A DNA stretch of 43,779 nucleotides, taken from the IMG/VR virus record IMGVR_UViG_3300033149_003707, positions 1-43,779 of that record; one strand, 5' to 3'. This document shows, piece after piece, positions 1 to 43,779 of the stretch. Below the pieces are notes generated by a model that was not told where the DNA came from, did not search any database, and worked only from the letters and a program-made list of their open reading frames with translations. Made by a program: the position numbers and the translations under genes. Numbering within the stretch: position 1 is the stretch's first letter; each line of letters begins with the position of its first letter. The stretch is from a virus.

Positions 1-114
1 CTTTAGGTGGTCTCATTGGTGGCTTGTTTGGCAAGAAAGAGAAGAAGACAGAAGAACAACGCCAGGCTGAAGAAATGGAGATGATGGTTGATGATATTAG
101 TAAGGCTATGTCCA
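1..114. repeat. Terminal direct repeat, left copy (circular joint)
   Basis: Bases 1-114 are identical to 43666-43779. The repeat lies within a continuous reading frame of the tape measure, so it is best read as the overlap left by assembling a circular or circularly permuted molecule rather than as a biological terminal repeat. Confidence 0.95.
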
Positions 115-1709
115 AGTTTGGGGAGGTATCAGAATCTACAGCCAAGAAAATAGCTGAAGCTGATAAAACCATGTCTGGATTTGCGGCTGTTTCTAAATAT
201 TTTGGAGATGTAATAAGGGATGTGGGGGTTACTCAAGAGAATGTTAATGACCTTTGGAGCAGAGCTTCACAGATAGTCGGCAATTGGAAGAAGGGACATC
301 TTTCAGCCTCGGATGCCACTAATGCCTTAAATGACAGCTTTAAGGAGCTTCTGAAAGGCACTCAAGAGCTTGGTGAAGAAGGCTCTGCGGCTATGGTTAA
401 GTTTATCCTCAAGGTAAGGAATTCAGGGCTTGAGGTTAAGGCTGTAACTGATTATGTAGTAGGCCAGCTCGATAGGATTCCAGAAGCATTGGAGGGATTG
501 CTTGCTCCTGCCGTTAAGGCCGGTGAATCTCTGGATATTCTTAAGGAAAAACTTGCTGAACAGAATAAGGAGTTAGAAGGATTAGAAGAAGGAAGCAAAG
601 AATATAAGAAATTACAGGAAGAAATAAAGAGGACGAAAACAGGAATAGAAGAAGCCACGATAGCATATGAGGAACATAAAGCAGAAGTTGAACGTGCTGG
701 TATTCTTGCGCTTACCACTTTCAATGCGATGAGGGAAGAAGGCGTCTCTTATTATGATGCCGTTCAAAAGATGAAAGATCCCTTAATTGCTTTAAGAAGC
801 CAATATGATGCACTCGGATTAGATGCTAATAAAGCATTGGATAAACTTTTTGGCGTAATCGATGTAACAGAGGCTAATAAGGAATTATTCGAGGCTATAG
901 ATGCCAATAAAACAATTATGGAAGCACTTGGTAATACAGGTCATTTAACAGATGAACTCATTAATGGTTTTGCGACGGATGCCATAAGTAACTATGAGAA
1001 ACTAAAAGAGAAGTTTGGTAATAGTGATCAAGCTCTCCGAGCTATGGGGCCGACACTCCAGAAAATTCAAGATTATGCTGCTGCATATAACATTACTTTG
1101 GATGAAGGTACTCAAAATCTAATCGATCAGGCCACTCAAATTGGGGCTGTTAAAGAAACTCAAAAAAGTGCTATTGAAGAACAGAAAGAAATGTTCAAGG
1201 GTTTGGGCGATAGAATGGAAAAGATAATGGGAGGAGTAGGAGATACGATTGAGAAATGTTTCAAGACAGCTTTTGGGGATGCTTTTAAAGAAGCTAAAAA
1301 AAAAGCAGATGATGCGGCTGGTTCAATTGATAAAACATTTAGAAAATTTAAACCTGTAATTGATATTGGATTTAATTATCCGGCACCAAGCATTAATCTA
1401 GGCACTAATGCTAGAGGAAGGCAAGGGGGGCCTGCTTTTGCCGGTGGCTTTCAGGCTGGAGGTGTTATTGAAGCCGGTCCTTATCGGCCAACAGCGTTTG
1501 TATTTGGTGAAGGGTCACAAAGAGAAAGAGCTATAATCCAACATGTAGGAGCGGGTGGTGGCCGAGAAATTGGAGCAAAAGTAGAGGTTAATATAAACGG
1601 TCCTTTAATTTCCACTACGGGTATATCCAGAGCAGATTTAGAACGTGTAGGAGATGAATTATTCCAAATCATTAAATACCAAGCCAGAAGGGCAGGAGGA
1701 GAAATCTAA
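1..1709 (+). CDS. Tail tape-measure protein, C-terminal part (open at window edge)
   Basis: This is the C-terminal segment of the tape-measure protein, which sets tail length and sits inside the tail tube. The frame is already open at base 3 and continues from 43368-43779 across the circular joint, so the first methionine at base 24 is internal. A glycine/alanine-rich hydrophobic stretch precedes the joint. It is followed by long charged helical segments (a coiled coil at about residues 170-225 counted from base 24) and a C-terminal region rich in Gly and Pro ending in a beta-like VEVNINGP motif, typical of tape-measure C termini. The next gene overlaps its stop codon by one base. The complete protein would be about 1,300 residues, but upstream it is split over three frames (see 41487-43386). 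Confidence 0.88.
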   Translation, partial: LGGLIGGLFGKKEKKTEEQRQAEEMEMMVDDISKAMSKFGEVSESTAKKIAEADKTMSGFAAVSKYFGDVIRDVGVTQENVNDLWSRASQIVGNWKKGHLSASDATNALNDSFKELLKGTQELGEEGSAAMVKFILKVRNSGLEVKAVTDYVVGQLDRIPEALEGLLAPAVKAGESLDILKEKLAEQNKELEGLEEGSKEYKKLQEEIKRTKTGIEEATIAYEEHKAEVERAGILALTTFNAMREEGVSYYDAVQKMKDPLIALRSQYDALGLDANKALDKLFGVIDVTEANKELFEAIDANKTIMEALGNTGHLTDELINGFATDAISNYEKLKEKFGNSDQALRAMGPTLQKIQDYAAAYNITLDEGTQNLIDQATQIGAVKETQKSAIEEQKEMFKGLGDRMEKIMGGVGDTIEKCFKTAFGDAFKEAKKKADDAAGSIDKTFRKFKPVIDIGFNYPAPSINLGTNARGRQGGPAFAGGFQAGGVIEAGPYRPTAFVFGEGSQRERAIIQHVGAGGGREIGAKVEVNINGPLISTTGISRADLERVGDELFQIIKYQARRAGGEI

Positions 1710-2092
1710 TGGCAACCGTAAAACTTGGTTTATCAGGAAGCGAAATCACGCTTCCTGCTATAAAATGGTTAGAGGGCAATAAGCCTGAATTACCCACCTC
1801 TATCCATAAGCAGATATCAGAAGCTAAGATGTCAGACGGTTCATCCAGGTGGGGATTTTATTCTGCTTCTGAAAAACGGACATTTATTTGGGAGCATGGA
1901 TTTTTAACCAAAGCAGAACTCGATCAAATAAAAACTCTGCGTGGATACAATCAGATACTTAGATATCAAAATAATAATGAAGATGCCACCTGGTATGATG
2001 TGGTTTTCATATCTTTTGAATATGGACCGGTAAGGACGGATGTCCTAAATCTTGGACGATATTGGTGCAGAATAGTTTTAAGGGAAGCATAA
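1709..2092 (+). CDS. Minor tail protein (distal-tail position), 127 aa
   Basis: The ATG overlaps the last base of the tape-measure stop codon and is preceded by an AGGAGGAGAAAT ribosome-binding site. The protein is 127 residues and predominantly beta, with many aromatic residues (YW, WYDVVF, RYWCRIVL) and no membrane segment. Its place directly after the tape measure is where siphoviruses encode the distal tail protein or another tail-tip component. I assign it by position and composition. No diagnostic motif is visible, and it is shorter than classical Dit proteins (about 200 or more residues). Confidence 0.6.
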   Translation: MATVKLGLSGSEITLPAIKWLEGNKPELPTSIHKQISEAKMSDGSSRWGFYSASEKRTFIWEHGFLTKAELDQIKTLRGYNQILRYQNNNEDATWYDVVFISFEYGPVRTDVLNLGRYWCRIVLREA

Positions 2093-2106
2093 AGGGAGAC
2101 TTAAAA

Positions 2107-2733
2107 ATGGCTTGGAAATTTAATCCTTTCACGGAAACATTGGACTTCTATGATTCAACCGCTCATATCGGAGACGCAGAAAACTATGCAAGTTTTGCCC
2201 AAGATGGTCAATTGATTCTTTATGGTGCGGCAAGAATCAAGCGTCATCTTATTGCTGACCCAAGGCGGTTCAAGATACCCGCAACCAATTATCCAGGCGA
2301 AAGCTTTGAAGGGCTGTTCTATACTTTGGATTTCAACAAAGATACTGAGGAGTCTGCATATTTGGTCGAGCATATACCTTATAGATGGGATTCGTCAACG
2401 GATATGGAGATCATGGTTTCATGGTTTCATGATAACATTGATTCTGGAGCTGTAGTCTGGGGGTTGGAATACAAGGCGGTAAAGGCCGGAGGTTTAATTG
2501 CAGGCGTAGGAACTGTAATTACACAAGCCAGCAGTGGTAATCATGGACCTGGTGTAGAAATAAGGACTGTGTTCACAAAAAAAATTCTTCATAGCAATAT
2601 TGGACCTGATGACGATATCGCAATACGATTTTTTAGGAAGTCTGGTGATGGTGCTGATACATTAAATGAAAATGCCAGGTTGATTAATGTTCACATCGTT
2701 TACATAGAAAATACTTTGGGGAAGGCGGTCTGA
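2107..2733 (+). CDS. Tail-region structural protein of unknown role, 208 aa
   Basis: I chose the ATG at 2107 because it has an AAAGGGAG site seven bases upstream. An earlier in-frame start at 2062 would lie inside the preceding gene. The N terminus MAWKFNPFTETLDFYD is a motif I recognise from hypothetical phage proteins encoded beside tail-fibre genes. The remainder is beta-rich with a jelly-roll-like composition and no catalytic signature. Its place between the distal tail protein and the large tail-tip protein suggests a structural or adhesion accessory protein. Function is not established. Confidence 0.6.
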   Translation: MAWKFNPFTETLDFYDSTAHIGDAENYASFAQDGQLILYGAARIKRHLIADPRRFKIPATNYPGESFEGLFYTLDFNKDTEESAYLVEHIPYRWDSSTDMEIMVSWFHDNIDSGAVVWGLEYKAVKAGGLIAGVGTVITQASSGNHGPGVEIRTVFTKKILHSNIGPDDDIAIRFFRKSGDGADTLNENARLINVHIVYIENTLGKAV

Positions 2734-2734
2734 A

Positions 2735-5620
2735 ATGCAGAGTATAGTTCCTCTTTCTGCAGATGATTTCAAAGAAAAAGCTTCCCAACCCATATCAAAA
2801 TTCGAACTTCTTTTTAATCTCACAGGCGGTAAATATAAATGGATAGCTTCTGGAGGTGGGACTGATGAATATTATTTGGAACTCTTAGCAGGTGGAGATC
2901 CAAGCATAGACGAGCCGGCGGGTGTTCTTGAGGATGGAACAGCAATGACCGCCGGGGCGGCAGGAAGCCTTGCAGCTGGAGAATGGGATTATGGAGACAA
3001 TGACACCCTTGGATATAACACAATATATGTTCGGCTCTCTGATGGAGCTGATCCTGATTCAAAATTCAATGAATATATAGAAGCTGTTTATAATCTATCT
3101 GATCTTGGTGGAGAAGATTATCTCATTTCAGCCGATTACTCTTCTGGGCAAAGAGAGCTTACATATAAACCAATAGCCGCATCTATAAGGGTTGAGCTGG
3201 ATGACACAGATGGAGACCTGAATCCCAAAAACAACACAGGCACTTATAACGACTATCTCAAGGTGGGGAGAAAAATCAGGCTCTGGACTGGGATGGTGAG
3301 CGGAGGTTCTGATTATTATTGGCAATGGTTCGTTGGCTATATTTCCGATATTCAAATTAATCGCCCCGACAGAACGATTATCCTCAAGGGTTTTGATTAT
3401 ACTCAACGTCTAATAGATAAAAAACTCAAAAGTCCTGATAATTATTGGGGATCATCGGTAACAAAATCCACCGTAAAAGATCAGGCTGATTATGAATTGC
3501 CAGTAGAGTGCAACTGGCCTTACATAGCCTACCTTGATGGAAATCCGATATATGAAGGTGATTACTGGGTTTATGATCAAGCTACGAACAAATTCTGGTT
3601 CCTACCAAGCAAAATTCCGGATTCAAATGGGACGGATGACCTGGTTATTTATTATTACACAGATCAAGTGCCTGAAAATGTAGTTGCCGATTTATTGGTG
3701 ACTGCAGGTTTATATGCGGATAAGGCTTCGGCTCTAGCTGCCATGGATTACACTGCTACCGGTGAAACAATAGAGAAGGTTCGGTTTAATAGCAGCGTTT
3801 CTGCTTTACATGCCATCCAAAAAATCTGTGAACGATGTGATTATGAGTTTTATTTCAAATATGATGGCACTCCCGTCTTTAAGCCAATCCCTTTGGTTGA
3901 TTCAAGTGTCTTTACTTTTGATGAAAACCTGATTAGTGATTTTTCATATCTTGAGAATATAGACGAGGTTAAGAATCATATCATAATAGAAGGTGATGAA
4001 TATACTATTTTTGACGAATTAAGGCGGATTTTGGACGGTTCAGAAATCCAATATACCCTTGATGAAATTCCTGACGGTTCAGAGTACGGCAAGGTGAAAT
4101 TAACGGGAATTGATGCTGGTTTGATAATAGTTGCTGGCTTGGATGCTCAAGTGACTGATAGAATGTTTACTGACCCAACTGCGAAATCAAACATAGAGGC
4201 CTGGCGGCATGCCTCGGACACGACACTTATAGATGGTGGCGATATATATGCTCATTCCGTTACTATTGATAAGCTAACCATAGGCAAAAGCCCTAACCTT
4301 CTGAAGTCCAAATACTCAGATTTTCAGTCATTTGAGGATGGGGATACAATTGGCGTCGGTGCAGATTTTGCCGAATGTAGCACTGCTGATTTTTATATCG
4401 GTGATAGGTGTTTAAAGCTTGCCATACTGGGAGGAAATTGGAGCGGTATCCGTTTGGGGGCATCTATTACTGACTACAATATCCGCTTAAAACCATCCAC
4501 TAAATATATTATTTCTTGTTATGCCGAAAAGATTGATGGCTCTCCAGCGATAAGATTGGACTTAAAACAAGATGATGGGACTATTCACAATGGCTCTCTA
4601 CAAAACTTAACGGCGTCTTGGGCTCGATATTCACAGGTAATTACTACCGATGCAAACCTGACTAATTCTGGCCTAGTGAAAATAGACCTCTATAATGCTG
4701 TGGCGGGCACTGGTTCAGCCTATATTGATGCTGTCCAAATAGAGGAAGCCTCAGCTGCCACAAATCCTGAAGCGAGTCCTTACAAGCCATCAGGAACGGT
4801 AGAGATTCATGGTGGGCAAATTGAGGCGGCAACTATTGATACGGCACGATTGAAAGTTGGCTCATCGGCAAATCAGCAAGATACATTCGACATATATCAA
4901 GGTGAGAGCGATGCTCAAATATTTAGACTTCGTTCAACCTCGATTAACCATCAAATTACTCAAGGTGGTGGTGAAGGCTATGACTGGGGGACTTATACTG
5001 ACTGTTATTTCTATATGCGAAAATTCGATGCTGATTTTGGTGGCATGCATTGTGCATCTTTCACTGAAAGCGATGGAAATATATCGTTTGAACTTTATGC
5101 AATTTATGGAACTGCCAATAAAGCAAGCAATGGAGAGGCTCAGGGTGCTATTAATTTAGCCGCACTTCGAGCTGACCCCGCGAACCACGGTTACCAGGAT
5201 TCCGAGCACGATGATAATCTTTTTGTCGTTAAAGGAAAGCCTTATAATGGAGCTTATCAGGCCTTATTAGCTTTAAAAGAAAGTGGATATTTATTAATTG
5301 AAGGCTCATATCAAAGTTTTCAACATGAAGATGATATTAAATTAGTAAAAGAGCTTGAGGATATTCTGTCGGGTAAAATTGACAAAGAAGAAATGAAAGA
5401 GAAAGACGTTCATAAAAAGCATAAAGTAGTTCATGTAAGTGAAGCAAACGAAGAAGAAATAGGAGAAGGGGGAAAGATTATTAAAACTGGGAAAAAGAGA
5501 TTGGATAGATTCGTAAATATACAAGCAAAGGATATGCTTCTTATGGGTGCAATCCGTCAATTATCAGAAAAAAATCAAAATTTAGAAAAAAGGCTTAATA
5601 AACTGGAGGCAAAAGCATGA
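2735..5620 (+). CDS. Large tail-tip protein with carbohydrate-binding-like module, 961 aa
   Basis: This is a putative baseplate hub or receptor-binding tail protein. Residues about 1-230 form a beta-rich N-terminal region. Residues about 330-430 resemble the hub-like segment of siphovirus tail proteins (an alpha/beta stretch ending in IDEVKNHIIIEGDEY). Residues about 525-690 look like a CBM4/9-type jelly roll, with a SPNLL opening, paired LKPSTKY and SAYIDAVQIEE strands, and the ending PSGTVEIHGGQIEA. A beta-rich domain and a charged C-terminal helix (about 865-961) follow, the latter resembling a trimerising or chaperone tail. The start has GGGGAAGGCGG upstream. The 3' end overlaps the next gene by four bases. 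A hub second half is lacking after residue 430 but appears in the gene at 6158. Confidence 0.7.
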   Translation: MQSIVPLSADDFKEKASQPISKFELLFNLTGGKYKWIASGGGTDEYYLELLAGGDPSIDEPAGVLEDGTAMTAGAAGSLAAGEWDYGDNDTLGYNTIYVRLSDGADPDSKFNEYIEAVYNLSDLGGEDYLISADYSSGQRELTYKPIAASIRVELDDTDGDLNPKNNTGTYNDYLKVGRKIRLWTGMVSGGSDYYWQWFVGYISDIQINRPDRTIILKGFDYTQRLIDKKLKSPDNYWGSSVTKSTVKDQADYELPVECNWPYIAYLDGNPIYEGDYWVYDQATNKFWFLPSKIPDSNGTDDLVIYYYTDQVPENVVADLLVTAGLYADKASALAAMDYTATGETIEKVRFNSSVSALHAIQKICERCDYEFYFKYDGTPVFKPIPLVDSSVFTFDENLISDFSYLENIDEVKNHIIIEGDEYTIFDELRRILDGSEIQYTLDEIPDGSEYGKVKLTGIDAGLIIVAGLDAQVTDRMFTDPTAKSNIEAWRHASDTTLIDGGDIYAHSVTIDKLTIGKSPNLLKSKYSDFQSFEDGDTIGVGADFAECSTADFYIGDRCLKLAILGGNWSGIRLGASITDYNIRLKPSTKYIISCYAEKIDGSPAIRLDLKQDDGTIHNGSLQNLTASWARYSQVITTDANLTNSGLVKIDLYNAVAGTGSAYIDAVQIEEASAATNPEASPYKPSGTVEIHGGQIEAATIDTARLKVGSSANQQDTFDIYQGESDAQIFRLRSTSINHQITQGGGEGYDWGTYTDCYFYMRKFDADFGGMHCASFTESDGNISFELYAIYGTANKASNGEAQGAINLAALRADPANHGYQDSEHDDNLFVVKGKPYNGAYQALLALKESGYLLIEGSYQSFQHEDDIKLVKELEDILSGKIDKEEMKEKDVHKKHKVVHVSEANEEEIGEGGKIIKTGKKRLDRFVNIQAKDMLLMGAIRQLSEKNQNLEKRLNKLEAKA

Positions 5621-5817
5621 AAATATTGAAATATTTAAAACGAGATGGGACTTACGAAAAAATAGAATATGATGAAAATGCTCCTTGTATTGGCTGTGGT
5701 AAGCCTGTACTTAATGCTTCATGTGGGGGAATAGACATTTGCCCTCAATGTGATGGGGGAAATATATATTCAGGCTCGATAGAGGTGGAATTAAAATTAG
5801 AAAACAAAGAGTTTTAA
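5617..5817 (+). CDS. Small zinc-ribbon protein, 66 aa
   Basis: The ATG overlaps the previous stop (ATGA) and follows an ACTGGAGGCAAAAGC site. Residues 28-49 carry a CIGCGK...CPQCD pattern, two CxxC knuckles, so a zinc ribbon is likely. The rest is short and charged. Nothing indicates catalysis. Such proteins occur in phage tail regions, but the role is unknown. Confidence 0.6.
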   Translation: MKILKYLKRDGTYEKIEYDENAPCIGCGKPVLNASCGGIDICPQCDGGNIYSGSIEVELKLENKEF

Positions 5818-5843
5818 AAACGAAAATAAAAAGGAGAATGTGG

Positions 5844-6158
5844 ATGAAAATTAATTTCAATGTCAGCCTTAAAAATCTTAAGGGCGAAACATTAAGAGAA
5901 CAAAGAGGTAAAGACGTTAAAATTCTTACCCTTAGCGATGTTTGCTCAAATGCCCTGCTCGTCAATTTTAAAGATGAGAATCTCAATGGCAAAGATAAAC
6001 TAAGACGTTTCAAATTGGCACATAAAATCTACGGCAAGAAAGAGCCGGTTTCTGTTACTGCTGAAGATATTGCCCTTATAAAGGAATTAGTTGCCAAGTC
6101 TTACAGGACTTTAGTTTCTGGACAAGTTTGGGAATTGCTTGAGGGAGAAGGCAAATAA
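5844..6158 (+). CDS. Small phage protein, unknown function, 104 aa
   Basis: The AAGGAG site at 5831-5836 is one base from an ATG at 5838 and seven from the in-frame ATG at 5844, so the second ATG is chosen. The product is 104 residues, mixed alpha/beta and lysine-rich, without recognised motifs. The pattern KGKDVKILTLSDVCSNAL followed by a helical segment is reminiscent of small proteins encoded near siphovirus tail genes. It overlaps the following gene by one base, so the two are probably translationally coupled. Confidence 0.6.
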   Translation: MKINFNVSLKNLKGETLREQRGKDVKILTLSDVCSNALLVNFKDENLNGKDKLRRFKLAHKIYGKKEPVSVTAEDIALIKELVAKSYRTLVSGQVWELLEGEGK

Positions 6159-6526
6159 TGCCAGTAATATATGAAAATCCTGATATAACAGAAAAGAAAA
6201 AATACAAAGGTGAGGCTACGGCTACGGCTCCTGAGATAAAAGAAGCTGGCGGTGAGAAGACTTTACAGATCAATAACCATTTATTTCAAAGTGATTCAGA
6301 TGCTCAAGATATGGCCGATGCTTTATTGGCTCGATTGAAAGATAGGAAACAGTATTTTGAGATAGCATCTGAGTTTTGTCCTGTCCCTATTGAAAAGAGA
6401 GATACGATTACTGCGAAAGAATATGTATCATCAGCAAAATCAATCACGCATCAAGGTTTAATAAGGCAGGTAAAGTTATCAGTTACACCCCAAAACCAAA
6501 CCTTAACTCTAATAATAGAAGAATAA
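6158..6526 (+). CDS. Tail-protein domain fragment (hub second-half-like), 122 aa
   Basis: Residues about 40-120 contain a helix (DAQDMADALLARLKD) followed by beta strands (FEIASEFCPVPIEKRDTI ... LTLIIEE). This order is typical of the second half of siphovirus tail-tip or hub domains, where a helix leads into a strand ending in a GD/RDTI-type turn. The large tail protein upstream has the matching first half but lacks this part. The gene may therefore be a split or relocated half of a hub module. Assignment is by pattern only. It overlaps the previous gene by one base. Confidence 0.5.
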   Translation: MPVIYENPDITEKKKYKGEATATAPEIKEAGGEKTLQINNHLFQSDSDAQDMADALLARLKDRKQYFEIASEFCPVPIEKRDTITAKEYVSSAKSITHQGLIRQVKLSVTPQNQTLTLIIEE

Positions 6527-6527
6527 A

Positions 6528-7571
6528 ATGGATAGAGAATTAGCATTGAAAAGACTTGAATGTATTGAACTGGACAGCCAGAAAATCAGAAGATATGTCG
6601 ATAGGATTTTAGGCCAAGAAAAAAAGAATAAGCCGATGACAGAGAAAAGGTTGAAGAGAATAAAGCGAAAAGCGGAGAGGATTAAGTATTTTGTTGACGA
6701 GCTAAAGAAACAGATTAAAGAGCCTGATATACCACCACCACCTGTTAAACCATCTAAATTAGCTGTAAAGGGAAATGGGATTTTCTATGGAAACGGAGGA
6801 ACTATCCCTATAAAGCTCATTGGGGTCTATCGCTGGGAGGCTCTATGGCGTGAAACAGGAGAACATAATTGTCAATGGGATTGGGGAAAATATTCTCTTG
6901 CTTGGTATGAAGAAGAACTATCGAAATATGATTTTAATTGTGTCAGGCATGGTGGAGTATTGGATACGAAATTTCTTTATGAACATTGCAAAAGAATGAA
7001 GGAGCAAGGGAAAATTGTCCAGGTGACAATATTTAGGAATGTGGATGAGGGGATATTAGTAAGGCTTGAAGACATGCCTGATTTAGCGAAGCTAGGGAAT
7101 GTCTTTTTTGATATAAATGAATTTTGTAGTGCTGAATTAACACCAGGAAGAGCAGATGTTTATAGGGCAATTGAAATCATTGAAGAGCTGACTGAGAAGG
7201 GTTGCATCGTATCTGCTGGTTCATGGGGGGCAAGTAGTTGTGGAGAAGAACTGAGTGATGAATTTCACAGCCGTTGCGATAAACATCAAATAGAACAGCA
7301 TCATAGAAGATGGGATAAGGAATCTTTTCTTGATTCACTCAAATACGGTAAGCCAGCTATATTTGATGAATACTTTTCTATGGGAGACTTATCACTCCAG
7401 GATGTTAAAGACTTAATGAGGTTGGCTATAGACTTAGGCTATTCTGGTATAGATTACTATGGATTCAGGTTTGAGGAGATTCCGGGGTTAAAACATTATG
7501 ACCCATTCGATTATAGAAAACCTCTTGAATATTTTGAGATATTATGTAAGAAATCTAATCAGCAATATTAA
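6528..7571 (+). CDS. Putative clan GH-A glycoside hydrolase (tail glycosidase), 347 aa
   Basis: Residues 1-70 are a lysine-rich helical region ending in a proline linker (PDIPPPPVKP), probably an anchor to the virion. Residues about 80-345 look like a TIM barrel. The barrel begins GNGIFYGNGGTIPIKLIGVYRWEALWR and contains DINEFC with Asn197-Glu198, the Asn-Glu pair of the clan GH-A acid/base. PAIFDEYFS gives Glu281 as candidate nucleophile, and aromatic residues surround the presumed cleft. The expected role is hydrolysis of a host surface polysaccharide during adsorption. It is the last gene of the tail cluster, before the early promoter. The substrate cannot be predicted. Confidence 0.6.
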   Translation: MDRELALKRLECIELDSQKIRRYVDRILGQEKKNKPMTEKRLKRIKRKAERIKYFVDELKKQIKEPDIPPPPVKPSKLAVKGNGIFYGNGGTIPIKLIGVYRWEALWRETGEHNCQWDWGKYSLAWYEEELSKYDFNCVRHGGVLDTKFLYEHCKRMKEQGKIVQVTIFRNVDEGILVRLEDMPDLAKLGNVFFDINEFCSAELTPGRADVYRAIEIIEELTEKGCIVSAGSWGASSCGEELSDEFHSRCDKHQIEQHHRRWDKESFLDSLKYGKPAIFDEYFSMGDLSLQDVKDLMRLAIDLGYSGIDYYGFRFEEIPGLKHYDPFDYRKPLEYFEILCKKSNQQY

Positions 7572-7644
7572 AATTCCTACCTAACTAATTTAAGATATAC
7601 AACTTCTTGTGGTTTGAATCTAATACTATACTATCCGTTGGGAC

Positions 7645-7674
7645 TTGACAAAGTATATAGACTTGTGATATAAT
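7645..7674 (+). promoter_or_regulatory. Consensus sigma-70 promoter (early operon)
   Basis: TTGACA at 7645-7650 and TATAAT at 7669-7674 are both perfect consensus hexamers, separated by 18 bp. The -35 is preceded by AC (ACTTGACA), as in the promoters at 13586 and 25703. The predicted start at about 7681 is the first base of the leader RNA stem. Confidence 0.85.
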
Positions 7675-7680
7675 AAAAAT

Positions 7681-7795
7681 GTGGAAACGTTAAAAATGAA
7701 CAGCGAGAACAAAGACCCCAAAGCTGAAAATCTGTCTTTTCCTCTCCGTCCTGGAGAAAAACGTTTCCACCAGATTAAAGCTGAGGGGTCTTTTT
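7681..7795 (+). ncRNA. Structured leader RNA, copy A (pseudoknot plus terminator-like stem)
   Basis: Stem 1 pairs 7681-7691 with 7760-7770 (11 bp, perfect). A small hairpin at 7743-7757 has a GUCCU loop. Stem 2 pairs GACCCC (7714-7719) with GGGGTC (7785-7790), and can extend through AGCT/AGCT (7722-7725 with 7779-7782) and AATCTG/CAGATT (7729-7734 with 7771-7776). The arms of stems 1 and 2 interleave, which makes a pseudoknot. Stem 2 is followed by TTTTT (7791-7795), so it can act as an intrinsic terminator. The same architecture with different stem sequences recurs at 13622-13734. The gene at 7813 starts 18 bases after the U run. This is a likely cis-acting attenuator or riboswitch; ligand or regulator unknown. 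Confidence 0.72.
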
Positions 7796-7812
7796 CTCCA
7801 AGGGAGGATTCA

Positions 7813-8097
7813 ATGAAAGATAAAATTAAAGAAGTTAAAGAATACGATGGTGTATTTATTAACGATCGTTATGATTATTGGGCAACTTCTCCGGTTAATA
7901 ATGGCCCCACTCTTTATGACAAAAAGCTTGATATCTTTTTTCCAGCAACTTACCATTCTCCAGGATATGTTATTGAATTCAATGACTTTATTTATGGTAG
8001 AAAATTGAGAATGAAATATAAGAATGATAAGCTTGGGATGTTAGACTTAACAAAAGTTTATACAGCTGTTATGAGATGGGTTGAAATAGATGATTAA
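7813..8097 (+). CDS. Unknown protein downstream of leader RNA, 94 aa
   Basis: The ATG at 7813 is chosen because AAGGGAGG lies six bases upstream. The frame is open further upstream, but that part is the structured leader. The product is 94 residues, soluble, aromatic-rich (YDYWATSPVNNGPTLYD, FFPATYHSPGYVIEF) and mixed alpha/beta, with no motif I recognise. It is the first gene of the early operon and shares its type of leader RNA only with the PurZ-like gene. That shared control is the best clue to a related role, for example in nucleotide metabolism or DNA modification, but this is inference. Confidence 0.65.
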   Translation: MKDKIKEVKEYDGVFINDRYDYWATSPVNNGPTLYDKKLDIFFPATYHSPGYVIEFNDFIYGRKLRMKYKNDKLGMLDLTKVYTAVMRWVEIDD

Positions 8098-8127
8098 GTA
8101 AGTTAAGAAAATAAAAAGGAGGTTTTT

Positions 8128-8397
8128 ATGCCTAAAACAAAACAAATAGGACGGTTTCATTATGGACTTGAATATGCTCTGAGTCATTCGGATGAAGAGA
8201 TTCAGAACACTATGAAAACCCTTGCAAAAAGAAACCGTTTGGCTAGAGAAAAACGGAAAGAAGCTCTAAAGAAGATGGAGATGGCAAAGCTTAAACGTCA
8301 GCTTAAGAAAGAGCTTGATACTGCGTTCGGAAAGGCTATTGAAAAAGAGCTTGGTCGCAGGTTCAGGCATCTTTACTGTCTAAGAGTGAAGTCATAG
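8128..8397 (+). CDS. Basic helical protein, unknown, 89 aa
   Basis: AAAAAGGAGG lies seven bases upstream of the ATG. Residues about 25-75 are strongly basic and helical with heptad-like spacing (REKRKEALKKMEMAKLKRQ), suggesting a coiled coil or nucleic-acid binding. No zinc or catalytic motif is visible. Early-operon position. Function unknown. Confidence 0.6.
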   Translation: MPKTKQIGRFHYGLEYALSHSDEEIQNTMKTLAKRNRLAREKRKEALKKMEMAKLKRQLKKELDTAFGKAIEKELGRRFRHLYCLRVKS

Positions 8398-8408
8398 GAG
8401 GTCAAAAA

Positions 8409-8666
8409 ATGGAAAAAATAAAAAATGATGAATTTGAAAAAATTAATGGGTTTAGGAAGGAGATAATGAATTCGGATGAGCCACGATGGTTAAAAGAAAT
8501 GAGGCTGTTCGGTCTGAGGTTGATGGAACATCGTGAGATCATTGAGGCACATTTAAAGGAATATCCAGAGAGTGACATATTAAGATCAAGGCTTGAGCTT
8601 GTCGTTGAAATTGAAAATGAGTATTTCGAAACTTTTGATCGTGCAATATTTAGAGAGAGGGGATGA
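8409..8666 (+). CDS. Small acidic/helical protein, unknown, 85 aa
   Basis: The start follows a TAGGAGGTCAAAA site. The sequence is helical throughout and rich in Glu, Arg and Leu (RWLKEMRLFGLRLMEHREIIEAHL), with no recognisable domain. Its stop lies 45 bases before the hammerhead ribozyme, so its mRNA would be separated from the next gene by self-cleavage. Confidence 0.6.
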   Translation: MEKIKNDEFEKINGFRKEIMNSDEPRWLKEMRLFGLRLMEHREIIEAHLKEYPESDILRSRLELVVEIENEYFETFDRAIFRERG

Positions 8667-8710
8667 AATGTCGGATTCCCCTCAGCACAGTCCAATTGAG
8701 GGAGATTAGA

Positions 8711-8777
8711 GTCGAAACGGCCGGAATTACCGGTCGTCACCTTGAGGTTAGCCTCTCAAGGTCTGATGATGACAGGC
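8711..8777 (+). ncRNA. Type II hammerhead ribozyme
   Basis: All core elements are present in type II order. C11.1 8713 and GAA 8714-8716 are followed by stem III, 8717-8724 with 8730-8737 (8 bp including A15.1-U16.1, loop AATTA). Then come the cleavage nucleotide C17 at 8738 (triplet GTC), stem I 8739-8746 with 8755-8762 (8 bp), and the core CTGATGA 8763-8769. Stem II is short, GTC 8711-8713 with GAC 8771-8773, and one extra U (8770) lies before it. Loop I GCCT (8751-8754) is complementary to AGGC (8774-8777) next to stem II, giving the tertiary pseudoknot expected in such ribozymes. Predicted cleavage is between 8738 and 8739, leaving a 62-base 5' leader on the mRNA of the gene at 8801. Confidence 0.9.
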
Positions 8778-8800
8778 CAAAAAATAAAAAGGAGGTCATA

Positions 8801-9277
8801 ATGACTGAAGAGAAAAAAACTTCAAAGAAAGGGGCCACGAAAAAAGTGGCTGGAAGGAAAAAGGGCGTAAAGAAAAAGACTAAGGAGATGACTTCACGGG
8901 AAAAAATTCTCAAATATTGCCAAGTTGTAAAAGAGCCGAACCAATTAGGAGAAGTCTTGATGTACGGTAAACACAAATACAGGATGAATAAACCGCTTTC
9001 CGAATTAACTGATGATGAATGTGACAAAGTAATTAAAAATCTGAATGAGATTTTCGGATTTGAAGAAGACATTGCTGTCGGTAATATTCCTGCCAAACAA
9101 AAAATTATTGCCACTGTGGACCCAAAATTCTGTGAATGCGGTTGTAAAGGAATAACCAGAAGAGGAAGCAGATTTTTACCAGGACATGATGCTAAATTGA
9201 AATCGGCACTTTTCAAAGCCATGAAAAAAGGCGATCTCGAAGCTAAAAAAGAACTTAAAGCTAGAGGGTGGGTGTAA
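8801..9277 (+). CDS. Unknown protein with Cys-rich CxCGCxG motif, 158 aa
   Basis: The start is fixed by AAAAAGGAGG ending four bases before the ATG. An upstream in-frame extension to 8663 would run through the ribozyme and is rejected. Residues 1-30 are a Lys/Thr-rich basic tail, likely disordered and nucleic-acid binding. Residues about 107-130 carry CECGCKGITRRGSRFLPGHD, a small metal-binding motif I recognise from phage and actinobacterial hypothetical proteins. The helical C terminus is basic. A DNA-associated role is plausible. The gene precedes the recombination module and its mRNA is predicted to be ribozyme-processed. Confidence 0.65.
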   Translation: MTEEKKTSKKGATKKVAGRKKGVKKKTKEMTSREKILKYCQVVKEPNQLGEVLMYGKHKYRMNKPLSELTDDECDKVIKNLNEIFGFEEDIAVGNIPAKQKIIATVDPKFCECGCKGITRRGSRFLPGHDAKLKSALFKAMKKGDLEAKKELKARGWV

Positions 9278-9283
9278 TACGAG

Positions 9284-10285
9284 ATGGTAAAAAAAGATAA
9301 AAATGTATCCTGGAGTGAAATCCAAACATGGTCCACCTGTAGGCAAAAATGGTTCTGGGCTTATGATGTAGGTATTGTTCCCAAAAAAATTGAACGTGCA
9401 CCATCTGTAGGGTCGTGTGGACATGTTGCGATTGCAGCTGTTTTACGTGGTGAAGATTGGATGCAAGCTGTGGATGGTTGGTTGAAACGGGAACTTAATA
9501 GAAGGCCGCTTTTTGATGAAGAAAAAGAAGAAATCCAGGCAATAGCAGACCTTATCCGGAACATTATACCTCGGTATTTAGATCATTATCATGATGATTT
9601 CAAACCGGTATTAGTTGAACATGGATTTGAAATACCGATTCGTGGTATTAAAATTCGGCTTATTGGTTATTGGGATGCTGTCGTACAAGGTAAAGATGGA
9701 CACTTGTGGTTATTGGAACATAAATTTCCGCAGACAAAATTTCGTACCGAGGAACAATTAGATTTGGATGGACAAATTGGTACTTATCAATATGCTGCTC
9801 ATCGTTTAGGCTTTTCAATCGTTGGAACGATATATAATCAAATTCTCAGTCGTCTTCCAGCCGTTCCTAAAATTAATAAAGATGGCAGTGTATCTAAGGC
9901 CACAATTTATACCGACTGGCAGACTTATCGTAATTTTATTATTGAACAGGGATTAGATCCGAGTGATTATCAAGAGATGGAGGGAAAATTAGCTGATTTT
10001 AAATTCTTCCAACGCAACTATATTTACCGTCCAAAAGCTGAAATTCGAGCATTTGCACGGGATATGGAACGACGAATATGGGATATGCGAAAAAGTAAGA
10101 AACACATCTACCGGAACGAATCTTTTATTACTTGTGGAAGATGTCCTTATCGAGAATTATGCCTGGAATCTTTGAAAGGAGGTGACATTAATTACATTAT
10201 TGAAAACCAATTCGAACCAAAAATTTCAAGAGAGGAGGTAAAATCAAATGGTAAAAAAACAAATAAATTTAACCCCAAAGCCTAA
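9284..10285 (+). CDS. PD-(D/E)XK nuclease, RecB/Cas4-like, 333 aa
   Basis: Putative Fe-S-containing RecB-family exonuclease. An N-terminal SWSEIQTWSTCRQKWFW motif (residues about 9-23) is the typical opening of this family, with Cys19. The nuclease core shows an acidic strand GYWDAV (about 127-132) followed by LLEHKF (about 142-147), the D...ExK signature. A C-terminal CGRCPYRELC cluster (about 283-292) with the N-terminal Cys could hold a 4Fe-4S cluster. The gene lies directly before the Sak4-like ATPase and the SSB-like gene, so it likely resects DNA in phage recombination or replication. The 3' end overlaps the next gene by 38 bases. Confidence 0.82.
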   Translation: MVKKDKNVSWSEIQTWSTCRQKWFWAYDVGIVPKKIERAPSVGSCGHVAIAAVLRGEDWMQAVDGWLKRELNRRPLFDEEKEEIQAIADLIRNIIPRYLDHYHDDFKPVLVEHGFEIPIRGIKIRLIGYWDAVVQGKDGHLWLLEHKFPQTKFRTEEQLDLDGQIGTYQYAAHRLGFSIVGTIYNQILSRLPAVPKINKDGSVSKATIYTDWQTYRNFIIEQGLDPSDYQEMEGKLADFKFFQRNYIYRPKAEIRAFARDMERRIWDMRKSKKHIYRNESFITCGRCPYRELCLESLKGGDINYIIENQFEPKISREEVKSNGKKTNKFNPKA

Positions 10286-11123
10286 AGATATTAAAATGGA
10301 AAAGAACAGTGAACAATCCCAAACACCGATTACAGAACCGACGGATTCAACAACACCCACAATTTATAAACCCCATATCAAAGAATACAAATTGAAAATG
10401 ATGATTTATGGTCCTCCAGGAGTGGGAAAAACTTCTTTACTAGCCACGGCCGAACTACATAAACTCACAGCACCAATATTGCTGATCAATGTTGAAGGAG
10501 GTATGCTCAGTGTAGCTGATTCCAACATTCTCGGTTTAAAAGAACCGCCTGATGTGGTTGATTTAAATAATTTTGAAGAATTAGAATCAATATTCTGGTA
10601 CCTAGCAAAAGGCGATCATCCTTACAAATCTGTTGGTATTGATTCTCTATCCGAATTGCAAATGATTAATTTGGAAGGCATTATTAAGAAATTGGTAGGT
10701 AAAGTCAGTGGGTCTGGAGCGAAACGAGAATCATTGGATGATATCTGGCGGGAAGATTACGGGACTAGTACGCAACAATTACGACGTGTGGTACGCCGAT
10801 TTCGTGATCTACCCATGCACGTATTCTTTTCTTGTCATGACGCAACATCTCAGGACAAAGACAGAAATGAAATTATCCACCCCATGTTGACCCCCAAGCT
10901 GCGATCTGCTATTATGGGATATATGGACGCTATAGGATATATGTATGTAGATTCTGAGGCTGCTGAAGAAACCAAAGAGAATGAAGATCAAACACCTAGG
11001 CGGTTATTATGCCGTCCATTCGGTAAATGGGTGGCGAAAGACCGAAGTCCAGGACAACGTTTGGGATTGGTCATTGAGAATCCAACCGTGCCAATCATTA
11101 TTAATCGAATTTTAGGAAAATAA
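10248..11123 (+). CDS. Sak4-like RecA-fold ATPase (phage recombinase), 291 aa
   Basis: Walker A is GPPGVGKTS at about residues 55-63. Walker B-like SVGIDSLSEL lies near 129-138, followed by a sensor-like HVFFSCHD strand. This compact RecA-core layout matches phage nucleotide-binding/Sak4 proteins, which anneal single-stranded DNA together with a phage SSB. Residues 1-45 are a polar, probably disordered extension rich in Pro/Thr. The start follows AGAGGAGGTAAAATCAA inside the end of the nuclease gene. The next gene encodes an SSB-like protein, supporting a recombination role. Confidence 0.8.
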   Translation: MVKKQINLTPKPKDIKMEKNSEQSQTPITEPTDSTTPTIYKPHIKEYKLKMMIYGPPGVGKTSLLATAELHKLTAPILLINVEGGMLSVADSNILGLKEPPDVVDLNNFEELESIFWYLAKGDHPYKSVGIDSLSELQMINLEGIIKKLVGKVSGSGAKRESLDDIWREDYGTSTQQLRRVVRRFRDLPMHVFFSCHDATSQDKDRNEIIHPMLTPKLRSAIMGYMDAIGYMYVDSEAAEETKENEDQTPRRLLCRPFGKWVAKDRSPGQRLGLVIENPTVPIIINRILGK

Positions 11124-11133
11124 AGGAGGAAAT

Positions 11134-11682
11134 ATGTCAAAACAACAATTACCATCAACCAGAAAGAGAAAAACCACAAGCACTCTAAAAAAACCCACAG
11201 ATTATTTACCGCAGAGCAAAGAAGAATTGGGATTGGATGAGTCCGCAGATTCACCAATAGTTGATGAGGAGATTTTTGAGGAAGATTTTACCGATATTGA
11301 AGATGAATTTCCTATAGCAGAGGAAGGCCGACATCATGCAAAAGTTATTGATTTCGAAAAAACTGAAAGCCAAACTGGAAATCCACAGTATGTCTGGCAG
11401 TTTCGCATTACTGCTGGTAAATCGAAAGATATTGAACTCAGGTATTGGACAAGTCTGTTACCACAGGCCCGTTGGAAAGCTGTTGAAACTCTAACTGCTA
11501 TCGGTATCGAAGCTGCAGGAAGTATTGCTCGATTTCGTAAAAGTGATATTTTGGGCAAACCTTGCATTATTGAAGTCTTTCATGATGTTTTTGAAGGACG
11601 TACCCAGCACAAAATACGAAAAATATATCCACCTGATCAGAATAGCACCAAGCTTGCTGAGAAAGATGAAGTACCGTTCTAA
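11134..11682 (+). CDS. SSB-like single-stranded-DNA-binding protein, 182 aa
   Basis: Residues 1-60 are polar and acidic. Residues about 65-165 are OB-fold-like (HHAKVIDFEKTESQTGNPQYVWQF...IELRYWTSL), resembling the phage DUF669/SSB-like group. The extreme C terminus KDEVPF resembles the acidic-Pro-Phe tip that bacterial SSB uses to recruit partners. AAAGGAGG lies upstream. Placement after the Sak4-like gene and before the polymerase supports the role. Specific family membership is an inference from pattern. Confidence 0.68.
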   Translation: MSKQQLPSTRKRKTTSTLKKPTDYLPQSKEELGLDESADSPIVDEEIFEEDFTDIEDEFPIAEEGRHHAKVIDFEKTESQTGNPQYVWQFRITAGKSKDIELRYWTSLLPQARWKAVETLTAIGIEAAGSIARFRKSDILGKPCIIEVFHDVFEGRTQHKIRKIYPPDQNSTKLAEKDEVPF

Positions 11683-11705
11683 CGGAGGATGGCTCTACAC
11701 TCCAA

Positions 11706-11786
11706 TTGTAAATCCTGAGCTCTGCATTGAGCCATGTATCTCAGGTGCGGGGACTGGGGGTGTAAAAGCCCCCGGTTCCTTTACAG
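11706..11786 (+). ncRNA. Predicted three-way-junction leader RNA before DNA polymerase
   Basis: P1 pairs TGTAAA (11707-11712) with TTTACA (11780-11785). P2 pairs CCTGAG (11714-11719) with CTCAGG (11740-11745) and has an internal GCTC/GAGC option. P3 is a strong hairpin with GGGGG (11756-11760) against CCCCC (11769-11773), extended outward to about 11751-11779. The P3 loop repeats TGTAAA (11761-11766), so TTTACA could pair either with P1 or with the loop, a possible switch. It fills most of the 131 bases between the SSB-like gene and the polymerase start. No known class recognised. Confidence 0.5.
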
Positions 11787-11813
11787 GCGATTTGCTAAAA
11801 AGTGAGGTATGAA

Positions 11814-13583
11814 ATGCTAATTCAAACAGAAGATGAATATAATATATTATTGGAAAAAATAAGGAATGGTCCAGCAATGACCGTATATGACTTAGAAACA
11901 ACCGGATTAGAACCATTTAAACAAGATAGACTTATCGGCATAGCTATACTAATACCAAATATGACTGGTAAAACTGAAGGAGAATCTTTTTACGTACCGT
12001 TTAGGCACACGGATTTATTTGGTAGAAATCTTCCTATTAAAAATTTACATCGTTTAGCCCCATATTTTTTAGATCCAAACCGATCATTGATTGGGTTTAA
12101 TCTTAAATTCGATGTCCATTTTACTGAAATAGAAGGGATAGCAGTACGTAATCAACTTATAGACGTCATGCTAGCAGCACATTTAGCTAATGAAAATGAA
12201 ATGAGTTTCCAATTAAAACATCTGGGGATAAAATATATAAATTCTGACGCAAACAAAGCTGAAAAGAACTTATCGCAAGCACTAAAAGCTCGAAAACTCA
12301 GAAAGAAAGATATGCAGCAATTATTGCCGGAAGAAGTAGCCCCGTATGCTGAACAGGATGTACGTTTAACATGGCAGTTGAAAAGATTTTACCATCAAAA
12401 TCTAAGAGCACAAAATATTCTTCATTTGTGGCCAGATGTCAATAAATATTCGGCAGCCACCATAGCTATGGAACGACGGGGCGTATTGGTGGATTCAAAA
12501 AGTTGCATGCGAAATTTAACTTTAGCACATAAACATCGAGCTGAATTATATGAAAAAATGAAGGCTATGGTAGGTAGAGATTTTAACCCCGACAGCGTAC
12601 CGCAATTACGTGAGATATTAAAACAGCAAGCAACCGATAAGAAGGCCTTAGCTGAGTCAAACCATCCTATAGCCCCCTTGCTCATACAAAGTCGAGCCTG
12701 GGGTAAAGCAGCGAATACATTTTATCAGAAATTCTTAGATTCAATGGATGAAAACTGCCGCATACACCCAAACTTAGTTTTACATGGCACTATATCGGGT
12801 AGGTTGTCGTGCTGGAGTCCAAATTTACAGGCTCTGCCTAAAAGAAGCAACAGCATTTATAGAGTTCGGGATTTAATCATAGCCCCGCCAAGCCATGTGC
12901 TTATGAGTTGGGATTGGTCCCAGGCAGAATTACGACTTTTAGCACATTATACGAAAGACCCATTTCTATTAAATGCTTTTCGACAAGGGAAAGATATACA
13001 TTATGAAATATCGACCATGTTAGGTATACCAAGAGAGCGAGGGAAACGGCTTAGCTTGGGTATTGTTTATGGTATCGGTGCTTATTCTTTATCCAAGGAA
13101 TTAGGTATAACAATAGCAAAAGCTGAGGAACATTTAAATCATTATCATCATATAATTCCTGGTGTTCGTAAATTATATCATGCTGTCCAACGTGTAGCTG
13201 AGAGAGATCGTAAAATATCGATGTGGACAGGACGCTTACGGCATTATAGGGAAGAAGATGAAACTCATAAAGCTCTGTCGAATTTAATTCAAGGCGGTGT
13301 TGCAGAAATGATGAGGGTGGTTATTACTCGTCTACACGATCTAATGAAAAGTACTGACGCATTTATGCTCTTGCAGATCCACGATGAAATATTATTTGAA
13401 ATTCCAAAGAGAGAAGAAAAAGATTGGGCCGTAGAAATAAAACGAATCATGGAGGATTTTGACTTCGCTGTACCTATTGTAGCAGAGGGTAGAATGGGTC
13501 ATTCCTGGAGCATGGATGATATGCAACCTATCAAATTAGACAGTAGAGGTTATCCTATTATTCCAAAGTTAAAAAGGGGATAG
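11814..13583 (+). CDS. Family A DNA polymerase (PolA-type; DpoZ candidate), 589 aa
   Basis: Replicative polymerase with proofreading and no 5'-3' exonuclease domain. Exonuclease motifs are YDLETTG (Asp26, Glu28), GFNLKFD and YAEQDVRLTWQL. Polymerase motif A is DWSQAELRLLAH (about 366-377). The O-helix is R407...K411...L415-G...Y419, matching E. coli Pol I R754, K758, F762 and Y766, so the 762-equivalent is leucine. Motif C is QIHDEI (about 523-528). The loop before the O-helix is about nine residues shorter than in E. coli Pol I. The ATG at 11814 with GTGAGG upstream is preferred to GTG at 11802. Direct adjacency to the PurZ-like gene fits the DpoZ polymerases of Z-DNA phages, but sequence alone does not prove Z preference. 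Confidence 0.88.
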   Translation: MLIQTEDEYNILLEKIRNGPAMTVYDLETTGLEPFKQDRLIGIAILIPNMTGKTEGESFYVPFRHTDLFGRNLPIKNLHRLAPYFLDPNRSLIGFNLKFDVHFTEIEGIAVRNQLIDVMLAAHLANENEMSFQLKHLGIKYINSDANKAEKNLSQALKARKLRKKDMQQLLPEEVAPYAEQDVRLTWQLKRFYHQNLRAQNILHLWPDVNKYSAATIAMERRGVLVDSKSCMRNLTLAHKHRAELYEKMKAMVGRDFNPDSVPQLREILKQQATDKKALAESNHPIAPLLIQSRAWGKAANTFYQKFLDSMDENCRIHPNLVLHGTISGRLSCWSPNLQALPKRSNSIYRVRDLIIAPPSHVLMSWDWSQAELRLLAHYTKDPFLLNAFRQGKDIHYEISTMLGIPRERGKRLSLGIVYGIGAYSLSKELGITIAKAEEHLNHYHHIIPGVRKLYHAVQRVAERDRKISMWTGRLRHYREEDETHKALSNLIQGGVAEMMRVVITRLHDLMKSTDAFMLLQIHDEILFEIPKREEKDWAVEIKRIMEDFDFAVPIVAEGRMGHSWSMDDMQPIKLDSRGYPIIPKLKRG

Positions 13584-13585
13584 AC

Positions 13586-13615
13586 TTGACAGTATTGAAT
13601 ATGGTAATATACAAT
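13586..13615 (+). promoter_or_regulatory. Sigma-70 promoter of the PurZ-like gene
   Basis: TTGACA at 13586-13591 and TACAAT at 13610-13615 (5 of 6 to consensus) are separated by 18 bp, the same spacing as at 7645. The -35 again reads ACTTGACA. The predicted start at about 13622 is the first base of stem 1 of leader copy B. The -35 begins three bases after the polymerase stop codon. Confidence 0.8.
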
Positions 13616-13621
13616 GAGATC

Positions 13622-13734
13622 ATGGACCGGAACAATGGAATCGATAAATAAAGCCCTGGTGTTTATAGTCTATCCCTCTGACCGTCCAGGTCATCCGGTT
13701 CATCAGATGAAAGCACTGGGGCTTATTTTCTTTT
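13622..13734 (+). ncRNA. Structured leader RNA, copy B (purZ-like leader)
   Basis: Stem 1 pairs 13622-13630 with 13695-13703 (9 bp, one G-U). A hairpin at 13679-13693 has 5 bp and loop GUCCA. Stem 2 pairs 13651-13661 with 13714-13724 (11 bp, two G-U) and is followed by the U-rich ATTTTCTTTT. The arms interleave as in copy A. Stem sequences differ from copy A but pairing is kept. The hairpin loop (GUCC) and the linker CAGATGAAAG (13704-13713; CAGATTAAAG in copy A) are conserved. The ribosome-binding site AAGGAGG (13736-13742) lies directly after the U run. This is covariation-supported evidence for a cis-regulatory RNA controlling the PurZ-like gene. Confidence 0.75.
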
Positions 13735-13748
13735 AAAGGAGGTTTTAA

Positions 13749-14792
13749 ATGGAAAGTTTCATTGACATCGTCTGCGGTGGTTTTTATGGGGATGAAGGAA
13801 AAGGGCAGATCTGTGCTTGGTTAGCTCATAAGCAAATATTACAAGGAGCACCTTATAATTTTGCTGTAAGAGTAGGAGGATCAAATGCTGAACATAGGTT
13901 TGAATTACCTAATGGCGTGAGGTACACAGGTAGAGTGCTTCCGGTGGCTGGTTGGGTGGACCCAAAGATTAAACTTGTCCTCGGAGCAGGTCACATGATT
14001 AAATTGGAAAGTCTTTTTCGTGAAATAAAAGAACTTGAATCCATGTACGGTAAACAACGTGACCGCATTTTCATCGATCCTCAAGCAGGAGTAATTGATC
14101 CTGCTCATATAGAAGCGGGAAAAGAGGCGGCAACGTTCCGTGGATCGACCCATCAGGGTACTGGACAAGCTGTAGCTCACAAAGTTGTTCGAGACGGCAA
14201 ATTTAAGACAGCCCGAGATTATTCGGAACTTCGTAATTATGTTTGTGAGGATACTGTCATGCTCATGAATACTTGGATGCGAAAGGGAGAAATAGGATTA
14301 CTGGAAGGTTCTCAAGGTGCTTTCCTGTCTCTAAATCATGGTTATTACCCATATTGCACATCAAAAGATGTTACTCCAGCAGCACTGCTTGCAGAGGCGG
14401 GCATTTCAACTCGTCGTGTTCGCCATATTTGGGCTGTTTTCAAGGCCGTACCTACGAGAGTACCCGGAAACTCTGGTCCGGCGGATGGACGGGAACTTTC
14501 CTGGGAAGAATTGGAGAAGGCGATTGGTAAACAAATTCCTGAAGATACCAAACGTCAAACCGATTCTGGAGACAGAGAACGTATATTTCTGTGGTCTTGG
14601 AAAGAATTCATGAAATCCATAAATCTTATCGGGCCGACCCATATGGCTCTTACTTTTATTGATTGGTGGCCCACGTCATTAATGGGGTCTCTTCCAGATG
14701 ATTTAATTAAGGATATGGAACGTCTGGCTGGATGTTCGGTAAACATTGTACGTAATGGTCCAGCTTGGGGAGACTATTATATTCCCAAATAG
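13749..14792 (+). CDS. purZ: Adenylosuccinate-synthetase-family enzyme, PurZ/PurZ0-like, 347 aa
   Basis: The P-loop is GDEGKGQ (14-20). GGSNAEHR (43-50) corresponds to the GG-NAGH motif of PurA with Glu in place of Gly and catalytic His49 kept. GSTHQGTG (132-139) matches the IMP/phosphate loop. EGSQGAFLSLNHGYYPYCTS (186-205) is the strongest family signature. TFID (302-305) aligns with the guanine-specifying TKLD of PurA. Length matches archaeal PurA and phage PurZ (about 340-370), not bacterial PurA (about 430). Phage PurZ converts dGMP and aspartate toward 2-aminoadenine nucleotides. Asp15 is retained here; my recollection is that characterised PurZ has Ser at this position, so a PurZ0-like or PurA-like activity is possible. 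No MazZ or DatZ gene is seen. The gene has its own promoter, leader RNA and an AAGGAGG site. Confidence 0.78.
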   Translation: MESFIDIVCGGFYGDEGKGQICAWLAHKQILQGAPYNFAVRVGGSNAEHRFELPNGVRYTGRVLPVAGWVDPKIKLVLGAGHMIKLESLFREIKELESMYGKQRDRIFIDPQAGVIDPAHIEAGKEAATFRGSTHQGTGQAVAHKVVRDGKFKTARDYSELRNYVCEDTVMLMNTWMRKGEIGLLEGSQGAFLSLNHGYYPYCTSKDVTPAALLAEAGISTRRVRHIWAVFKAVPTRVPGNSGPADGRELSWEELEKAIGKQIPEDTKRQTDSGDRERIFLWSWKEFMKSINLIGPTHMALTFIDWWPTSLMGSLPDDLIKDMERLAGCSVNIVRNGPAWGDYYIPK

Positions 14793-14800
14793 GAGAAGCA

Positions 14801-15136
14801 ATGTCAATGTTTTCAAAATGTTCAATGAAACGTGTCAGTCAGTGTTGTGGAGCAAAGTTTTATGAAGAGAATGAGATAATTTATTGCCATAAATGTCATG
14901 ATCCATGTAGGATTGTATGGGAGGGGGAAGAAATGAAACCTAAGAAGGGAGCTATTTATTGTCAGATTTGTGCGGGAAAATTGTCCATGCGAATTTTGGA
15001 AAAATTTATACTGAGGTATCCGGCTTCATATGATGATGGTAAAGGAACATGCTGGGGCTGTGGTAAGACTATCGAACTTCAAAAAGCCAGTAAAATAATA
15101 GAAAAAGAGACAGAAAAAAGGAGGGAAAATGATTAG
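14801..15136 (+). CDS. Cys-rich zinc-ribbon protein, 111 aa
   Basis: The ATG at 14801 follows AGGAGAAGCA. The upstream in-frame extension into the PurZ-like gene is not needed. Cysteine pairs appear three times: CC at residues 14-15 with CHKC (29-32), CQIC at about 53-56, and CWGC at about 83-86, so two zinc-ribbon units are likely. The C terminus is a charged helix. Possibly a DNA-binding or regulatory protein. Function unknown. Confidence 0.6.
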   Translation: MSMFSKCSMKRVSQCCGAKFYEENEIIYCHKCHDPCRIVWEGEEMKPKKGAIYCQICAGKLSMRILEKFILRYPASYDDGKGTCWGCGKTIELQKASKIIEKETEKRREND

Positions 15137-15281
15137 ATTAAAAAAAGTCTTATCAGCCCTTGAATCGTGGCTGATGCAAGTAATATCAGGTTACGAATAT
15201 CAAACGATGTCTGAAGAAGATAGGGGGAAAAATAATGAAAAATTGGCACAAGGAACGAAAAAAACTAGAAAAAATTATTGA
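15129..15281 (+). CDS. Small ORF, 50 aa, unknown
   Basis: It has a good GGAGG site four bases before ATG and overlaps the preceding stop by eight bases and the next gene by 47 bases. The product begins MIRLKKVLSALESWLMQVISG, an amphipathic helix, then becomes polar and lysine-rich. It could be a real small protein or a translational coupler for the gene at 15235. Confidence 0.45.
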   Translation: MIRLKKVLSALESWLMQVISGYEYQTMSEEDRGKNNEKLAQGTKKTRKNY

Positions 15282-15474
15282 TACCGCTGGAGTGGTTATG
15301 GCTTACGACTTTATTCCCCAGGATATGCCTGTAGGTGAATTTCCTGAAAGACTTATTGAATACCATCGGTTGCAGCAGCATAAAGAAGTAATGAAGAAAA
15401 TTCCAAGTTATGCCGATATCGCAAGAGAAGCAAAAATTGATGAATTAAAAAGAAAAAGGGGAAGCAAAAAATAA
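15235..15474 (+). CDS. Small protein, unknown, 79 aa
   Basis: The start follows AGGGGGAAAAATA. The protein is charged and helical with a central DFIPQDMPVGEFPERLIEYH segment. No domain recognised. It overlaps the following gene by one base, suggesting coupled translation. Confidence 0.55.
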   Translation: MKNWHKERKKLEKIIDTAGVVMAYDFIPQDMPVGEFPERLIEYHRLQQHKEVMKKIPSYADIAREAKIDELKRKRGSKK

Positions 15475-15779
15475 TGGATCAACTCAAGACAAAAAAGAAA
15501 AAAACAGGGCGTAAGGATATATTCGGTAAAGAAATATATGAGGGCGATATTGTGCGTACGTTCATTGAAATAAAGGAAGATACTATAAGCTCCACTCCAA
15601 TAGATTTAATGGAGGTAATAGGAGTTGTAGTTTATGACTCGGGTTCTTTCTATGTCGATGTCAAGTTCAAATATTCTTCTAAAAGAATAAAATTAACTTC
15701 CCCTTGTGAGGTCATCGGAAATATATATGAGAATGAAAAGGCGAAGGAATTTTTAAGGAGGTTAATCAATGAACGCTGA
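15474..15779 (+). CDS. YopX-family protein, 101 aa
   Basis: The pattern KTGRKDIFGKEIYEGDIVR (about 11-29), then GVVVYDSGSFYVDVKF in the middle and EVIGNIYENEKAKEF near the end, is the classic three-part YopX layout: a beta-barrel opening with GKEIYEGDI and a closing VIGNIYENPEL-like helix. YopX proteins are common in phages of low-GC bacteria. Their biochemical role is unknown. Lys-rich N terminus. Confidence 0.85.
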   Translation: MDQLKTKKKKTGRKDIFGKEIYEGDIVRTFIEIKEDTISSTPIDLMEVIGVVVYDSGSFYVDVKFKYSSKRIKLTSPCEVIGNIYENEKAKEFLRRLINER

Positions 15780-16080
15780 AATTTTAAAAGCACTCAAAGA
15801 GGAAATAGAAAAGTGGGAAATGATTATTGACGGAAAAGGAGCAGATGATGGGAGTGGTCCTCTATGCGATTTATTTCCTACATGTATGGGTTGTCCTGTA
15901 ATTATAATAGGGAAATGTACATCCGGTTGTCAAGATCCTCCCTATAGGAATTGGCTTGAGCATCAGGTTGAAGAACATGCGGAGGAAAAAGAATTTAAGA
16001 TTAGCTGTCCCACCTGCAAAGAGCTTGCCCAGAAAGAATTAGACTTCCTCAGGAGCTTGTTACCAAAGGAGAGAAAATGA
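15769..16080 (+). CDS. Cys-rich protein, unknown, 103 aa
   Basis: AAGGAGG precedes the ATG, which overlaps the YopX gene by 11 bases. The central part carries several cysteines (CDLFPTCMGCP, GKCTSGCQDPPYRNW), then CPTCKEL near the C terminus. This looks like a metal-binding fold between two helices. The CxxCPV...GKC...C pattern with YxxW is seen in phage hypothetical proteins. No function assigned. Confidence 0.6.
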   Translation: MNAEILKALKEEIEKWEMIIDGKGADDGSGPLCDLFPTCMGCPVIIIGKCTSGCQDPPYRNWLEHQVEEHAEEKEFKISCPTCKELAQKELDFLRSLLPKERK

Positions 16081-16283
16081 TAGATAAAATACAGACAGAT
16101 AAAATACAAGCACCCGCTTTGGTGGTCATTAAAGTCCCCAACCCAACCTATGAAATATGGATAGCTGATGACTTTCGTATTCAATGCAGGGTAAATTTAC
16201 ATTGGTGGCAAAAGTTGTTCATAAAGCTATTTTTTGGTTGGAAGTATAAGAAAATAAATAGGAGGTGTCAAAATGCCAAGTAA
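16077..16283 (+). CDS. Small protein, unknown, 68 aa
   Basis: The ATG overlaps the previous stop (ATGA). The product has a beta-like first half (APALVVIKVPNPTYEIWIADDFRI) and an aromatic, basic C terminus (HWWQKLFIKLFFGWKYKK) that could bind a membrane surface. No family recognised. Confidence 0.5.
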   Translation: MIDKIQTDKIQAPALVVIKVPNPTYEIWIADDFRIQCRVNLHWWQKLFIKLFFGWKYKKINRRCQNAK

Positions 16284-16443
16284 TATTATTTCAATTAATG
16301 GTATTGCTGAGTTTTATGTAAGTGATAGTAAAATGAGAGAATTGTTAAAGTGGTTGAACAAGAATGGGTCTCCACATAATAAAATGGCGGAAAATATGGT
16401 TGTTAATGTTTTAGGCGATAAACCGAGGAAAAGAGGAAAATGA
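16273..16443 (+). CDS. Small protein, unknown, 56 aa
   Basis: A strong AGGAGGTGTCAAA site supports this start. It overlaps the neighbour genes by 11 bases upstream and four downstream. The sequence is mixed, ending in a basic KPRKRGK tail. No motif recognised. Confidence 0.5.
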   Translation: MPSNIISINGIAEFYVSDSKMRELLKWLNKNGSPHNKMAENMVVNVLGDKPRKRGK

Positions 16444-16622
16444 CTAAAGAACATTATATTACACAATGGGAAGAGTGGGTGGAGATTTGCAACGAGGCCG
16501 ATCTAAATTCACATAATACCGCAGACTTCGGCAAGGATTTGGGCGGTGGAGACTGCGTAGAGTTTATTTATTCTGGAGAATATCCAGAAGAGAGGGGTGA
16601 TGAAAATAAGATTTTACAATGA
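16440..16622 (+). CDS. Small acidic protein, unknown, 60 aa
   Basis: The ATG overlaps the preceding TGA. The product is acidic and Trp-containing (QWEEWVEICNEADLN) with a GGGDCVEFIYSGEYPEERG segment. No domain recognised. Overlap on both sides is typical of this tightly packed stretch. Confidence 0.5.
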   Translation: MTKEHYITQWEEWVEICNEADLNSHNTADFGKDLGGGDCVEFIYSGEYPEERGDENKILQ

Positions 16623-16770
16623 ATGGCTGGGAAACAGCATGAAAGATGGAGGAGTTTTCCCTATTACAATTTTTGATTTATCTATAGACATTCATCCAAG
16701 TTATAAATTTTTGATGATAACTATTCTAAATTTTAGTATAGAAATAGATTTTAAAAAAGGAGCAAAGTAA
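16600..16770 (+). CDS. Small protein, unknown, 56 aa
   Basis: AGAGGGG ends two to three bases before the ATG. The product (MKIRFYNEWLGNSMKDGGVFPITIFDL...) is beta-like with two hydrophobic strands and a basic tail. Start and stop overlap both neighbours. Confidence 0.45.
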   Translation: MKIRFYNEWLGNSMKDGGVFPITIFDLSIDIHPSYKFLMITILNFSIEIDFKKGAK

Positions 16771-16907
16771 TGAACGATGAAGAATTAATCGAATTAATAG
16801 CTACAATATGGCTAAAGAATGGGGGCGATAAATTTGGCTTCGAATTATTGTCCAGCAGAATAGCAGAGAGAATTGAGGAGCTGGAAAAGGAGGAAGGAGA
16901 TGGTTGA
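16770..16907 (+). CDS. Small helical protein, unknown, 45 aa
   Basis: AAAAAAGGAGC lies upstream of an ATG that overlaps the previous stop by one base. The 45 residues are acidic and helical (MNDEELIELIATIWLKNGG...RIAERIEELEKEEG). No family recognised. Confidence 0.45.
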   Translation: MNDEELIELIATIWLKNGGDKFGFELLSSRIAERIEELEKEEGDG

Positions 16908-17070
16908 AATTAAATGTTTTAATTGTGGCAAAATAGAGGAAATAGAACCTTGTGTAACTATTTTGAGAATAAGAGGGATGCCCTATCTATGTGATGAATG
17001 TCTGACAGAATTTTTTAAATGGCTTGTAAATAAATGGGTGAAGGAGCGAAAAAATGGAGAAACTAAGTAA
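16900..17070 (+). CDS. Small zinc-finger-like protein, 56 aa
   Basis: The start at 16900 is preferred because AAGGAGGAAGGAG precedes it. CFNCGK (6-11) and CDEC (31-34) form two CxxC knuckles spaced like a treble-clef or zinc ribbon, followed by an aromatic helix (FFKWLVNKWVKERK). Possibly DNA- or protein-binding. Confidence 0.55.
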   Translation: MVEIKCFNCGKIEEIEPCVTILRIRGMPYLCDECLTEFFKWLVNKWVKERKNGETK

Positions 17071-17308
17071 AGATGAATTATTAGAACAATTAAAAAGTTG
17101 GAAAATGGCCATTGAAGAAGAATGGATGGACTGGAATGATAATGACGAACAAGCCTATCAGCAAATTTATCAGCTGATAGAAAATCAGCCAGAGGTGGAC
17201 GAGGAAATTATCAAAGTTAAGTCTTCCAGTTTAATCCATCAGTATTTACCTACGGATATATATTTAATAAAAAAAAGGAGGAATGATGAGATTAAAAAAA
17301 AGAATTGA
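17054..17308 (+). CDS. DEQAYQQI-family small protein 1, 84 aa
   Basis: The N-terminal half has the pattern ELLEQLKSWKMAI, then NDNDEQAYQQIYQLIENQP. The same pattern recurs in the proteins at 17751 and 18234, defining a local paralogous family. The C terminus diverges and is basic. Predicted helical hairpin. Role unknown. Confidence 0.6.
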   Translation: MEKLSKDELLEQLKSWKMAIEEEWMDWNDNDEQAYQQIYQLIENQPEVDEEIIKVKSSSLIHQYLPTDIYLIKKRRNDEIKKKN

Positions 17309-17606
17309 AGAGCTTGAGGCTAAGGTCAAGACGTTGGAAGTGGCGAAAGAGAATTTATTAAAAAAGTTGGAGAAGCTGGAGAAATTCTTAGGGTATGAGG
17401 TTTTTGATAGTGACGAAAAAGAACACCCAGGAGATGTGGTTCAAGTAAAACGGCCACCAATATCATGGTGGAGATATCGTGTGACAAGGATAAACCCTGG
17501 GGGCTATCTCTATCGAATCAAAATGTTGTTCGACAAATTGGGATTGGAATATGTTCCCGAAAAAAAGGCGGGTCCAAGACTGACAAAGAAAAAGGAGGGG
17601 AAATGA
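17286..17606 (+). CDS. Coiled-coil protein with small beta domain, 106 aa
   Basis: Two ATGs (17283 and 17286) follow AAAAGGAGG; the second has better spacing. Residues 1-40 are a clear coiled coil (LKKRIEELEAKVKTLEV...KLEKLEKFL). Residues about 50-105 are beta-like (HPGDVVQVKRPPISWWRYRVTRI). It could oligomerise and bind another protein. Unknown family. Confidence 0.55.
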   Translation: MRLKKRIEELEAKVKTLEVAKENLLKKLEKLEKFLGYEVFDSDEKEHPGDVVQVKRPPISWWRYRVTRINPGGYLYRIKMLFDKLGLEYVPEKKAGPRLTKKKEGK

Positions 17607-17740
17607 GTAATATAAAAATTTTATTCAGGATTCCATTAACTATATATTTCTTAGCTTGGGATAAGGATTCAAAAGCATTTTTACTTACCACTAAAAGATT
17701 TAATTCAAGGATTGGATATTATTTTAGACATATAGGATAA
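17603..17740 (+). CDS. Small protein, unknown, 45 aa
   Basis: AAAGGAGGGGAA supports the start, which overlaps the preceding TGA. The product (MSNIKILFRIPLTIYFLAWD...) has a hydrophobic first half that could be a strand pair or a short membrane helix, then a basic aromatic end. Confidence 0.45.
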   Translation: MSNIKILFRIPLTIYFLAWDKDSKAFLLTTKRFNSRIGYYFRHIG

Positions 17741-17750
17741 AGTGAGAAGA

Positions 17751-18047
17751 ATGAAAAAACCAAGTAGAAAGCAAATAAGTAAAGAGGAACTTTTAAAATG
17801 GCTCAAAGAGGTTAGAACCATTCTTATCTTAGGAGATATTTGGAGTAAAAGGAGTGGGGAAATTTACCAGCAAATCCGTCAGCTAATAGGAAATCAACCA
17901 AGCAAAGAAAAAGTTTTTGTAAGACACATTGAGAATCACCTTAAAGACATGAAGATAAAGGGGAAGGTTATATGCAAGATTTGTGGTAAAAACATTGACG
18001 AAATTTACCAAGAGGCTAGGGTAAAAATGAAGGAGCTGAAAGAATGA
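17751..18047 (+). CDS. DEQAYQQI-family small protein 2, 98 aa
   Basis: ATG 17751 is preferred over GTG 17742. The N-terminal half, EELLKWLKEVRTI...GEIYQQIRQLIGNQP, matches the paralogs at 17054 and 18234. The C-terminal half adds a CKICGK knuckle and a helix, unlike the others. Overlaps the next gene by four bases. Role unknown. Confidence 0.55.
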   Translation: MKKPSRKQISKEELLKWLKEVRTILILGDIWSKRSGEIYQQIRQLIGNQPSKEKVFVRHIENHLKDMKIKGKVICKICGKNIDEIYQEARVKMKELKE

Positions 18048-18250
18048 GTAAAATATTTACAGAAAAAGAGATTAAAACAATTAAATCAATGGGGCGTTAT
18101 TGGGAAGAGGTTATTAGGAGAGATGAGCCTATAACCGGCATATTAACTCATGAGCTTAATCAATTGTGGGGTTTAGTTGGGGTTAGAAAGATTTTATTTG
18201 CAGTTCTTGAACAAGCAAGGAAAGAGCAAAATAATGAAAGAGCCAGGTAA
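18044..18250 (+). CDS. Small protein, unknown, 68 aa
   Basis: The ATG overlaps the previous stop (ATGA). Helical and basic, MSKIFTEKEIKTIKSMGRYWEEVI..., with HELNQLWGLVGVRKILFAVLEQA as a hydrophobic helix. No motif recognised. Confidence 0.5.
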   Translation: MSKIFTEKEIKTIKSMGRYWEEVIRRDEPITGILTHELNQLWGLVGVRKILFAVLEQARKEQNNERAR

Positions 18251-18473
18251 AAATATACTCTTAGAAAAGCTAAGGGATTGGAGATGGGCTGTACAACATG
18301 GGCATACTAAAAGAAGAGATTTTCGTAATTGGCATGATGATGATGAACAAGCTTACCAACAAATCCGTCAGCTAATAGAGGTTTGTTACGGATGTGATTA
18401 TTTTCAGGATGACACAGAATTATATAAATCAGAAGCAGAAGTAAAGGCAGGAGTAAGAATAAAAGAAAAATGA
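18234..18473 (+). CDS. DEQAYQQI-family small protein 3, 79 aa
   Basis: The start at 18234 lies within the end of the previous gene and has AAGGA upstream. The pattern LLEKLRDWRWAV then WHDDDEQAYQQIRQLIE matches the proteins at 17054 and 17751 closely, so recent tandem duplication is likely. A CYGC knuckle follows at about 50-53. Overlaps the methyltransferase start by four bases. Confidence 0.55.
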   Translation: MKEPGKNILLEKLRDWRWAVQHGHTKRRDFRNWHDDDEQAYQQIRQLIEVCYGCDYFQDDTELYKSEAEVKAGVRIKEK

Positions 18474-19627
18474 GCCTTGAGCGAAATGATTTTATTAATA
18501 AGATAATTCATGGAGACTGTCTTAACATTATGAAAGAAATGCCTGAGAATTCTATTGATGCAATCGTTACTGACCCCCCGTATGGTTTGTCGTTTATGAA
18601 TAAAGATTGGGATAAATTAAACAAGCATATTTCTCCATTGCCCGAAGGAAAATATCCTAAAAATAAAAATCTTAAGGAAATGAGACAAGGTGGATCAGAT
18701 GGCTATTTAATACAGCTTTGGCATGCTCAATGGCTTAAAGAAGCCTACCAAATCCTAAAACCAGGTGGGTCAATGCTGATCATGGGTGGTACAAGGACTT
18801 TTCACAGGCTTATGTGTGCTATAGAGGATACGGGCTTTATTATCAAAGACACTTTAATGTGGCTATATGGGGGTGGATTTCCAAAAGCACAAGATTTAAC
18901 AAATATGCTTAAGAAGAGAGGTATAGAAACTAATAAATGGCAAGGTTTTAAAATTGGCGGTATTAAGCCAGCTTTCGAGCCGATAGTCTGGGCAGTTAGG
19001 CCCCCAAAGGGTTCTTATATTGACAATGTATTAAAATGGGAGGTAGGTGCGGTTAATGTGGATAAATGTAGGATTGTGACTAATGATAAACTGGTAAGAC
19101 CAAATATATCCCGAGGGAAAAATGAAGCAATTTTCCCACTTGGTGCAGGCATCCAGAATGAACCCAAAGGCCGTTTTCCTGCAAATATTATTTTAGATGA
19201 GGAGGCTGGTAGATTATTAGATGAGCAGAGTGGAATATTGAAGAGTGGGGACTTAACGGGGCAACCAAGAGTAGAAAATAAGAATGTTTATGGAAAGGCT
19301 GGAGCGACTATAGGAAATCCACGTTATTGGCAAGGAGATTCAGGTGGTGCTTCACGTTTCTTCTATTGTGCTAAAGCTTCTAAATCTGAAAGGGGTAAAA
19401 ACAATAAACATCCTACCGTAAAACCTATAAAACTTTTTAAGTGGCTGATAAAACTTGTAACCAGAGAAGGACAGGTCGTTCTTGACCCCTTTATCGGCTC
19501 TGGCACGACTGCTATTGCCGCTTATAGAGTTGGCCGTAAATATATCGGTATAGAAAGAGAAAAAGAATACATAAAGATAGCTGAAGAACGACTTGCTCAG
19601 GGAGTGTTATGGAGTGAAATGGCTTGA
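18470..19627 (+). CDS. DNA methyltransferase 1 (N4/N6, beta-type order), 385 aa
   Basis: SAM-dependent DNA amino-methyltransferase. Catalytic motif IV DPPYG is at about residues 36-40, preceded by IIHGDCLNIM. The SAM-binding motif DPFIGSGTT lies near 339-347, followed by KYIGIE, so the catalytic motif precedes the SAM motif. The insert of about 200 residues between them probably holds target recognition. First of three tandem methyltransferase genes whose N- and C-terminal segments are related. Target sequence and base are unknown. It could protect phage DNA from host restriction. Confidence 0.88.
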   Translation: MSLERNDFINKIIHGDCLNIMKEMPENSIDAIVTDPPYGLSFMNKDWDKLNKHISPLPEGKYPKNKNLKEMRQGGSDGYLIQLWHAQWLKEAYQILKPGGSMLIMGGTRTFHRLMCAIEDTGFIIKDTLMWLYGGGFPKAQDLTNMLKKRGIETNKWQGFKIGGIKPAFEPIVWAVRPPKGSYIDNVLKWEVGAVNVDKCRIVTNDKLVRPNISRGKNEAIFPLGAGIQNEPKGRFPANIILDEEAGRLLDEQSGILKSGDLTGQPRVENKNVYGKAGATIGNPRYWQGDSGGASRFFYCAKASKSERGKNNKHPTVKPIKLFKWLIKLVTREGQVVLDPFIGSGTTAIAAYRVGRKYIGIEREKEYIKIAEERLAQGVLWSEMA

Positions 19628-20702
19628 CGATTTTATTAATAAGATAATTTGCGGCGATTGTTTGGAGGTGATGAGGAAAATGCCCGATGAGTGTGTAGAT
19701 ATGGTTCTAACAAGTCCTCCTTACTGGGGTCTCAGGGATTATGGTATCCAACAAATATTTGGTGGAAATAAAGATTGTAAGCATGAATGGGGGGATGAGA
19801 TAAAAAGAATAAATTCTGGCGGAAGAGGATATAAACAAGATACCAATAAAGGCTCATTTTTTATAAACAAACAATGTATATGCCAAAAATGCGGAGCGTG
19901 GAGAGGCCAACTTGGGCTTGAGCCAACGCCAGAGATGTATATTAAGCACCTCACTAACATCTTTAACGAAGTTAAGCGAGTGCTGAAGAAGGAAGGGACG
20001 CTGTGGTTGAATATTGGGGATACTTATGGGGGATCAGGTGGCGATCACAAAGAATGGCATAAGAATGATGCTGGATTTCAGGGAGGATTAATGAGGGGTT
20101 GTCAACTAAAAAAGTTAATGCCTAAATGTCTCCTGATGATTCCAGAACGGCTGGCATGGTCATTAATTCAAGACGGCTGGATTCTTAGAAATAAAATCAT
20201 CTGGCATAAGCCCAATGCAATGCCTTCATCAGTTAAAGATAGATTTAGTAATAAATGGGAGTATCTATTTCTATTTTCTAAAAATAAAAAATATTACTTT
20301 GATTTAGATTTGATAAGAGAGCCTTATATAAAGCCATTGAACAGATGGGGCGGCGATAAATTAATAGCTAAAGGTAAATCTACGTGGGACGAAGCGACTG
20401 GACAGACAACTTATCGTAATAGGGATATGAGGCCAAATGCGCTTGGTAAGAATCCAGGTGATATATGGATGATTAATACACAACCCTTCCCTAAGGCTCA
20501 TTTTGCTGTATTTCCTGAAAAACTATGCGAAAAACCGATAAAAGCCGGCTGCCCAGAGGGCGGGATAGTTCTTGACCCGTTCTGTGGGTCCGGGACGGCA
20601 TTATTCGTGGCTCAACAATTAAAGCGTTGGTACATCGGCATAGAAATGAACCCGGAATACTGTAAAATAGCTGAAAAACGATTGGCTCAGGGGGTATTGT
20701 GA
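19614..20702 (+). CDS. DNA methyltransferase 2 (TSPPYW type), 362 aa
   Basis: The GTG start at 19614 is chosen because it aligns exactly with the MKW-DDFINKIICGDC start of the next methyltransferase. The longer TTG form is unlikely. Motif IV is TSPPYWG (about 34-40), a form often found in N4-cytosine enzymes but also in some N6-adenine enzymes. The SAM motif DPFCGSGTA is near 321-329. Residues about 50-100 carry a CxxC pair (CICQKCGAW) and an upstream Cys, probably a zinc-stabilised insert. Overlaps the previous gene by 14 bases and ends one base before the next. Confidence 0.88.
   Translation: MKWLDDFINKIICGDCLEVMRKMPDECVDMVLTSPPYWGLRDYGIQQIFGGNKDCKHEWGDEIKRINSGGRGYKQDTNKGSFFINKQCICQKCGAWRGQLGLEPTPEMYIKHLTNIFNEVKRVLKKEGTLWLNIGDTYGGSGGDHKEWHKNDAGFQGGLMRGCQLKKLMPKCLLMIPERLAWSLIQDGWILRNKIIWHKPNAMPSSVKDRFSNKWEYLFLFSKNKKYYFDLDLIREPYIKPLNRWGGDKLIAKGKSTWDEATGQTTYRNRDMRPNALGKNPGDIWMINTQPFPKAHFAVFPEKLCEKPIKAGCPEGGIVLDPFCGSGTALFVAQQLKRWYIGIEMNPEYCKIAEKRLAQGVL
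19617..19697 (+). repeat. 81-bp direct repeat, copy 1 (methyltransferase 5' ends)
   Basis: Bases 19617-19697 and 20707-20787 are nearly identical in phase, covering the same 27 codons of two tandem methyltransferase genes. They are a homologous-recombination substrate that could delete or expand the array. Confidence 0.85.
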
Positions 20703-20703
20703 A

Positions 20704-21414
20704 ATGAAATGGCCTGACGATTTTATTAACAAGATAATTTGTGGGGATTGTTTGGAGGTGATGAGGAAAATGCCCGATAAGTGTGTAAATTTAATTATAA
20801 TAGACCCGCCCTATGGAATATCTGGATATGCCCAAAAAGAAATTACCCACCCAGGAAGAAAGAAGCCAATAAATCTTTATTTTGGAGATTGGGATAAATT
20901 TGAAGATTTTAGATTATTAATAAATGAAAGCACAAGAATTTTAAAGAGAAATGGAACTATTTATATTTTTGTAAGTTATCGTATTTTTGGAACTGTATTT
21001 GATCTTCTAGATAAAAGATTTAAAAGAGTAAGTCTTTTCGTGTGGCATAAACCAAATCCTGCAATACAAATTTCAAAGACCTCTTACCTTTCAAGTTGTG
21101 AATTAATTTTATGGGCACATAACGAAAAACATACTTTTAATTTCACAAACCAAAGAGAAATGCATAATTTTTGGGAGGGAACTTATCCCATGGGAAAAAA
21201 TAGATGGAAACATCCTACGGCAAAACCTTACAACTTAATCAGTCATTTTATTAAAGTTTCCTCCAATGAAGGCGATATTATTCTTGACCCAATGATGGGT
21301 TCTGGGGTTGTGTTACGAGTTGCTAAAGATTTATATCGTAATTTTGTTGGCATAGAAATGAATCCAGAATACTGCAAGATAGCCGAGGAACGGCTGGCCC
21401 AGAAGGTATTATAA
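20704..21414 (+). CDS. DNA methyltransferase 3 (short), 236 aa
   Basis: The smallest of the trio. DPPYGIS (about 33-39) is motif IV and DPMMGSGV (about 195-202) the SAM-binding motif, followed by FVGIEMNPEYCKIAEERLAQ. The recognition insert is short. The first 27 codons are nearly identical at DNA level to those of the gene at 19614, and the last 20 codons closely resemble both upstream genes, so it arose by tandem duplication with replacement of the central part. Confidence 0.86.
   Translation: MKWPDDFINKIICGDCLEVMRKMPDKCVNLIIIDPPYGISGYAQKEITHPGRKKPINLYFGDWDKFEDFRLLINESTRILKRNGTIYIFVSYRIFGTVFDLLDKRFKRVSLFVWHKPNPAIQISKTSYLSSCELILWAHNEKHTFNFTNQREMHNFWEGTYPMGKNRWKHPTAKPYNLISHFIKVSSNEGDIILDPMMGSGVVLRVAKDLYRNFVGIEMNPEYCKIAEERLAQKVL
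20707..20787 (+). repeat. 81-bp direct repeat, copy 2 (methyltransferase 5' ends)
   Basis: Second copy of the repeat at 19617-19697, with a few mostly third-position differences, indicating a recent duplication under coding constraint. Confidence 0.85.
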
Positions 21415-21432
21415 AATAATAAGGAGGTATAA

Positions 21433-21594
21433 ATGGGTGAAAAAATAATTAATGCTTTTTGTTTTACACTGAGAGCCATAATGACTGTCATTACGCTTTT
21501 AGTCGTCATTACCGTGGTAATTTTATTCTTGCCATTTATTCTCATTGTAAAACTATTTGAATCCAGGCGACCGAGGAATACACTATGGCTGTAG
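21433..21594 (+). CDS. Small membrane protein, 53 aa
   Basis: AAGGAGG lies five bases before the ATG. Residues about 15-42 form one long hydrophobic helix (TLLVVITVVILFLPFILIV) with a basic C-terminal tail (ESRRPRN). Overlaps the next membrane-protein gene by ten bases. Possibly holin-related or a membrane-targeted accessory. Confidence 0.6.
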   Translation: MGEKIINAFCFTLRAIMTVITLLVVITVVILFLPFILIVKLFESRRPRNTLWL

Positions 21595-21836
21595 AAAGAT
21601 TCAGCAAGACTGGGCTTGCTCTTTTAATGCTGGCTATCGGCTTCTTTCTCGGCCTTGCAACCGGCTTTATTGGAGCATATCATGGGTCCAACTTCTGGTA
21701 TGACAAGCTTCAGAAAGAGAACAAACAGATTGAGAAAAGAATCCAACAACTTGAACAAGAAAAGATGGAAGCACTTGAAAGAGCGATAAGAATATATCAG
21801 CAAGACTTAGAGGATATCTGGCCGGAGGAAAAATGA
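21585..21836 (+). CDS. Membrane-anchored coiled-coil protein, 83 aa
   Basis: Residues about 9-32 form a transmembrane segment with small residues (LALLMLAIGFFLGLATGFIGA). Residues about 40-80 are a charged coiled coil (KLQKENKQIEKRIQQLEQEK). This layout resembles spanin-like or holin-accessory proteins, but no lipobox or second component is apparent. The next gene overlaps by four bases. Confidence 0.6.
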   Translation: MAVERFSKTGLALLMLAIGFFLGLATGFIGAYHGSNFWYDKLQKENKQIEKRIQQLEQEKMEALERAIRIYQQDLEDIWPEEK

Positions 21837-21985
21837 AGATTTTAATAGTAATCAGCCTGGCTTTTTTCCTTGTCTGGACATGGCTTTGTATAGCCAAGAT
21901 GGAAGATGGCATGGAATTAAAATTGAAGAGAAAGAAAGAAAGGAGGAAAAATGAAACCATCAAAAGAAGAAATAAGGCTTTGTAA
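21833..21985 (+). CDS. Small single-pass membrane protein, 50 aa
   Basis: CCGGAGGAAAA precedes the ATG, which overlaps the previous TGA. An N-terminal hydrophobic helix (ILIVISLAFFLVWTWLCIA) is followed by a strongly basic tail (KLKRKKERRKN), giving an N-out topology by the positive-inside rule. Overlaps the next gene by 35 bases. Confidence 0.5.
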   Translation: MKILIVISLAFFLVWTWLCIAKMEDGMELKLKRKKERRKNETIKRRNKAL

Positions 21986-22385
21986 GGAGATTGCTCGTCG
22001 TTATCGGAAGCCTCCAAGACAGGGAGACTGGGTTTTTGTTGAAAAATATAAGAATTATTTCTTGGTTGTAGGAGTAATTAGAACAAAAGCAGGCAATCAA
22101 TTTGAAATTACTAATGAAGAAAAATTTTGGGATAGTGACTATGATGATAAACAAAAGTATTTTCCTCTCTGGACATGGGAAGATGCAAGAGAATGGCTGA
22201 GGAAGAAGGGGTTTGTTTATATAACTTTATCAATACAAACAAGAAGCAGTTTTATTTCAGCTTCTACAAAATTAGTAGTAGGGAAAAGAAAAGTTAAAAC
22301 AGCCTTTGGTGCGACATCACTTGAGGCAATACTCAAGGTGGTTTTAGCTGTGTTAAAGGAGGTAAAAAATGAGAGTTATATTTGA
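21951..22385 (+). CDS. Unknown protein, 144 aa
   Basis: AAAGGAGGAAAA precedes the start. The first half is charged and aromatic (RQGDWVFVEKYKNYFLVVGVIR, then YFPLWTWEDAREWLRKKG); the second is beta then helical (LEAILKVVLAVLKEV). The WTWEDAREWL segment is seen in phage hypothetical proteins. Function unknown. Confidence 0.6.
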   Translation: MKPSKEEIRLCKEIARRYRKPPRQGDWVFVEKYKNYFLVVGVIRTKAGNQFEITNEEKFWDSDYDDKQKYFPLWTWEDAREWLRKKGFVYITLSIQTRSSFISASTKLVVGKRKVKTAFGATSLEAILKVVLAVLKEVKNESYI

Positions 22386-22554
22386 GGTTTACAAGACGGA
22401 TAACGGTCGGATTCTACATAATGTAGAGGAGAACAAATCTCTTTTCTGTGGAGAAAGAGTAGAGGTGCTGACTAAAGCTTTAAACCTTTGGCTAACTTAC
22501 TATTACTCAAAAGCCGCTATCTATGTCAAAGACGAAAATCTAAAAAGGAGGTAA
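22369..22554 (+). CDS. Small protein, unknown, 61 aa
   Basis: AAAGGAGGTAAAA precedes the ATG, inside the end of the previous gene. The product is mixed beta/alpha (MRVIFEVYKTDNGRILHNVEENK ... ALNLWLTYYYSKAAIYVKDE). No motif recognised. Confidence 0.5.
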   Translation: MRVIFEVYKTDNGRILHNVEENKSLFCGERVEVLTKALNLWLTYYYSKAAIYVKDENLKRR

Positions 22555-22567
22555 GGACGGTAAAAAT

Positions 22568-22789
22568 ATGTTAAAAACAAGACTCGATAGAAGACATAAA
22601 ATGAAGAAGATTAAACCCATCATTATGTTAATACCAGAAAATTCTGATGATTTATTTATAGACGTATCTTTCATGAACAACTGGCGAAAAGAACATCCGT
22701 TTAATGAAATGTGGTTATATACTGGATTAGTCTTAGGTTTTGGCAAGAATGTTTTTGTTTTCGATAAACACTCTTGTGAATTTTTTTGA
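22568..22789 (+). CDS. Small protein, unknown, 73 aa
   Basis: The GGAGGT at 22547-22552 is rather far (15 bases) from this ATG. The in-frame ATG at 22601 has no site at all, so 22568 is kept with caution. The product has a basic N terminus, then a beta-like MKKIKPIIMLIPENSDDLFIDVSF stretch and a hydrophobic LYTGLVLGFGKNVFVFD end. Function unknown. Confidence 0.45.
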   Translation: MLKTRLDRRHKMKKIKPIIMLIPENSDDLFIDVSFMNNWRKEHPFNEMWLYTGLVLGFGKNVFVFDKHSCEFF

Positions 22790-22802
22790 AAGGAGGTAAA
22801 TT

Positions 22803-23072
22803 ATGGGACTTGAAACAATCGTTGCATTAGTCGTTGCTCTGACTCAGACAATTAAGAGTTGGCTTAAGAACTGGCTTAACATCCCGGATGAAAACTGGCG
22901 TGGCTGGTATTCAGTGCTGCTTTCGTTCTTTGTGTCAATCGGTGTTGCTGTCTATGCAGCTCTAAAATCAGGTTATAACATTAACTTCAATGTACTCTTA
23001 GTAGCAATAGCAGCCTGGGCTCTAGCCAACGGTGCTAAGAAAATCTTAAACTCAGTCAGAAAAAGAGAATAA
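22803..23072 (+). CDS. Holin candidate, two-helix membrane protein, 89 aa
   Basis: AAAGGAGGTAAATT precedes the ATG. Two hydrophobic segments, about 31-50 (WYSVLLSFFVSIGVAVYAAL) and about 58-75 (NVLLVAIAAWALANGA), are separated by a short turn, with a basic C terminus (KKILNSVRKRE). An N-terminal amphipathic helix carries Trp residues (SWLKNWLNIPDENWRGW). Size and topology fit a class II holin. The endolysin candidate lies 2.7 kb downstream, so the role is inferred from topology only. Confidence 0.55.
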   Translation: MGLETIVALVVALTQTIKSWLKNWLNIPDENWRGWYSVLLSFFVSIGVAVYAALKSGYNINFNVLLVAIAAWALANGAKKILNSVRKRE

Positions 23073-23121
23073 GCAACTAAGTAACGGATATAAGGGGAAG
23101 GGGAGGGTGAAAGGAATCAAA

Positions 23122-23298
23122 ATGTCTAAAAAATTATCTAAAAAAGAAATCAACGAATTTATTGAAATGTTAAGAAAGGCCGAATCGGTCACTGTAAATT
23201 ACAGCCCTCCAATTCCAGATATAGATGAATTTTATGATATTAAAAAAGATTGTTTAATTCATTGGCGGGCTTATGTAGAATTTAGTATAAGGAGTTAA
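23122..23298 (+). CDS. Small protein, unknown, 58 aa
   Basis: ATG 23122 with AAAGGA seven bases upstream is preferred to GTG 23107. The N terminus is a basic helix (SKKLSKKEINEFIEMLRKAE), then comes YSPPIPDIDEFYD. No domain recognised. Confidence 0.45.
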   Translation: MSKKLSKKEINEFIEMLRKAESVTVNYSPPIPDIDEFYDIKKDCLIHWRAYVEFSIRS

Positions 23299-23332
23299 AA
23301 AAAGAAAGAAAAATTAGATTAAAGGAGAAGAA

Positions 23333-23659
23333 ATGAGCAATCCAGCATGGAAAAAATATGAGAGAAGAATCGCTGCAGCACTTGGAGGCCGGAGAGTTAG
23401 AGCAGGAGAACTGGAACAAGAAGACGTAGAACACAGTCTTTTATCAATCGAAGTAAAATTACTAAAAAACCTACCTAAAGGATTGACTAATCCCTATAAA
23501 CAAGCTAAAAGAAATGCGCCGAAAGGCAAAATACCTATCGTAATAATGAAAGAGAAAAAAAGATTTGACGACAACGCCCTGGTTTTCCTGAGATTTAAAG
23601 ATTTTAAACGTCTTATGACCCCAATTATAGGAAAGAGCGGACAGGTTAAGGATGCCTGA
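23333..23659 (+). CDS. PD-(D/E)XK / Holliday-junction-resolvase-like nuclease, 108 aa
   Basis: The order AWKKYERRIAAALGGRRVRAG, then a D/E-rich segment (QEDVEHSLLSIEVKLLK, with EVK as the ExK part), then KIPIVIMKEKKRFDDN is typical of small PD-(D/E)XK nucleases such as archaeal-type Hjc/phage resolvases and VRR-NUC domains. The acidic residue ahead of EVK is in the expected place. AAAGGAGAAGAA precedes the ATG. Overlap with the primase-helicase gene supports a replication or resolution role. Confidence 0.62.
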   Translation: MSNPAWKKYERRIAAALGGRRVRAGELEQEDVEHSLLSIEVKLLKNLPKGLTNPYKQAKRNAPKGKIPIVIMKEKKRFDDNALVFLRFKDFKRLMTPIIGKSGQVKDA

Positions 23660-25346
23660 AAAAAATAATCAAACACTTAAAAATGCGTTATATTATTTAA
23701 ACCTTGGATGGAGCATAATACCCGTAAAGAACAAAAAACCTTTACTCTCAAGCTGGAAGGAATATCAAAAACGACGAGCAACCGAAAGTGAAATACGGAA
23801 ATGGTGGCGGAAATGGCCTAATGCCGACATTGCCGTTGTAACAGGTACTGTGTCCGGGATCATTGTGGTTGATGTTGACAATGCAGCCGGGGAGCATGCT
23901 ATAAAACCATATGTGGGGAAATCCGTCCTGACTGCAACTACGCCTAGAGGAGGCAAACATTATTATTTCAAACATCCAGGTACAATAGTGCCTAATGCGG
24001 TGCGATTTTTGCCCGGCGTCGATGCACGTGGAGACGGTGGATATGTAGTCATATATAACTGGGATAATGATAGGAGTGCCGAAATAGCTGCACCGCCCCC
24101 AGCACTTCTTGAACTTATTACGAAACGTACTACCACGCCAGTAAAATGGAATACTAATATACCAGAAGGTGAACGTGATATAAGTCTAACAAAATTAGTG
24201 GGACGGCTTTTCCATACCGGCATGTCAATCAACGAAGTAATTGTTCTGGCCAACGCTATAAACACCGCATATTGTAAACCCCCACTTGAAACAAAACAAG
24301 TTCGAAAAATTGTATATTCCATAGCTAAAAGAGAAATCAGGAAATCTACAGATGAACAGAAAAAAGAATTTAAAACCCTTACAACCACAGAAATGCTAAG
24401 ACGTTACGGAGAAGACGAAACACAATGGATTATAGACGGTTGGTTACCCGAAGCCTCATGTGGACTAATCGTTGCACCTCCAGGCTCATATAAAACATGG
24501 GTATTGGAAGCACTGGCCTTTGCTATCGCAACAGGTTATCCATTTCTTGGACAATATCCGATAATGAAGCACGGACCCATTCTTTTCATTCAACAGGAAG
24601 ATCCATTCTCAATGATAATGAAACGGATTGCCTGTATGTTCAAACAACAAATGCCGACGGAAAAAGAAATAAACGGAGATATGGAATATGTATTAGACTG
24701 TAGCTTCATACATGAACTTGATACAATGCCCATCCACTGGCACGTAGACCGTGAACTTAATTTAGAAGATAAAAACTGTATGACTAGATTCGAAACTAAA
24801 ATTGCAGAACTGAAACCTATTCTTACAATAATCGATCCCCTTTACTCTGGGGTTTCAGCTAAAGACTATATGGCTCTTGGAGCACAAGCTATGCTTTTTC
24901 TTAAAAAACTACGTGATAAATATAATACCGGCTTTGCTATCGCTCACCATACAACAGTGGCCGGCAGTAGGACCGAGGATAGGGCATCTATATGGGGAAG
25001 CCAATTCTTGAACGCATGGACGGAATGGGGATGGCAAATAAGAGAAACCGACGACAAAAATACCGTAAGAGTAATGAGACACTTTAAGAGCAGCGAAAAC
25101 CCCAAACGTCTACATGTAAAATTTACAATTACAAATTTCAGTTTCAATGTAGAAATAAACGATGTCCTGGTATCCGTACCTGAACGTATAAAAGAGATAA
25201 TGCTTAATGGAGAACGCTTTCGCAGCGTGAGAGAGATTGCAGAAGTAATAGGATGCAGTAAATCCATGGCTGCGAAAACAATTACAAAAATGGGTATAGA
25301 GAAAGATCAAGAAGGATATTACAAACTATTGGACAGGGAACAATGA
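23652..25346 (+). CDS. Primase-polymerase / RepA-like helicase fusion, 564 aa
   Basis: N-terminal Prim-Pol (AEP) domain, about residues 8-175: NLGWSIIPVKNKKPL, catalytic VVDVDN (about 73-78), RGGKHYYF with its His (about 99-106) and GVDARGDGGYVV. The C-terminal P-loop ATPase, about 240-490, has APPGSYKT (about 275-282) as Walker A and LTIIDPLYSG (about 391-400) as Walker B, followed by the AIAHHT strand of RSF1010 RepA-type hexameric helicases. Residues about 520-560 form a helix-turn-helix (VREIAEVIGCSKSMAAKTI). One protein thus primes and unwinds. The iteron region begins four bases after its stop. Confidence 0.87.
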   Translation: MPEKNNQTLKNALYYLNLGWSIIPVKNKKPLLSSWKEYQKRRATESEIRKWWRKWPNADIAVVTGTVSGIIVVDVDNAAGEHAIKPYVGKSVLTATTPRGGKHYYFKHPGTIVPNAVRFLPGVDARGDGGYVVIYNWDNDRSAEIAAPPPALLELITKRTTTPVKWNTNIPEGERDISLTKLVGRLFHTGMSINEVIVLANAINTAYCKPPLETKQVRKIVYSIAKREIRKSTDEQKKEFKTLTTTEMLRRYGEDETQWIIDGWLPEASCGLIVAPPGSYKTWVLEALAFAIATGYPFLGQYPIMKHGPILFIQQEDPFSMIMKRIACMFKQQMPTEKEINGDMEYVLDCSFIHELDTMPIHWHVDRELNLEDKNCMTRFETKIAELKPILTIIDPLYSGVSAKDYMALGAQAMLFLKKLRDKYNTGFAIAHHTTVAGSRTEDRASIWGSQFLNAWTEWGWQIRETDDKNTVRVMRHFKSSENPKRLHVKFTITNFSFNVEINDVLVSVPERIKEIMLNGERFRSVREIAEVIGCSKSMAAKTITKMGIEKDQEGYYKLLDREQ

Positions 25347-25349
25347 GGG

Positions 25350-25641
25350 GGTGGACAAATGGTGGACGAATGGTGGACGAAATATATCCGGAGAATATAT
25401 CTTCTAAATACTATCGAGACCCCTCAGGGCATATGGTGAACGGAAGGGTGGACGAAGGGTGGACGGTGGTGGACGCTGCAGGGTTCTTCCCCCCCTAAAA
25501 AGCAATTATGGAGTGGTGGACGAGTAATGGACAAGTGCCATTATTTAAATACCCCCCTGCACTATATGCAGGGGGTATTAAATGGTCGTCCGTCCACTCT
25601 CCCCTTATTTTGGGGGTGGACAGTGGACGCTGATGGTGAAC
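25350..25641 (+). repeat. Iteron array (GGTGGAC repeats), candidate replication origin
   Basis: Three tandem 11-bp units with core GGTGGAC begin at 25350, 25361 and 25372. Further cores lie at 25447, 25458, 25468, 25515 and 25615, with variants at 25435 and 25635 (GGTGAAC), 25526 (AATGGAC) and 25622 (AGTGGAC), and an inverted copy near 25592-25597. Spacing in clusters is 10-12 bp, one helical turn. The stretch 25347-25739 holds no gene and follows the primase-helicase gene directly, the classic place for an iteron origin. The same sites could also serve a repressor. Confidence 0.72.
25544..25582 (+). other. Large imperfect inverted repeat within the iteron region
   Basis: The left arm 25544-25561 (TTTAAATACCCCCCTGCA) pairs with the right arm 25567-25582 around the loop CTATA, with single-base bulges for the extra A and extra C. 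It lacks a U run, so it is more likely an origin hairpin or cruciform than a simple intrinsic terminator, though it could end the leftward-lying operon. Confidence 0.6.
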
Positions 25642-25702
25642 AAATATCCTCTGAAAATAATACAGATAAGTAATTTCTATAAAATTTCATAAGGTAATAA
25701 AC

Positions 25703-25732
25703 TTGACAAATTTCCCATTACTGTGTTTTAAT
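25703..25732 (+). promoter_or_regulatory. Sigma-70 promoter of lysis/late genes
   Basis: TTGACA 25703-25708, an 18-bp spacer, then TTTAAT 25727-25732. It is again preceded by AC (ACTTGACA) as at 7645 and 13586. The predicted start (about 25739) is next to the ATG at 25740, so the transcript would be essentially leaderless. Confidence 0.7.
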
Positions 25733-25739
25733 AAAATTA

Positions 25740-26204
25740 ATGAGCAACATTTTGAAGGCCGAATTTCTACGAAAGGAGGCCATTAGTTATATTAAGCAAT
25801 GGGTGGGCACGCCTTATCTTTGGGGAGGCGACGATTTTTCGGGCTTTGACTGTAACGGTCTTGTCCATGAATTCCTTCAATCAGTAGGTCTTGAAAAAGA
25901 CGGTTATGATTGTACGGCACACCAGATTTATCTAAATTTTAAAGAGGGTAGAGACACAAAGGAAGTTGCCTATGCCGGTTGTCTTGTTTTTTGGTTTAAG
26001 CCTTCTGGGAAGGTCAATCATGTTGCAATACTTATTAATAATTCTCAAATAATAGAAGCTGCGGGCGGGGGATCGGAAACAAGAACTGTTAAGGATGCTG
26101 TTAGACATAATGCTTATGTAAGGATAAGACGCCTTAATTGTCGAGGCACAAATTTTAAGATTATTGATCCGTTTAAAAATTGGGACCCTGATAAAAGTTT
26201 ATAG
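25740..26204 (+). CDS. NlpC/P60 peptidoglycan hydrolase (endolysin), 154 aa
   Basis: Cys peptidase of the NlpC/P60 family: WVGTPYLWGG, then FDCNG with nucleophile Cys38, VNHVAILI with His94 and IIEAAGG as the third-residue region. It would cut the peptide stems of peptidoglycan for lysis or for tail entry. There is no signal peptide and no separate binding domain. No ribosome-binding site precedes the ATG. An AAAGGAGG at about 25775 lies inside the gene without a usable start after it. The ATG sits at the predicted transcription start, suggesting leaderless translation. Confidence 0.85.
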   Translation: MSNILKAEFLRKEAISYIKQWVGTPYLWGGDDFSGFDCNGLVHEFLQSVGLEKDGYDCTAHQIYLNFKEGRDTKEVAYAGCLVFWFKPSGKVNHVAILINNSQIIEAAGGGSETRTVKDAVRHNAYVRIRRLNCRGTNFKIIDPFKNWDPDKSL

Positions 26205-26216
26205 GAGGAGGTGATT

Positions 26217-26345
26217 GTGGCGAGGATTAATATTTTAGGAATTCTTAGGAAGGCATCTATTATCATACCGTTAATAGAGAGGATAATTAAGGTACTGAAG
26301 GGGAAAAAGATAGAGAAAAATAAAAAAAGGATGAAAGATGTCTGA
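26217..26345 (+). CDS. Small amphipathic basic protein, 42 aa
   Basis: AGGAGGAGG with a GTG start six bases later. The product (VARINILGILRKASIIIPLIERIIKVLKGKK...) is one amphipathic, basic helix, then a Lys-rich tail, as in some holin-like or membrane-active small proteins. It overlaps the next gene by eight bases and lies between the endolysin and a membrane protein. Confidence 0.5.
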   Translation: MARINILGILRKASIIIPLIERIIKVLKGKKIEKNKKRMKDV

Positions 26346-26607
26346 GGCTTTGTGGATTGTTATAATAGTTAATTTTCTGGGGATGTTAACGGTATGGGGA
26401 AAGGCATACTTCGATTATAAAGCAAGAAAGACTATAGTGAAAAAGAATGAGATAAATGGTAAACGGAACAAATTAAATAATCCAGGACCTGGAAAGGCTC
26501 AAATTTGTATAGATAATGGGAAAACATTGGTAAGACTCGAAACGGATATAGAGAATATGAAAGGAGACATTCAAGAAATTAGGAGGAAACTAAATCATAT
26601 AAAATGA
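26338..26607 (+). CDS. Membrane protein with coiled coil, holin-accessory-like, 89 aa
   Basis: Residues about 4-24 are a transmembrane helix (ALWIVIIVNFLGMLTVWGKAY). A basic polar linker and a C-terminal coiled coil (LETDIENMKGDIQEIRRKLNHI) follow. This resembles XhlA-type or antiholin-like proteins of Gram-positive phages in layout. It follows the endolysin gene and precedes the terminase genes. AAAAAGG lies upstream. Confidence 0.55.
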   Translation: MSEALWIVIIVNFLGMLTVWGKAYFDYKARKTIVKKNEINGKRNKLNNPGPGKAQICIDNGKTLVRLETDIENMKGDIQEIRRKLNHIK

Positions 26608-26617
26608 GGGGGAAGGA

Positions 26618-27139
26618 ATGAGTTTAAGTCCGAAGCAGAAAAGGTTTTGTGCCGAATATTTAAAAGATTTAAATGCTACACAGGCAACTATAAGAGCTGG
26701 GTACAGTAAAAATGTAAAATCGGCAAGGCTTACAGGTCATAGAATGTTAACGAATGATAAGGTTCAAAGAGAAATTCAAAGATTAATAAAGAAACGTGAG
26801 AAGAGGACAGAAATAACTCAGGATATGGTTCTTCAGGAGCTTGCGATCTTGGCTTTTTCGGATTTTAGACATTATGGGCAAATAAAAGAAGATGGGAGCT
26901 TGGAATTTTATCCTTTCAGGAAGATAAAAGGGCAAAGAACTCGGGCTATAGAGAGCATGAATGAATCTGTTAATAAAAATGGTCGGACAATGAGTTTAAA
27001 GCTTCACAGTAAAACGAAAGCACTTGAAATGTTAGCAAGACATTTAGGAATGTTCGTAGAACCAGGTGATAAACTTGCAGAAATAATATATGAGATTTCT
27101 GAGAAATTTATGCCGAAAACGGGCAATGCGAAAGAATGA
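26618..27139 (+). CDS. terS: Terminase small subunit (Terminase_2 type), 173 aa
   Basis: The opening LSPKQKRFCAEYLKDLNATQATIRAGYSK is the typical helix-turn-helix DNA-recognition start of Terminase_2 small subunits, followed by a helical oligomerisation region (REIQRLIKKREKRTEITQDMVLQEL). It recognises phage DNA and recruits the large subunit for packaging. Overlaps the large-subunit gene by four bases. GGGGGAAGGA site upstream. Confidence 0.9.
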   Translation: MSLSPKQKRFCAEYLKDLNATQATIRAGYSKNVKSARLTGHRMLTNDKVQREIQRLIKKREKRTEITQDMVLQELAILAFSDFRHYGQIKEDGSLEFYPFRKIKGQRTRAIESMNESVNKNGRTMSLKLHSKTKALEMLARHLGMFVEPGDKLAEIIYEISEKFMPKTGNAKE

Positions 27140-28419
27140 AGATATTTTTATTAATATTGGCTATGATACTTAATCTTAATCAATATCTGAACCCAAACCA
27201 TTCATCATTATTTCAGTCCACTAATCCAGAGCTTATTGTTTATGGTGGGGCGAATGCGGGCAAAACTTATTCGATCGCTGATAAATTATTATGTCAAACT
27301 ATTTGGCAGAAAGACAGGCCGCTCAAGGCTCTGGTTATTAGAAAGACATTTCCTGCCCTCCGGGTATCGGTTTTAGAAATCCTGGAGAAGAGGGCAAATC
27401 TTTTTAAAATGCCGTTCAACCTTAATAAAGCCGATTGGATTGCCAGATGTTTGAATATGACATTTATTTTCCAAAGTCTTAATAATAAAGAAGATTATGA
27501 AAAGCTTAAATCACAGACGGATATTGATTTTGTCTGGATAAACGAAGCAGCACAATTAAGAGAACCTGATTATGAGGAATGTTTAAGAAGACTACGTGGA
27601 GGCAGGTCTGCATTTGAGCAGATAATTATTGATTTCAATCCGATAGGTAAAACCTCTTGGCTGTATCAACGGTTTTTTGAAAAAAATATCGGCAATGTTG
27701 AAAAATTGCGATATACAATATTAGACAACCACCCTGATTATCTAGCTTTAAAGAAGACACAGCGTGAACTTCAGAGGCTTAAAGCGACTAAAAACCACAA
27801 TCCGAATTATTATAATATTTATTTTCTAGGAAAATGGGGAGAGCTTGAAGGCATTATTTTTAATTGGGATGTTGTGGATAAACCGCCAAGCAATCCTGAT
27901 GAGATTTTCTATGGTGGCGACTTCGGTTACAGCGTAGATCCGGCGGCGTTGATAAGAATTTATAGGAAAGCCAATGAATTTTGGGTTGAGGAGGTAATCT
28001 ATCGAACCGGATTAACGAATATTGAACTTGGACACGAAATGGAGAAAAAGGGAGTAAAAAAAGGTAGGGAGAGTGATATTTCTTATTGGGACAGTGCAGA
28101 GCCAAAATCCATTCAAGAACTCTGTGACATGGGCTTTACTGCAAAACCTTCTAAGAAGGGTCCCGATTCTGTGATAGCGGGAATAGATTTTTTACAGAAT
28201 CAGAAAATTCATATTATAGATGGGAGTGAGAATATAATTAGAGAGCAGCGAAGTTATGTAAGACAGCAGGATAAAAATGGGAATTGGCTTCCCAAGCCCA
28301 TTGAATTTAATAACCACGCTATGTCTGCTATCCGATATGGTATTTTTACACATTGTAAAAGGCAAAGCGGTGCTTTTGCTATATCTGAAGTAGGAATGAG
28401 GGACATATGGCCAGCGTAA
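27136..28419 (+). CDS. terL: Terminase large subunit (Terminase_3 / PBSX type), 427 aa
   Basis: ATP-driven packaging motor and headful nuclease. Walker A is GGANAGKTYS (about 37-46) and Walker B FVWINEAAQL (about 132-141), with DFNPIG as the coupling motif. The RNase-H-type nuclease shows GGDFGYSVDPAAL (about 260-272) and SYWDSAEPKSI. The last motif reads NNHAMSAIRYG, with Ser397 where an Asp is usual (MDAIRY). Length fits the family (about 420-440). Overlaps the small-subunit gene and the portal gene. Confidence 0.92.
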   Translation: MKIFLLILAMILNLNQYLNPNHSSLFQSTNPELIVYGGANAGKTYSIADKLLCQTIWQKDRPLKALVIRKTFPALRVSVLEILEKRANLFKMPFNLNKADWIARCLNMTFIFQSLNNKEDYEKLKSQTDIDFVWINEAAQLREPDYEECLRRLRGGRSAFEQIIIDFNPIGKTSWLYQRFFEKNIGNVEKLRYTILDNHPDYLALKKTQRELQRLKATKNHNPNYYNIYFLGKWGELEGIIFNWDVVDKPPSNPDEIFYGGDFGYSVDPAALIRIYRKANEFWVEEVIYRTGLTNIELGHEMEKKGVKKGRESDISYWDSAEPKSIQELCDMGFTAKPSKKGPDSVIAGIDFLQNQKIHIIDGSENIIREQRSYVRQQDKNGNWLPKPIEFNNHAMSAIRYGIFTHCKRQSGAFAISEVGMRDIWPA

Positions 28420-29825
28420 AGGATATATTGAAAAATTTGGTAAATGTCCAAATGATGAGGTATAAAGTTGCTTCACAGAAGGGACGACTTACCAAACTGG
28501 AGAATCGATTATCAAAACTTCAGCACCTTGTCAGAGATGATATTCTTACTTTGGTTGAAAAGAGCACTGCTTATAAGGGTAATAGATATACAAGCTACAG
28601 CTCTGCTATTCAGGAGATAGATAGAAAATATAGAGGAGTGGCTGATTGGGGGGTATTACAAACTGGAATAATAATTGATCTCCGGGCGGCTTTTATTATA
28701 GGTGAGGGAATTAATATTATTAAGAAAGAAAAAGATGCAGAGAGGGAGTTTGATTGGACACAACGTTTCCTAGAATATAATGATCTTGATGGGGAAGTTG
28801 CCCAAGAGTTTGCGAAAGAAGCAGAGATTGAGGGAAAGATAGCTTTGAAATTAGCTCTGGAAGAAGATGAAGAAGCCATAAAAGATGAAGATAGATATAT
28901 AGTATCAGTTCGGTTTATAAGCTGGCTTGATAAGCGTTATATAGTAGAAACTAATCCGCAAGATTATCTTGATTATTTAAAATTAAGCTGGAAACCAAAA
29001 AATAAAGATAAGGATGAGGTTTTAAATGTTAATCAATTTGTCTATAAGAAATTTGGAGGGAGAGTTTATAGTCCGAATGAAGCAAAGCCTAAAATAATGC
29101 CGTGTTTGACCCAAATAGAAAATTTAGATCGAGCTTTAAGAGATTGGAGAGAAATTAACCACATTTTCGGTGGTCCGATTCTATATGGAAAATGCGAGAC
29201 AGAACAAGAAGTCAACAAAATGCTAGATAGCTTTCAAGACAAGAACTTCAAGATTAAGAGAGTAACAGCCGGAACCGGAGACCTTAAATTTATAACCCTT
29301 GATACCAGCAATATTGAATCTATAGAGAAAGAGATTGTTACCAACGCAAAACTCATATCAGGAAACACGGGGATTCCTATTCATTTTCTCGGCTTTCCAG
29401 AACTCATGTCAAACAGGGCAACGGCTGAAAATCTTATGGAGATGATAATAGCCGCAACCACCAAGGAACGGGAAACGTGGATAGGAGCTTATGAGGAGAT
29501 AATTAAGAAGGCCATGAAGATGTATAACAATGCCTTATATCTTGGAATGAGCAAGGCTAAACAACTCAATCCAGATAAAATTAGAGTTAATATTCCGATT
29601 ATAACCAAAGATCATTATGAACGAATTGAGAAGATATTCTTACCGGCTTGTATAGCAGGCAAGATTTCAGACGAAGCGTTTCTTGAGCAGATTCCAGGGA
29701 TGGATGTTGATATGGAATTGGAGAGGAAGCAAAATAAAGAAAATAGTGAGTTTGAACGAATTAAACGAGAAAATGAAGATTTAAGGAAGGAGAAAGAATT
29801 CCCATTTATGGGGGAGGAGGGATAA
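28407..29825 (+). CDS. Portal protein, 472 aa
   Basis: The portal ring forms the DNA entry channel at one capsid vertex. Features: N-terminal helical region, YRGVADWGVLQTGIIIDLRAAFIIGEG (start of the portal core), a beta wing, and the helix-loop ISGNTGIPIHFLGFPELMSNRATAENLM (about 310-337), a hallmark of SPP1/A118-like portals where a conserved GIP-FLG-R-A motif precedes the long helix. A charged C-terminal helix ends the protein. It overlaps the terL end by 13 bases. Confidence 0.9.
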   Translation: MASVKDILKNLVNVQMMRYKVASQKGRLTKLENRLSKLQHLVRDDILTLVEKSTAYKGNRYTSYSSAIQEIDRKYRGVADWGVLQTGIIIDLRAAFIIGEGINIIKKEKDAEREFDWTQRFLEYNDLDGEVAQEFAKEAEIEGKIALKLALEEDEEAIKDEDRYIVSVRFISWLDKRYIVETNPQDYLDYLKLSWKPKNKDKDEVLNVNQFVYKKFGGRVYSPNEAKPKIMPCLTQIENLDRALRDWREINHIFGGPILYGKCETEQEVNKMLDSFQDKNFKIKRVTAGTGDLKFITLDTSNIESIEKEIVTNAKLISGNTGIPIHFLGFPELMSNRATAENLMEMIIAATTKERETWIGAYEEIIKKAMKMYNNALYLGMSKAKQLNPDKIRVNIPIITKDHYERIEKIFLPACIAGKISDEAFLEQIPGMDVDMELERKQNKENSEFERIKRENEDLRKEKEFPFMGEEG

Positions 29826-29826
29826 A

Positions 29827-30072
29827 ATGCCATACCCAAATGAACATGCTTGTCGCTTGCGTGATCCCGACGCCTTCCAGAAAGGCCGATTCCGCCGGAT
29901 ATCACGTAAAAGCGCAGGTAGAATTTATCATATTATCGTAGGCAGGCTTAAGGGTCAGAAGGCTATGACCGAGCAGGCCTATCGTTATCCAAAGGAATCC
30001 TGGACGGCTGCCCAAGCAAGAAAACATTGTAAGGAACATGGCGGCCGGTTTGAGGCAGCTAGGGGGGAATGA
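29827..30072 (+). CDS. Small head-region protein (PYPNEHACRLRDP family), 81 aa
   Basis: Begins MPYPNEHACRLRDPDAFQKGRFRRI and ends with WTAAQARKHCKEHGGRFEAA. I recognise this pair of motifs from a family encoded next to portal/protease genes in many phages, where it sometimes occurs fused to the protease-scaffold protein. Here it is a separate gene. Its function is unknown; a role in capsid assembly is likely by context. Confidence 0.72.
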   Translation: MPYPNEHACRLRDPDAFQKGRFRRISRKSAGRIYHIIVGRLKGQKAMTEQAYRYPKESWTAAQARKHCKEHGGRFEAARGE

Positions 30073-30374
30073 TGATAACTACAAAAATAGTAGAGCCTAA
30101 AACTGACAAAAAGCCTAAGGTATCGCCATTGATAGCAACTAATATTAACAAAGAAGTAAAAAATAAAGAGTTTTATGTTGAAGTGGATGTAAATCCTAAA
30201 AATGTTAAAGCTCCCGACCCATATAGGAAACCAGATAAAGTAATAACAACAGAGATGATAGGTGACCCCACCGATGTATCTGAACGGCTAAAGCGAGCTG
30301 AAGTTGCGGAACAGAAGAAGAGGGCTGAAAAGAAATTACGGACTGCAAGGGCAAGGAGGAATAAGAAAAAATGA
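30069..30374 (+). CDS. Basic low-complexity protein, unknown, 101 aa
   Basis: Lys-, Pro- and Thr-rich, predicted largely disordered, with a basic helical C terminus (RAEVAEQKKRAEKKLRTARARRNKKK) suited to nucleic-acid or scaffold contact. ATGA overlap on both sides with its neighbours shows operon coupling. Probably a head-assembly accessory. Confidence 0.5.
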   Translation: MMITTKIVEPKTDKKPKVSPLIATNINKEVKNKEFYVEVDVNPKNVKAPDPYRKPDKVITTEMIGDPTDVSERLKRAEVAEQKKRAEKKLRTARARRNKKK

Positions 30375-31471
30375 AATTCTTAGCCCAACTCCAGCAGATG
30401 GCGGCTTCTGAAATTCTGAATATTGTGCCATCGGAGATATATAGAGAAATTAAAGAGAAAGACCCAACTCCTGTATTCAGAGCCTATGTGGTTGGCCATG
30501 AAGGTGAAGCAACGGGGAAAAAAGTTGGGGCTGGAACAGTGATAAAAAACTGGTTTTCCTCTGCTATTAATAAATTGGTGGAGAAGCTCCAGTTTGGAAC
30601 AAAAGTTTTTCACGGTCATGGTTTCACTAATGAACATGAAGGGAGAATTCCGATAGGTGAGATAGTTGGTAAGGCTGTAAAGAAAATTAAAGACAGATTA
30701 AGTGCGATAGCTGTCACTTATATTTATCCAGAATATAGAAGCCTGCCTCTTGATGTAGCGTCAATAGAGGCAGATATTGACATAGACCCAACCAGAGACA
30801 GCATTGAAGCTGTTGATGTGGCGGGTGTAACTGGAGTTGCTTTAGGCAGCTCTGCGGTCGAAAAGCCTGGGTTTGCAGGCGCTACACTGCTTTCCCAAAT
30901 ACAGGCTTTTGCGAATGGCCACTCCCAATTTAATGACGGAGGTGGAAAAGTGCTTACTCTTGGAGAGATTAAAAAATTTGTGAGTGAGGAGGGCATTAGT
31001 CCGAGTGAGATATTCGGACGAGATGCTTTGATCGACGATCCTATTGTCAAGGGTGCAATTAAGGCCACAGTCCAAGAAGAAACCACCACTGAATATGCCA
31101 GAAGAAAAAAGGCAGAAGAACTAAACGAAAAGCTCAAAGAAAAGCTGAATGAAAAAGATGAGATGATAAAAAAGGTAAGCGTTGAATCTGCGAAAGTCAA
31201 GGCCGCTGACCTTTTCAGCAAAAAAGCCAAAGAGCGCAAGTTAGACGAAAAGCAGATTAAGTTTATTGAAAAAAAGCGGAATTCATTCAACCCGGAAAAA
31301 CCCGATGAGCTTGAAAAAGAGGTTGATACCTTCATGGATTCTATGCTCGAAGAGTACAAAGCGACAGCAGAAATATTTGGCATAAAAGAGGGGAAGAAAG
31401 AAGAGAAGAAAGGTGGCGGTGAGCCAGGAGGCGGAGGATCGGGCGAAGAGAACGAGCTTATACCTGACTGA
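30371..31471 (+). CDS. Prohead protease/scaffold-like protein, 366 aa
   Basis: Residues about 1-160 are a globular domain (FRAYVVGHEGEATG, FHGHGFTNEHEGRIPIGEIVGKA, LPLDVASIEADI), compatible with a phage protease domain. Residues about 230-345 are a long charged coiled coil (KKAEELNEKLKEKLNEKDEM), typical of scaffolds. The last 20 residues are Gly/Glu-rich. The order portal, this gene, decoration-like gene, capsid gene supports a protease-scaffold fusion. A catalytic Ser/His pair is not certain (candidate His within FHGHGF). Confidence 0.65.
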   Translation: MKFLAQLQQMAASEILNIVPSEIYREIKEKDPTPVFRAYVVGHEGEATGKKVGAGTVIKNWFSSAINKLVEKLQFGTKVFHGHGFTNEHEGRIPIGEIVGKAVKKIKDRLSAIAVTYIYPEYRSLPLDVASIEADIDIDPTRDSIEAVDVAGVTGVALGSSAVEKPGFAGATLLSQIQAFANGHSQFNDGGGKVLTLGEIKKFVSEEGISPSEIFGRDALIDDPIVKGAIKATVQEETTTEYARRKKAEELNEKLKEKLNEKDEMIKKVSVESAKVKAADLFSKKAKERKLDEKQIKFIEKKRNSFNPEKPDELEKEVDTFMDSMLEEYKATAEIFGIKEGKKEEKKGGGEPGGGGSGEENELIPD

Positions 31472-31556
31472 AAAGTATAAGCTGCGTAAAAAATGGCGAC
31501 GGATAGTGTGGTTGATTATCCGGGCGAAAAAAAAATCTATAACAACCGAGGCTGAA

Positions 31557-31988
31557 ATGGCACAATTTCTAAGAACAGCCACTCCTTCAGGAGATTGGCG
31601 CAGTTTTAAATTCACTCATGCTGAATCTGGTGTCGCTTATGAAGAGGGTAAGCTCTATAAGATTCAGGACGCTATTGGTGTATTGACTCTTGATATCCAG
31701 TACGGAAGTCAAGGCGAAAAGCTGGACAAAGAAATCGAATCGGGCGATGAAGGTGTTCTCATTTATCATGCCGAGAAGATCAACGTCTACAAGCTAACCG
31801 GAACTGGTGAGAGCTTCTCTCCTGGTGACAAGGTCTATTGGTCTGGCACACAGGGTGCATCTGTAACCCCCAACTATCAGACTGGTTACTATTGGATTGG
31901 AATAGCTGTAAGGGCTGCTGGTGAAAGTGATGAGCTGGTAATGATTGACTTGAAGGGCGATAAGGCTTCATTAACTGAGCCTTTATAA
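31557..31988 (+). CDS. Capsid decoration-like protein (DUF2190-like), 143 aa
   Basis: ATG 31557 is chosen from the sequence MAQFLRTATPSGDWRSF, a natural N terminus; the longer frame to 31413 overlaps the protease gene. The ribosome-binding site is weak (GAGG). Beta-rich throughout: VAYEEGKLYKIQDAIGVL, then GDKVYWSGTQGASVTPN and GYYWIGIAVRAAGESDELVMIDL. The last segments resemble the DUF2190/decoration fold, where a small beta protein trimerises on the capsid surface. Its place immediately before the capsid gene fits. Confidence 0.65.
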   Translation: MAQFLRTATPSGDWRSFKFTHAESGVAYEEGKLYKIQDAIGVLTLDIQYGSQGEKLDKEIESGDEGVLIYHAEKINVYKLTGTGESFSPGDKVYWSGTQGASVTPNYQTGYYWIGIAVRAAGESDELVMIDLKGDKASLTEPL

Positions 31989-31999
31989 GGAGGTAGATA

Positions 32000-32978
32000 A
32001 TGAGAGGAAAAATAATCAAAGATTGGACAAGGGTTGATCCAGAAAAGCTTTTTGATCCGCAAAAGAAAGATCCCAACCACCAGCGACAGCTTATGGAGGC
32101 ACTCCAGTTCTTTTTCGCTTTACCTGACAAATTCACTCCTGGGAAATTCGCTGAAAATAAGAAGTTTCTAGAGAAGAAAAAGGAAATCGAAAAGAACAAA
32201 CTCCAGTATTTCGCTACCCTGAACGATTTTCCTGCCACTGCTAAAGAAGTCATTGATAAATATCACGAACTGGCTGTATATGATAACGGATTTGAGGAAA
32301 TCTTCAATATCCGAGATTATACCGGCTCAAGGCGTGATGGTTTTGCCATTGACAATGTGCAGTGGCGGGGCTTTAGGTTGGCATCGCAGCCTTTTTGAGA
32401 ATCAGGAATACTGGACTCTTGAAGAGAATGCAATTGAGTTTAGGAATGAGGCTTACCGAATCCGGGCAGCCACTTTCTATGCTCTGATTGAGGCGGTTGC
32501 TGGAACGAAGGCTGATATTGCCTGGCAGGCTCATCCTGATGGTATTGCTGCTGGAAACAGGGGTTATCTTGCTGGTAGAGATGCGGCCACTCTGAATCTT
32601 GCTGCTCAGACTATTCTTTTGGCTAACCAGACTAAGGGCTATGGGGTTTCACCGCAGAATATATCCTTTGTCATTCTTGCTCCCATTCAACTGAGAGCAA
32701 GAATCAAACAAGCTCTGAATTACACTTATGACAATGTGGGTGGGTCTCCCTCAGTCATAGATTACAACTTCAGGCCTATTTTCACTACCATGCTGACTGA
32801 TACAGATCATTACTGGGTGATTTTCCCCAAAAAGCGTCTTGTTGCTGGTTATAGAATGGATCTGACTACCTTTGCTGATTTTGACATTCTTTCTTATACC
32901 GATACGGTAGCAGGTTGGATGGCTTTCGGTGGAGCGATTGCAGATACAGATCAATTGGAACGCTGCGATACAGCATAA
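32000..32978 (+). pseudogene. Major capsid protein, broken by frame change/deletion near 32362
   Basis: AAGGAGGTAGATA precedes the ATG. The first frame (32000-32398) gives a normal N-terminal part up to RDGFAIDNVQ, then runs out of frame to a stop. From 32364 another frame reads GGALGWHRSLFENQEYWTLEENAIEFRNEAY and continues to an intact C terminus at 32978. From memory of related capsid proteins, about 25-30 residues that normally lie between these segments (a beta hairpin before the GGxLGW motif) are missing, so this looks like a small deletion, not a simple slip. Because a capsid protein is essential, the break is probably an assembly error. Otherwise the genome is defective. Confidence 0.75.
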
Positions 32979-33001
32979 TTGATGTTGATGTTGAGGATAA
33001 A

Positions 33002-33030
33002 AGAGGCCGTCAGACAAGCGGGCGGCCTCT
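33002..33030 (+). terminator. Intrinsic terminator-like hairpin after capsid gene
   Basis: AGAGGCCG (33002-33009) pairs with CGGCCTCT (33023-33030), 8 bp with a 13-base loop, followed by the pyrimidine-rich CTTCTATCT. It lies 23 bases after the capsid stop and 20 bases before the cupin gene, so it may limit read-through from capsid into the glycan cassette. Confidence 0.6.
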
Positions 33031-33050
33031 CTTCTATCTAAAAGGAAAAG

Positions 33051-33401
33051 ATGAATAAACAAGGTAAAGTTTGGGGAGAGACGGAAGAGATTTTTAACGA
33101 TGGTAGAGTCTCTATCCATTATCTCTGGATCAGGAAAGGAGGTTATTGTTCAGAACACAAACATTCAAAAAAATCGAATTTGTTCTATATTATCAACGGG
33201 CAGCTTGAGATATCTATCTGGAGGGAAAAGGGCGTGGATAAAACGATTATAGGTGATGGGGAAAGCTCCTTTGTTCCTCCTGATGTATATCACAAATTCA
33301 GGGCGATTCGTGACACGGAATGTATAGAAATTTACGAGGTTAAACTTGAACCTAATGATATAGACCGGCGAACAATTGGAGGTATTAAGTGGAACAGGTG
33401 A
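33051..33401 (+). CDS. Cupin-domain protein (sugar-isomerase type), 116 aa
   Basis: Single cupin barrel. Motif 1 is GGYCSEHKHSKKSNLFYIINGQLEI (residues about 28-52), with His32 and His34 and the NG turn. Motif 2 is GDGESSFVPPDVYHKFRAI with a third His. This is the metal-binding cupin of the type in mannose-6-phosphate isomerase C-terminal domains and related sugar-handling proteins. It opens a glycan-related cassette and overlaps the next gene by 13 bases. AAAAGGAAAAG precedes the ATG. Substrate unknown. Confidence 0.78.
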   Translation: MNKQGKVWGETEEIFNDGRVSIHYLWIRKGGYCSEHKHSKKSNLFYIINGQLEISIWREKGVDKTIIGDGESSFVPPDVYHKFRAIRDTECIEIYEVKLEPNDIDRRTIGGIKWNR

Positions 33402-35695
33402 TAACTACCAGAAATCGAAATATTAAACATATTTTAGAACAAAAAGAGCAGCAACAAAGAGAAAATGTGCAAAAGACACGAAAAATTATAACACAGATGA
33501 TAACTACACGTGATACGGCAGTAAATAGAATAGTTGAAAAAAAGAGCAAGCAAGATGAATATCGCAGGATTTGGGCCGAACTAAGAAAGAAGAAATTCGG
33601 GGCCATACCTGGTTATTTTCCTTATACTCAAGAAGTAAATAGACATTTTTCAGAAGTACTTGAAGATGGGGCATGGAAAGGCCATCGATGTTTCATTATC
33701 GGTGGCGGCGAGAGTCTCAAAGGATTCGATTTCTCAAAGCTTAATGGTGAACTTATTATTGGGGTGAATAGGGCTTATGAGAAAGTCGATTGTTCAATTA
33801 TGTTTGCAATGGATTATGAATTTTATAAATGGATAGTTAGAGGCAAACTGGGCCAAAAAGCAAAAGAGAAGTTCGATAATTTCAAAGGCTATAAAGTCTG
33901 GGTTGATTCAGCAAAATATTCATATCTGAAAGATATTTTTCTCTTGAATTGTATCGGTACTGATGGATTCTCGTGGTCCTTAAAAGATGGGTTGGCCAGT
34001 GGCTGCAATTCTGGCTATGCGGCTTTGAACTTAGCTGTGTGTCTAGGTGCTAATCCTATTTATTTGTTGGGTTTTGACATGAGAGGGGGACATTGGCATA
34101 CCGAATATCCTGATAAGCAACCTGAATCCGTTTATAAGAAATTCAAAATATATTTTGAGAAGATTGCACCCGAATTGAAACAAAAAGGAATCAAAGTCAT
34201 AAACCTCAATCCAAATAGCACCTTAAGGTGCTTTGAATTCGGCAAGTTTGAGGATATCAGGCGGGAGACAATAACGGCGATAACACCGACAGGAGATAGA
34301 CCATTAGCATTTGCCCTATGTCAGCAGTGGATGAGGCATCAGACGAGGCAGCCAGACCAATGGATTGTTGTAGATGATGGCAAAAAGCCCATGAAACCAT
34401 CTATGCTGATGCAATATGTGAGAAGAGAACCGCAACCTAGCGACCCCAAACATACACTCATCCTTAATCTTAAGAAAGCGATGCCGCTTATAAATGGCGA
34501 TAAGATTATGATTATAGAAGATGATGAGTATTATGCACCTGAATATATAGCGAAGATGGCACTTGGACTTGATCGATATGAGGTTGTAGGTATTGGAAAG
34601 AGCAAGTATTATCACCTGCCTTCGGGCGGTTATTTTAAGATTGGGAATACCACTCATGCCTCTCTTGCAGAGACGGGTTTCAGGAGTTCCTTTCTACCAG
34701 AATTTAAAGCTCTTTTAGACAGAAATAATGTTTATCTAGATTTTGATTTATGGAAAAAGATTAGTAAAAAAGGACGAGGATTTATTTTTTTAGATGATGA
34801 TAGAAATCCCCTCTATGTCGGTATGAAGGGGCTTCCCGGAAGGACTGGAATAGGCAGAGGTCATGATCCGACATTTTATAAAAAATATCCTCAAGATAAA
34901 GACAGGGCAGTCCTCAAGAAGTGGATACCTAAGGATTATAATATTTATATGGATGTACTTAATAAGAAGTTGACAGATAATAATTATCAACTATATTTTC
35001 CTGATATAACCGGAATAACTGTCTGTTATAACACAAAGGATTTAATAGAGCGGGCTTACAATTCAGTCCGTAAATTTCATCCTTATATGCCTATTATTAT
35101 TATCGATGGGTCTGATCCAAAAGACCCGTGTGCTTCTTATATTAAAAGCCTATCGTCTAATCTGACCACTGTTATTTCTCTCGGATATAATATCGGTCAT
35201 GGTAAGGGTATGGTAATGGGGATAAATAATGCTAAAACAAAGTATGCTCTTATTTTTGATTCCGATATAGAGATGCTGAAATCCCCTGTTCAGGCCATGT
35301 TGGAGATGATGGAAGAGGACACATTCGGGGTCGGCTTCATACAAAAAGTTGGGATGGATGGTTATGATTATGGAGTTAAGCCTGAACATAAAGGACAGGA
35401 ATGGATGCTATATTTACATCCTTATTTTCAATTAATAAATATCGAGAATTATAGGAAATTTCACCCCTATGTTCATCATGGTGCACCCTGTTATTTGACA
35501 ATGCGAGACATTTATAAACGGGGATTATCAAATAAGATATTAAAGGAATTTCCTGGCCTCGGCCATTCGGCTAGTCAGGGCTATGGTTGGAAAGGGAAAC
35601 CGAAGGAATATATAAGACATGATACTCGTGGTACTCGCATTGTACGTAAAAAGAAAAATCTTAATGAAATAGAACAAGGATGGGTCTATAAATGA
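33389..35695 (+). CDS. Multidomain glycosyltransferase (DUF115 + two GT-A domains), 768 aa
   Basis: GTG start with GGAGG six bases upstream. Residues about 1-75 are a charged coiled coil. About 97-290 is a DUF115/MptE-like nucleotide-sugar fold (HRCFIIGGGESLKGFDFS, YLLGFDMRGGHW). About 295-500 is a GT-A-like domain with IMIIEDDEYY (about 375-384, DxD-like). About 540-705 is a GT2-like domain with YALIFDSDIEML (about 619-630, DSD motif) and an IGHGKGMVMGI stretch. It likely transfers sugars to a virion protein or host glycan. Linking three sugar-transfer domains in one protein is unusual for a phage of this size. Neighbours are a cupin, more glycosyltransferases and a sulfotransferase. Confidence 0.8.
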   Translation: MEQVITTRNRNIKHILEQKEQQQRENVQKTRKIITQMITTRDTAVNRIVEKKSKQDEYRRIWAELRKKKFGAIPGYFPYTQEVNRHFSEVLEDGAWKGHRCFIIGGGESLKGFDFSKLNGELIIGVNRAYEKVDCSIMFAMDYEFYKWIVRGKLGQKAKEKFDNFKGYKVWVDSAKYSYLKDIFLLNCIGTDGFSWSLKDGLASGCNSGYAALNLAVCLGANPIYLLGFDMRGGHWHTEYPDKQPESVYKKFKIYFEKIAPELKQKGIKVINLNPNSTLRCFEFGKFEDIRRETITAITPTGDRPLAFALCQQWMRHQTRQPDQWIVVDDGKKPMKPSMLMQYVRREPQPSDPKHTLILNLKKAMPLINGDKIMIIEDDEYYAPEYIAKMALGLDRYEVVGIGKSKYYHLPSGGYFKIGNTTHASLAETGFRSSFLPEFKALLDRNNVYLDFDLWKKISKKGRGFIFLDDDRNPLYVGMKGLPGRTGIGRGHDPTFYKKYPQDKDRAVLKKWIPKDYNIYMDVLNKKLTDNNYQLYFPDITGITVCYNTKDLIERAYNSVRKFHPYMPIIIIDGSDPKDPCASYIKSLSSNLTTVISLGYNIGHGKGMVMGINNAKTKYALIFDSDIEMLKSPVQAMLEMMEEDTFGVGFIQKVGMDGYDYGVKPEHKGQEWMLYLHPYFQLINIENYRKFHPYVHHGAPCYLTMRDIYKRGLSNKILKEFPGLGHSASQGYGWKGKPKEYIRHDTRGTRIVRKKKNLNEIEQGWVYK

Positions 35696-36270
35696 AAACT
35701 ATCGCTTTTATTACCCGTGTCCATCCTAAGCGGCCGAATATGCTTAAAAAGTGTATAGAATCTATCAAGATGCAAACAAGCAATGATTATATCCATATTC
35801 TTCATCGGGATGACAAGACTTCTGAAGGCTATGGCGTGGCCTCTGCTAATCGCTCATTAACAAAAATAAAAGATATAGATGCTGAATATGCAATGATTCT
35901 TGATGATGATGATATACTTATTGATTCAGAATTTGTTGAGACATTCAGGAAGAAGATTAATAGAAAAAAACCAGAGATTATATTTTTCAAGGGAATAATA
36001 AATGGTGTTGGCGTATTCCCAAGACCGGAGGTCTGGAAAGCAGCTCCTAAATTTGCTATGATAGCTTCGTTTTGTCTTGCGGTTCGGCGTGATGTCTGGA
36101 TGGCAAATATCTATGAATTTGGCAGGCCTACGCTGGCTGGACTTGGTGGTGATTTTAGTTTTATTTCTTCATGTTATAAGAATACGAAAAACCATTTCTG
36201 GTGGGATCGAGTAGTGGCAAGGACACAGAAGGGACCGGGAAGAGGAAAGGGGGAACGTGATCATGCCTAA
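35692..36270 (+). CDS. Glycosyltransferase family 2-like, 192 aa
   Basis: Begins MKTIAFITRVHPKRPNMLKKCIESI, the typical opening of GT2 domains. AMILDDDDILID (about 67-78) is the DxD metal/nucleotide-sugar motif. GDFSFIS later provides the acceptor-side acidic residue. Short (192 residues), lacking membrane segments. ATGA overlap with the preceding gene. Substrate unknown. Confidence 0.82.
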   Translation: MKTIAFITRVHPKRPNMLKKCIESIKMQTSNDYIHILHRDDKTSEGYGVASANRSLTKIKDIDAEYAMILDDDDILIDSEFVETFRKKINRKKPEIIFFKGIINGVGVFPRPEVWKAAPKFAMIASFCLAVRRDVWMANIYEFGRPTLAGLGGDFSFISSCYKNTKNHFWWDRVVARTQKGPGRGKGERDHA

Positions 36271-36901
36271 AGTGTCGGTTGTGATTGTAACTTACAGGCG
36301 AAAGGCTAATTTGGGAAAAATTATCTCTGCCTGGTTAAATGAAACTTCTAATGTCTGGCTATGCGATTGCTCAAAAGAGGGTATGCGTTATTCTGATATC
36401 AATTATGTATATTGTTATCCTGATCCTGGAAATAAAATCCGTCATGCTGTAGCCCTGTTGACTAGAGGCGATTATGTAATAAAGACTGATGATGATCTTT
36501 TACCCAAGCCAGGACTTATAAATGATTTTCTCAGAAATAGGGATAAAGGTGGAATCCTGGGGATACATGGCAGAAAATTCAATGGCGAAAGTTATTATAG
36601 AAATACAAAAGCTCTTGAGGGAAAGGAGATAAAAGAAATAACCGAGGTCGATTTTGTCGGGATTTGTACATTTACACCGAGAGACAATTTAGCCTTTGAT
36701 CTTAGAGGATGTAAAAGTCCGATTGAAGATTTGTTTTGGCAAATGAAAGCTTTCCCACATATCAGGAAATGGGTTATTTCCACAAAGAATTATGAGAAAT
36801 TGCCAGAGAGCAATGATGAAGAATGTCTTTTCTTCAATAAAAAAGCGAGGCAGATAAGAGAGGCGTTTTACAATAAATATTATTTGAGGAACTATAGATG
36901 A
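36263..36901 (+). CDS. Glycosyltransferase family 2-like, 212 aa
   Basis: The ATG at 36263 is nine bases after AAAGGGGG; a GTG at 36257 is too close. MPKVSVVIVTYRRKANL is a canonical GT2 N terminus. YVIKTDDDLLPKPGLI (about 74-89) contains the DDD motif. FVGICTFTPRDNLAF and IEDLFWQMKA complete the acceptor half. It overlaps the previous gene by eight bases and the next by four. Likely acts in sequence with its neighbours on the same glycan. Confidence 0.85.
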   Translation: MPKVSVVIVTYRRKANLGKIISAWLNETSNVWLCDCSKEGMRYSDINYVYCYPDPGNKIRHAVALLTRGDYVIKTDDDLLPKPGLINDFLRNRDKGGILGIHGRKFNGESYYRNTKALEGKEIKEITEVDFVGICTFTPRDNLAFDLRGCKSPIEDLFWQMKAFPHIRKWVISTKNYEKLPESNDEECLFFNKKARQIREAFYNKYYLRNYR

Positions 36902-37482
36902 GAAATTTTGCTATAACTGCTATGGGACGATCGGGGACAAAATTCCTTGCTGAAAACATGAATAAGTCTAAGAAATGGACGGTAACAGTCCCAGAAATAC
37001 AGAAACGATTTAATCGGGATTTTTACGGTGAAGTTAATAGTTATCTGAGATTTATAATAGATAAGATAGAATGCGAAAAGAAAGGAATTATTCTAAGAAA
37101 CCCCATAGATCTCTGGCTATCCATTACCTCCTGGCATAGCCAGGAAAGATGGGCTAGTATTCTCAAGAAAAAATGGAATCAGGATTTCAGAGACATTCAA
37201 AAAGCCATTCCTCATCTTCTGAATCTGGTAGAATCAGGAAATTATCATGTCATCTCATTCAGGCGAATGACAACAGATTTAGGATATTTGCGGAATATTT
37301 TTGAATATTTTGGAGTTGATAATGTTGAGGTTGACGAGAAGATGTTGACTACGAAGGTAAACGCAGCCCCTGAAAGGTTGAGAACATCATGGGAGGATTT
37401 TGATCATGAAATCAGAGCGAAAATAATGAGGCTAAATGATGAGTATCTCAGGAGAACAGAAAAGATATTTATGAGGGATTAA
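36898..37482 (+). CDS. Sulfotransferase-like protein, 194 aa
   Basis: AITAMGRSGTKFLAENM (residues 5-21) matches the 5'-phosphosulfate-binding loop of sulfotransferases (RSGTTFL-type). IILRNPIDLWLSITSWH (64-80), with Arg67 and Ser75 eight residues apart, matches the 3'-phosphate-binding motif (RxPxxxxxS). These are the two PAPS-binding hallmarks. The protein is about 60-70 residues shorter than classical enzymes. Together with the glycosyltransferases it may sulfate a glycan. A different phosphate-ester P-loop enzyme is the alternative. Confidence 0.72.
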   Translation: MRNFAITAMGRSGTKFLAENMNKSKKWTVTVPEIQKRFNRDFYGEVNSYLRFIIDKIECEKKGIILRNPIDLWLSITSWHSQERWASILKKKWNQDFRDIQKAIPHLLNLVESGNYHVISFRRMTTDLGYLRNIFEYFGVDNVEVDEKMLTTKVNAAPERLRTSWEDFDHEIRAKIMRLNDEYLRRTEKIFMRD

Positions 37483-37704
37483 ATGGTAAATGACGCAGTC
37501 ATTATCAAATGTGACTATGAAGGGACAAAAAATCCTATTTATATTGGAAGGGCTAATCCTAATACATCAGAAACAGATGAGGGTTGGCAAATATATAAAT
37601 ATATTTATAATGCTGATGGTAATGTGATTTCCCGACTATATGCCGAAGGAAATTACATGTTTCGTTTTAAATGGTCGTTAAGAAAAAAATACACATATAA
37701 ATGA
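37483..37704 (+). CDS. Small head-region protein (ADGN-motif family), 73 aa
   Basis: KYIYNADGNVISRLYAEGNYMFRFKWSLRKKYTY (about 39-72) fits a short beta-strand repeat family I recall from phage head clusters, where the text resembles Y-D-NG-I--IKWADGD--F-NIWDDRA-YTY. Function unknown. It directly follows the sulfotransferase stop and precedes the connector genes, so it belongs to the head operon. Confidence 0.6.
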   Translation: MVNDAVIIKCDYEGTKNPIYIGRANPNTSETDEGWQIYKYIYNADGNVISRLYAEGNYMFRFKWSLRKKYTYK

Positions 37705-37712
37705 GGTGAGAA

Positions 37713-38177
37713 ATGTCACTTGGATGGTTTAACGACTTAGATGATGCTAAATCCTATTTTACAAACGAACGATTGGTAACTGATGCCTGGGATGCCCTAT
37801 CAGGTGATGCCACCAAAACTAAGGCCGTAAAGAACGCCTATAACCGCATCTATTACGACCCAAGATATAATGTACCGACTTATGCAAATGCTACGGCCAG
37901 CCAATTAATCATCCTCAAAAAGGTTAACGGCGAAATGGCCTATTATCTGGCACAGCACTTAGCCGATGAAGACAGAAGGAAAGGATTAGAGGCTCAGGGT
38001 GTAACCGATGCGGGCATAGTCAAGGAAAAATACAGCAAAGATGATTTAATGAGCCTGCCAGTACCACCATTTGTGGATACACTTCTAAATGATTTCAAGA
38101 CAGCCAAAGCATTTGGGGTTGTGAATATAGACAGGGATGAGGATGAGAAGGCTGATGAGGATGTGGTGGATTTGTGA
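37713..38177 (+). CDS. Head-tail connector / head-completion protein, 154 aa
   Basis: Helical, soluble protein with an opening FNDLDDAKSYFTNERLVTDAWDALSGDA and KNAYNRIYYDPRYNVP, resembling DnaT-like/gp6-type head-completion adaptors (DDAxxYxxxR...W). It is encoded immediately before the minor head protein and the head-closure gene, the expected place for the first connector ring. Acidic C-terminal tail (DRDEDEKADEDVVDL). Confidence 0.7.
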   Translation: MSLGWFNDLDDAKSYFTNERLVTDAWDALSGDATKTKAVKNAYNRIYYDPRYNVPTYANATASQLIILKKVNGEMAYYLAQHLADEDRRKGLEAQGVTDAGIVKEKYSKDDLMSLPVPPFVDTLLNDFKTAKAFGVVNIDRDEDEKADEDVVDL

Positions 38178-39101
38178 ATGGCAAGACGACAAGGACTTAT
38201 ACCGCTAAGGGAAAAGACAAATGAGCTTGAAAGGATATATCGACAAGCAGAGAAAGAGATTACAAAAGAGCTTTTCTCCTTCGATATTGGAGATTATCAA
38301 GAGATGAGAGCGATGAGGCTTCAAAAAAACATTGACCGTATAATAAGCAGGCTTAATCGGGCGGCGATAAGATGGACGAAGGAATCTATCCCTATGGCTT
38401 ATAAGAAGGCTCATGATATATCTAAGGTAAAACTTGAAATTTTAGGTGCTAAGAAAAACGTTGAATACCCAGAAAAGACGCACAGTCGGACAATTGGCGA
38501 TTATGAGAACGCAACCATGAATGACCTTATAAAGGCAAATATGAGCATTAAGACGAATATAGCCACTTTTCTTTACTTAGCCAGGCAGGCGAATCAAGGG
38601 CTTTTACAGTTTCAGGCCTTCGATCTGAGAGATGAGGAAATTATTGCTGGCCTTCTGGATGAAGCGATGATGGAAGGCGAAACCAGGCAGTATGCTTATA
38701 AAGCCATAAGGGAACATTTTAATCAGAAATTTGGCGATGCTAAATATATCAATATTAATGGTCGTAATTATAACATGCGGAAATATTCTCAATTAGTAGC
38801 CAGAACAAGGCTGAGACATGTCCAAACTGAAGCAGTCAAGAATATTTGTAATCAATATGAGAATGATTTAGTAGAAGTTTCGAGTCATGGTACAAAATGT
38901 GAAATTTGTTTGCCTCACGAAGGACAGGTTTATTCTTTGTCTGGTAAGCATCCATATTATCCATTGTTTGATGATAGTTGGATGCACCCCCGCTGTGAGC
39001 ATAGTATTTCACCCACATCAGAAGTGGCTTTAAGGTGGAGAGAGAAATACGCTGGTGAAGAAAAGCGAATGTGGCAAGAGTGGGAGGGGGCACATGCTTA
39101 G
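38178..39101 (+). CDS. Phage minor head protein (MuF/SPP1 gp7-like), 307 aa
   Basis: Long helical N-terminal region, then LARTRLRHVQTEAVKNICNQYENDLVEVSSHGTKCEICLPHEGQVYSL. The C-terminal CEICLPHEGQ...DDSWMHPRCEH pattern carries the Cys/His metal-binding motif of the phage minor head (Mu gpF/minor capsid 2) domain. A few copies are usually packaged with the portal. The start follows the previous stop by one base. Confidence 0.82.
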   Translation: MARRQGLIPLREKTNELERIYRQAEKEITKELFSFDIGDYQEMRAMRLQKNIDRIISRLNRAAIRWTKESIPMAYKKAHDISKVKLEILGAKKNVEYPEKTHSRTIGDYENATMNDLIKANMSIKTNIATFLYLARQANQGLLQFQAFDLRDEEIIAGLLDEAMMEGETRQYAYKAIREHFNQKFGDAKYININGRNYNMRKYSQLVARTRLRHVQTEAVKNICNQYENDLVEVSSHGTKCEICLPHEGQVYSLSGKHPYYPLFDDSWMHPRCEHSISPTSEVALRWREKYAGEEKRMWQEWEGAHA

Positions 39102-39393
39102 GGCATATTGTGTCGATAGTATTATAATTGTTCGCCATCAAGGCGAGGATTCATGGGGAGAACCATTGACACCAATTGAAATTAAAGTCAAAGGATATGT
39201 AGATTGGGAAACACATCTTATTAGAAATATTGCGGGAGAGCAAGTGGTTTCGAGGGGAACGGTAACAATTATCTATGATGAATCATTAACTCATCAAGAT
39301 TTCATAAAAATAAATGGGACTCAATATGCGATTCTTGATGTGAGACAAATTAAGGATTTTTCAATCGTTGGTCAGAAGGTGCATTTGGCATGA
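39094..39393 (+). CDS. Head-closure protein, 99 aa
   Basis: ATG 39094, inside the previous gene's 3' end, after GGGAGGGGGCAC. A beta-rich protein, IIIVRHQGEDSWGEPLTPIEIKVKGYVDWETHLIRN, with GEQVVSRGTVTIIYDE and INGTQYAILDVRQIKD, matching the SPP1 gp16/HK97 gp7-type stopper fold, a beta barrel that closes the portal-connector channel. Position agrees. Confidence 0.72.
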   Translation: MLRAYCVDSIIIVRHQGEDSWGEPLTPIEIKVKGYVDWETHLIRNIAGEQVVSRGTVTIIYDESLTHQDFIKINGTQYAILDVRQIKDFSIVGQKVHLA

Positions 39394-39815
39394 GTAAAGG
39401 TGGCTTTTTTCTGGACACAAAAGAGTTTGAGAGAGGCATCAAGAAAATAACGGAGCAGACTATTCCCAGTGCCGCAGAAAAAGGATTGTTCAACGCCATG
39501 AATGCACTTTTGAAGGATTCAATTGACCTCCCCCCTCAAGCACCAAAAGATATGGGAGATTTATGGGGATCAAGAACGGGCAGCGCTGAGAATCCGCATG
39601 AAACAAAAAGAACAAATCAAGAAATATCAATAATCGGCGGTTTTAATATCAAATATGCACACCGCCACCATGAAGTACCCCCTGGGACGTTTCATTATAC
39701 AACTACAAAAGGGGCAAGAGCTCCTGGGCCAAAATATGTGGAAACTAAAATGATTCGACTGAAGGATAAATATATGGGTATCGTTGCTGATACGATTAAA
39801 GAGGCAAAAAAATGA
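39390..39815 (+). CDS. Tail-completion protein (HK97 gp10-like), 141 aa
   Basis: Opening FFLDTKEFERGIKKITEQTIPSAAEKGLFNAMNALLKDSIDLPPQAPKDMGDLWGSR, an alpha helix followed by the beta fold, and YAHRHHEVPPGTFHYTTTKGARAPGPKYVETKM. This is the typical layout of gp10/minor capsid-type completion proteins with a His-rich YAHRxHE segment. It sits between the closure and terminator genes. Overlaps both by four bases. Confidence 0.78.
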   Translation: MSKGGFFLDTKEFERGIKKITEQTIPSAAEKGLFNAMNALLKDSIDLPPQAPKDMGDLWGSRTGSAENPHETKRTNQEISIIGGFNIKYAHRHHEVPPGTFHYTTTKGARAPGPKYVETKMIRLKDKYMGIVADTIKEAKK

Positions 39816-40222
39816 TAAAAGAGGTTTCATCCTTCATTGCTACAAAGGTTGGTCTTACAATTGGTACGGATCTTTTTGTCGGTCACAGGCCGCAGGATGC
39901 TCCTGATAACTGCGATGTGGTTCTGGAGACGGCGGGTGGAAGTATTTATCCGGACTTACCTGACCGAGTAGATAAGGCTATACAAGTAATATCAAGGGGA
40001 ATTACTTATTTTACAGCCAGAACAAGAGCCTGGGCTATATATGATGCAATCTATAGGAATTATCCAAAAGGATCAGCGGGCTGGACGCTACCAAATATTA
40101 TTGGTGATGAATATGTGGCTATGGTAATAGAGCCAAGTAGCGATCCTGTTTATATCGGCCAAGATGAAAAAGGAAGATATGAATTTAGTGCGAATTACAT
40201 TTTTAAGGTAAGAAAACTATGA
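39812..40222 (+). CDS. Tail terminator/minor capsid-type protein, 136 aa
   Basis: Residues about 1-60 carry SSFIATKVGLTIGTDLFVGHRPQDAPDNCDVVLETAGG, then a beta core (IQVISRGITYFTARTRAWAIYDAIY). This pattern is typical of phage minor capsid C/tail terminator proteins that cap the tail tube. Gene order agrees: the next gene is the major tail protein. Confidence 0.75.
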   Translation: MIKEVSSFIATKVGLTIGTDLFVGHRPQDAPDNCDVVLETAGGSIYPDLPDRVDKAIQVISRGITYFTARTRAWAIYDAIYRNYPKGSAGWTLPNIIGDEYVAMVIEPSSDPVYIGQDEKGRYEFSANYIFKVRKL

Positions 40223-40245
40223 ATAGGAAATTAAAGATGCTTAAT

Positions 40246-40266
40246 GGGATAAATCTTTTCTATCCC
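40246..40266 (+). other. Hairpin upstream of the major tail gene
   Basis: GGGATA (40246-40251) pairs with TATCCC (40261-40266) around a nine-base loop, 33 bases before the major tail ATG. A 27-codon ORF (40219-40302) also spans the gap and overlaps both neighbours. It may be a coupler or nothing. The hairpin could set the high translation or stability of the tail-protein mRNA. Confidence 0.4.
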
Positions 40267-40298
40267 AATAAAATAGGCATATATTTTAGGAGGTATAA

Positions 40299-40820
40299 AT
40301 GAGTGCACCAAATCGTGATTTAGGTCCATGTGTAGTAGTCTGGGACCCAGACGGTGACAATGTCGAATTCTCTAAGACTTTTGGTGGAGTATTTTTCCGT
40401 TATGAAGAATTGAGGGCTTCGGTCAAACGGGATCAGGCAGGAGAGACAGATGTGGATGAGGTGACAATCGGAGCAACCAACCCCGAGTTAGAAGTTCCTT
40501 TGACTCAGGAAGAAATTGCTAATCTTGAAAAATGTTTTGCCCATGCTTCGGCTGGAGCTAACTACCTGAAAGTAAGTAATCCAGTTGGAGCAGCAGTACT
40601 TGCCGATGCTAAAGAAGTTATTGTCAAGCCTATTGTGAATGGAGTTGTTTCTACCACTAATACAGAATGGCTGCATATCCACAGGGCTTTCCCACGTATT
40701 ACAATGGAACAGGCTTATGACAATTCTGGACAGAGAACAAACAAAGTGATCTTCAAGGGCTTTCCTGATGACACAAGCGGGCAAGTTGGTGAAATGTGGA
40801 GATATGGACCCGCTTCATAA
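40299..40820 (+). CDS. Major tail protein, 173 aa
   Basis: A TTTAGGAGGTATAA site supports high expression. The sequence is beta-rich with SAPNRDLGPCVVVWDPDGDNVEF at the N terminus and a repeated strand pattern, no membrane segments, and the size usual for tail-tube subunits. It is placed between the terminator gene and the chaperone/tape-measure genes, which is diagnostic by order. I call it by context and composition. Confidence 0.8.
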   Translation: MSAPNRDLGPCVVVWDPDGDNVEFSKTFGGVFFRYEELRASVKRDQAGETDVDEVTIGATNPELEVPLTQEEIANLEKCFAHASAGANYLKVSNPVGAAVLADAKEVIVKPIVNGVVSTTNTEWLHIHRAFPRITMEQAYDNSGQRTNKVIFKGFPDDTSGQVGEMWRYGPAS

Positions 40821-40833
40821 TTGAGGAGGGGCC

Positions 40834-41226
40834 ATGAATGAAGACCGATTTGTAATTAGTACAAGAAAAAGCCTTTATGATCCGATTGAAATTGAGATTG
40901 ATGGAGAAGTCTATCAGAGCAAGAAAACAACCAGAACTATATTAGCAGAGATTAATGAGCTCGATAAAAAGATTAGTCCAGATAATGATGAACCACTCTA
41001 CAAGATAGTTCGATTATTATTTGATGTTGACCAGAAAATTCTCGATAAACTTGATAAACGTGAGGTTGAAGATATTTATTTCTTTGTCAAAAAGAAGTTT
41101 CAGGAAATTGAGAGAGAACGACTCAGATTAATCTCTGACACATTCGGTAAAATCTGGAACGAAAAAGGCCAGCGGGTTAAGAGGACGATCCCAAAAAACC
41201 GGAAGAGGCCTGGAAACAAGGCGTAA
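40834..41226 (+). CDS. Tail assembly chaperone (gpG-like), 130 aa
   Basis: AGGAGGGGCC precedes the ATG. A helical acidic/basic protein that, by position between the major tail and tape-measure genes, is the lambda gpG analogue that helps tape-measure folding. A slippery AAAAAAC at 41193-41199 near its 3' end allows a minority -1 product (gpGT-like). Confidence 0.8.
   Translation: MNEDRFVISTRKSLYDPIEIEIDGEVYQSKKTTRTILAEINELDKKISPDNDEPLYKIVRLLFDVDQKILDKLDKREVEDIYFFVKKKFQEIERERLRLISDTFGKIWNEKGQRVKRTIPKNRKRPGNKA
41193..41199 (+). promoter_or_regulatory. Programmed -1 frameshift site, A-AAA-AAC
   Basis: In the zero frame (codons CCA AAA AAC) the heptamer is exactly X XXY YYZ. Slippage by -1 reads on as KKPEEAWKQGVILIAREFP instead of stopping at 41224-41226. 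This matches the conserved gpG-gpGT recoding in tailed phages. Confidence 0.82.
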
Positions 41227-41476
41227 TCCTCATAGCGAGAGAGTTTCCAGGCCAGTTTCCGGATAGGGAGCTCTATAACCTGGATATAAGGGATGAACTG
41301 CGGTGGATTATTGAGGCAAGGAGAAAGCAGATATTGAGGGATTTAGCGGAGGAGAAGAGGCATCACAAGTCTATAACGAAATGCTAAATGAGTATTATGC
41401 ACTCGAGGGAATTGACAGGAAGAGTGAGGAGATTGAAGCAAATTGGGAAGCTTTAAAGATTAAAAGGAGAGGATAA
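41199..41476 (+). pseudogene. gpT-like frameshift extension, itself frame-broken near 41350
   Basis: After the slip the frame reads PEEAWKQGVILIAREFPGQF... RKQILRDLAEEKRHH and stops at 41385-41387. A third frame (from about 41342) then continues FSGGEEASQVYNEMLNEYYALEG...EEIEANWEALKIKRRG to a stop at 41474-41476, immediately before the tape-measure ribosome-binding site. The latter looks like the natural end of a gpT domain. Hence a small deletion or sequence error lies between about 41342 and 41363. Confidence 0.65.
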
Positions 41477-41486
41477 GGAGGACAAA

Positions 41487-41942
41487 ATGGCATGGGAAGT
41501 TGGAGCAATAGTTGCAAAGCTAAACCTTCAAAAAGATCAATGGGATGCGGCCATAAAAAAAGTTAAAGCTGATCAAAAAAGCTTTTCTGGGTTCGTCCTG
41601 AAAAATAGCCAGCAAATCAAAACATTGGGAAGAAATCTAACCATTGCTGGTGGCATTATGGTTGGCTTCGGCGTGGGTGCAATAAAAGCGTTTGCCAATT
41701 TTGACAAAGCTATGACGGAATCCCTCGCTATTATGGGAGATGTCTCTGATAGCATGCGTAGAAAAATGACAGATGCTGCTAAAGAGATGTCCACGCAGAC
41801 TGTTTATTCTGCTAAAGAATTGGCTCAGGCATATTTCTTTCTTGCTTCTGCGGGGATGGATGCCGCTCAATCAATCGGCGCATTACCCACGGTTGCCAAA
41901 TTATTAGAGTCTCCGATGTGTTGGTGGGTGCTAATACCTTAG
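41487..41942 (+). pseudogene. Tape measure, N-terminal fragment
   Basis: AAGGAGGACAAA precedes the ATG. The sequence VGAIVAKLNLQKDQWDAAIKKVKADQKSFSG, GAIKAFANFDKAMTESLAIMGDVSD and TVYSAKELAQAYFFLASAGMDAAQSIGALPTVAKLL is the classic N terminus of TP901-type tape measures. At about 41900-41906 the frame changes. In the homologs I recall, about 30-35 residues (an AQAGMFDM...DLATDAQSALG-like segment) lie between AKLL and RVSDVLV, and are absent here. Confidence 0.8.
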
Positions 41943-42574
41943 CAAACGCTTCGGTTAAACAATTTGCTGAATCCCTAACAAATAAAGCGGCTGCCGCATT
42001 GATTAATGTTAATAAAAGCATGGAAGAAGGCGTTGCTGTTTTAGCCGCCTATGCTGATAAAGGTATAAAAGGACAACTTGCTGGACAACGATTAACCATG
42101 ATGCTGAATGGTCTTTTCGATGCATCTCAAAGGAATAAAAAAGCATGGGATGATTTCGGGGTTTCTCTTTTCGATTCAAACGGAGAAATGAGAGATATTG
42201 CTGATATCATTGGTGATTTGGAAATTAAATTTGCGGGCATGACTACCGAACAGAAACAGGCTACCCTTGCAACGTTAGGATTCAATATGAGGACGAAGGA
42301 TTCCATTTTAACACTAATGGGTTCTTCAGAGAAAATCAGACAATGGACAAAAGATTTAAAAAATATGGGCGGTATCACTAATGAAGTGTCTGAGAAGCAA
42401 TTACGAGCATTATCGAATCAATTGAAATTGGCAAAAAATAATCTTGTGAATGCAGCTATATCAATTGGAGAGACGCTTGCTCCAGCTATCATAAATTTAA
42501 CGGAGGAAATTAAAAGTGTTCTGGGAAAAACTACGGAATGGATAAAAGAACGCTTGGAATTGGACTTCTCATGA
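41900..42574 (+). pseudogene. Tape measure, second fragment (frame -1)
   Basis: This frame resumes with RVSDVLVGANTLANASVKQFAE, ALTNKA-like TNKAAAALINVNK and EEGVAVLAAYADKGIKG, the natural continuation of the tape-measure core. It runs to EWIKER, after which the frame ends at 42574. It is not a separate gene: the apparent GTG start at 41918 lies inside a conserved motif. Confidence 0.8.
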
Positions 42575-43386
42575 CAGCCCTAGGTCCTCTTCTTATCATG
42601 CTACCTGGATTATGTAAGGCTTATTTACTCCTGAAGACAAGTACCCTTGGGGTTGCGACAGCAAATAAAGTACTCGGAACTTCATTTAAAACGGCCCTCA
42701 GCCCCCTGGGATTGTTTGCAGGCGCATTAGTGGGTCTAGCGGTAGGTGCAAAGAGAGCAAGAGATGGTTTTAAGGATATGGGTAATGCCATTTCCAATAT
42801 GGAACAATTGACTGGAAAGAAACTGTCTTGGCTGGAGAAGGCTTATTATAAGGTTGAGAATGCAGTTTCAAAAGTTACACTTGGGACCGATAAAGCCAGA
42901 TTGGTTCAGGAGGAATTAGAGAAGGCTAGGAAAAAATGGGGAAACATCCCCAATCTTTTTAATTTAGGGAAAAAAGCGGTTGATACTGTTTCTGATGCTT
43001 TGGGAAAAGGATGGGAATGGTTAAAAAAATACGGAGATGAATCAGGTAATACCTCTAAAAAAGTAAAGATTTTAATTAAAGCATTGGAATTCAATTTAAA
43101 ACCGGCTTGGGAATTTGCCCAACAGTTTGCAGACGGCAAGATATCTATCATTGAATATACGGAAGCATTACAGAAATTAAGAGAAGAAGCAGAGAGGATA
43201 AAAGACCCATTTGAGCATTTAGAATTAGCCATCCCAGATCCCGGTGAATATTTAGGTGATTTTTCTGATAAATCAGAAGAGGTTTGGGAGGATATTTATG
43301 GAAATTTGGGGATTACCAGTCAAAAAGCCTATGAAGAATTAGAGAAAAACACCGAAAAAACAGCTAATACAATAACAGATCTATAG
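42538..43386 (+). pseudogene. Tape measure, third fragment (frame -1 again)
   Basis: Continues with LGIGLLMTALGPLLIMLPGL, a conserved hydrophobic segment that normally follows WIKEHPKL-type sequence about ten residues earlier, so a short stretch seems missing near 42550-42556. It then runs as an alpha-helical tape-measure body (amphipathic helices, Gly-rich hydrophobic segment AGALVGLAVGA) to a stop at 43384-43386, where the final frame takes over. Confidence 0.78.
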
Positions 43387-43779
43387 GTTCGCTTTTTCAG
43401 GTATTGGCTGATGAAGTTGGAGGCAGTTTTGGCGGCCTCATATCTTCAATTGGATTGGCTCTTGATCAGATTAAAGAAGGAACAGAAAAAACAGCAAAAG
43501 GAATTGCAGAGGCTATCGGTCCGATTCTGGCCGGTAAGATAGGGGGTTCTTTAGGCCAGATGGTCTCTGGTGCTAAAAAATCGTTTGCCTCTCTTGGTGC
43601 TTCAATCGGCAATGCTATTGCTATGATTCCAGGTATAGGAACGGTTGCGGGGACGGCTATTTCAGCTTTAGGTGGTCTCATTGGTGGCTTGTTTGGCAAG
43701 AAAGAGAAGAAGACAGAAGAACAACGCCAGGCTGAAGAAATGGAGATGATGGTTGATGATATTAGTAAGGCTATGTCCA
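43368..43779 (+). CDS. Tape measure, fourth fragment, continuing at base 1
   Basis: The frame is open from 43368 and reads RSIGSLFQVLADEVGGSFGGLISSIGLALDQIK, then Gly/Ala-rich hydrophobic helices (GPILAGKIGGSLGQMVSG, GNAIAMIPGIGTVAGTAISALGGLIGGLFG), into the sequence at base 3 onward. These are the membrane-interacting central helices typical of tape measures. The overlap with the third fragment marks another frame change between 43368 and 43386. Confidence 0.82.
43666..43779. repeat. Terminal direct repeat, right copy
   Basis: Identical to bases 1-114. Removing one copy gives a circular unit of 43,665 bp with the tape-measure frame continuous over the joint. Confidence 0.95.

What the first reader, a model, noticed from the sequence alone, without database searches (positions are those of the whole stretch)
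13622..13734. Twin pseudoknot leader RNAs with covarying stems: candidate undescribed riboswitch/attenuator
The leaders at 7681-7795 and 13622-13734 share one design. The transcript starts on stem 1. The 5' arm of stem 2 lies inside the stem 1 loop, and a 5-bp hairpin with a GUCC loop follows. Then come the stem 1 3' arm, a conserved linker CAGATNAAAG and the stem 2 3' arm, and last a U-rich run directly before the ribosome-binding site. Stem sequences differ while pairing is preserved (for example TCTCC/GGAGA versus TGACC/GGTCA), which is covariation. One copy controls the PurZ-like gene, so sensing of a purine (deoxy)nucleotide, or control by a phage protein, is conceivable. I match it to no known class.
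Basis: partly seen in the sequence, partly recalled or inferred. Interest (0 to 1): 0.88.

Follow-up and report, generated by a model that had tools for sequence, protein, structure and literature searches.

The report
Twin pseudoknot leaders in one phage
Two early messages of one uncultured phage begin with the same elaborate RNA knot, built from different letters that still pair; it is probably a stop-or-go switch on transcription, but it was found nowhere else and neither its trigger nor its function is shown.

Summary
Leaders 7681-7797 (A) and 13622-13734 (B) each start at the predicted +1 of the two best promoters of the window. Both fold as S1(11/10 bp) - 19-nt loop - S2(9/14 bp) - 5-bp P3 - S1' - S2' - U-tract - ribosome-binding site. 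They are the two strongest pseudoknots in 43.8 kb. At most 1 of 3000 shuffles of each leader matches them, and stem letters differ by compensatory changes. The class claim fails so far: I found no third copy in this genome, ~20 related phages with the same gene order, 80 purA/purZ-bearing contigs, pattern scans of IMG/VR and 85k genomes, phage records or Rfam. Covariation therefore rests on two paralogues. The purine-ligand idea weakens, because the downstream enzyme keeps the PurA-type catalytic Asp that known phage PurZ replace by Ser. The 'conserved' blocks (GTCC, CAGATNAAAG) also lie in an open frame in both leaders (RPG..HQ[IM]KA.G), so part of the conservation may be coding; that evidence is mixed. 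Most likely it is a duplicated, phage-specific pseudoknotted attenuator: S2 plus U-tract is terminator-like, and read-through is gated by whatever occupies the leader (a ribosome or a protein more likely than a metabolite). A put-like antiterminator and a 5' mRNA cap remain open.

The parts
7645..7674 (+). promoter A, TTGACA-18-TATAAT with TG before -10
   Evidence: 12 of 12 consensus match; start site not measured
7681..7691 (+). leader A stem 1, 5' arm (predicted +1 at its first base)
   Evidence: 11 bp with 7760-7770, -19.5 kcal/mol stacking
7692..7710 (+). leader A 19-nt loop L1, holds ATG 7696
7711..7719 (+). leader A stem 2, 5' arm AAAGACCCC
   Evidence: 9 bp with 7785-7793, -18.4
7743..7757 (+). 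leader A hairpin P3, TCTCC-GTCCT-GGAGA
7760..7770 (+). leader A stem 1, 3' arm
7771..7781 (+). leader A conserved block CAGATTAAAGC (can pair with AATCTG upstream)
7785..7793 (+). leader A stem 2, 3' arm GGGGTCTTT
7791..7797 (+). leader A U-tract TTTTTCT
   Evidence: T-score 4.0
7802..7808 (+). Shine-Dalgarno GGGAGGA of the 94-aa gene
   Evidence: sequence
7696..7812 (+). open frame across leader A (MNSENKDPKAENLSFPLRPGEKRFHQIKAEGSFSPREDS), in frame with the next gene, no stop
   Evidence: translation not shown
7813..8097 (+). 94-aa gene behind leader A, unknown function
   Evidence: no Pfam, PHROG or phage relative
13586..13615 (+). promoter B, TTGACA-18-TACAAT
   Evidence: 11 of 12 consensus match
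13622..13631 (+). leader B stem 1, 5' arm
   Evidence: 10 bp with 13694-13703, -19.6
13632..13650 (+). leader B 19-nt loop L1, holds ATG 13635
13651..13664 (+). leader B stem 2, 5' arm AAGCCCTGGTGTTT
   Evidence: 14 bp with 13711-13724, -25.2
13679..13693 (+). leader B hairpin P3, TGACC-GTCCA-GGTCA
13694..13703 (+). leader B stem 1, 3' arm
13704..13714 (+). leader B conserved block CAGATGAAAGC (overlaps stem 2 from 13711)
13711..13724 (+). leader B stem 2, 3' arm AAGCACTGGGGCTT
13723..13734 (+). leader B U-tract TTATTTTCTTTT
   Evidence: T-score 3.8
13635..13736 (+). open frame across leader B (MESINKALVFIVYPSDRPGHPVHQMKALGLIFF, stop TAA overlaps the Shine-Dalgarno)
   Evidence: translation not shown
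13735..13742 (+). Shine-Dalgarno AAAGGAGG
   Evidence: sequence
13749..14792 (+). adenylosuccinate-synthetase-like gene (keeps catalytic Asp, GDEGKG)
   Evidence: PF00709 7e-37

Best explanation
A promoter-proximal transcription attenuator built as a pseudoknot and duplicated within this phage. RNA polymerase starts at the first base of stem 1. Stem 1 and P3 form first and hold the 5' arm of stem 2 in an open loop. When the 3' arm of stem 2 emerges it pairs across the loop, directly ahead of a U-tract, and acts as an intrinsic terminator or strong pause before the ribosome-binding site. Read-through to the operon happens when something occupies the leader and keeps stem 2 from closing. The likeliest occupant is a ribosome on the frame that runs through the whole leader, or an RNA-binding protein; a metabolite is possible but less likely. 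Shown: the pairing, its conservation between copies, its position at two promoters, the U-tracts. Inferred: transcription starts, termination, gating, trigger.
For: Two top pseudoknots of the window at the start of its two best promoters. Shuffle odds at most 1/3000 per copy. Five double-compensatory pairs plus one G-U in S1 and two in P3. The 19-nt loop is identical in length. A U-tract directly follows the G-C part of S2 in both, at a T-score met by 0.24% of positions. S1 forms alone before S2' is made (folds of +1 to S1': -23.8 and -24.0). Both leaders end at a strong Shine-Dalgarno, so the element stands between promoter and first gene.
Against: S2 closes a 46-65-nt loop, far larger than in ordinary terminators. 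S1 and S2 share no bases, so there is no classical antiterminator. In A a nested S2-only fold (-35.8) looks more stable than a rough pseudoknot estimate (-27). No third copy was found, and related phages use short plain leaders at the same promoters. No transcript data.
Confidence: 0.42

Rival explanations
1. The leaders are primarily short coding frames (leader peptides): a 33-aa peptide in B whose stop overlaps the next ribosome-binding site, and an N-terminal extension in A. The conserved blocks are codons for RPG and HQ[IM]KA, and the RNA folding is a by-product or serves ribosome-coupled attenuation or reinitiation.
For: One frame is open through both leaders, with an ATG at the same place. 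All five differences in the two conserved blocks fall on third codon positions (P=0.004). Spacings between the blocks differ by whole codons. CAGAT.AAAGC...GGGG.CTT hits elsewhere mostly read as QIKA.GL inside protein genes.
Against: An unbiased alignment does not keep frame (P=0.07). Matched other frames score 26 and 19 against 31. The A-B peptide match is no better than chance hits in the same genome. The start codons have no real Shine-Dalgarno. No peptide relatives. Coding does not explain the long compensated stems.
Confidence: 0.2
2. A put-like antiterminator: as with putL and putR of HK022, two related promoter-proximal RNAs bind the elongating polymerase and make it ignore later terminators in the two early operons.
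For: One phage, two similar structured RNAs, one at the start of each of two early transcripts, as reported for HK022 (PMC9378689).
Against: put RNAs are about 70 nt with two stem-loops (PMC9378689), and as far as I know have no U-tract or adjacent ribosome-binding site; these are about 113 nt, pseudoknotted, and end at a U-tract and Shine-Dalgarno. Relatives with the same operons lack them.
Confidence: 0.12
3. A constitutive 5' cap: the base-paired 5' end and pseudoknot protect the message from 5' decay and keep the ribosome-binding site open, with no switching.
For: Stem 1 begins at the predicted +1 in both. Two relatives show a simple hairpin at or near the predicted +1 (L004 3429 and L023 7776).
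Against: Leaders of the relatives are not structured beyond chance overall (z about 0). A cap needs neither two crossing stems nor a U-tract.
Confidence: 0.14
4. A metabolite riboswitch, for example for a purine nucleotide.
For: Conserved short blocks at junctions with variable compensated stems are the usual look of an aptamer; one copy precedes a purine-synthesis enzyme.
Against: No third copy or class. The enzyme lacks the PurZ signature residue. The copy before the 94-aa gene has no metabolic link. Conserved blocks could be codons or paired.
Confidence: 0.12

Closest known systems
HK022 putL and putR antitermination RNAs
   Same: two related structured RNAs in one phage, one in each of two early transcripts
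   Different: two stem-loops of about 70 nt (PMC9378689); no H-type pseudoknot between the stems, no terminator-like U-tract, not fused to a ribosome-binding site (own knowledge)
Pseudoknot riboswitches and leader attenuators (general kind)
   Same: pseudoknot in a 5' leader with a terminator-like stem and U-tract before the first gene
   Different: no Rfam match at gathering score or E 5; no ligand, no family, two copies only
HDV-like and theta ribozymes
   Same: same strand order: stem 1 from the 5' end, stem 2 arm inside its loop, hairpin, stem 1 arm, linker, stem 2 arm; known in phages (PMC10879173)
   Different: stem 1 is 10-11 bp, not about 7; 19-nt and 14-23-nt joints where HDV has almost none; no P1.1 partner found by eye; no Rfam hit
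Ribosome-gated attenuators with leader peptides
   Same: open frame through the leader, stop at the next ribosome-binding site in B
   Different: weak or no Shine-Dalgarno, frame runs through the terminator-like stem, no stalling motif known

Membership tests
Any described RNA family (Rfam 15) | covariance-model match at gathering score | tested here: not met
   0 matches in the window at gathering score; at E 5 nothing over the leaders except MIR5241 at 20 bits (gathering 85) running from leader B into the gene
A riboswitch or leader-RNA class | homologues in other genomes with covariation | tested here: not met
   no third copy in relatives, purA/purZ contigs, IMG/VR and genome pattern scans, phage records; exact-pattern scans can miss diverged copies
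A riboswitch class | ligand binding | not testable with these tools
   needs in-line probing
Intrinsic terminator or attenuator | stable stem directly followed by a U-tract | tested here: met
   S2 -18.4 and -25.2, T-scores 4.0 and 3.8
Intrinsic terminator or attenuator | short loop (3-8 nt) | tested here: not met
   loop 46-65 nt; scanner lists neither site
Intrinsic terminator or attenuator | termination in vitro or in vivo | not testable with these tools
   no transcript data
Classical attenuator | mutually exclusive antiterminator sharing bases with the terminator | tested here: inconclusive
   S1 and S2 share no bases; A has a competing TGGAGAAAAA/TTTTTCTCCA helix (-15.9) but B has no counterpart
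HDV-like ribozyme | about 7-bp P1, short joints, P1.1, active-site C | tested here: not met
   P1 10/11 bp, joints 14-23 nt, no Rfam hit; CAGA fits a C-N-R-A string but is short enough to be chance; P1.1 judged by eye
HK022 put | two stem-loops that bind polymerase | tested here: not met
   different fold; binding not tested
PurZ (ligand logic of leader B) | Ser in place of the catalytic Asp | tested here: not met
   GDEGKG in the window against GSTGKG or GSEGKG in phiVC8, S-2L, BpsS-140; PMC12884076

The most novel reading that the evidence does not exclude
A phage-encoded leader RNA class not yet described: a pseudoknotted conditional terminator, used as a module at two promoters of one phage, that switches the replication and nucleotide operons together in response to a trigger (ribosome traffic, a phage protein or a metabolite).
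Probability: 0.25. Interest if true: 0.75.

Novelty: new variant of a known kind. Interest (0 to 1): 0.5.

Why it matters
If it works as proposed, a phage places one RNA switch in front of both its DNA-replication operon and a purine-synthesis gene, a simple way to coordinate two operons without a protein repressor. Relatives show an inverted repeat over the -35 box of the equivalent promoters that this phage lacks, which suggests, by inference only, that RNA control replaced DNA-binding control. Two diverged copies in one genome allow direct swap and compensatory-mutant tests.

Tried and rejected
Rfam at gathering score and E 5: nothing over the leaders. IMG/VR pattern scans CCGTCC..CATCAGAT.AAAGC, CGTCC.GG..CA[CT]CA[AG]AT.AA[AG]GC, CAGAT.AAAGC...GGGG.CTT: only chance or coding matches without the fold. 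Genome contigs: 41 matches, none with the fold and spacing of A and B. Phage blastn and tblastn of leader and peptides: chance. Leader-peptide search: none. Descriptor search of 0.93 Mb of fetched loci and 0.64 Mb around purA/purZ genes: only the two known copies. Pattern over 21 whole related or purA/purZ-bearing records: one hit, reverse strand, in L212, not examined further. HDV-like ribozyme: same strand order but joint lengths and P1 length fail. General 5' hairpins in relatives: not beyond chance. A covariance model was not built: two sequences and a pseudoknot would model little, and a Python descriptor did the search instead. PurZ-ligand link: lost weight on the Asp/Ser test.

Full report
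Observation. I re-read both leaders and listed all stable helices. Stem 1 has 11 pairs in A (7681-7691/7760-7770) and 10 in B (13622-13631/13694-13703). Stem 2 has 9 (7711-7719/7785-7793) and 14 including wobbles (13651-13664/13711-13724). The promoters match consensus at 12 and 11 of 12 positions, so +1 is expected on the first base of stem 1; this is a prediction.

Chance. An exhaustive search for such pseudoknots ranks B first and A second in the + strand; A equals the best seen in thirty shuffled windows of the same size and B is far beyond it. Shuffling each leader 3000 times gives one and zero cases as strong. Five stem 1 pairs and two P3 pairs change on both sides between the copies and still pair, and one more stem 1 pair becomes G-U. 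The U-tracts that follow the G-C part of stem 2 score 4.0 and 3.8 on the usual terminator T-score, a level reached by 0.24% of + strand positions. Structure at the RNA level is therefore well supported, from two paralogous sequences only.

Relatives. DNA polymerase and purA/purZ searches gave about twenty phage contigs with the same gene order nuclease - AAA ATPase - DUF669 - polymerase - adenylosuccinate synthetase. Many have a promoter at the equivalent places, but with short, plain leaders. A structure-based scan of all held loci returned only the two known copies. Pattern scans of IMG/VR, of one genome for each of 84,980 species, of 21 whole related or purA/purZ-bearing records and of phage records found no third copy. 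Exact-pattern scans can miss diverged copies, so absence is not proven, but a widespread class is unlikely.

What the conserved blocks are. They also fall in one open frame in both leaders: CGT CC[T/A] GG[A/T] is Arg-Pro-Gly and CA[C/T] CAG AT[T/G] AAA GC[T/A] is His-Gln-Ile/Met-Lys-Ala. All five differences are third-position changes (P=0.004; the blocks were chosen after seeing them). Against this, a frame-blind alignment does not keep the frame (P=0.07), another matched frame scores 26 against 31, the peptide match is no better than chance hits inside the same genome, and the start codons have no proper ribosome-binding site. I hold a coding contribution as possible, not shown. Some of CAGATNAAAG is also paired: in A CAGATT pairs with AATCTG, in B the AAGC end is part of stem 2.

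The gene context. The gene behind leader B is adenylosuccinate-synthetase-like (PF00709). It keeps Asp in GDEGKG where phiVC8, S-2L and BpsS-140 have Ser. PMC12884076 reports Ser in all 147 phage PurZ sequences and Asp13 in 99% of the PurA group. It falls below both the PurZ and PurA cut-offs of NCBIfam. It and its relatives may be a PurA-like phage clade; the Z-DNA reading is open at best, and three DNA N6/N4-methylase genes sit oddly with a genome without adenine. The gene behind leader A has no relatives in the libraries searched. A common purine ligand is therefore not favoured.

Mechanism. I favour an attenuator: stem 1 and P3 form first (folds of the transcript up to the stem 1 3' arm: -23.8 and -24.0 kcal/mol), stem 2 closes next, right at a U-tract. 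The weak points are the large loop of stem 2, the lack of a base-sharing antiterminator, and in A an unknotted alternative that looks at least as stable (the pseudoknot energies are rough estimates with an assumed penalty). A put-like antiterminator is the closest precedent for twin leaders in one phage (PMC9378689), but the anatomy differs. A 5' cap is simple but does not explain two crossing stems and a U-tract. An HDV-like ribozyme has the same strand order, but stem and joint lengths do not fit and Rfam gives no hit.

Verdict. A real, well-made and duplicated RNA structure without known relatives; function inferred; class status not established. Interest 0.5.

Noticed in passing
window 8710-8781 +: Type II hammerhead ribozyme, 39.2 bits against a gathering score of 37, between ORFs ending 8666 and starting 8803, in the operon behind leader A. 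Loop I (AGCCT) can pair with the tail (AGGCC), as reported for type II hammerheads (PMC3088659). Not reported by Rfam in 12 related loci. The whole-window gathering run did not list it, probably because of its faster filters.
   Followed up: partly
L004 3429, L007 1710 and 6209, L010 7767, L011 3379, L017 1522, L023 7776: Early promoters of relatives carry an inverted repeat TTGACA-N4/5-TGYCA over the -35 box (wider spacing in L023) plus an extended -10, looking like a repressor operator; the window promoters 7645, 13586 and 25703 lack it.
   Followed up: partly
window 13749-14792 and relatives L003, L010, L011, L023: Phage adenylosuccinate-synthetase clade that keeps the PurA catalytic Asp (GDEGKG) although its best phage database matches are PurZ.
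   Followed up: partly
window 25350-25640: Cluster of GGTGGACG / GTCCACC repeats and inverted repeats upstream of a third promoter at 25703; possible replication origin or protein-binding array.
   Followed up: no
window 18470-21414: Three consecutive N6/N4 DNA methylase genes; two carry a long insertion inside the methylase domain.
   Followed up: no
window 33389-35695: 768-aa protein with matches to PHROGs for sialyltransferase and GtrB-like glycosyltransferase.
   Followed up: no
L003 2675-3916: In this relative a short zinc-ribbon-like frame (MYSWRCPYCLERIYSAW...) is fused in frame to the synthetase gene right behind the promoter, another case of an open frame across the leader.
   Followed up: no

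What the first reader, a model, noticed from the sequence alone, without database searches (positions are those of the whole stretch)
13749..14792. PurZ-like enzyme beside a PolA-type polymerase: possible 2-aminoadenine (Z) genome
Seen: a 347-residue adenylosuccinate-synthetase family protein with archaeal-PurA/PurZ length, directly downstream of a family A polymerase with proofreading and no 5' nuclease. Known: PurZ and DpoZ are encoded together in phages that replace A by Z. Odd: the P-loop keeps Asp15 (GDEGKG) and TFID keeps an Asp in the guanine-specificity position, features closer to archaeal PurA or a GTP-using PurZ0-like intermediate. No MazZ (MazG-like) or DatZ (HD-domain) gene is visible. 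Inference: either an early-branching Z-phage or a PurA-like nucleotide booster.
Basis: partly seen in the sequence, partly recalled or inferred. Interest (0 to 1): 0.9.

Follow-up and report, generated by a model that had tools for sequence, protein, structure and literature searches.

The report
Third, rebuilt branch of phage Z-synthases
A complete phage genome carries, next to its DNA polymerase gene, an enzyme from the family that lets some phages swap the DNA letter A for Z; it belongs to a newly delimited branch of that family whose amino-donor pocket has been rebuilt, so it may build Z, or another unusual DNA base, by a different chemistry.

Summary
In detail: window 13749-14792 encodes an intact 347-aa adenylosuccinate-synthetase-family protein just downstream of a PolA, with Asp15 and TFID as described, in a complete phage genome (114-bp exact terminal repeat). 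It belongs to a clade of 17 mostly viral sequences that groups with phage PurZ/PurZ0 rather than archaeal PurA; sister versus nested position is unresolved. All 81 PurZ-family proteins compared have Ser at the catalytic Asp, Gly-His at 41-42 and an Arg-Arg aspartate loop. The clade has Asp, reads AEHR, and has lost the aspartate loop: the carboxylate-binding Arg305 is Glu in 17/17. It shares the PurZ0-type RVxGNSGP insertion and a GTP-type Asp. Relatives carry DmtZ (8 loci by an independent model; archaeal purA loci 0/77) and DutZ, once as the DmtZ-DutZ fusion typical of PurZ0 phages. The window genome itself lacks DmtZ, DutZ, DUF5664, DatZ and MazZ. Best reading: a divergent Z-synthase lineage that aminates C6 of a deoxypurine monophosphate using GTP, probably without L-Asp bound in the usual way. 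It fails two defining PurZ features, and Z in the virion is unproven.

The parts
13749..14792 (+). PurZ-family protein of the Asp-type clade (347 aa). Diagnostic residues: D15, E48-H49-R50, R131, P239, N241-P244 (NSGP) insertion, Q270-G274 (QTDSG), E277, D305
11802..13583 (+). family A DNA polymerase (3'-5' exonuclease + polymerase), directly upstream of the synthase; a polA homologue also lies upstream of the synthase gene in 12 relatives, directly or with a few genes between (about 5 kb away in L033)
13586..13748 (+). leader between polA and the synthase gene: promoter-like TTGACA, 14-bp stem (13651-13664/13711-13724) followed by a U-rich run, then AAAGGAGG
   Evidence: fold z-score only -1.3; no Rfam match
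9284..10285 (+). PD-(D/E)XK exonuclease of the replication/recombination module
10248..11123 (+). Sak4-like ATPase, conserved upstream neighbour
11134..11682 (+). DUF669 protein, conserved upstream neighbour
23652..25346 (+). Prim-Pol + AAA primase-helicase, shared with 8 relatives
1..114 (.). terminal direct repeat, copy 1 (with 43666-43779): complete genome
43666..43779 (.). terminal direct repeat, copy 2

Best explanation
The protein is a member of a third lineage of the viral PurZ family (besides PurZ and PurZ0). It most likely binds a deoxypurine 5'-monophosphate (dGMP favoured), activates O6 with GTP as PurA/PurZ do, and displaces it with an amine to give the monophosphate of 2-aminoadenine or an N6-substituted form of it; host kinases make the triphosphate and the neighbouring PolA incorporates it in place of (some) adenine. 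Shown here: fold, phylogenetic grouping with Z-synthases, retained nucleotide-, GTP- and O6-activation residues, the PurZ0-type insertion, loss of the canonical L-aspartate site in all members, polA linkage, and DmtZ/DutZ linkage in relatives. Inferred: dGMP as substrate, an amine other than canonically bound L-Asp (ammonia would fit an acidic site), the base product, and its presence in DNA.
For: The clade of 17 is monophyletic (100/99) and groups with PurZ+PurZ0 (98/95; 98/90 without the diagnostic columns; SH-aLRT 100 with 119 rows). Catalytic Asp14, His42, NMP ligands T130, R144, Q225, T240 and GTP Asp334 are kept, E. coli numbering. RVxGNSGP insertion as in PurZ0, absent from PurA; in S-2L PurZ the insertion at this site pulls Val241 toward C2' and is held to explain deoxy-selectivity (PMC8342488). 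The loop with R303/R305, which binds aspartate in PurA (PMC8342488; in H. pylori the equivalents Arg294/Arg296 hold a sulphate, PMC11571797), is destroyed and R305 is Glu in 17/17, against Arg in 36 of 37 non-clade rows (one gap) and in all 66 further viral rows. AF2 pLDDT 89; nearest PDB entries phiVC8 PurZ (Z 40.4) and Pyrococcus PurA (Z 40.3), tied. Relatives carry NDT/DmtZ (8 loci by a DmtZ-only HMM, archaeal purA loci 0/77) and DutZ, once as a DmtZ-DutZ fusion whose listed full-length phage matches are all Arthrobacter/Streptomyces phages of the PurZ0 groups; the NDT of L027 has only 3 hits in 50,697 phage records, all from PurZ0-carrying Streptomyces phages Spocter and Hiyaa. A DUF5664-type dATP/dGTP diphosphohydrolase lies in L003.
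Against: Ser14, found in all characterised PurZ, is absent. The window genome has none of the known dATP-depleting enzymes. PolA fails the DpoZ models. Adenine-type methylases lie nearby (MT-A70 beside or near the gene in L020, L002, L041; N6_N4 methylases in the window), which would be odd if all A were replaced. No biochemical or nucleoside data.
Confidence: 0.5

Rival explanations
1. Ordinary Z-synthase reaction (dGMP + L-Asp + GTP to dSMP, then host PurB gives dZMP) with L-Asp held by different residues, e.g. R50 (E. coli T43R) standing in for R305.
For: Same phylogenetic group, insertion and partner genes; the charge changes T43R and R305E could compensate each other.
Against: The aspartate loop and its arginine pair are conserved in PurZ, PurZ0 and PurA yet lost in all 17; the replacing loop differs in length and sequence even between subclades.
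Confidence: 0.25
2. PurA-like booster: makes adenylosuccinate from IMP or dIMP to raise adenine nucleotides.
For: Catalytic Asp and GTP site kept; archaeal PurA is the best NCBIfam hit, though under cutoff.
Against: Grouping with Z-synthases, deoxy-type insertion and lost aspartate loop; relatives encode DmtZ/DutZ homologues, which remove dATP/dAMP in PurZ0 phages (PMC12884076).
Confidence: 0.12
3. A neofunctionalised protein that no longer makes a DNA precursor (for example a nucleotide sensor or counter-defence enzyme).
For: Radical change of the otherwise invariant G41, T43 and R305.
Against: All NMP- and GTP-binding residues are conserved in diverged sequences; linkage to polA and nucleotide-pool genes.
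Confidence: 0.1

Closest known systems
PurZ0 of Arthrobacter phage Wayne / Gordonia phage Ghobes (PDB 7vf6 is a PurZ0)
   Same: GTP-type Asp, RVxGNSGP insertion, DmtZ/DutZ partners (in relatives of the window), linkage to a PolA
   Different: PurZ0 has Ser for Asp14, NAGH, and a TTVT..RR aspartate loop; the window lacks DmtZ/DutZ and its polymerase does not pass the DpoZ models
PurZ of phiVC8 (PDB 6fm1, 6tnh) and S-2L (7odx)
   Same: fold (Z 40 to phiVC8), RRxF/ERxF context, about 33% identity to phiVC8 PurZ
   Different: PurZ is ATP-type (Asn/Gln for the GTP Asp), has Ser, an intact aspartate loop, and DatZ/MazZ neighbours
Archaeal PurA (Pyrococcus horikoshii, PDB 2d7u, 5k7x)
   Same: length, catalytic Asp, GTP Asp, fold (Z 40)
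   Different: no NSGP insertion, intact TVTGRxRR loop, separate branch of the tree

Membership tests
PurZ / PurZ0 (succino-aminodeoxyadenylate synthase) | phylogenetic grouping with phage Z-synthases rather than PurA | tested here: met
   sister versus nested unresolved (AU p 0.18). Clade + archaeal PurA: AU p 0.09 (51 rows) and 0.04 (53 rows), diagnostic columns removed
PurZ / PurZ0 (succino-aminodeoxyadenylate synthase) | Ser in place of the catalytic Asp (100% of 147 phage sequences in PMC12884076) | tested here: not met
   Asp in 16/16 clade members that hold the position (one is a fragment without it); Ser in all 15 reference and 66 further viral rows
PurZ / PurZ0 (succino-aminodeoxyadenylate synthase) | insertion after the RV motif associated with deoxyribose selectivity | tested here: met
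   RVPGNSGP
PurZ / PurZ0 (succino-aminodeoxyadenylate synthase) | TTxT..RR L-aspartate loop | tested here: not met
   QTDSGDRER; R305 to Glu in 17/17
PurZ / PurZ0 (succino-aminodeoxyadenylate synthase) | NCBIfam NF038379 score at or above cutoff | tested here: not met
   167.9 against 300 bits
PurZ / PurZ0 (succino-aminodeoxyadenylate synthase) | dGMP-dependent activity; Z in virion DNA | not testable with these tools
   needs enzyme assay and nucleoside LC-MS
PurA (adenylosuccinate synthetase) | catalytic Asp and GTP Asp | tested here: met
   D15, D305
PurA (adenylosuccinate synthetase) | L-aspartate site (TxTGRxRR) | tested here: not met
PurA (adenylosuccinate synthetase) | NCBIfam equivalog score (NF003295 cutoff 368) | tested here: not met
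   203 bits
DpoZ (aminoadenine-incorporating PolA) | NCBIfam DpoZ_1 (cutoff 500) or DpoZ_2 (cutoff 350) | tested here: not met
   window PolA 203.9 and 38.9 bits; relatives also under cutoff while the Wayne control scores 1144.7
DmtZ (dAMP hydrolase/transferase of PurZ0 phages), in relatives of the window only | NDT-family domain with the Asn77, Glu103 and Pro57 equivalents | tested here: met
   alignment of seven clade NDTs with Ghobes and Wayne DmtZ; DmtZ-only HMM hits 8 clade loci, 0/77 archaeal loci. Asp12 is not kept in L031 and L043. Activity untested

The most novel reading that the evidence does not exclude
A phage enzyme that aminates dGMP (or another deoxypurine monophosphate) at C6 using GTP and an amine other than aspartate: ammonia, giving 2-aminoadenine in one step without host adenylosuccinate lyase, or a larger amine, giving a DNA base not yet described.
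Probability: 0.3. Interest if true: 0.92.

Novelty: new variant of a known kind. Interest (0 to 1): 0.72.

Why it matters
Z-DNA synthesis is described as resting on one enzyme type, the Ser-type PurZ/PurZ0 that uses aspartate. A deep branch with a rebuilt amino-donor site, recurring in uncultured phages, would widen the known routes to altered DNA alphabets and give either a one-step route to Z or a new base. The DmtZ/DutZ kit in this branch also suggests that dATP depletion by these enzymes is older, or more mobile, than PurZ0.

Tried and rejected
(1) Truncated contig as the reason for missing partners: rejected, 114-bp terminal repeat. (2) PolA as DpoZ: rejected by the curated models. In a small tree the L031/L033/L043 polymerases grouped with Wayne DpoZ, but tblastn lists non-Z phage PolA as their best matches, so this is probably a sampling effect. 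(3) Window PolA has Leu at the helix-O Phe (E. coli F762), as phiVC8 does (L455), but the relatives do not: no weight given. (4) Known riboswitch or RNA family in the leader: none. (5) DatZ, MazZ, DUF5664, DmtZ, DutZ in the window: none (Pfam on small ORFs). (6) The first tree (54 rows) gave the clade as sister to PurZ+PurZ0; denser sampling moved it inside the Ser-type group with moderate support, and AU tests leave both open. (7) PolA and synthase trees of 13 loci correlate (Mantel r 0.63, p 1e-4): consistent with co-inheritance, but also with general phage phylogeny. (8) The structural comparison does not discriminate PurZ from PurA.

Full report
Observation. The ORF 13749-14792 is intact, has a strong ribosome-binding site, and is an adenylosuccinate-synthetase-family protein 165 bp downstream of a PolA with a proofreading domain and no 5' nuclease domain. 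The contig ends carry an exact 114-bp direct repeat, so the window is a complete phage genome of about 43.7 kb. It also holds a Prim-Pol/AAA protein, a Sak4-like ATPase, DUF669, a PD-(D/E)XK exonuclease, three N6_N4-type methylases and a Terminase_3 packaging module.

A distinct clade. Scans of IMG/VR and of GTDB genomes gave 16 relatives with 37-63% identity: 13 viral contigs and three contigs binned as Spirochaetaceae, Syntrophomonadaceae and Eisenbacteria. They form one clade (100/99) that groups with PurZ+PurZ0 (98/95), still so when the diagnostic columns are removed (98/90), and with SH-aLRT 100 when 66 further viral homologues are added. Archaeal PurA lies outside. With dense sampling the clade tends to nest inside the Ser-type enzymes next to ATP-type PurZ, which would make its Asp a reversal. 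AU tests reject neither this nor a position outside all Ser-type enzymes (p 0.18), and only weakly disfavour union with archaeal PurA (p 0.09; 0.04 in the set). So the union with Z-synthases is likely, and the exact branching is open.

Active site. In E. coli numbering with Met as 1, the clade keeps Asp14, His42, Thr130, Arg144, Gln225, Thr240 and the GTP-recognising Asp334. It shares with PurZ0 the RVxGNSGP insertion, which PurA lacks; in S-2L PurZ the insertion at this place moves Val241 toward C2' and is held to explain selectivity for deoxynucleotides (PMC8342488). Three changes are unique to the clade and present in 17/17: Gly41 to Glu, Thr43 to Arg, and Arg306 (Arg305 in the literature, without Met) to Glu; the other rows have Gly41 in 37/37 and Arg in 36 of 37, the last a gap. 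The loop 300-306, whose tip TTVT contacts aspartate in PurZ and whose arginines bind aspartate in PurA (PMC8342488; compare the sulphate bound by Arg294/Arg296 in PMC11571797), is replaced by QTDSG-type or longer unrelated sequences. Of 66 further viral homologues, all have Ser14 and the Arg-Arg pair, and none has AEHR. I infer that O6 activation by GTP is intact and that L-Asp is either held in a new way or not used.

Structure. An AlphaFold2 model from the 17-row alignment (pLDDT 89, pTM 0.89) is nearest to phiVC8 PurZ and Pyrococcus PurA, tied at Z 40; the fold does not discriminate between them.

Neighbours. A polA homologue lies upstream of the synthase gene in 13 loci including the window. 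NDT-family proteins that align with DmtZ, including the Asn77, Glu103 and Pro57 equivalents, lie near the synthase in 8 loci by an HMM built only from Ghobes and Wayne DmtZ, a ninth (L037) weakly by a wider HMM that includes clade sequences; 0 of 77 archaeal purA loci have one (Fisher 2e-8 for 9/17). In L023 (longer copy L033) the NDT is fused to a dUTPase, as in Wayne DmtZ-DutZ, and its listed full-length phage matches are Arthrobacter and Streptomyces phages of the PurZ0 groups. L022 and L043 have separate Dut and NDT genes, L021 a Dut, L003 a dATP/dGTP diphosphohydrolase. In PurZ0 phages DutZ, DUF5664 and DmtZ deplete dATP and dAMP and feed dZMP synthesis (PMC12884076). This links the clade to the Z economy. 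The window genome, though complete, has none of these, so it may substitute only partly or use unrecognised genes.

Mechanism. Most likely: dGMP (or another deoxypurine monophosphate) + GTP gives the 6-phosphoryl intermediate; an amine displaces phosphate; host kinases and the linked PolA do the rest. The first part rests on conserved residues; the amine and the base are inference. Against complete replacement of A are MT-A70 genes beside or near the synthase in three relatives and methylases in the window.

Verdict. A real variant of the phage Z-synthase family, not delimited in the papers I could search. It fails two defining PurZ features (Ser14 and the aspartate loop), so it should not be called PurZ or PurZ0; it may well work like one. 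The 2023 paper that defined PurZ0 (known to me from memory) did not turn up in the library, so its treatment of Asp-type viral sequences could not be checked.

Noticed in passing
window 33389-37482: Block of glycosyltransferase-like genes (768-aa GT2, two smaller GT2-like) and a sulfotransferase-like ORF among the structural genes; possible virion decoration.
   Followed up: partly
window 18470-21414: Three tandem N6_N4-type DNA methylases sharing N-terminal repeats (72-183 nt, 71-80% identical at DNA level), apparently from duplication.
   Followed up: no
window 41487-43386 and 24-1709: Tape-measure-like reading frame is broken into overlapping ORFs (41487-41942, 41918-42574, 42538-43386): sequencing frameshifts or real breaks.
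   Followed up: no
window 13586-13748: Leader between polA and the synthase with promoter-like TTGACA and a 14-bp stem followed by a U-rich run just before the ribosome-binding site; possible attenuator.
   Followed up: partly
L026:8439-8999, L027:4632-5186, L041:1365-2039: MT-A70 adenine-N6 methylase adjacent or close to the synthase gene in three relatives.
   Followed up: partly
L028:11734-14043, L026:12849-14693, L042:3455-6610: Large ribonucleotide-reductase-type gene (Pfam-confirmed in L003 = L028) downstream of the Prim-Pol in three relatives.
   Followed up: partly
L006:9962-11083 (Bacillus phage vB_BpsS-140): Ser-type PurZ-like protein (GSEGKG) in a Bacillus phage with adk and dut genes downstream; branches at the base of ATP-type PurZ.
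   Followed up: partly
   Followed up: partly
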